Virus record (IMG/VR): IMGVR_UViG_3300050014_000608
Coordinates: 1-25,043 of that record
Length of the DNA stretch: 25,043 nt
Direction: 5' to 3' (one strand)
From: a virus
Shown: in pieces, positions 1 to 25,043 of the stretch
Position numbering within the stretch: position 1 is the stretch's first letter
How the letters are laid out: the number at the start of each line of letters is the position of its first letter
Position numbers and translations under genes: made by a program
The notes under the pieces: model-generated
Databases searched by the model: none
Told to the model about the DNA's origin: nothing
The model's input: the letters and a program-made list of their open reading frames with translations, nothing else

Positions 1-130
1 GGAAGCCCCCGCCGCCCCGCCCCCCGCACCCCCAGTCAAGCAGAACACCCTTGCCGGGTGGCTCCGCAAGCTGGCCATTGCCCGAACACCCTCAGCGCTG
101 AGATCGGCTCTCAAAGAGGTGCACCCGTGA
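1..130 (+). CDS. 3' end of an upstream gene (partial, function unknown)
   Basis: Reading from base 2, the frame stays open to a TGA at 128-130. It encodes an Ala/Pro-rich linker followed by a basic, helix-like tail that includes LAGWLRKLA and SALRSALKEV. The stop overlaps the GTG start of the next gene in a GTGA junction, the same coupling used elsewhere in this cluster, which supports it being coding. The start lies outside the window. By position next to a NinB-like gene it may belong to a replication or recombination module, but I do not recognise it. Confidence 0.5.
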   Translation, partial: EAPAAPPPAPPVKQNTLAGWLRKLAIARTPSALRSALKEVHP

Positions 131-552
131 AGCCCCAGGTCTTCGTCCTCCGGGAGGACCGGCACGCCAATGCGCTCTGGGCGTTCCTCAAACTGAACTG
201 GCGCGAGCTCGCCGCCCAGGGCAAGCCCCTGGTGATCACCGTGGGCCCCGAGAAGACCAAGCGCAGCGTCCAGGCCAATGCCTACTACTGGGGTGTGACC
301 CTGAAGCAGATCGCCGAGCAGGTGTGGATCGGCGGCCGCCAGTTCAGCGCCGACGTGTGGCACGAAGAGTTCAAGGACCGGTTCGCGCCCAGGATCGACA
401 AGCCCCTCGGCGGCAGCAGCGCCCTGGGCACCCACGACATGACCGTCGAGCAGTTCCATGTCTTCCAGCGGGAGGTGGAGGTCTTCGCGGCCCAGGACCT
501 CGGCGTGCAGTTCGTGGACGACCAGGCCGTGCCGGCAGGGTGGGCAGCATGA
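127..552 (+). CDS. NinB-like recombination protein
   Basis: This 141-residue protein resembles phage NinB/Orf family proteins, which bind single-stranded DNA and assist recombination. The diagnostic stretch is KTKRSVQANAYYWGVTLKQI followed by a W-H-E-E-F-K-D-R-F segment, close to the family pattern KRS..QN...W..L.dia..v and W....K. I chose the GTG at 127 over an in-frame ATG at 58, because GAGG lies about 7 nt upstream and the GTGA overlaps the preceding stop. The ATG at 58 would also overlap the upstream frame far more. The gene ends in an ATGA overlap with the small terminase. NinB next to terminase genes is common in lambdoid and other temperate phages. The family call is by eye. Confidence 0.7.
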   Translation: MKPQVFVLREDRHANALWAFLKLNWRELAAQGKPLVITVGPEKTKRSVQANAYYWGVTLKQIAEQVWIGGRQFSADVWHEEFKDRFAPRIDKPLGGSSALGTHDMTVEQFHVFQREVEVFAAQDLGVQFVDDQAVPAGWAA

Positions 553-1154
553 GCAAGGAAGCAGACTGGATTGCCATCGAGGGAGACTTCCGGGCCGGCA
601 CCAGGTCGTATCGTGAACTGGCCGCCCAATATTCCGTATCGGTCGCAGCTATCCAGCGCAAAGCGAAGAAAAACGGTTGGGTTAGAGATCCGACAGGGAC
701 CAAGCGGCGCATCGTGGCGGCGCGCCTCGCAGGCGTGATACAGGAAGCGGGACAGTGTACCGCGTATCAGATCGAGGCCGAGGCCGACCAGGACGTGCAG
801 GATATGCAGCTGGGCCTCCAGGGTGCGCGCCTCGCCCTCCAGCGCGCCGTTGCCGACCTCCAACCGCCCACAGAGGAGCAGACCGCGGCTGACCCCCGCA
901 CCGGCCTGCTGGCGCCCAAGGACCTCAAGATCCTGTCCGAATGCGTGCGAGTGAACATCGAGACCCTGCGGATGATCCGGGGCCTGGACGACCCCAAGAA
1001 CCCCAACAACGAGGAAGTCGATGCGGAAATCGAACGCGAGCTCGCGAAGCTCCACGCCAGCCAAGAAGCTCGCACTGCTCAAGCGGTTGCGCGAGATGAA
1101 CGAGTGGAAGCCGCTTCCGGGCCCGCAGACGATGGCCTACCACTCGCAGGCTGA
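549..1154 (+). CDS. terminase small subunit
   Basis: This 201-residue protein has an N-terminal helix-turn-helix of the terminase small subunit type: DWIAIEGDFRAGTRSYRELA, then QYSVSVAAIQRKAKKNGWVRD. That pattern (D-x-I-x-x-x-Y/F-x-x-G, R-E-L-A, I-x-x-x-A-K-K-x-G-W-x-R-D) is typical of small terminases that recognise the packaging site. The rest is helical and acidic, ending in an E/A-rich tail that would contact the large subunit. The start ATG at 549 overlaps the upstream stop (ATGA). The last 134 bases overlap the large-subunit frame. Codons around 620-700 are noticeably more AT-rich than the neighbours. Confidence 0.85.
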   Translation: MSKEADWIAIEGDFRAGTRSYRELAAQYSVSVAAIQRKAKKNGWVRDPTGTKRRIVAARLAGVIQEAGQCTAYQIEAEADQDVQDMQLGLQGARLALQRAVADLQPPTEEQTAADPRTGLLAPKDLKILSECVRVNIETLRMIRGLDDPKNPNNEEVDAEIERELAKLHASQEARTAQAVARDERVEAASGPADDGLPLAG

Positions 1155-2538
1155 CGAGATGTTCTACGGCGGGGCGGCCGGCGGCGGGAAGACCGACCTC
1201 CTCCTTGGCCTAGGCAGCACGGCCCACGACGTGAGCATCCTCTTCCGCCGGGAGTACCCCCAGCTCATGGGAATCCAGACCCGGGCGAAGGAGATGTTCC
1301 GGGGCATTGGCGACTGGAACGGTCAGGATCGCATCTGGACCCTGGATAACGGTCGGACAATCGAGCTGGGCGCCTGCAACCTGCTGGGCGACGAGCAGAA
1401 GTTCCAGGGCCGGCCCCATTCCTTCAAGGGCTTCGACGAGATCACCCACTTCCTGGAGTTCCAGTTCCGCTTCCTCTGCGGCTGGCTCCGGTCCACCACC
1501 CCGGGCCAGCGGTGCCGCGTGGTGGCCGCCGGCAACCCGCCCACGGATCCAGATGGGGAATGGGTGACGCAATACTGGCGGCCTTGGCTGGACGAGACCC
1601 ACCCGCGCCCGGCGGCGCCCGGGGAGCTGCGCTGGTTCGCCATGCTGGACGGCCAGGAGACCGAGGTGGACAGCGGCGAGCCCTTCTGGCACACCCACAC
1701 GGACTCCGGCAAGCGGGAGGTGATCCTGCCGTTGAGCCGGACCTTCATCCCGGCCCACGTGGAGGACAACCCGTTCCTGATGGCCACGAACTACCGGGCC
1801 AAGCTGCAGGGCCTGCCGGAGCCCCTGCGGTCCAAGATGCTCTACGGCGACTTCCAGGCCGGAAAGAAGGACAACCCCTGGCAGGTGATCCCCACGGCGT
1901 GGGTTCAGGCCGCCCAGGCCCGCTGGAAGGAGCGCAAGAAGCCGGACATCGCCCAGTCGGCGATCGGCGTGGACGTCGCCCGGGGCGGGGCCGACCAAAC
2001 CATTCTGGCGCCCAGGTACGGGAACTGGTTCGACGAGCTGCAGGAGTTCCCGGGATCCGACACCCCCGACGGCCAGGCGGTGGCCACGCTGGTGCTACAG
2101 GCCCGGCGGAACAAGGCCATGGCCAACGTGGACGTGATCGGCGTAGGCGGGTCAGTGGTCGACCACCTGCGAGACGTCATTGGCCACGCGTGCGTGGCCC
2201 TGAACGGCGCCGCCGGCTCGGACGCGACCGACAAGAGCGAGCAGCTTGGGTTCAAGAACCTTCGGGCCGAGATGTATTGGAAGCTGCGCGAGGCTCTGGA
2301 TCCCCTCACCGGAGACGACCTGGCCCTGCCACCCGGGCGGCCGCTGCTCATCGACCTGTGCACGCCGCACTGGAAGCTCACCGCCCAGGGCATCCAGGTT
2401 GAGGCCAAGGAAGACATTATCAAGCGAATCAAACGCAGTCCCGACAGGGGTGACGCGGTGGTCTATGCGCATTATATCGACCCCAAGAGCATCCCCATCA
2501 AGATCAACCCAGGCCTTCTTGGAAGGATGCGCCGATGA
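1021..2538 (+). CDS. terminase large subunit (ATPase-nuclease)
   Basis: This 505-residue packaging motor has an ATPase with a Walker A-type loop at residues 50-58 (GGAAGGGKT), an FDEIT Walker B/catalytic Glu segment near 139-142, and a C-motif-like GNPP at 171-174. The C-terminal RNase H-like nuclease has candidate metal-binding Asp at 318 (GVDVARGG), 371 (NVDVIGVGG) and 478 (DRGDA). The GPQ, YGGAAGGGK, FRREYPQL and WLRST blocks match the Terminase_6 type seen in Mu-like and Bcep-like phages. The ATG at 1021 has GAGG 6 nt upstream; an alternative ATG at 1096 lacks an SD. It overlaps the small subunit by 134 nt and ends ATGA with the next gene. Full length, no defects seen. Confidence 0.95.
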   Translation: MRKSNASSRSSTPAKKLALLKRLREMNEWKPLPGPQTMAYHSQADEMFYGGAAGGGKTDLLLGLGSTAHDVSILFRREYPQLMGIQTRAKEMFRGIGDWNGQDRIWTLDNGRTIELGACNLLGDEQKFQGRPHSFKGFDEITHFLEFQFRFLCGWLRSTTPGQRCRVVAAGNPPTDPDGEWVTQYWRPWLDETHPRPAAPGELRWFAMLDGQETEVDSGEPFWHTHTDSGKREVILPLSRTFIPAHVEDNPFLMATNYRAKLQGLPEPLRSKMLYGDFQAGKKDNPWQVIPTAWVQAAQARWKERKKPDIAQSAIGVDVARGGADQTILAPRYGNWFDELQEFPGSDTPDGQAVATLVLQARRNKAMANVDVIGVGGSVVDHLRDVIGHACVALNGAAGSDATDKSEQLGFKNLRAEMYWKLREALDPLTGDDLALPPGRPLLIDLCTPHWKLTAQGIQVEAKEDIIKRIKRSPDRGDAVVYAHYIDPKSIPIKINPGLLGRMRR

Positions 2539-2936
2539 CCAGATTCCAGCACAACCCCAACCCCCACATCCAGGCCCGGAAGGACCAGGCCCCGGCCCCA
2601 CCAGCCCCCCGCCGCCGGTTGGAGCAGATCAACGACACCCTGGCAGTGCGGATCACCAACACCGTCGGGTCCATGTGGTGCGCCTACGCCTTCGCCCTCC
2701 TGGCCCTGGTCAGCCTGCCCGACGCGATCCACCAGGGCACCGCGGCGCTCATCGCCTGGATCGCCCAGACGTTCCTGCAGTTGGTCCTGCTGTCCATCAT
2801 TCTGGTGGGCCAGAAGGTGTCCGGCACCGCCAGCGACGCCCAGGCCGCCGCCACCTACCGGGACACCGAGGCGATCCTGCACGAGCTGCAGGAGCTGCAG
2901 CGCCACCTGCACGCCCAGGACGGGGAGGGCGAATGA
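2535..2936 (+). CDS. small two-helix membrane protein
   Basis: This 133-residue protein has a Pro-rich N-terminus and two hydrophobic helices, about residues 45-65 (VGSMWCAYAFALLALVSLP) and 77-95 (WIAQTFLQLVLLSIILVGQ). A charged helical tail (EAILHELQELQRHL) follows. This organisation and the FLQLVLLSIILVGQ motif recur in uncharacterised bacterial and phage membrane proteins (DUF1003-like in layout). Its role is unknown; with two helices it could be holin-like, but it lies before the endolysin and next to terminase. It is coupled by ATGA overlaps at both ends. Confidence 0.75.
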   Translation: MTRFQHNPNPHIQARKDQAPAPPAPRRRLEQINDTLAVRITNTVGSMWCAYAFALLALVSLPDAIHQGTAALIAWIAQTFLQLVLLSIILVGQKVSGTASDAQAAATYRDTEAILHELQELQRHLHAQDGEGE

Positions 2937-3121
2937 CCGACAAGAACCTGATCAGCACCGGCAAGGCCAACCGGATCTTCAACGGCGGCATCGACGACCG
3001 CACCTTCCGGGACAAGTTCAGGGACATCATCCCCCACGAGACGACCCCGGGCGGCCAGTTCCGCTGGAACCGGGCCGCCGTCGAGGCCCTGAAGACCCCC
3101 GCCATGCCCGTGGCAAGCTGA
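2933..3121 (+). CDS. MerR/excisionase-like small DNA-binding protein
   Basis: This is a 62-residue protein with a winged-helix pattern like excisionases and MerR N-termini. LISTGKANRIF leads into DRTFRDKFRDIIP (recognition-helix region), then GGQFRWNRAAVEAL, where the wing and final helix would sit. Such a domain binds a short DNA site. The ATG at 2933 has GGGAGGG just upstream and overlaps the preceding stop (ATGA). It is the last gene before the only sizeable gap in the window, so it could act on DNA near the lysis genes. That role is inference from position; it could equally be a structural accessory factor using the same fold. Confidence 0.7.
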   Translation: MTDKNLISTGKANRIFNGGIDDRTFRDKFRDIIPHETTPGGQFRWNRAAVEALKTPAMPVAS

Positions 3122-3124
3122 AAC

Positions 3125-3158
3125 ACGGAAAAGGCGGAAAACCAGGAAAACCCGGAAG
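3125..3158 (+). repeat. four-unit, 9-nt periodic repeat upstream of the endolysin
   Basis: Within the 94-base gap 3122-3215, the unit (R/C)CGGAAAA(G/C) recurs four times in 9-nt steps at about 3125, 3134, 3143 and 3152; the last copy is degenerate. The purine-rich GGAAAA core is unlike the GC-rich coding DNA around it. It may be a protein-binding site, a leader element or a simple-sequence remnant. Because the period is a multiple of 3, it could also be left over from a longer coding end. Confidence 0.5.
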
Positions 3159-3215
3159 TCACATCCTGGATGCTTCCCTGCTCGGACGCGAGGCTGGTGG
3201 CTGGAGATTTCCGCC

Positions 3216-3680
3216 ATGGGCCAGCTGTCCGAGCATTTCACCCTGGAAGAACTCGTCGCGAGCAGCACTGCGCAGGAGCGGGGCATCGACAACACGCCCA
3301 GCCAGGAGATCATCGACGCCCTCACTGTGCTGGCCACTACCCTGCTGGAGCCAGCGCGCGCGCTTGCGGGCGTGCCCTTCCACGTGGATTCCGGCTACCG
3401 CTGCGAGGCCCTGAACAAGGCCGTGGGCGGCGCTGACAGGCCCGGCCACGTCTCCGAGCACGAGTTCGGCCGCGCCGCCGACTGCATCCCGGAAGGGGCC
3501 AGCCTGCAGGAGGTCTTCGACAAGATCCGCCTGAGCGATCTGCCCTACGACCAGGTCATCATCGAGTGCAACGCCTGGATCCACCTCGGCATGGCTGCTG
3601 CCGGTGCGACCCCGCGGCGTGAGGCGCTTACCGCCAGCGGCGGGCCCGGGGCCTGGCACTACGAACGGGTGACCGCTTGA
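3216..3680 (+). CDS. endolysin, peptidase M15A family (zinc D-Ala-D-Ala carboxypeptidase type)
   Basis: This 154-residue protein carries the M15A signature: SGYRCEALNKAVGG, then SEHEFGRAAD, then WIHLG. The expected zinc ligands are His82, Asp89 and His123, with Glu117 in the pre-WIH strand. These enzymes cleave peptide cross-links in peptidoglycan and serve as phage endolysins. No signal peptide is seen, so it should need a holin to reach the wall. The ATG at 3216 has GGAG 9 nt upstream. It heads a group of small membrane-protein genes, the expected lysis arrangement. It ends in a TTGA junction with the next frame. Confidence 0.9.
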   Translation: MGQLSEHFTLEELVASSTAQERGIDNTPSQEIIDALTVLATTLLEPARALAGVPFHVDSGYRCEALNKAVGGADRPGHVSEHEFGRAADCIPEGASLQEVFDKIRLSDLPYDQVIIECNAWIHLGMAAAGATPRREALTASGGPGAWHYERVTA

Positions 3681-3982
3681 GCCCATGCGAGTCGATCCAG
3701 ACGACCCCTACGACGAGGATCCCTACGGGGTTCCTCTGCCGCTTGGTGCGCCAGGACTGCCCGGAGGATCCGAAGCGCCTAGGGATCATCGTCGCCACGG
3801 CGGCCCTGGCCCTGGGCTTCTTGATCTGCACCGCGACCATCAGCATCCAGGCCTTCCGCGCCAAGCCGCTGGACAACGGCCTGCTCACCTTCACCGCCGG
3901 GGTCGGGCTGACCCTGGGCGGCCTTGCCGGCGCTGCGCATCGCAAGCCGGATGACCCCCTTCCTCTCCAGGAGCAGCAATGA
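3677..3982 (+). CDS. small membrane protein, holin candidate
   Basis: With a TTG start at 3677 (TTGA overlap with the endolysin stop) this frame gives 101 residues. Two hydrophobic segments lie at about 36-60 (LGIIVATAALALGFLICTAT) and 69-86 (LLTFTAGVGLTLGGLAGAA), with a charged tail. Two helices and the position right after the endolysin fit a holin, but no family is recognised. The start is uncertain: the first 22 residues look un-protein-like, so an internal TTG/GTG at 3743/3746 is possible. An ATG at 3685 opens another frame with a natural-looking acidic N-terminus that soon degenerates. The gene ends in an ATGA overlap with the next. Confidence 0.6.
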   Translation: MSPCESIQTTPTTRIPTGFLCRLVRQDCPEDPKRLGIIVATAALALGFLICTATISIQAFRAKPLDNGLLTFTAGVGLTLGGLAGAAHRKPDDPLPLQEQQ

Positions 3983-4167
3983 CCAAGTCCATCCGCATCG
4001 AGAACGCCGACACCAGCAGCCACAAGGTGGTGGTGAAGACCTTCGACAAGGGAGCCAACGGCGCTCCTGACGTCCTCGTCCACACGGACCGCATCGACCA
4101 CCCGACCGCCATGGCGACCCAGTACATCCACAGCGGCCGCTACCTGGTCGTCGAGGAAGAGGCGTAG
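3979..4167 (+). CDS. conserved-looking 62-residue hypothetical protein
   Basis: This 62-residue, soluble, probably beta-rich protein starts MTKSIRIENADTSSHKVVV and ends YIHSGRYLVVEEEA. It has no membrane segment and no catalytic motif. The ATG is coupled to the upstream stop (ATGA), and the next gene starts 3 nt after its stop. I recall similar small ORFs next to lysis genes in related phages but know of no assigned function. Its even composition and tight spacing argue that it is real. Confidence 0.7.
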   Translation: MTKSIRIENADTSSHKVVVKTFDKGANGAPDVLVHTDRIDHPTAMATQYIHSGRYLVVEEEA

Positions 4168-4170
4168 GCC

Positions 4171-4872
4171 ATGACCTTCAAGGGCTACCTCATCGCCGCC
4201 GTCCTGCTGCTCGCGGGCGGCACTGGCCTGGGCTGGTGGGCGCGCGGCGGCAAGAGCCAGCCCGCCGCCCTGGCCCAGGCGGCCCAGCAGGACCAGACCG
4301 GATCGACGGCATACGACGCGGGGGTGCAGCATGGCCAGGAAGCGAAGACCACGGCCCCCGAGGTCGCGAAGGACGAAGCTGCGGTTGCTGACAAGAACGC
4401 AACGGTGGCCCAACTGCAGGCTGAGGTCGCACGACTTCGAAAGCTGCAACCCGGTGCTGTTCGCCCTGCCGGCGCTCCCGGTGCCGCGGCTGCTGACGCT
4501 CTGCCGGTGCCTGTGGGAACGCCTCTGGAGGCGGCCAAGGATCAGCTGATCACCGCCGAGGATGCCGACCGCGGGGCCCTGAACCAGGACCTGGCCGACA
4601 CCAAGACCCAGCTGGGCCAGACCCAGGCCGAGGCCGCCTCGTTCCAGCAGTCCGCCGACGCCTACAAAGCGGAGACCGTCACCCTGCGCAGCGCCATCGT
4701 CCCAGCCCGGCCCACGGCCGCCGGCATCATCTACGGCACCAGCCAGACCATCGGCGCGTTCATTGAACGGGACTTCGGACCCATCCGCGCCGGCGTGGAT
4801 GTGGTTCGCCATGTGCTGCCCGCCGGCCCCGCAACCGTCGACGCCACCGCCCGCGTGGGCTGGCGCTTCTGA
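4171..4872 (+). CDS. membrane-anchored coiled-coil protein, spanin-like candidate
   Basis: This 233-residue protein has an N-terminal transmembrane anchor (residues about 5-24, GYLIAAVLLLAGGTGLGWW). A long Ala/Gln/Glu-rich helical region predicted as coiled coil follows (about 75-95 and 125-175). The C-terminus is about 45 residues with alternating polar and nonpolar residues, finishing DATARVGWRF. The terminal Phe and alternation resemble the last strand of outer-membrane beta barrels. An inner-membrane anchor, periplasmic coiled coil and outer-membrane-like end, set in a lysis cassette, suggest a spanin-like role in disrupting the outer membrane. This is inference; no lipobox partner was found. 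Alternatively it is a membrane-bound structural or lysis regulator. Confidence 0.7.
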   Translation: MTFKGYLIAAVLLLAGGTGLGWWARGGKSQPAALAQAAQQDQTGSTAYDAGVQHGQEAKTTAPEVAKDEAAVADKNATVAQLQAEVARLRKLQPGAVRPAGAPGAAAADALPVPVGTPLEAAKDQLITAEDADRGALNQDLADTKTQLGQTQAEAASFQQSADAYKAETVTLRSAIVPARPTAAGIIYGTSQTIGAFIERDFGPIRAGVDVVRHVLPAGPATVDATARVGWRF

Positions 4873-4882
4873 GGATCATCCC

Positions 4883-5305
4883 ATGCCCGAGATCATCACC
4901 TCCCACCTGACCCACATCTACTGGGCACTCTTCTGCCTCCTCGTGGCCGTGCTGGTCCACTTCTGGCCGACCATCAAGACCTGGTGGGCGGCCCGCAAGG
5001 CCGCAGCTGAAGCTGAGGCGAAGCGAGTCAAGGCGGCGCTGGAGCTGGCGGCCGGGGACGTGGAATCCGTCTACACCCGGATCAAAGGCGACCTGCAGGC
5101 CTATGTTGCCGGGACGGAGGCCAAGATCAAGGCGCTCGAAGCCAAGATCGACGCGCAGGTGAAGGCGGACGAGGCGAAGGTCCAGGCCGCCGCCAGCAAC
5201 GGCCAGGCGCCCCCGGTCGAGCCGCCCCCAGCGCAGGCACCCGTTGCTGAGCTGGAGACCCCGAACCTCGTCCATGGCTGGGTTCCTCCCGTGGCCCAGG
5301 CCTAA
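4883..5305 (+). CDS. single-helix membrane protein with coiled coil, lysis cassette
   Basis: This is a 140-residue protein. The N-terminal segment IYWALFCLLVAVLVHFWP (about residues 12-29) is a membrane helix. It is followed by a strongly charged Ala/Glu/Lys helix (about 35-110), predicted coiled coil, and a Pro-rich tail. The ATG at 4883 is preceded by GAGGA at a good distance; the open frame extends upstream to 4763 but would overlap the previous gene. It resembles phage holin-like or Rz-like proteins in architecture only. Its placement between the spanin-like gene and another one-helix gene suggests cooperation at the membrane during lysis. Confidence 0.75.
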   Translation: MPEIITSHLTHIYWALFCLLVAVLVHFWPTIKTWWAARKAAAEAEAKRVKAALELAAGDVESVYTRIKGDLQAYVAGTEAKIKALEAKIDAQVKADEAKVQAAASNGQAPPVEPPPAQAPVAELETPNLVHGWVPPVAQA

Positions 5306-5308
5306 GCC

Positions 5309-5590
5309 ATGGGGCCATCCGCCGGCACCATCGCAACGATCGTCCTCTCGGCCATTGGCCTGATCGTCTCCATCGTCTTGGCCATCAAGGCCGATCGTAG
5401 CGCCCAGCAACGGCGGCTCGAAGACACCCTGAACGAACTGATCACCAAGCGGATGGACACCATCTTCGAGATCCTGGACAAGCACACGAACCGCATCACC
5501 ACCGCCGAACTGAACCACGCGCGGCTGCTGGGCCGACTCGAAGGCCGCGGCGTCCTCCGGCATGACGGCGATGGCGAGGTTCCCGTTTGA
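5309..5590 (+). CDS. small membrane protein with coiled coil, holin candidate
   Basis: This 93-residue protein has an N-terminal helix (about residues 6-27, GTIATIVLSAIGLIVSIVLA) and a charged helical tail (RRLEDTLNELITKRMDTIF and onward). One helix with a cytoplasmic coiled coil matches several small phage holin and holin-accessory families, none of which I can name. The start ATG lies 3 nt after the previous stop. The stop forms a TTGA junction with the portal start, linking the lysis and head modules into one transcription unit. Confidence 0.7.
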   Translation: MGPSAGTIATIVLSAIGLIVSIVLAIKADRSAQQRRLEDTLNELITKRMDTIFEILDKHTNRITTAELNHARLLGRLEGRGVLRHDGDGEVPV

Positions 5591-7032
5591 CCGTCGACGC
5601 CGGCTTCCTCGCGCGCATGAAGGCCATGCAGGTCGACCGCCCGGCGGCGCCCTGGCGTTTGCCTGACCTGCCGCCCGGCGTGGTCCCTGAGAAGGCGCGG
5701 CTGGCCATGGACGCCATCGCGGAACCGATGTTCGCCTACCTCAACCGGGCCTTCGCCGGCCTGGGATTCCTCGGCTATCCGTTCCTGGGTGAGCTGATGC
5801 AGCGGGCGGAATACCGGAACGTGTTCCAGCGCGTGTCCTTCGAGATGACGCGCAAGTGGATCCAGCTGAAGAGCGCCAGCAGCCAGAGCAAGACCGAGGA
5901 AATGAAGATCATCGAGCAGCGCCTGAAGGAATTCAAGGTCCGGAGCTGGTTCCGCCTGGCCGCGAACCACGACGGGGCTTTCGGCCGCGGGCAGCTCTAC
6001 ATCAAGATGAAGGGCGCCCGGGCCACGAAGCGCGAACTGGCGTCGCCCCTGCTGGAGAGCCGATACAAGATCCCCCTCCACAGCTTCCAGGGCCTCAAGA
6101 TCGTTGAGCCCATCGTTACGTTTCCGTTCGAATACAACAGCTCGGACCCACTGGCCGACAGCTACTATGCGCCGCGGTCCTGGTATGTGATGGGCCAGCA
6201 GGTCCATGACAGCCGGATGCTGACCTTCATCTCCCAGCCGCTGCCGGACCTCCTTAAGCCGGCCTACAACTTCGGCGGCATGTCGATGAGCCAGCTGTGC
6301 ATGGAGACCATCGAGAACTGGCTCAGCACCAGGCAGAACGTCAACCGGATGATCCAGGGATACAGCACCTCGGGCATCCGGACCAAGATGGGCGACGCGC
6401 TGACGGGTGGCGACGGCGAGGACCTCATGAACCGGGCCGACCTGTTCACCGCCGGCCGGGACAACATGGGCGTGCTCATCCTGGACAAGGACACCGAGGA
6501 ATTTTTCCAGTTCAACGCCCCCATCTCCGGGCTCGACAAGCTGCAGGCCCAGGCCCTGGAACACATCTCGGCCGTGTCCCAGCTGCCGCTCATCATCCTC
6601 ACCGGCATCTCCCCCAGCGGCCTGAACGCCAGCTCCGAGGGAGAGATCCGGGTGTTCTATGACCTGATCCACGACCGCCAGGAGAGCATCTTCCGGGAGC
6701 CGCTGGAGAAGATCATCCGCATCATCCAGCTCTCCGAGTTCGGCTGCATCGACCCCGACATCACCTTCGACTTCGAACCGCTCTGGCAGGCCGACGTGGA
6801 GAAGCTCGCCCGGATGCGCAAGAGCGATGCGGACGCCGGCGTGGAGCTGATCGCCGCCTCGGTCATCTCCGCCAAGGAACACCGGGAGAAAATGGCCAAG
6901 GATCCCGATTCCGGTTATGAAGGCCTGGACGTTGACGAGGAGCTGCCCGAGCCAGACCCGAACTTGGTCATGGGCAAGGACCCCCTGCTCGCCAAGACCG
7001 AGGGCCTTGAGAAGCCGGCGGGTGCCGTATGA
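5587..7032 (+). CDS. portal protein (DUF1073 type)
   Basis: This 481-residue protein resembles the DUF1073 portal family, whose dodecameric ring forms the DNA gate of the head. Supporting stretches are AEPMFAYLNRAF near the N-terminus, EMTRKWIQL, PRSWYVMG, LIILTGISPSGLNASSEGEI and the acidic C-terminal segment EELPEPDP. The TTG start at 5587 has GAGGT 6 nt upstream and overlaps the previous stop (TTGA); the next in-frame ATG, at 5617, lacks a comparable SD. Some DUF1073 proteins are annotated as Acb1-like (anti-CBASS), but I see no pair of HxT/S phosphoesterase motifs here, so portal is the better call. It is followed by the minor head gene in ATGA overlap. Confidence 0.85.
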   Translation: MTVDAGFLARMKAMQVDRPAAPWRLPDLPPGVVPEKARLAMDAIAEPMFAYLNRAFAGLGFLGYPFLGELMQRAEYRNVFQRVSFEMTRKWIQLKSASSQSKTEEMKIIEQRLKEFKVRSWFRLAANHDGAFGRGQLYIKMKGARATKRELASPLLESRYKIPLHSFQGLKIVEPIVTFPFEYNSSDPLADSYYAPRSWYVMGQQVHDSRMLTFISQPLPDLLKPAYNFGGMSMSQLCMETIENWLSTRQNVNRMIQGYSTSGIRTKMGDALTGGDGEDLMNRADLFTAGRDNMGVLILDKDTEEFFQFNAPISGLDKLQAQALEHISAVSQLPLIILTGISPSGLNASSEGEIRVFYDLIHDRQESIFREPLEKIIRIIQLSEFGCIDPDITFDFEPLWQADVEKLARMRKSDADAGVELIAASVISAKEHREKMAKDPDSGYEGLDVDEELPEPDPNLVMGKDPLLAKTEGLEKPAGAV

Positions 7033-7868
7033 AGCTCCGCGCTCCGGGCCCGAAGCCCATCCGCGTCGCCGCCGTCAACCCCAACGAGGGCGTGAAGGCC
7101 GACTACCGCAAGCGCCTGCTGGCCCTGATTGAGGCCATGCACAAGGACGTCATGCGCGAGGTCCTGCGGGCCTACAAGGCGACGCCACCCCATGCGCTCC
7201 TGGCCAAGGACGCCAGCCCTGCCGTCGCCAATCGTGCGGTGATGAAGGCGCTCAGCCGGAAGTGGGGCAAGACCTTCGCCGATGCGGCCGAGAAGATCGC
7301 CGCCCACTTCGCCGACCAGGTGCTGAAGCACAACGATTTCGCCCTGAAGACCACGCTGCGCAAGGCGGGCTTCAGCGTCAAGTTCCAGATGACCCGACCC
7401 GCGAACGATGCCTACCGCGCGGTGATCGGGGAAAATGTCGGGCTCATCAAATCCATCCCGTCGCAGCACCTCGCCGATGTGGAAGGTATGGTGATGCGGT
7501 CCGTCCAGCACGGTCGCGCCCTGGGGGACCTTTCCAAGGACCTCCAGGGCCGCTTCGGAGTCACGAAGCGCCGTGCTGCCCTTATCGCCCGGGACCAGAA
7601 CAACAAGGCCACCGCGATCATGAACAAGATCCGCAAGCTGGACCTGGGCATCAAGAAGTCGCGCTGGATCCACACCGCCGCCAGCAAGCACCCGCGCGAG
7701 TCCCACGAGGACATGAACGGCACGCTGTTCGACACGGCGGAGGGCTGCTTCGACAAGGAATACGGTGATTTCGTGCAGCCGGGCGAGCTGATCAACTGCG
7801 GCTGCATCGCCGAGGGGATCATCCCGGGCATGGACGATGACCAGGAGGGCGACGATGAAGCCGCTTGA
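7029..7868 (+). CDS. minor head protein, Mu gpF / SPP1 gp7-like
   Basis: This 279-residue protein has an N-terminal helical half and a C-terminal domain matching the Phage_Mu_F pattern. The key blocks are RRAALIARDQNNKATAIMNK, RWIHTAASKHPRESHEDMNG and FVQPGELINCGC, with the characteristic RxxHxxxNG and PGELxNCxC residues. Such proteins sit beside the portal and enter the prohead, and some are ejected with the DNA. The ATG at 7029 overlaps the portal stop. The last 14 bases overlap the following gene, whose SD (AGGAGG) lies inside this coding sequence. Confidence 0.9.
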   Translation: MKLRAPGPKPIRVAAVNPNEGVKADYRKRLLALIEAMHKDVMREVLRAYKATPPHALLAKDASPAVANRAVMKALSRKWGKTFADAAEKIAAHFADQVLKHNDFALKTTLRKAGFSVKFQMTRPANDAYRAVIGENVGLIKSIPSQHLADVEGMVMRSVQHGRALGDLSKDLQGRFGVTKRRAALIARDQNNKATAIMNKIRKLDLGIKKSRWIHTAASKHPRESHEDMNGTLFDTAEGCFDKEYGDFVQPGELINCGCIAEGIIPGMDDDQEGDDEAA

Positions 7869-9306
7869 GCGCATCATTCTGGCCCTGGACAAGTCGATGC
7901 GGCGGATCGACGAGAACGGATTCCTGCACGTGGCCTGCTCGAACATCAGCAAGGCCATGGTCTGCCCCTACAACGGCAGCGAGATCGCGGACATCGCCCA
8001 GGAGGCCGGTGTGGTCGTGGACCCCAACAAGGTCTACTTCCTGTTGCGCGATCCCGAGGAACTGGCCGCGGGCGCCTCCACCTTCAACGGGATCCCCCTC
8101 ACCTACGTCCACGAGCCGCTGAGCTCCGAGGACCTGGCTACCGATCCCGAGAAGAAAGAAATCGTCGTCGGCGCCATCGGCACCGATGCCATGTTCGTCA
8201 AGCCCTACCTGCAAGCCAGCCTCGTCGTATGGGACGCCGCGGCCATCCAGCGAATCCAGACCCGTGAGCAGGTCGAACTGTCCTGCGCCTATCGCTGGGT
8301 GCTCGACATGACCCCCGGGACATACGAAGGAGTCGCCTATGACGGCGTGATGCGCAAGCTGCGCGGAAACCATGTGGCGCTGGTTGACGAGGGCCGGGCT
8401 GGTCCCGACGTGCTCGTCGCCGATGCCAAACCCAAAACCCACAAGGAGCAATCCCCCATGAAGCAGAAAAAGCTCTCCCCCAGGGCGATCGCGGTGCGAG
8501 GGGCCCTTCTGGGCCGCATCCCGCTCAGCCTCGCCGCCGACCAGAAGCTGAAGGTCTCGGACCTCACCCCCCTGGTGGCCCACCTCACCGCCAAGGAATT
8601 CAAGACCCAGAAGGCCAAGCTGGCCGAGGACATCAAGAAGGCCTTCGCCCCACGCCTGGCCCAGGACGCAGACCTCGACGACATCCTGTCCCTCCTGGAC
8701 AACCTGGAAGACGGTTCCGGCGAGGCCGACATCGAAGACGCCAAGCCCGCCGTTGTGCCTCCCCCCATCGCCAAGGACGACGACATGACCGGCGACGGCA
8801 ACGAGGCCGGCCAGGAACTGCTCGCGCTCCTGCAGGCCCAGAACCTCCCCGATGAGGTGATGGCCCAGGCGGCCGCCCTGCTCGACAAGATCAGCCCCGC
8901 CGCCCCTGCGGTCGATGGCTTCCCCCCCAAGAAAGGAGCCGCAGTGCCCAACCCCAACGACACCAAGGCGCTCACCGTCGGCAAGCCGGCCATGGACGCC
9001 GCCATCCAGGTCGCCGCCGACGCGACCATCGCCCGCATGCAGGCCGTGCGCGAGGCCGAGGACGCGGTGGAGCCCATCATCGGCCGGGTCCGCGGCCAGA
9101 ACACCGCCGAGGGCGTTTACAAGCTGGCGCTGGATCACATGAAGGTCGATCTCACCGGCCTCCCCTCCGTCGCCTACGGCCCCCTCTTCCAGCGCCTCGC
9201 CCAGAACATGAGCGATGAGCCCGTCGACGCCAGCTTCGTGGCCCAGGACTCCAAAGCCCTGGACGCCTATGCCAAGCGTTTCAACCCTGACCGGATCCGG
9301 AGGTAA
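7855..9306 (+). CDS. DUF2213 prohead protease with C-terminal scaffold region
   Basis: This is a 483-residue protein. Residues 1-200 match DUF2213, related to prohead serine proteases: His86 (YVHEPLS) and Ser143 (ELSCAY) occupy the expected H...S positions, followed by GNHVALVDEG near 171-180. Residues 202-483 are acidic, helical and linker-rich (scaffold-like), ending in a compact basic tail. I chose ATG 7855 because AGGAGG sits 8 nt upstream; an in-frame ATG at 7837 precedes that SD. Inferred role: it assembles the prohead and cleaves the scaffold and perhaps capsid subunits. The protease assignment rests on motif placement; the downstream in-frame starts are listed separately. Confidence 0.8.
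   Translation: MKPLERIILALDKSMRRIDENGFLHVACSNISKAMVCPYNGSEIADIAQEAGVVVDPNKVYFLLRDPEELAAGASTFNGIPLTYVHEPLSSEDLATDPEKKEIVVGAIGTDAMFVKPYLQASLVVWDAAAIQRIQTREQVELSCAYRWVLDMTPGTYEGVAYDGVMRKLRGNHVALVDEGRAGPDVLVADAKPKTHKEQSPMKQKKLSPRAIAVRGALLGRIPLSLAADQKLKVSDLTPLVAHLTAKEFKTQKAKLAEDIKKAFAPRLAQDADLDDILSLLDNLEDGSGEADIEDAKPAVVPPPIAKDDDMTGDGNEAGQELLALLQAQNLPDEVMAQAAALLDKISPAAPAVDGFPPKKGAAVPNPNDTKALTVGKPAMDAAIQVAADATIARMQAVREAEDAVEPIIGRVRGQNTAEGVYKLALDHMKVDLTGLPSVAYGPLFQRLAQNMSDEPVDASFVAQDSKALDAYAKRFNPDRIRR
8458..9306 (+). CDS. nested scaffold protein (in-frame internal start)
   Basis: AAGGAG at 8443-8448 lies 9 nt before an in-frame ATG at 8458, exactly where the DUF2213 domain ends and the scaffold-like region begins (MKQKKLSPRAIAVRG). 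Initiation here would yield a 282-residue protein identical to the C-terminus of the larger product, the same layout as lambda C/Nu3. It is rich in Asp, Glu, Lys and Ala, largely helical with Pro-rich linkers, as expected of a scaffold. I see the site directly; that it is used is inference from the domain boundary and precedent. Confidence 0.6.
   Translation: MKQKKLSPRAIAVRGALLGRIPLSLAADQKLKVSDLTPLVAHLTAKEFKTQKAKLAEDIKKAFAPRLAQDADLDDILSLLDNLEDGSGEADIEDAKPAVVPPPIAKDDDMTGDGNEAGQELLALLQAQNLPDEVMAQAAALLDKISPAAPAVDGFPPKKGAAVPNPNDTKALTVGKPAMDAAIQVAADATIARMQAVREAEDAVEPIIGRVRGQNTAEGVYKLALDHMKVDLTGLPSVAYGPLFQRLAQNMSDEPVDASFVAQDSKALDAYAKRFNPDRIRR
8932..8946 (+). promoter_or_regulatory. second internal ribosome site with in-frame GTG
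   Basis: AAAGGAG at 8932-8938 is 5 nt before an in-frame GTG at 8944. It follows a Pro/Gly linker (DGFPPKKGAA) and precedes a compact helical domain (PAMDAAIQVAADATIARMQA). A product of 120 residues would result. Similar purine runs arise by chance: GAAGGAG at about 8326-8332 precedes an out-of-frame ATG at 8339. Confidence 0.35.
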
Positions 9307-9309
9307 GCC

Positions 9310-10494
9310 ATGGGTTTACAGACTTTCGTCAATATTTATTCCCCCATCGGCACCGAAGGCGCCAAGGCCTCCAGCAACCCCATCGCCGCGGTCATCGCCG
9401 CCAATGGCGCCTTGGTCGCGGATCCGGTGAACGGCCTGAACGTGGGCCGGTTCGCTTGGGTCAGCGCCCTCGCCACCATCCTGACCAACTACGCGCCGGG
9501 CGGCGTCCCGACCGTTCCCGACGGCTTCATCATGCTGGAGATGCAGGCGAACAACGCCAACCTGCTCGCGCCGATCGGGATCAACATCCAGCCCGGCACC
9601 CAGGTCGCCGCCTACAACCGGGGCGATTTCTTCGCCCGCTGCGGCTTCGCCAATGCGGCGCGCGGGAACAAGGTGTTCGCCAACCTGTTCAGCGGCGCCG
9701 TGATCCCGGGCGTGGCCGGCAGCTTCCCGACCTATCCGAGCGGCGCGCCGACCACCTTCACTGGCTGGATCTCTGCCGCCAGCACGGCCATCCTGACCGT
9801 CACTGCGGTCACTGGCACCCCCCTTGGCGTGGGTACCCTGATCACCGGGCCCGGCGTCCCCATCAATACCCGGATCGCCAGCTTCGGCACCGGCACCGGC
9901 GGCACCGGCACCTACACCCTGTCCACCCCGAACGTCGTGCCGAGCTTCACCGCCCAGGCGTCGCTCTCCACCACGGTCATGACGGTGGTTTCCGCGAACG
10001 GCCCCATCCTGGTCGGCCAGAGCGTCACCGGAACCGGCATCCCCACCGGCACCACCATCTCCTCCTTCGGGACCGGGACGGGCGGCGCGGGAACCTACAA
10101 CCTATCGGCCTCCTGCACCACGGAGACCACCGAGACCGTCACCATCGGCGGCGTGGTTTCCACGACCCTGACCGCCACCCCGGCCGACGGCATCGGCGGC
10201 GCGGTCTGCACCGGCACCACCGCCACCAACGTCCTGACCATCACGGCGATGACCAGCGGCGTCCTGGTGCCTGGCCAGCTGCTCACCGACTCCACCGCCG
10301 GCCTCACTGCGGGGACCTACATCGTCAACCAGCTCAGCGGCACCGTTGGCGGGGTCGGCACCTACACCCTCTCCACCACCCCCGGAACCCTCGGCAGCGG
10401 AACCATCAGTGCTTCCGCCTGGATCGAGACGCCTTATTTCTTCCAGACCCCGGCCAACGTGGGTGAGCTGGCCATCATCGGCACGAGGAATTAA
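9310..10494 (+). CDS. structural cement/plug-like head protein with three inserted repeat modules
   Basis: This 394-residue protein lies between the scaffold and major capsid genes. Residues 1-147 and 368-394 look like one continuous structural-cement protein: MGLQTFVNIY...GIEGD-like N-terminal half, and an ASAWIETPYFFQT...GELAIIGT C-terminus like the ending of DUF2190-type and related capsid-stabilising proteins. Between them lie three copies of a small Gly/Thr-rich module (about 148-208, 213-268 and 299-358) with the pattern LTVT...VG...GTGIP.GT.I.SFGTGTGG.GTY.LS. Such surface additions often decorate the capsid. GGAGGT at 9299-9304 is 5 nt before ATG 9310. The head role is inferred from position and flank similarity. 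Confidence 0.7.
   Translation: MGLQTFVNIYSPIGTEGAKASSNPIAAVIAANGALVADPVNGLNVGRFAWVSALATILTNYAPGGVPTVPDGFIMLEMQANNANLLAPIGINIQPGTQVAAYNRGDFFARCGFANAARGNKVFANLFSGAVIPGVAGSFPTYPSGAPTTFTGWISAASTAILTVTAVTGTPLGVGTLITGPGVPINTRIASFGTGTGGTGTYTLSTPNVVPSFTAQASLSTTVMTVVSANGPILVGQSVTGTGIPTGTTISSFGTGTGGAGTYNLSASCTTETTETVTIGGVVSTTLTATPADGIGGAVCTGTTATNVLTITAMTSGVLVPGQLLTDSTAGLTAGTYIVNQLSGTVGGVGTYTLSTTPGTLGSGTISASAWIETPYFFQTPANVGELAIIGTRN
9751..9933 (+). repeat. inserted beta module, copy 1 (cement protein)
   Basis: This segment encodes residues about 148-208. Key positions are AILTVTAVTG, GVGTLITGPGVP, RIASFGTGTGGTGTYTLS. The DNA contains a run of GGCACC-type hexamers (9896-9918) that could promote copy-number slippage. 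Related copies lie at 9946, 10204, 14025 and 21939. Confidence 0.7.
9946..10113 (+). repeat. inserted beta module, copy 2 (cement protein)
   Basis: This segment encodes residues about 213-268, with TVMTVVSANG, LVGQSVTGTGIP, TTISSFGTGTGGAGTYNLS. It is the copy closest to copy 1 at the protein level, with clear synonymous divergence in the DNA, so the duplication is not recent. Confidence 0.7.
10204..10383 (+). repeat. inserted beta module, copy 3 (cement protein)
   Basis: This segment encodes residues about 299-358: NVLTITAMTSGVLVPGQLL, TAGLTAGTYI, GTVGGVGTYTLS. The end of the unit, GGCACCTACACCCT, is identical to the corresponding end of copy 1 (9907 onward). A spacer of about 30 residues separates it from copy 2. 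Confidence 0.65.
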
Positions 10495-10496
10495 CC

Positions 10497-11615
10497 ATGA
10501 GCCCCCGACCCCTCTACCACAACTCCACCCGCGATATGCTTTTCGACCGGCTGCAGGAGGACTTCGGCATCGTCCTGCCGGACGCCATCACCGAGCAGCG
10601 CCCCGAGTGGGGCCGACGCCTGGACGTGGCCATGGACGCTGCCCGGCGCGAATTCGGCATCGACGTGCGCGGCCGGTTCGGCTTTGACGCCGCCCAGCCC
10701 CTGGCCATCACCTCCAGCAACGCCGGCATCCCCCAGTTCCTCACCACGGTCATCGACCCCAAGATGATCGAGGTCTACACCGCCCCGCTGAACGCCACCA
10801 AGATCGCCCGGGAAGAGCTCAAGGGCGATTGGACGAAGATGATCTGGGAATTCCCGGTCGTGGAGTCCACCGGCAACGTCGTTTCCTATGACGACTACAG
10901 CACCGGCGGCGAGGCCAACTTCCAGGTCAACTGGGTTCCCCGGCAGGCCTACCTCTACCAGACCCAGACCGAATGGGGCGAGCTGGAACTCGAGCGCGCT
11001 GCCCTGGCCAAGATCGACGCCGCCAACCGGAAGAACCTGGCCTCCGCGAAGGTCATGGCGGAATTCCAGAACAACATGTATTTCCTGGGGTTCTCCGGCA
11101 TCCAGAACTACGGGCTGCTCAACGACCCGAACCTGCCGGCCGCCGTCGCCCCCCTGGCTGAGACCGTGGGTTCCAGCACCGTCTACGCCTGGTCCGCCAA
11201 GGATGCCCTGGGCGTCTACGCCGACATCCAGTACCTGGTGCAGCTGCTGATCCAGGCCACCGCCGGCATGGTGACGATGGAAAGCAAGATGAAGCTGGCT
11301 ATGAGCCCCGCGGCCCAGGTCAACCTCACCAAGACCACGCAGTACAACGTGTCGGTCATCGATATGGTCAAGAAGAACTACCCCGGGCTGGAAGTGGTGA
11401 CCGCCGTGCAGTACGCGACCGCCTCCGGGAACCTGGTCCAGCTCATCGCCGACGAACTCAACGGCGAAGACGTGGTGGCCCTCGCCTTCAACCTGAAGCT
11501 GCGCGCCCACGCTGTGGTGCGTGACTCTTCGTCCTTCAAACAGAAGAAGAGCGGCGGCGGCTGGGGTGCCATCTGGTACCAGCCCACCGGCGTTCAGCAG
11601 ATGCTCGGAGTGTAA
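10497..11615 (+). CDS. major capsid protein (DUF2184 type)
   Basis: This 372-residue protein matches the DUF2184 capsid family: an N-terminal extension (residues about 1-60), SNAGIPQFLTTVIDPKMIEV, the NVVSYDDYSTGGEANFQVNW block, an ELERAALAKIDAANRKNLAS helix (spine-helix region of the HK97 fold), NNMYFLGFSG, and GAIWYQPTGVQQMLG at the C-terminus. Hundreds of copies form the icosahedral shell. The ATG at 10497 has GAGG about 9 nt upstream and lies 2 nt after the previous stop. Length is normal for the family. Processing by the upstream protease is possible but no cleavage site is evident. Confidence 0.88.
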   Translation: MSPRPLYHNSTRDMLFDRLQEDFGIVLPDAITEQRPEWGRRLDVAMDAARREFGIDVRGRFGFDAAQPLAITSSNAGIPQFLTTVIDPKMIEVYTAPLNATKIAREELKGDWTKMIWEFPVVESTGNVVSYDDYSTGGEANFQVNWVPRQAYLYQTQTEWGELELERAALAKIDAANRKNLASAKVMAEFQNNMYFLGFSGIQNYGLLNDPNLPAAVAPLAETVGSSTVYAWSAKDALGVYADIQYLVQLLIQATAGMVTMESKMKLAMSPAAQVNLTKTTQYNVSVIDMVKKNYPGLEVVTAVQYATASGNLVQLIADELNGEDVVALAFNLKLRAHAVVRDSSSFKQKKSGGGWGAIWYQPTGVQQMLGV

Positions 11616-11618
11616 GAA

Positions 11619-12014
11619 ATGGCCGAAACCGTCATCGTCTACTGCAAGATCCCCAACGGGTTTCACCTCACGGTGAAGGCCGCTGATGGAGTCGACCACA
11701 CCATCCGCATCAACGGTCCCGTCAACAAGCAGGCCAGCGACGTTCCCGTCGTCTTCGGCCACGGCGCCACCCGGATCCCGAAAGACTTCTGGGACCAGTG
11801 GGTGAAGGAGCACGAGAATTTCGGGCCGGTCGAGAAGGGGCACATCTTCTCGTCCGACAAGCCGGCCTCGGGCAAGGACATGGCCCGGGAGCGCAAGAAC
11901 AACCGCACCGGCCTGGAGGGGCTCGACCCCAAGAAGCCCGGCCACGGCCTGACGCCCGCCGACGAGATGAAGAAGGTGCTCGACAAGCTGCCCTCCCAGG
12001 AAGGCCTGGTGTAG
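11619..12014 (+). CDS. head-tail region hypothetical protein
   Basis: This 131-residue soluble protein starts AETVIVYCKIPNGFHLTV and contains FWDQWVKEHENFGPVEKGHIF, then a charged tail with GLTPADEM. Similar proteins occupy the slot between DUF2184 capsid and DUF4054 connector genes in related phages, but I know of no proven function. The N-terminal 80 residues look like a small beta-rich domain; the basic/acidic tail (KDMARERKNNRTG) may be disordered. GGAG lies 9 nt before the ATG. Confidence 0.75.
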   Translation: MAETVIVYCKIPNGFHLTVKAADGVDHTIRINGPVNKQASDVPVVFGHGATRIPKDFWDQWVKEHENFGPVEKGHIFSSDKPASGKDMARERKNNRTGLEGLDPKKPGHGLTPADEMKKVLDKLPSQEGLV

Positions 12015-12017
12015 CTC

Positions 12018-12443
12018 ATGGGATTCATCGCGTCCTTCGACCCCGTCTACTGGCCCGCGCGCTACCCGGAATTCGCGGGCATCACGACGACCACCGCCCC
12101 CGCTTACTTCGCGGAGGCCGGGCTCTACCTGAACAACACCGGGACAAGCCCGGTTCAGGACGCGCCGACCCAAAGCCTGCTCATGCACATGCTCACCGCC
12201 CACATTGCTGAACTCTACGATGCTTCCAGCCAGCGCGGATCCCAGGCACTGGTTGGGCGCATCGGCGATGCCAGCGAGGGCACCGTCAAGGTCACGGCCT
12301 CCATGGACGACAGCGACCGGGACGCCTGGCTGAACCAGACCAAATACGGCGCGAGCTTCTTGCGCGCAACCCGCAAGTATCGTCGGTTCAGTTACCGGGC
12401 CCCCGGGCATCTGGCGCCCATCTTCATTCCAGGTGGGAACTGA
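12018..12443 (+). CDS. head-tail connector (DUF4054 type)
   Basis: This 141-residue protein matches the DUF4054 pattern: YPEFAGI near the start, AGLYLNNTGTSPV, LLMHMLTAHIAELY, VGRIGDASEGTVKV, and WLNQTKYGASFLRATRKYR. These proteins form the adaptor ring under the portal, comparable in position to HK97 gp6. The gene begins 3 nt after the previous stop. All conserved blocks are present and the length is normal. Confidence 0.85.
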   Translation: MGFIASFDPVYWPARYPEFAGITTTTAPAYFAEAGLYLNNTGTSPVQDAPTQSLLMHMLTAHIAELYDASSQRGSQALVGRIGDASEGTVKVTASMDDSDRDAWLNQTKYGASFLRATRKYRRFSYRAPGHLAPIFIPGGN

Positions 12444-12444
12444 C

Positions 12445-12957
12445 ATGGAATTCACCGGCGGGGAAGCGTTCAAGGCCAAGCTCCAGGAGCTGATGCAGCA
12501 GGCGGGGGAAAACCTCACCCTGCGCATCGGCTTCCTGGAAGGGGCAACCTATCCCGACGGCACCCCCGTGGCCCAGGTGGCGGCCCTGAACGAATACGGC
12601 CACGCCACCCCGGTCGGCAAGCGCGGCATGGGCCCCGCGGCCCGCACCGTCGCCCGGCCCTTCTTCTCTCAGATGCTCGCCGAGAAGTCGCCGGACTGGT
12701 CCCGCCGGCTCGCCAACCTCCACCGTTTCAACAATGGCGACATGGGCAAGGTTATGAAGTCCCTGGGCGAATCCATCGCCCAAGACCTCCAGTTGGAGAT
12801 CATCAACTTCAACGATCCGCCCGACAAGCAGATCACCATCGACCGCAAGGGCTTCAAGGGTGGCGCCCAGGCCACCCTGCAGGACACCAAGGTCATGCTC
12901 CGCGCCGTGGCCTACGAAGTGGACGGGGAGCGATTCCCCGGGCCGGTGCAGTCATGA
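12445..12957 (+). CDS. head-tail joining / tail completion protein (gp10-like)
   Basis: This 170-residue protein contains LRIGFLEGATYPDGTPVAQV, AALNEYGH and ARTVARPFFSQML, then TIDRKGFKGG and LQDTKVMLRAVAYEV. This is the usual set for phage head-tail joining proteins related to HK97 gp10. I chose ATG 12445, which has AGGTGG 8 nt upstream; a GTG at 12433 overlaps that SD and adds only four residues. It ends in an ATGA overlap with the next gene. It would connect the head completion ring to the tail terminator. Confidence 0.75.
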   Translation: MEFTGGEAFKAKLQELMQQAGENLTLRIGFLEGATYPDGTPVAQVAALNEYGHATPVGKRGMGPAARTVARPFFSQMLAEKSPDWSRRLANLHRFNNGDMGKVMKSLGESIAQDLQLEIINFNDPPDKQITIDRKGFKGGAQATLQDTKVMLRAVAYEVDGERFPGPVQS

Positions 12958-13322
12958 ACCTGCATGGCCTCGCCTCCAGCTGCATCGGCGCCGTCAATCC
13001 CGACGTCGAAGCAACCATCAAGACCAGCACCGGCAACACGCCGAACCCGGACGGCACCCTGACGCCCACTTACGCCACCGCCACCGGCCTGGTCAACATC
13101 CAGGCGCTCTCCGGCAAGGACCTCCAGCACCTGAACGGCCTGGGAATCCAGGGCGTCACCCGCAAGGCCTACGTTCGCGGCGCCATCAACGGCATCGTGC
13201 GCGCCTCCCAACAGGGCGGCGACCTGCTGACCCTGCCGGACGGCACGATCTGGCTGGTGACCATCGTCTTCGAATCCTGGCCCGACTGGTCCGCCGTCGG
13301 CCTCACCCAGCAGACCTCCTGA
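12954..13322 (+). CDS. head-tail/tail completion-region protein
   Basis: This 122-residue protein opens MNLHGLASSCIGAVNPDVEA and has STGNTPNPDGTLTPTY, QALSGKDLQHLNGLGIQG and a C-terminal block with WLVTIVFESWPDW. The NLH...VNP, QxLSxxDLQHLxxLxIQG and W.V..V.E.WP.W pattern is a recurrent phage family found at this position; its exact function is not established to my knowledge. The ATG overlaps the previous stop, and the stop overlaps the next ATG by one base. Confidence 0.75.
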   Translation: MNLHGLASSCIGAVNPDVEATIKTSTGNTPNPDGTLTPTYATATGLVNIQALSGKDLQHLNGLGIQGVTRKAYVRGAINGIVRASQQGGDLLTLPDGTIWLVTIVFESWPDWSAVGLTQQTS

Positions 13323-13840
13323 TGACCTACATCCCCTCCATTCCCCTGTCCCAGGCCTTCACCGGCCTGAAGGCCTGGCTCATGGACGCCCTGGGGCTGG
13401 GCACCGCCTACGTGGTCCAGGAGTTGCAGAACCGCGCCTCCGCGCCCGCCGATGGCTACGTCAATATGCTCCACAAGGCACAGAAGCGCATGGGCATGAA
13501 CACGGTCGCCTACAACGGGCCCGGCGAGACGATCACCACCACCAGGCCCATGGACTTCCCGATCCAGGTGGACACCTACGGCGCCTCTGCCGGGGACTGG
13601 GCCGACATCATCGCCACCATGTGGGCCTCCCCGCTGGCCATCGCCTTTCTGGCGTCCTACGGACTGGTCCCGCTCTTCGCCGACGACCCCGTCGAATTGT
13701 CCATCGTCAACGGTGAGGCGCAGTACGAAGAGCGGTGGGTGACAGTGCTCCACATGCAGATCAACCCCGCCCTGGCCGCGCCCATGACGTTCCTGACCCA
13801 GCCCGATCCCACCTTCCTCAACATCCTTACGAAGCCCTAG
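13322..13840 (+). CDS. tail terminator/neck-region protein (LIC_12616-like)
   Basis: This 172-residue protein contains NGYVNML-like DGYVNMLHKAQKRMGMN, a DFPIQVDTYGASAGDWADI core and YEERWVTVLHMQINPAL. The IQVD.YG....DWA...AT..R pattern is typical of small proteins just upstream of DUF3383 sheath genes, thought to cap the tail or join it to the head. The ATG at 13322 shares one base with the upstream stop (TGATG). Its TAG stop supplies the first base of the AGGAGG that drives the sheath gene. Confidence 0.75.
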   Translation: MTYIPSIPLSQAFTGLKAWLMDALGLGTAYVVQELQNRASAPADGYVNMLHKAQKRMGMNTVAYNGPGETITTTRPMDFPIQVDTYGASAGDWADIIATMWASPLAIAFLASYGLVPLFADDPVELSIVNGEAQYEERWVTVLHMQINPALAAPMTFLTQPDPTFLNILTKP

Positions 13841-13844
13841 GAGG
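13839..13844 (+). promoter_or_regulatory. consensus ribosome binding site of the TTG-initiated sheath gene
   Basis: AGGAGG at 13839-13844, 6 nt before TTG 13851. It is a full consensus SD paired with a weak start codon, and it decides this start because no ATG lies in a similar position. Confidence 0.8.
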
Positions 13845-13850
13845 CCGCTC

Positions 13851-15551
13851 TTGTCCATTCCTGTCAAGCAGTTGATCAGCGTGACGCCCAGCGTGAGCAA
13901 CGGCGGCGGCGTCGGCGAGACCCTGAACGGGGTCATCCTCAGCGAGTACCCCTTCCTGCCGGTGGGCACGCCCCTTTCGTTCCCCTCGCTGGCCGCGGTC
14001 CTGGCCTTCTTTGGAAACTACGCCTGCCAGTTCACCGCCACCTGCGTCGGCACCGTCCTGACCGTGACCCAGACCCTTTCCGGGGCCCTGGCGGTGGGCC
14101 AGCAGATCCAGGGCGCCCAGGCCGTCGGCGTCCCGCCCGGGACCGTCATCGCCAGCCTCGGGACCTACAACCCGGCGACCGGCATCGGCACCGTGAACCT
14201 CACCGGGCCCGGGTTCACCCAGGCGGCCAGCTCGCCGATGACCTCGAACTGCCTGGAATACCAGATGGCGGCCATCTACTTCGCCGGATTCACCATCGGC
14301 ACCCAGACGCCCCAGGCCCTGATCTTCAGCCGCTACACCAGCTTCGCCTGCCCCGCGTTCCTGACCGGGGTGGCCATGGGCCTGACCCTGGCCCAGCTCC
14401 AGGCGATCGTCTCCGGCACCCTCAGCATCACGGTGGACGGCACGGTCAAGACCGCGGCCGCCGTCAACCTCTCCGCGGCCACCAGCTTCTCCAACGCCGC
14501 CGCGATCCTCACGACCCAGCTGGGCCTCACCGGGTCCGCAGCCGTGACCTACAACAGCCTGTTCGGCGCGTTCGTGATCACCAGCGGCACCACCGGCGCC
14601 ACCAGCACCATGACCTTCGCCACCGGCACCCTGGCCGCCACCCTCGGCCTGGCCTCCGGTAACGGTGGCACCCTGAGCCAGGGCAGCGCCGCCATGACCC
14701 CCGCGGCCGCCATGACCGCCCTGGTCGCGCAGACCAGCAACTGGGCCGGGTTCTCCACCGCCTTCGAGCCGATCGACACCGACAAGCAGGCCTTCGCCAC
14801 CTGGACCGCCGGATACCTCGCCCAGTTCTACTACGCGCCCTACACCACGGACGCGACCATCAAGGGCGCGCCGGCCAGCTACACCGGCTTCGGCTCCTGG
14901 CTGACCCAGAACGCGGTCCAGGGCACTGCCCTGTTCCTGAGCGCCGCCTCCGCTGCCTTCGACCTGAGCCTCACCGCCAGCACGAACTACGGCGCCTCGA
15001 ACGGCCGCATCGACCACGCCTTCAAGTCCGCCAACGCCGTCATCACCCCGGAGGTCACGGATGCCGTCACCGCCGCGAACGTGGTGGCCAACGGCGGCAA
15101 CTTCTACGGGGCCTATGCCACCGCGGCGACTAACTGGGACATCCTCTACCCCGGGCAGATCTCCGGCACCTTCGGGCAGATCGGCGCCTATGTCGATGCG
15201 ATCTGGCTCAACAGCAACATCCAGCTCGCCGAAATGGAGATGTTCACCGGCTCCAACAGCATGCCCAACGACCCGACCGGCTACGCGCTGATCAAGGCCG
15301 CCTGCAAGTCCCTGTTCGCCCAGGCCATCTTCAACGGCGTGATCCAGACCGGCGTGAACCTGACCTCGACCCAGCAGGCCCTGGCCAACGCCCAGGCCGG
15401 GCTGCCCATCGCCGGGATCCTCGCCTCGGTCGGCTGGTATTTCCAGGTCCTGCCGGCGGCCTCGCCCAAGACTTCGCCGCCCTGCCTGTTCTGGTACACG
15501 GGAGCCTACGGGATCACCAGCCTCAACATCGCCTCCATCGACTTTCAGTAA
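13851..15551 (+). CDS. tail sheath protein (DUF3383 type) with one inserted repeat module
   Basis: This 566-residue protein matches DUF3383, the contractile sheath type of Bcep781/AP22-like phages: IPVKQLISVTPSVSNGGG at the N-terminus, LAFFGN...EYQMAAIYFAGF, the SGTLSITVDG/VNLSAATSFSNAA/FVITSGTTGATS block (about 188-255), TSNWAGFSTAF, and AQLAEMEMF-like handshake regions towards the C-terminus. In relatives, FFG...S.EY is a short junction. Here about 74 residues (59-132) intervene and carry the same module family as the cement protein. The TTG start has AGGAGG at 6 nt. The module probably faces the sheath exterior, since it would otherwise disturb contraction. Confidence 0.85.
   Translation: MSIPVKQLISVTPSVSNGGGVGETLNGVILSEYPFLPVGTPLSFPSLAAVLAFFGNYACQFTATCVGTVLTVTQTLSGALAVGQQIQGAQAVGVPPGTVIASLGTYNPATGIGTVNLTGPGFTQAASSPMTSNCLEYQMAAIYFAGFTIGTQTPQALIFSRYTSFACPAFLTGVAMGLTLAQLQAIVSGTLSITVDGTVKTAAAVNLSAATSFSNAAAILTTQLGLTGSAAVTYNSLFGAFVITSGTTGATSTMTFATGTLAATLGLASGNGGTLSQGSAAMTPAAAMTALVAQTSNWAGFSTAFEPIDTDKQAFATWTAGYLAQFYYAPYTTDATIKGAPASYTGFGSWLTQNAVQGTALFLSAASAAFDLSLTASTNYGASNGRIDHAFKSANAVITPEVTDAVTAANVVANGGNFYGAYATAATNWDILYPGQISGTFGQIGAYVDAIWLNSNIQLAEMEMFTGSNSMPNDPTGYALIKAACKSLFAQAIFNGVIQTGVNLTSTQQALANAQAGLPIAGILASVGWYFQVLPAASPKTSPPCLFWYTGAYGITSLNIASIDFQ
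14025..14246 (+). repeat. inserted beta module, copy 4 (tail sheath)
   Basis: This segment encodes sheath residues about 59-132: TVLTVTQTLSGALAVGQQI, GVPPGTVIASLGTY, GIGTVNLT. It aligns with the cement copies at the LTVT, SGxLxVGQ, PxGTxI and GxGTxxL positions. It lies exactly between two normally adjacent conserved DUF3383 blocks. Confidence 0.65.
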
Positions 15552-15560
15552 GGAGTCACC

Positions 15561-15998
15561 ATGACCCGTTCCCTCACTTCTCTCGATGCAGCGATGATCA
15601 TCACGATCCCGGGCGTCTACCCCGGCGGGATCCAGCTGCAGGGCTGGAAGACCGATGACATCTTCGACCTGGCCGCCATGAAGCCGAACATCACCCGCTT
15701 CGGAGTAGACGGCGTGCTCAGCGCCGGCAAGCAGCTCCAGCCCCGCGTCATGAAGATCCACCTGGAGGCCAGCTCCGAGAGCCAGAAGGTCTTCGACGAC
15801 TGGGCCTCGGCCGAGGCCACCCCCCCGATCGACTCCATCCCCTGCAGCATGACCATCGTCATGAACGCCGCCGGGGAGGAATACACCTGCACCCGGGGCT
15901 TCCTGACCGACTACAAGGACGTCGCGGACGCCAAGAAGGTCCGGGATCCCCTCGCCTACGAGATCACCTTCCAGCTCATCCAGAAGACGAAGGTGTAG
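15561..15998 (+). CDS. tail tube protein (DUF3277-like)
   Basis: This 145-residue protein directly follows the sheath gene, as tail tube proteins do. Recognisable parts are GGIQLQGWKTDDIFDL, ITRFGVDGVLSAG, ASSESQKVFDDW, and a DPLAYEITFQLIQ ending similar to the final strand of DUF3277 and related tube proteins. AAGGAG at 15550-15555 is 5 nt before the ATG, consistent with high expression. Stacked rings of this protein form the channel inside the sheath. Confidence 0.8.
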   Translation: MTRSLTSLDAAMIITIPGVYPGGIQLQGWKTDDIFDLAAMKPNITRFGVDGVLSAGKQLQPRVMKIHLEASSESQKVFDDWASAEATPPIDSIPCSMTIVMNAAGEEYTCTRGFLTDYKDVADAKKVRDPLAYEITFQLIQKTKV

Positions 15999-15999
15999 C

Positions 16000-16500
16000 A
16001 TGCGGAACACTCAGCCATTCACCGTCGAAGCTGCGGGCAGGGACAAGGGAAAAGTCTTCCTCCTGACCGAGATGCCGCCGTTCCAGGCCGAGAAGTGGGC
16101 TGCCCGGGCCTTCCTGGCGCTGCTGGAGTCCGGGGTGCAGATCCCCGAAGAGGTCGTGGCCGCCGGCGTGGAAGGTCTCGCGTCCGAGGCCGGCGTCGCC
16201 GCGATCTTCGCCTCGCTGTTTGGCGGCCTGGGCAAGGTCCGATGGGAGGCACTGGAGCCGCTGCTGGACGAAATGATGACCTGCGTGCGCGTCATGCCGG
16301 ACCCCGAGAAGAATCCGAGGTTTTCGCGGGATCTCAACCCGGCCGCCGACGACATCGAGGAAGTGAAAACCCTGTTCAGCCTCCGGGCCGCCGTGGTGAA
16401 GCTCCACACGGGTTTTTCTCCCGCCGCCGGGCCCTCGACCTCTCCAGCCCCGACGGCGACCCGCGTTTCGCCAATTACGAGAATGTCCCGCCGCGGATAG
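16000..16500 (+). CDS. tail assembly chaperone, zero-frame product
   Basis: This 166-residue protein lies between tube and tape measure genes, the position of lambda gpG. It has FLLTEMPPFQAEKWAARAFL, ALEPLLDEMMTCV, and DDIEEVKTLFSLRAAVVKLH, all typical of chaperones in DUF3383 phages. The last 27 residues after LHTGF are low-complexity Ser/Pro/Thr/Arg, as expected of a tail that is read only when the ribosome does not shift. It would bind the tape measure and recruit tube subunits. An AAGG-type SD precedes the ATG. Confidence 0.8.
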   Translation: MRNTQPFTVEAAGRDKGKVFLLTEMPPFQAEKWAARAFLALLESGVQIPEEVVAAGVEGLASEAGVAAIFASLFGGLGKVRWEALEPLLDEMMTCVRVMPDPEKNPRFSRDLNPAADDIEEVKTLFSLRAAVVKLHTGFSPAAGPSTSPAPTATRVSPITRMSRRG

Positions 16501-16640
16501 GGATCGTCATCTCGCGCGGGTTGGCTACGCCCTTGGAACTGCAAACCGTTTATGGCCTGGAGGATCTCTACGACATGCTCGAAATCATCGCCGTCGACAA
16601 CCATAACGAGCGCGTGGCCTCAGAACGGGGCGCGGAATAA
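16000..16640 (+). CDS. tail assembly chaperone, -1 frameshift fusion (GT-like)
   Basis: Decoding in the zero frame through Phe139 (codon 16414-16416), then -1 from base 16416, gives a 213-residue protein. The 74-residue extension contains DPRFANYENVPPRIGIVIS and ATPLELQTVYGLEDLYDMLE, real-looking protein that has no start or SD of its own in the -1 frame. This is the gpG/gpGT arrangement: a minor fusion binds the tape measure through its extension. The TAA at 16638-16640 shares a base with the tape measure ATG. The slippery site and hairpin are listed separately. Confidence 0.8.
16410..16416 (+). promoter_or_regulatory. -1 frameshift slippery heptamer G GGT TTT
   Basis: Zero-frame codons are ACG GGT TTT TCT, so bases 16410-16416 (GGGTTTT) fit X XXY YYZ. 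The P-site tRNA re-pairs GGT to GGG, and the A-site TTT stays TTT. The site lies where the conserved zero-frame protein ends and the -1 frame begins to look like protein. Confidence 0.8.
16422..16458 (+). promoter_or_regulatory. frameshift-stimulating hairpin
   Basis: CGCCGCCGGG (16422-16431) pairs with CCCGACGGCG (16449-16458): nine G-C pairs and one C-A mismatch, with a 17-nt loop. It starts 5 nt after the slippery heptamer, the usual spacing for a pausing structure. Confidence 0.7.
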
Positions 16641-18277
16641 TGGGAACCGTCCTTGATTGCTTCATGGTCACCTTGGGGCTCGACAATCGAGAGTTCAAGA
16701 AGGGTGCCGAAGACGCAGAAAAGAAATATGAGGAGCTGGTCAAGGCGGCAAAGGCGAATGCCAAGGCGATCGTCGACGCCGCGAAGGGCAAATCCGTGGA
16801 GGAGATCGCCGCCGCCAAGGCCAGCGCCAAGGAAGTTCAAGCCGCCGGTGTGAAGGCGGCCAAGAATGTCAAATCCGCCATGGTGAAGGAGTCCAAGGAG
16901 GCGGCCGACAAGGTCAAAGAACATACCGAGAAAATGAAGGAAAACTTCAAAGAAGTGGCCAAGGGCCTTCTGGAAGTTTTCGGACTCATGGTGGCCGGCG
17001 CCGCCATGGTGGAGTTCGTCAAGGGCACCATGGAAGCCGAGGTCGCAGCCGGGCGCCTGGCCAAGACCCTGAACGTCGACGTTGAGGAGCTGGAGGCCTT
17101 GCAGGGCGCCGTCAAGCGGGTGGGCGGCACCACCGAGGGCTTGGACGCCTCGCTGAAGGGGCTGAACAGCCGCCTGGAGATGATCGCCATTCACGGGCCC
17201 CGCTCGAAGATGGCCCTGCAGGTCTTCGCCGGCCTGGGCATCTCCGAGGTCGCCCTCAAGGGGAAGGACGCCATTGGAGTGCTGAGCCTGTTGGCCGAGA
17301 AGATGCACGGCATGAGCGAGGCCAAGGCTCAGGGCCTGGGCGAGCGCCTGGGGCTGGACGAGGGCACCATCCGGCTCCTGACCCAGGGGAAGGAGGGCAT
17401 GGCCGCCCTGGTCAAACATCAGAAGGAACTGGGCGTTGCCTCTGCCGAGGACGGGGCAAAGGCTGCTGAGTTTCATCATTCCATGCTTGATCTTCAGGAT
17501 TCCGCTTCCACGGTGGGCCGTGAGCTCCTGGGCGTGATGATGCCGGCGTTGATCGGCGTGGCCAAGGCCCTTGGTGGGGTCGCCGCATGGATGTCGGAGC
17601 ATTCCGATGCGGTCAAAGCTGGGATCATCGGTATCGCCACGGCCTTCCTGTCTGTCAATTCCGCCGCCATCCTGATGGGGATCAATGCCGCCATCGCATG
17701 GATCGCCGCCACCTGGCCGCTCGTCCTCCTCGTGGCCGGCATCGGCCTCGTGGCCGCGGGCCTCTACCTCCTGGTGACCCACCTGAAGCAGGTCGGGCAT
17801 TTCTTCAACGAGGTCGCCCTGCACATCGTCTACGGCATGCTCAAGGCCTTCTTCGCGGTTGAGCATGCCGGCGCCCACATGTGGAACGCACTGAAGACGG
17901 CCGCCATGGCTCCGCTGGAATGGATCTGGAACAAGCTCAAGGCCATCGTCGACATCTACAAGCAGGAAGGCAAGTTCCTCTCGGCGATTCTCCACGGCGA
18001 CGTGAAGGGTGCGGTCGGCGCGGTCAAGACGGCGGTGGCCGATGCCGGTTCCGTGGTCGGCCTGACCCCCGCCTATGCCGGCGCGCACGCGGGCATGGCC
18101 CAGCACCCGTCCATCTCCAACAGCCGCTCCAGCACCACCAGCACCAAGGAAACCCACGTCACCATCGGCACCATCAACACCCAGGCGACCGACGCCAAGG
18201 GGTTCGCCGCGGAGCTGCCCGGGGCCATCAAATCCAAGTCCTCCCTCGTGGACATGGCTGACGGGGGGATGAGCTAA
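16640..18277 (+). CDS. tail tape measure protein
   Basis: This is a 545-residue protein. The N-terminus VTLGLDNREFKKG is the common tape measure opening. Residues about 15-105 are a charged Ala/Lys/Glu coiled coil. Hydrophobic segments follow at about 115-130 (LLEVFGLMVAGAAMVEF) and 330-385 (IIGIATAFLSVNSAAILMG, AATWPLVLLVAGIGLVAAGLY), and the tail contains TKETHVTIGTINTQATDAKG. It sets tail length and may pass into the host membrane during ejection. At about 1.5 angstrom per residue it predicts a short tail, of the order of 80 nm. The first 350 bases are less GC-rich than the rest. The next gene starts in the last codon. Confidence 0.88.
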   Translation: MGTVLDCFMVTLGLDNREFKKGAEDAEKKYEELVKAAKANAKAIVDAAKGKSVEEIAAAKASAKEVQAAGVKAAKNVKSAMVKESKEAADKVKEHTEKMKENFKEVAKGLLEVFGLMVAGAAMVEFVKGTMEAEVAAGRLAKTLNVDVEELEALQGAVKRVGGTTEGLDASLKGLNSRLEMIAIHGPRSKMALQVFAGLGISEVALKGKDAIGVLSLLAEKMHGMSEAKAQGLGERLGLDEGTIRLLTQGKEGMAALVKHQKELGVASAEDGAKAAEFHHSMLDLQDSASTVGRELLGVMMPALIGVAKALGGVAAWMSEHSDAVKAGIIGIATAFLSVNSAAILMGINAAIAWIAATWPLVLLVAGIGLVAAGLYLLVTHLKQVGHFFNEVALHIVYGMLKAFFAVEHAGAHMWNALKTAAMAPLEWIWNKLKAIVDIYKQEGKFLSAILHGDVKGAVGAVKTAVADAGSVVGLTPAYAGAHAGMAQHPSISNSRSSTTSTKETHVTIGTINTQATDAKGFAAELPGAIKSKSSLVDMADGGMS

Positions 18278-18798
18278 TGGCGAACGGCTGGGGCGTCTAC
18301 ACCTTGGGGGGGGGCCTCGCCTTCGACGTGGACTCTTGCCTCGATCTCAAGTTCGGAGCCAAGGCCAAGACCTCGGATTTTCCGGTAGAGGAGGGCGCCT
18401 TCGCTAGCTACAACAAGGTGCTGGATCCGTTCACCCCGAAGGTCCGGCTGGTGGTGAAGAGCGCGCCGCGGATCGCCGCGTTCCAGGTGGCGCTCCATGC
18501 GGCCCTGGCGTCCGCGAGCCTCTTCAACATCGTCACCCCCACCATGACCTACCTGAACGTCACCCTGGAGGGCTACGACCACGACCAAACCGCCGAGAAT
18601 GGCGCGCTGAGCATGCTGGTGGTGGACCTGGGGTTCAAGCAGGTCCGCGAGGTGACGCCGGCCTATTCCACCCTCCCGAAGCCCAAGAATCCCAAGAGCG
18701 CCTCCAAACAGGTCGGCGGCAAGGCCCAGCCGCAGAAGCCCACCGGGCCGCCCCCGCTCGCCTGGAACAACGTGGTGTCACGCGCGGAGAACGGCTGA
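18277..18798 (+). CDS. baseplate/tail protein downstream of the tape measure
   Basis: This 173-residue protein has SDFPVEEGAFASYNKV, PKVRLVVKSAPRIAAFQVAL, FNIVTPTMTYLNVTLEGYDH and VVDLGFKQVREVTPAYS, then a Lys/Pro/Gln-rich tail. I recall the same pattern (S.N.V..P......l..l.......l..VTP...Y......hyd..rt...Ga..l.V...... VRV) in proteins right after tape measures of this phage group, thought to belong to the baseplate centre or tube-baseplate junction. Exact role unproven. The start overlaps the tape measure stop by one base. Confidence 0.75.
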   Translation: MANGWGVYTLGGGLAFDVDSCLDLKFGAKAKTSDFPVEEGAFASYNKVLDPFTPKVRLVVKSAPRIAAFQVALHAALASASLFNIVTPTMTYLNVTLEGYDHDQTAENGALSMLVVDLGFKQVREVTPAYSTLPKPKNPKSASKQVGGKAQPQKPTGPPPLAWNNVVSRAENG

Positions 18799-19097
18799 TG
18801 CTCTACTGCGACCTCGCCATCGACGGCAACACCCTTTGGGCCGGCGTCCCCTGCCTGAACTGCGTCCTGATCGATTCATACCTGTATCTGGGATTCGTCG
18901 GGCACTTGGCGTTCACCGATTCCCAGGGCTCTCAGGATCCGGACTACACCGGCATCGGGCCCGGCGGCCGCTACTGGCTGCTCTACTCCCAGGCCGGCCA
19001 GCCCCCCCTTCAGGTTCCGCTCCAGCAACTGGCCTCCCAGCAGCTGGACATCACCCTCGGCGGCCAGAACTGCACCATCTCCATTTATCAACAGTGA
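18798..19097 (+). CDS. small baseplate protein, plug-like candidate
   Basis: This 99-residue protein has DLAIDGNTLWAGVPCLNCVLIDSY-type sequence, YLGFVGHLAFTD, DYTGIGPGGRYWLLY and a C-terminal ITLGGQNCTISIYQQ. The order DxxxxGxxxxxGVP....LI..YLG..G.L.....P.Y..LG...L.. resembles the baseplate plug family described for Pam3-type phages, but similarity is weak by eye. It has four cysteines, unusual for a virion protein of this size. The ATG shares one base with the preceding stop. Confidence 0.6.
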   Translation: MLYCDLAIDGNTLWAGVPCLNCVLIDSYLYLGFVGHLAFTDSQGSQDPDYTGIGPGGRYWLLYSQAGQPPLQVPLQQLASQQLDITLGGQNCTISIYQQ

Positions 19098-19101
19098 CCC
19101 C

Positions 19102-19974
19102 ATGACCCAAGGCTCCAGCTTCAACCAGAAGATCCTCCAGGCCAACTTCGCGCTGACCACGGGGACCTTTGACGGCACGAACAACCAGGTGATCCTCCAG
19201 GGCCTGCGCATGGACGCCGAGATCGACAAGGGGGGGCACCCCAGCAAAAACAAGCTGAAGCTGAAGATCTACGGCATGCGGATGAGCGACATGAACATGC
19301 TCACCACCTTGCCGGCGAAGAGCGCCAAGCCGCTGGCGGTGCACAAGTCCAAGCTGCAGCTGCTGGCGGGCGACACCTTCGGCCTGGCCGTGGCCTTCGC
19401 GGGGGAAATCACCGGCGCCTGGGTCAACTACCAGAGCGCGCCCAACCTGGACTTCAACATCGAGGCGCTGGCGGGCTACTACCCGGCGATCGCCCCGGTG
19501 GCGCCCAAGAGCTTCCAGGGCGGAACCAAGGTGGCCGCGATGATGGCCAGCCTCGCCAGCCAGATGGGCTATGGGTTCGAGAACAACGGCGTCACCTCCA
19601 GCCTGCACAATCCCTACCTGCACGGCCCCGCCATGCAGCAGGCCGCGGCGATCGCGGCCGCTGCGAACATCGAGTTCGGGGTGGACGACGACACCCTGTT
19701 CATCGCCCCCCGCGGCACCGCCCGCAAAGGCACCGCCCCGCTGATCTCCGCGGACACCGGCATGAAGGGCTACCCCATTTTCGACAAGGAGGGGCTCAAG
19801 CTCGTCACCCTCTACAATCCCGCGATCAAGCTGGGCGGCCCGATCATCGTCCAGAGCGCGGTCCCGGTCGCTTGTGGCACCTGGCGCGTGCACGGGCTCA
19901 AGCACCACCTGACCAGCGAGACCCCGGGCGGCCCCTGGGAAACCTCCGTGTCGGCCAGCTGGGCGGGGAACTGA
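19102..19974 (+). CDS. baseplate hub protein (gp27 / gpD-like)
   Basis: This 290-residue protein is placed immediately before the spike gene, where the hub is expected. It has GLRMDAEIDKGGHPSKNKLK, IYGMRMSDMNMLTTL, LDFNIEALAGYYPAIAPVAP, SFQGGTKVAAMMASLASQMG and TPGGPWETSVSASW at the end. SxxGGTxVAxxMxxLAxxMGYxFENNGV and VxxLxHxLxSExPGGPWxTxV resemble phage late control/hub proteins. The hub trimer forms the collar joining the tail tube to the spike. No lysozyme domain is present. Confidence 0.75.
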   Translation: MTQGSSFNQKILQANFALTTGTFDGTNNQVILQGLRMDAEIDKGGHPSKNKLKLKIYGMRMSDMNMLTTLPAKSAKPLAVHKSKLQLLAGDTFGLAVAFAGEITGAWVNYQSAPNLDFNIEALAGYYPAIAPVAPKSFQGGTKVAAMMASLASQMGYGFENNGVTSSLHNPYLHGPAMQQAAAIAAAANIEFGVDDDTLFIAPRGTARKGTAPLISADTGMKGYPIFDKEGLKLVTLYNPAIKLGGPIIVQSAVPVACGTWRVHGLKHHLTSETPGGPWETSVSASWAGN

Positions 19975-19975
19975 C

Positions 19976-20740
19976 ATGGATCAACCCGTCTATCCCCAGA
20001 AGGACCTCAGCAGCGGCAACACCGATTTCAACCAGATGAGCTTCGTCATCCAGCAGGCCATCGCCAAGCTGAACGTGGCCACCCTGGTCCAGGTCGTCGC
20101 GGTCCACCCCGGCGCCGGGCTGCTGGTCGGGTTCGTGGATGTCACCCCCCTGGTCAACCAGGTGGACGGCGGCGGGGCGGCCGTGCCGCACGGGACCATC
20201 TTCGGCGTGCCGTTCTTCCGCGTCCAGGGCGGCGCCAATGCCGTGATCTGCGACCCGGCCGCCGGCGACATCGGCTTCGCCCTGTTCGCCGACCGGGACC
20301 TTTCCAGCGTCAAGTCCACCGGCGCCGTGGCCAACCCCGGCAGCGCCCGCCGATTCGACATGGCCGACGCGCTCTACTTCGGCGGCTGGAACATGGCCGT
20401 GCAGCCCACTGCCTACGTCCAGGTCACCCAGGCCGGCATCAACCTGGTGCTGCCGGGCGGGACCTCCATCGCGCTGACCCCGGGCCAGTGCACCATCAAC
20501 GCCACCGCCACCAAGGTCAACGGCACCCTGGAGGTCTCCGGGGCCGCCACGTTCGACGCCACCGCGACCGTGGCGGGCCTGCTGGGCGTCAACGGTGGAA
20601 TGACCGGCACCGGGGCCAGCGTGACCATGACCGGCGCCTTCACCGCCACCGGCGAGGTCCAGGGCAACGGCAAGAAGCTCAGCACCCACACCCATTCCGG
20701 CGTCACCACTGGCGGCGGCAGCACCGGAGCGCCGAACTGA
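19976..20740 (+). CDS. membrane-piercing tail spike (gp138 / gpV type)
   Basis: This 254-residue protein has an N-terminal OB-fold-like region (about 30-125, with TLVQVVAVHPGAGLLVGFVDV and VICDPAAGDIGFALFADRDL), a bridging segment with FGGWN, then a repetitive beta-helix (about 165-235). The tip contains STHTHSGVTTGGGSTGAPN. The HTH motif at the apex matches the HxH residues that bind iron in the phi92 gp138 and P2 gpV spikes. A trimer would cap the tail and puncture the host outer membrane on contraction. No domain is missing. Confidence 0.87.
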   Translation: MDQPVYPQKDLSSGNTDFNQMSFVIQQAIAKLNVATLVQVVAVHPGAGLLVGFVDVTPLVNQVDGGGAAVPHGTIFGVPFFRVQGGANAVICDPAAGDIGFALFADRDLSSVKSTGAVANPGSARRFDMADALYFGGWNMAVQPTAYVQVTQAGINLVLPGGTSIALTPGQCTINATATKVNGTLEVSGAATFDATATVAGLLGVNGGMTGTGASVTMTGAFTATGEVQGNGKKLSTHTHSGVTTGGGSTGAPN

Positions 20741-20741
20741 T

Positions 20742-21089
20742 ATGAACACGATTCAGCTTTCCCCTGCCTGGGACCTCATGCTCGACGCCAACGGCAACAT
20801 CGCCATGGCCACGGGACCGGAGGCGATCGCCCAGGACGTGGCCAGCGCCATCAGCACGTTCCTCGGCGAGGTCTACTACGACACGACCCAGGGCCTCCCC
20901 TGGATGTCCGAGGTGTTCGGAGAGCAGTTCTCGCCGTCCCTGGTCACCGCGCTCCTGGTGCAGGCCGCGCTCACCGTGCCGGGGGTCGTTTCCGCCCAGG
21001 TGATCAACCTCGCCTTCAAGAACGGGACCGTCACCGGCACCGTCCAGGTCATCGACACCACCGGGGCCTCCCTCGGCGTGGAATTTTAG
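20742..21089 (+). CDS. baseplate wedge protein (gp25 / gpW-like)
   Basis: This 115-residue protein has the compact pattern LSPAWDLMLDANGNIAMATG, IAQDVASAISTFLGEVYYDT, GLPWMSEVFG and a final beta strand region. It starts with the D....G.......g...iaQ.v...l....gE..yd...G.pw pattern common to gp25-like wedge proteins (DUF2634/GPW_gp25 type). It initiates sheath assembly by templating the first sheath ring. The TAG stop at 21087-21089 provides the AGG of the next gene's SD. Confidence 0.85.
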   Translation: MNTIQLSPAWDLMLDANGNIAMATGPEAIAQDVASAISTFLGEVYYDTTQGLPWMSEVFGEQFSPSLVTALLVQAALTVPGVVSAQVINLAFKNGTVTGTVQVIDTTGASLGVEF

Positions 21090-21098
21090 GAGGTCCAG

Positions 21099-22532
21099 GT
21101 GACCAACGTCCCCATTCCAACCCTCGGTCCCACCGGCTTTGTCGCCCCCCAGGAGGCGGCGGTCCTCGCGGGCGTCCAGGCGGACAACAACGCGGCCTTC
21201 GGCGGCGGGCTCAACCCGGGCCTGACCACCCCGCAGGGCCAGCTGGCCAGCTCCACGGCCGCCATCGTGGCCGACTGCAACGCGCAGTTCTTGGCCCTCG
21301 CCTCGCAGATGGATCCGCAGTACGCCCAGGGCCGGAACCAGGATGCGCTGGGGAACATCTACTTCATGACCCGCTTCCCGGCGCTCGGGACCACGGTGCA
21401 GGCCAACTGCATCGGCCTGGCCGGGACGATCATTCCGGGGGGCATCCCCGTGGCCCAGGATGCGGCCGGGAACCTCTACGCCTGCCCGGGCGGGACCATC
21501 GGCGCCTCCGGATCCCTGCCGATGACCTTCAGCAACGTGGCCACCGGCCCGCTCCCCTTCACCGCCCCCCTCACCATCTACCAGACCACGCCCGGGTGGG
21601 ATGCCCTCACCGGGGCGACGCAGACGGCGCCGGGCCAGAACGTGGAAACCACCCAGGCCTTCGAGGCCCGACGCTCGGCCAGCGTGGCATTAAATGCCAG
21701 CCAGAGCAGCGCCTCCGTCCGCGGCGCCGTGCTGGCCTCCGGCGCGGCCCTGGTGCCCCCGCAGGTTCCCAGCAGCGTCTACTGCTACGAGAACGCGACC
21801 AACGCCGCCCTGGTCACCGGAGGGCTCACGCTGCCCCCGAACAGCCTCTATGTGTGCGTGTCCGGCGGTAACCCGGGCGCGATCGCGAACGCCATCTGGA
21901 CGAAGAAAAGCCAGGGCTGCAGCTACTCCCCCAGCGCGATCTTCAACGCCAGCGTCACCGGCCCAGCCCTGACGGTCAATTCCGTGACCTCCGGCGCCCT
22001 GGCCATCGGCCAGACCCTGATCTCCGCCGCGGGCATCCCCTACGTGACCGGCGGCGGCGCCATCGTCACCATCACCGCCGGCAGCGGCACCGCCTGGACC
22101 CTGAGCGGGACGCCCTCCGTCGCCATCACCGGGATCACCGCCTGGTCCGCCAATGTGGTGGTGGTCCCCGATACCGCCTATGCCGCGCCCCAGCCGCTCT
22201 ACAACGTGTTCTATACCGTTCCCTATGCGGTCCCGATCAACATCCAGGTGACCCTGGCGGGCGCGGCCAACCCGCCAAGCAACGCCCTCGCCCTGCTCCA
22301 GGCCAGCACCGGGTTGGCCACGGCCTTCACCGGCGCCGATGGCGGGGCCCCGGTGGCGCAGATCGGCGCGACGGTCTACGGGAGCCGGTTCAACCAGACC
22401 ATCGCCGGGGTCCTGCCGGGCATCCCCATCCTGAGCGTGCTGGTGGGCTCCGGCTCGCCCACCGCTTACAGCCAGGCGCTGAACATCAACCAGATCGCCA
22501 GCCTCGGCACCATCACCCTGGTGCTCGCATGA
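21099..22532 (+). CDS. baseplate protein J with one inserted repeat module
   Basis: This 477-residue protein resembles the baseplate J (gpJ/gp6-like) family: YAQGRNQDALGNIYFMTRFPA near 75-95, FEARRSASVALNASQSSASV near 188-207, SVYCYENATNAAL, IANAIWTKKSQGCSY and VPYAVPINIQVTL. The core is usually continuous between the KK.x.GC.Y segment and V.v.D......P....v.F..P. Here residues about 281-350 intervene and carry the repeat module. The GTG start has AGGAGGT at 21088-21094 just upstream. J forms the wedge dimers that hold the baseplate closed. Confidence 0.85.
   Translation: MTNVPIPTLGPTGFVAPQEAAVLAGVQADNNAAFGGGLNPGLTTPQGQLASSTAAIVADCNAQFLALASQMDPQYAQGRNQDALGNIYFMTRFPALGTTVQANCIGLAGTIIPGGIPVAQDAAGNLYACPGGTIGASGSLPMTFSNVATGPLPFTAPLTIYQTTPGWDALTGATQTAPGQNVETTQAFEARRSASVALNASQSSASVRGAVLASGAALVPPQVPSSVYCYENATNAALVTGGLTLPPNSLYVCVSGGNPGAIANAIWTKKSQGCSYSPSAIFNASVTGPALTVNSVTSGALAIGQTLISAAGIPYVTGGGAIVTITAGSGTAWTLSGTPSVAITGITAWSANVVVVPDTAYAAPQPLYNVFYTVPYAVPINIQVTLAGAANPPSNALALLQASTGLATAFTGADGGAPVAQIGATVYGSRFNQTIAGVLPGIPILSVLVGSGSPTAYSQALNINQIASLGTITLVLA
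21939..22148 (+). repeat. inserted beta module, copy 5 (baseplate J)
   Basis: This segment encodes J residues about 281-350: PALTVNSVTSGALAIGQTL, GIPYVTGGGAI and GSGTAWTLS. It aligns with the sheath and cement copies at LTVx, SGALAxGQ, xxP and the final GxGTxxLS. It lies between two conserved J blocks that are normally close. Confidence 0.65.
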
Positions 22533-23203
22533 TCAACGTCGAGGCGACGATCCAGGCCCAGTATGCGAATTCGCCAATCCTGATGCGGCTGATCAACAAC
22601 ATGAACAGCTACATCGACCCGACGGTGAACCTGAACAATTTCTACAGCCAGGCGCAGAACGTCCTGACCGCCCAGGGCTATGGGCTCGACGTGTGGGGCC
22701 GGATCGTCGGCGTGCAGCGGACCATCGTCATCCCCGCGACCGCCTCCCAGCTCTACTTCAAGGAATCCGGGGTGGGCACCACCTTTGGCCCGGGCGGATC
22801 GGCGCCGATGTGGGACGGCACGCTGACCGGTTCGAACTTCCGACTCAACGACAGCGCGTTCCTGACCCTGATCCTCTGCAAGGCCCTGGCCAACATCTCC
22901 CTGTGCAGCGCCCCGGCCATCAACCAGATGCTGCGCAACCTGTTCGGCGCGCAGGGCCGCTGCTACGCCCTGGACCTCGGCGGGATGCGGATGCAGATCG
23001 TTTTCGAGTTCCCCCTGAGCCTCATGGACTTCTACATCCTCACCCAGTCCAAGGCCCTGGCCCGGCCCGCGGGCGTCCAGGCGTGGATCCTCACCGGATG
23101 GGCACCGAACCAGTTCTTCGGCTTCCGTGAGGCCGGCAGCACCAGCCAACCCATGAGCTTCGGCCCTTTCTTCTCCGGCCTTTACCAGCCCGTCCTCTAC
23201 TAG
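22529..23203 (+). CDS. baseplate protein DUF2612 type
   Basis: This 224-residue protein contains YANSPILMRLINNMNSYI, the LNNFYSQAQNVLTAQGYGLD and VWGRIVGVQRTI block, FLTLILCKALANIS, MLRNLFGAQGRCYALD and FGFREAG. The sequence Q....S..L..LI......id......f....wN..TA.G.GLDvWGRIVGV.R is the DUF2612 signature. These proteins close the baseplate wedge and receive the tail fibre. The ATG overlaps the J stop (ATGA). Stop-to-fibre distance is 8 nt, with AGGAG in between. Confidence 0.88.
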   Translation: MINVEATIQAQYANSPILMRLINNMNSYIDPTVNLNNFYSQAQNVLTAQGYGLDVWGRIVGVQRTIVIPATASQLYFKESGVGTTFGPGGSAPMWDGTLTGSNFRLNDSAFLTLILCKALANISLCSAPAINQMLRNLFGAQGRCYALDLGGMRMQIVFEFPLSLMDFYILTQSKALARPAGVQAWILTGWAPNQFFGFREAGSTSQPMSFGPFFSGLYQPVLY

Positions 23204-23211
23204 GAGCCCCA

Positions 23212-25029
23212 ATGTCCGGCATCCCTCTCCCAACCCTCCTTGCCGCCGCCTTCTGCTCCGGCGCCGGCTCCAACAAGGGGGCCCTGAACACCCTCGGCAC
23301 CGTGGCCAGCGGCGTGCTCTCCTCTCCCTCCATTTCCCCGGGCGCGTCCCTGGCCGATGGTTTCCCGCTGCCCACCATGACCAGCCCCCTCGCGGGCGGC
23401 GTGCCCCCGGCCGGCGGGGACTTCAACGCGATCCTCAACTACATCACCGCGTTCCAGGCCTTCGTGAATTCCGGCGGCCAGTTCCCGTTCAACGCCGCCC
23501 TGGCCTTGGCCATCGGCGGGTACCAGATCGGCAACGAGGTCCAGCTCAACACCGGGCTGGCGGCCGTGACCTGCACCACCGCCAACAATACCACCGACCC
23601 CAACACGCTCACCGCCACCCAGCTGGCCGCCGGATCAAACGGGTGGGTCTACTCCGGCGGGAACGGGGCCATCCCTGCGACTGCAAACACGTACGCACTG
23701 CGTGACTCCACTGGTGGTCTGACGGTCAACGCTCTCAACGCCTCCGGGATTTTCTCTCAGCTCGTTGCGGGCCGGATCGACAACGTCATGAAAAACACCG
23801 CAGCCCCTACCGATCAGAAGGAATGGGACTGGAGCCAGGATGGCGCGGGTGGAGTGGGGTCGTTTAACCTCCTGCCCCGCAGCGACAGCGGCGTGGCGGG
23901 GGCCTCCGCTCTGCAATTCACCCGGACCGGAAACGTCTGCACCGGCCTCACCATCGGGCAGGCCACGACTGTCAACGGCACCGTCACCGCCAACCAGTTC
24001 AACGGTTCCGCCGCTGGCCTCACCGGCCTCCCCGGGATCATCCAGGGCCAGCGCAAGAACCTCAAGGCCAGCGCCACCGGGACCAGCGTCACCGTCACCG
24101 AGACCGTGGACGCGATCACCCTGACCACCGCAGGCGGGGCAGGGACCACCACTGGCCCGCTCTCCCTCTCCGGGGCACTCACCACCTCCGGGCTCAATGG
24201 CCTGGACAACGCCACGCCGCAGGCCTGCACCATCAGCGTGGCCTCGCCCGCCGTCGTGACCCTCGCCAACCACGGGTTCCTCGGCACCTCTGGGACGGCC
24301 GTCGGCAACAACGTCTATTCGCCCATTGTGTTCGCGGGGACCGTTCCAACTGGTCTCACCGCCGGCACGACCTACTACGTCCTGAACCCGACCGCGAACA
24401 CCTTCAACGTCTCCGCGACCCCGGGTGGCGCGGCCATCAATACGACGGCGGGCACCTCCAGCGCCACCGTGGCCTCCGCCCTCGCGGGAAACTGCTGGTA
24501 CTCCAAGTGGATCATCAGCAATGGCACCACGCCCGGTATTCTGTTCTCTGCCAGCGCCACCAACCCGAACCTTCCCACGGGCTACACTTACAAGTGCCTC
24601 ACGGGCTGGGTCTACACCGACAACGTGAACAAGTACCCGACTCGGTTCAACCAGGCCGGAACTGATGTCGAATATGCGCCTGCCGCCTCCAGCAACCTGA
24701 TCAACTATCCGACGATGATAACCGGTGCGAGCGGGACCATCACCACCCCCACCCTGACGGCTGTCCCAATTGCTGGGTTCGTTCCTCCGAACGTGGCGAA
24801 GATCAAAGTCGCGATGTCCGTCAACTACGGCACCGGGCAGTGTGGTGCCGGCCCTGCGAGCTACTATTCGGTCACTGCCCAAATACCACTCTTGGCGAGT
24901 AACAGTTCTTCGGGAGGCACCAACAACACTATCGGTGAGTTCATCATTCAGTCATCCAACTTCTACTACGCCTCCTCCGTCAGTGGAGGGTCATCCCTTT
25001 GCTGCCTCGGTTTCTCGATGAACCTCTAA
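23212..25029 (+). CDS. tail fibre protein (receptor-binding candidate)
   Basis: This is a 605-residue protein. The N-terminal 140 residues match phage fibre baseplate-attachment domains: GGDFNAILNYITAFQAFVNS, GGQFPFNAALALAIGGYQIG and NGWVYSGG. A mid region of Gly/Thr/Ser beta repeats follows (about 170-330). A separate small domain lies at about 339-422 (TISVASPAVVTLANHGF, VPTGLTAGTTYYVLNP, NTFNVSATPGG), then the C-terminal head (about 430-605), ending SLCCLGFSMNL. The C-terminal part should bind the host surface. AGGAG lies 5 nt before the ATG. G+C is about 70 % in the middle and drops to 47-60 % over much of the last 370 bases. Confidence 0.8.
   Translation: MSGIPLPTLLAAAFCSGAGSNKGALNTLGTVASGVLSSPSISPGASLADGFPLPTMTSPLAGGVPPAGGDFNAILNYITAFQAFVNSGGQFPFNAALALAIGGYQIGNEVQLNTGLAAVTCTTANNTTDPNTLTATQLAAGSNGWVYSGGNGAIPATANTYALRDSTGGLTVNALNASGIFSQLVAGRIDNVMKNTAAPTDQKEWDWSQDGAGGVGSFNLLPRSDSGVAGASALQFTRTGNVCTGLTIGQATTVNGTVTANQFNGSAAGLTGLPGIIQGQRKNLKASATGTSVTVTETVDAITLTTAGGAGTTTGPLSLSGALTTSGLNGLDNATPQACTISVASPAVVTLANHGFLGTSGTAVGNNVYSPIVFAGTVPTGLTAGTTYYVLNPTANTFNVSATPGGAAINTTAGTSSATVASALAGNCWYSKWIISNGTTPGILFSASATNPNLPTGYTYKCLTGWVYTDNVNKYPTRFNQAGTDVEYAPAASSNLINYPTMITGASGTITTPTLTAVPIAGFVPPNVAKIKVAMSVNYGTGQCGAGPASYYSVTAQIPLLASNSSSGGTNNTIGEFIIQSSNFYYASSVSGGSSLCCLGFSMNL
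24226..24477 (+). repeat. fibre accessory domain, FCCH-like phage module
   Basis: This segment encodes fibre residues about 339-422. The pattern VTLANHGF...G..V.F..T.PTGLTAGTTYYVLNPTANTFNVSATPGGAAI is one I recall from many phage fibre and virion proteins. It is distinct from the module shared by cement, sheath and J. It appears once here. Confidence 0.55.
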
Positions 25030-25043
25030 GGAGAGAATATGCC
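25028..25043 (+). CDS. start of the next gene (partial)
   Basis: AAGGAG at 25028-25033 is 5 nt before an ATG at 25039, and the window ends two bases after that codon. Following a fibre gene, a fibre chaperone or second fibre protein is likely, but no sequence is available to judge. Confidence 0.6.

Follow-up and report, generated by a model that had tools for sequence, protein, structure and literature searches.

We identified a small, Gly/Thr-rich module of ~62 residues that occurs five times in three unrelated virion proteins of one phage: the capsid cement, the tail sheath and the baseplate wedge protein gpJ. In our interpretation, to which we assign a probability of about 0.6, the module is a promiscuous accessory domain that entered virion-protein loops of environmental tailed phages on many independent occasions. 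It is best read as widely shuffled, accessory and probably exposed, and as an analogue of the Ig-like domains of phages.

The window, i.e., the whole stretch of DNA that was analysed, is a 25,043-base IMG/VR virus contig carrying the structural operon of a contractile-tailed phage. Its genes encode a terminase, a Peptidase M15, the portal (PF06381), a Mu F-like protein, a DUF2213 protease, the cement, the major capsid protein, a DUF4054 protein, the DUF3383 sheath, an E217 gp32-like protein, the tape measure, a gpV-like protein with an apex motif, gpJ, a DUF2612 protein at the gpI position and a tail fibre. The Peptidase M15 gene (PF08291) and small coiled-coil or membrane-like ORFs at 3216–5302, possibly lysis genes, sit between the large terminase and the portal, which is an unusual location. 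The three module-bearing ORFs and their coordinates had been given correctly in the first-pass annotation. The features are as follows (E-values of modules are from a profile HMM built on other host families).

9310..10494, + strand: capsid cement (decorating) protein; the core, residues 1–148 and about 370–394, is interrupted by three tandem modules
9757..9954, + strand: cement module copy 1, residues 150–215, E 2e-14
9946..10143, + strand: cement module copy 2, residues 213–278, E 1.6e-13
10204..10410, + strand: cement module copy 3, residues 299–367, E 7.4e-11
13851..15551, + strand: tail sheath protein (DUF3383, phrog_205), TTG start; PF11863 E 6e-93
14022..14255, + strand: sheath module copy, residues 58–135 (HMM about 58–132), between 'FG' and the next helix, E 7.3e-11
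21099..22532, + strand: baseplate wedge protein gpJ (phrog_6), GTG start; phrog_6 E 7.8e-27
21936..22148, + strand: gpJ module copy, residues about 280–350, E 1.5e-4

The match of the cement to phrog_2122 was limited to residues 1–152 (E 1e-30), and the sheath scored 312.8 bits against PF11863, whose gathering cut-off is 34.9. Smith–Waterman comparison of the window copies placed 7 of 10 pairs above all 1000 shuffles. The weakest pair was cement copy 2 and gpJ, for which 32 of 1000 shuffles scored at least as high. When a profile was built only on the remaining four copies of the window, it missed the gpJ copy, and a cement-only profile missed both the sheath and the gpJ copies. The membership of the gpJ copy is therefore unproven by the window alone, and the proof rests on copies from outside it. 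The outside profile comprised 238 copies from other contigs and contained no cement, sheath or gpJ copy. With it, each of the five copies in the window was recovered (E 2e-14 to 1.5e-4), and no further window ORF matched. As judged from these matches, the five segments share a common ancestry and are members of one domain family in three unrelated virion proteins, as the first-pass annotation had proposed.

Alignment to insert-free relatives also upheld the earlier view that the modules are clean insertions sparing the core, which held for the cement, the sheath and gpJ, and it placed the boundaries at residues 58–135 in the sheath, about 279–351 in gpJ and about 149–369 in the cement. In five insert-free sheaths, window residues 1 or 2 to about 57 and 136–564 aligned (with target residues 2–57 and 60–504), one or two residues replacing the module. 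The insert-free gpJ proteins of three contigs (about 404 residues) aligned with window residues 2–278 and 351–469. The insert-free cement of two further contigs has 166 residues, compared to 394 in the window, and all cement modules map beyond residue 138 of the shorter form. Among 55 gpJ homologues, 37 contained at least one copy and 18 contained none, and the copies occupied five insertion sites, located after residues 139, 233, 274, 341 and 379 of the insert-free gpJ from contig L050. Two insertion sites each were found in the phrog_1876, phrog_1912 and gpI families. Moreover, several proteins that are module-free in the window bear the module elsewhere, namely the DUF4054 protein (one contig), the phrog_1876 and phrog_1912 families (four contigs), gpI (two contigs) and the tail fibre (two contigs). 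These alignments show gain and loss of the module between relatives and several insertion sites per host protein.

The sheath has a second insertion site, between the two halves of its core, which is occupied in five contigs. We also observed a second variable domain at sheath residues about 165–285 ('TVDG...NLSAATSFSNAA...FVITSGTTGATST'), absent from the 383-residue relatives (contigs L026–L029), whose position suggests the flexible domain (residues 91–210) of the Pa193 sheath; in the same five contigs, the module lies within or adjoins this domain. A different repeat-like stretch, '...GLTAGTTYYVLNPTANTFNVSATPGGAAINTT...', occupies tail fibre residues about 341–417 (window 24232–24462). It is common to phrog_4711 and phrog_9370 and is possibly a further shuffled phage module.

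In composition, the module is rich in Gly/Thr/Ser (51%) and poor in charge (2.5%), and it has no Pfam or NCBIfam entry. AlphaFold2 models of the cement (mean pLDDT 73) and the sheath (mean pLDDT 69), built on 17–20 sequences, predicted a six-stranded small β-barrel. The predicted strands span residues 148–154, 161–168, 177–179, 187–192 and 200–205 in cement copy 1, residues 298–305, 308–317, 323–327, 337–344, 350–354 and 361–378 in cement copy 3, and residues 60–66, 69–77, 99–103 and 112–118 in the sheath copy. One strand is common to cement copies 1 and 2 (HMM boundaries 150–215 and 213–278). The predicted strand order was identical in the four modelled copies, three from the cement and one from the sheath, in line with the first-pass annotation. 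The first and last strands of the module probably lie near each other, so that it would slot into a loop and leave the host fold intact. Conservation falls mainly on turn glycines, strand residues and one tyrosine.

Cement copy 2 (model residues 209–281) matched best the decoration protein of phage Bridgette (8eci_1; Z 8.3, 2.4 Å over 69 residues, 30% identity, VIA), so that this type of fold is predicted over the whole module. Below it came the barrels of EF-Tu and eEF1A and the N-terminal barrels of F1-ATPase with Z 6–7, a value within the range of common arrangements. With respect to an Ig sandwich, the best structural matches listed were this decoration protein and the EF-Tu/eEF1A and F1-ATPase barrels, and no Ig-type Pfam family matched any module at E up to 5. 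The host folds were recognised with the insert skipped in the cement, which gave Z 13.9 with Pam3 (8hdt_G), 13.3 with Pa193 (9b40_K), 12.6 with XM1 (7kmx_a) and 12.5 with E217 (8frs_f). The sheath model matched the Pa193 and E217 sheaths with Z about 20–21 (9b42_S of Pa193, Z 21.3). A Foldseek search of the PDB with the whole cement model gave no match with E < 0.001, and a profile search of solved structures gave none. In BFVD, the cement model had its best matches in two collagen-repeat proteins of the giant virus Indivirus ILV1, A0A1V0SDM6 (E 2e-11) and A0A1V0SCQ2 (E 3.5e-11), which could reflect repetitive sequence or a real transfer. The phmmer matches to RecA fusion constructs were composition artefacts, and Pfam matches to FBPase_glpX, DUF7601 and RecA were set aside as falling below their own cut-offs.

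Relatives of the module were collected with a consensus peptide because a conserved stretch is absent and an alignment-based collection scan was unworkable; relatives of the three window proteins were collected too. This sampling is biased toward consensus-like copies, and the IMG/VR contigs in the sample are fragments. In viral contigs, the search gave at least about 600 pattern matches, and 460 of those listed were confirmed; in bacterial genomes, 39 of 597 were. The collected set contains at least 382 module copies in at least 258 ORFs. With the modules masked, the host proteins formed at least 46 clusters and at least 12 recognisable virion families, including the cement, sheath, gpJ, gpI, tail fibre, head decoration (phrog_49), head closure Hc3 (phrog_578), phrog_302, phrog_1876, phrog_1912, phrog_12985, phrog_3287 and a major capsid protein, with several head and neck families among them. 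The major capsid case is an 834-residue protein (contig L079, 4066–6570) in which the module (645–707) overlaps the Phage_capsid_4 region (466–702); BFVD also contains an HK97 capsid protein, A0A6J5SIT1, with 46% identity over 78 columns.

In three bacterial genomes searched whole, 18 of 19 matches fell within one short stretch per genome (all those of two genomes and 7 of 8 in the third, each on a single contig). Within one bacterial class, the module was present in 2 of 240 genomes, one being the genome around which the class was drawn. This clustering and rarity indicate that the module is phage-borne. It is chiefly a phage domain, but outliers occur: one GH5 cellulase from the bacterium Roseicella sp. 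(contig L071, 3160–7359), probably a secreted enzyme, has two modules. A tblastn search of cultured phages with single modules found nothing significant, a weak negative given the BLAST low-complexity filter. No paper in the literature searched, most subscription journals lying outside it, names the module.

Three published accounts bear on where the module would sit. The Pa193 decorating protein forms trimers, with 180 copies on the capsid exterior, and the sheath of that phage is present in 204 copies (PMC11042391); the E217 decorating protein forms a surface protrusion (PMC10329688); and additional sheath domains are located away from the tube, with a proposed role in adhesion or stability (PMC9230969). 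The exposure supposed in the first-pass annotation is supported to this extent, by homology to the solved cement and sheath proteins and by these descriptions. By analogy, the module would face outward on the cement, sheath and baseplate and would be dispensable for assembly. If the window phage has a Pa193-like stoichiometry, its cement and sheath would together carry about 740 modules, and the effect of a low-affinity surface contact would come from hundreds of copies per virion. We propose only tentatively, at slightly less than even odds, that the module is such a low-affinity multivalent contact domain rather than a receptor-binding domain for one specific ligand. Against a contact role, the conserved positions are mostly structural and no ligand site is visible; moreover, the only solved good match, the Bridgette protein, is also compatible with stabilisation. 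As a guess, we rank weak multivalent adhesion first, subunit stabilisation second and a tolerated passenger third.

Stabilisation would mean that the barrels of adjacent subunits, in the cement or the sheath, contact each other and hold the shell together. The Bridgette protein is a capsid decoration dimer that bridges two P-hexon capsomeres (PMC13033339), the cement is itself a stabilising protein, and extra sheath domains have been proposed to cement the tail (PMC9230969). Nevertheless, the presence of the module at the same site varies between relatives, the two sheath sites would require two contact geometries, and the module also occurs in tail fibres, neck proteins and the bacterial GH5 cellulase, where there is no shell to tie. 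We regard this explanation as possible but rather unlikely. Less probable again is a near-neutral passenger, a compact and foldable insert that spread by being tolerated in loops and brings the phage little benefit. The many host proteins and sites, the frequent gain and loss and the lack of conserved functional residues seen are what such a passenger would leave. However, dN/dS was 0.16–0.90 in the window modules and 0.14–0.54 in the rest of their host proteins, i.e., similar or somewhat higher, so that the modules are maintained by purifying selection about as strong as in the rest of the protein, although a folding constraint could mimic part of this signal. In addition, orthologous copies were kept across wide divergence, and the restriction to virion proteins in the whole-genome searches suggests a use.

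The history of the copies gives no support to the first-pass suggestion of a phage that decorated its own virion, with a common ligand as one possible reason. Environmental phage contigs carry the module widely, and its conserved positions offer no recognisable binding site. Both comparisons were available for 161 copies: among the matches listed, the nearest copy belonged to the same host family in a different genome for 153 of them and to a different gene of the same genome for 8. The copies follow the host gene and not the genome, and are thus mostly old residents of their sites. Copies in different host families had a mean identity of 0.47 when they came from one genome and 0.46 when they came from two (Mann–Whitney P 0.10), with a within-genome maximum of 0.77 at the protein level (DNA identities resting on alignments of a few bases were left out). 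Recent spread within one genome is therefore unsupported. The closest cross-family pair among the matches listed, 85% over 61 residues, joins the sheath of L084 (5971–7965) and the cement of L088 (5302–6006), which hints at occasional exchange.

These figures also bear on a further rival, an in-frame mobile DNA element comparable to the Rickettsia palindromic elements. The in-frame insertion at several sites of unrelated genes would suit such an element, and Gly-Thr repeat coding could favour recombination. Nevertheless, recent copies were lacking: near-identical copies in different genes of one genome were not found, similarity within genomes equalled that between them, and the closest cross-family pair was split between two genomes, which makes this origin very improbable. 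Finally, we consider it next to inconceivable that unrelated Gly/Thr-rich stretches merely resemble each other because, despite the low complexity of the module and the weakness of some window pairs, no match remained when all 8,569 ORFs were reversed or shuffled or when the 258 module proteins were shuffled locally, the modelled copies have a common strand order, and the motif is ordered across at least 46 host clusters.

Among phages, promiscuous surface domains are known chiefly in the form of Ig-like folds. We give about even chances to a broader view of the promiscuous accessory domain, in which an unnamed surface domain present in nearly every exposed virion class (major capsid, cement, head closure, neck, sheath, baseplate and fibre) is a second, non-Ig counterpart of the Ig-like domains and covers the virion with hundreds of weak contact sites. 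A second such family, different in fold and with clearly documented insertions and losses at many positions, would offer a natural experiment across capsid, sheath and baseplate, with the module-free relatives as controls. It would likewise resolve 'unknown' and 'tail fiber' annotations that have only this module as their basis, and the loops that house the module show where sheath and baseplate proteins tolerate insertions.

Among known systems, the cement and sheath of the Pseudomonas phages E217 and Pa193 have the host folds of the window proteins. The solved proteins have 211 and 504 residues, whereas the window sheath adds the insert at 58–135 and the window cement adds three modules. The profiles of PHROG 21413 (unknown function) and PHROG 38233 (tail fibre) each contain one module copy; however, these are whole-protein clusters in which the module is neither named nor delimited. 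Residues 6–76 of gp7 from the Arthrobacter phage Bridgette (PDB 8ECI, chain 1) share the predicted fold of cement copy 2, and gp7 has the motif VG.TIT.AGIPAGTTI in common with the module. Unlike the module, gp7 is a free-standing decoration protein of about 126 residues rather than an insert, and it lacks the GTGTGG.GTY hairpin. The link by sequence is weak (phmmer E 0.27; hhalign probability 60% over 24 columns), and its score exceeded 2000 shuffles, though with a composition bias.

The phage Ig-like domains are likewise small β domains borne by proteins of the capsid, sheath and tail; they are exposed, apparently accessory and exchanged widely. The module differs from them in being a predicted small β-barrel of the EF-Tu-domain-2 type, ~62 residues long, and in being inserted in loops in the window's proteins. 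As far as the summary of Fraser et al. (2006) given in PMC9230969 extends, Ig-like domains occur on phage sheath, capsid and tail proteins. A further precedent on phage structural proteins is described in PMC13033339, where mycobacteriophage Douge displays 919 outward-facing Ig-like domains.
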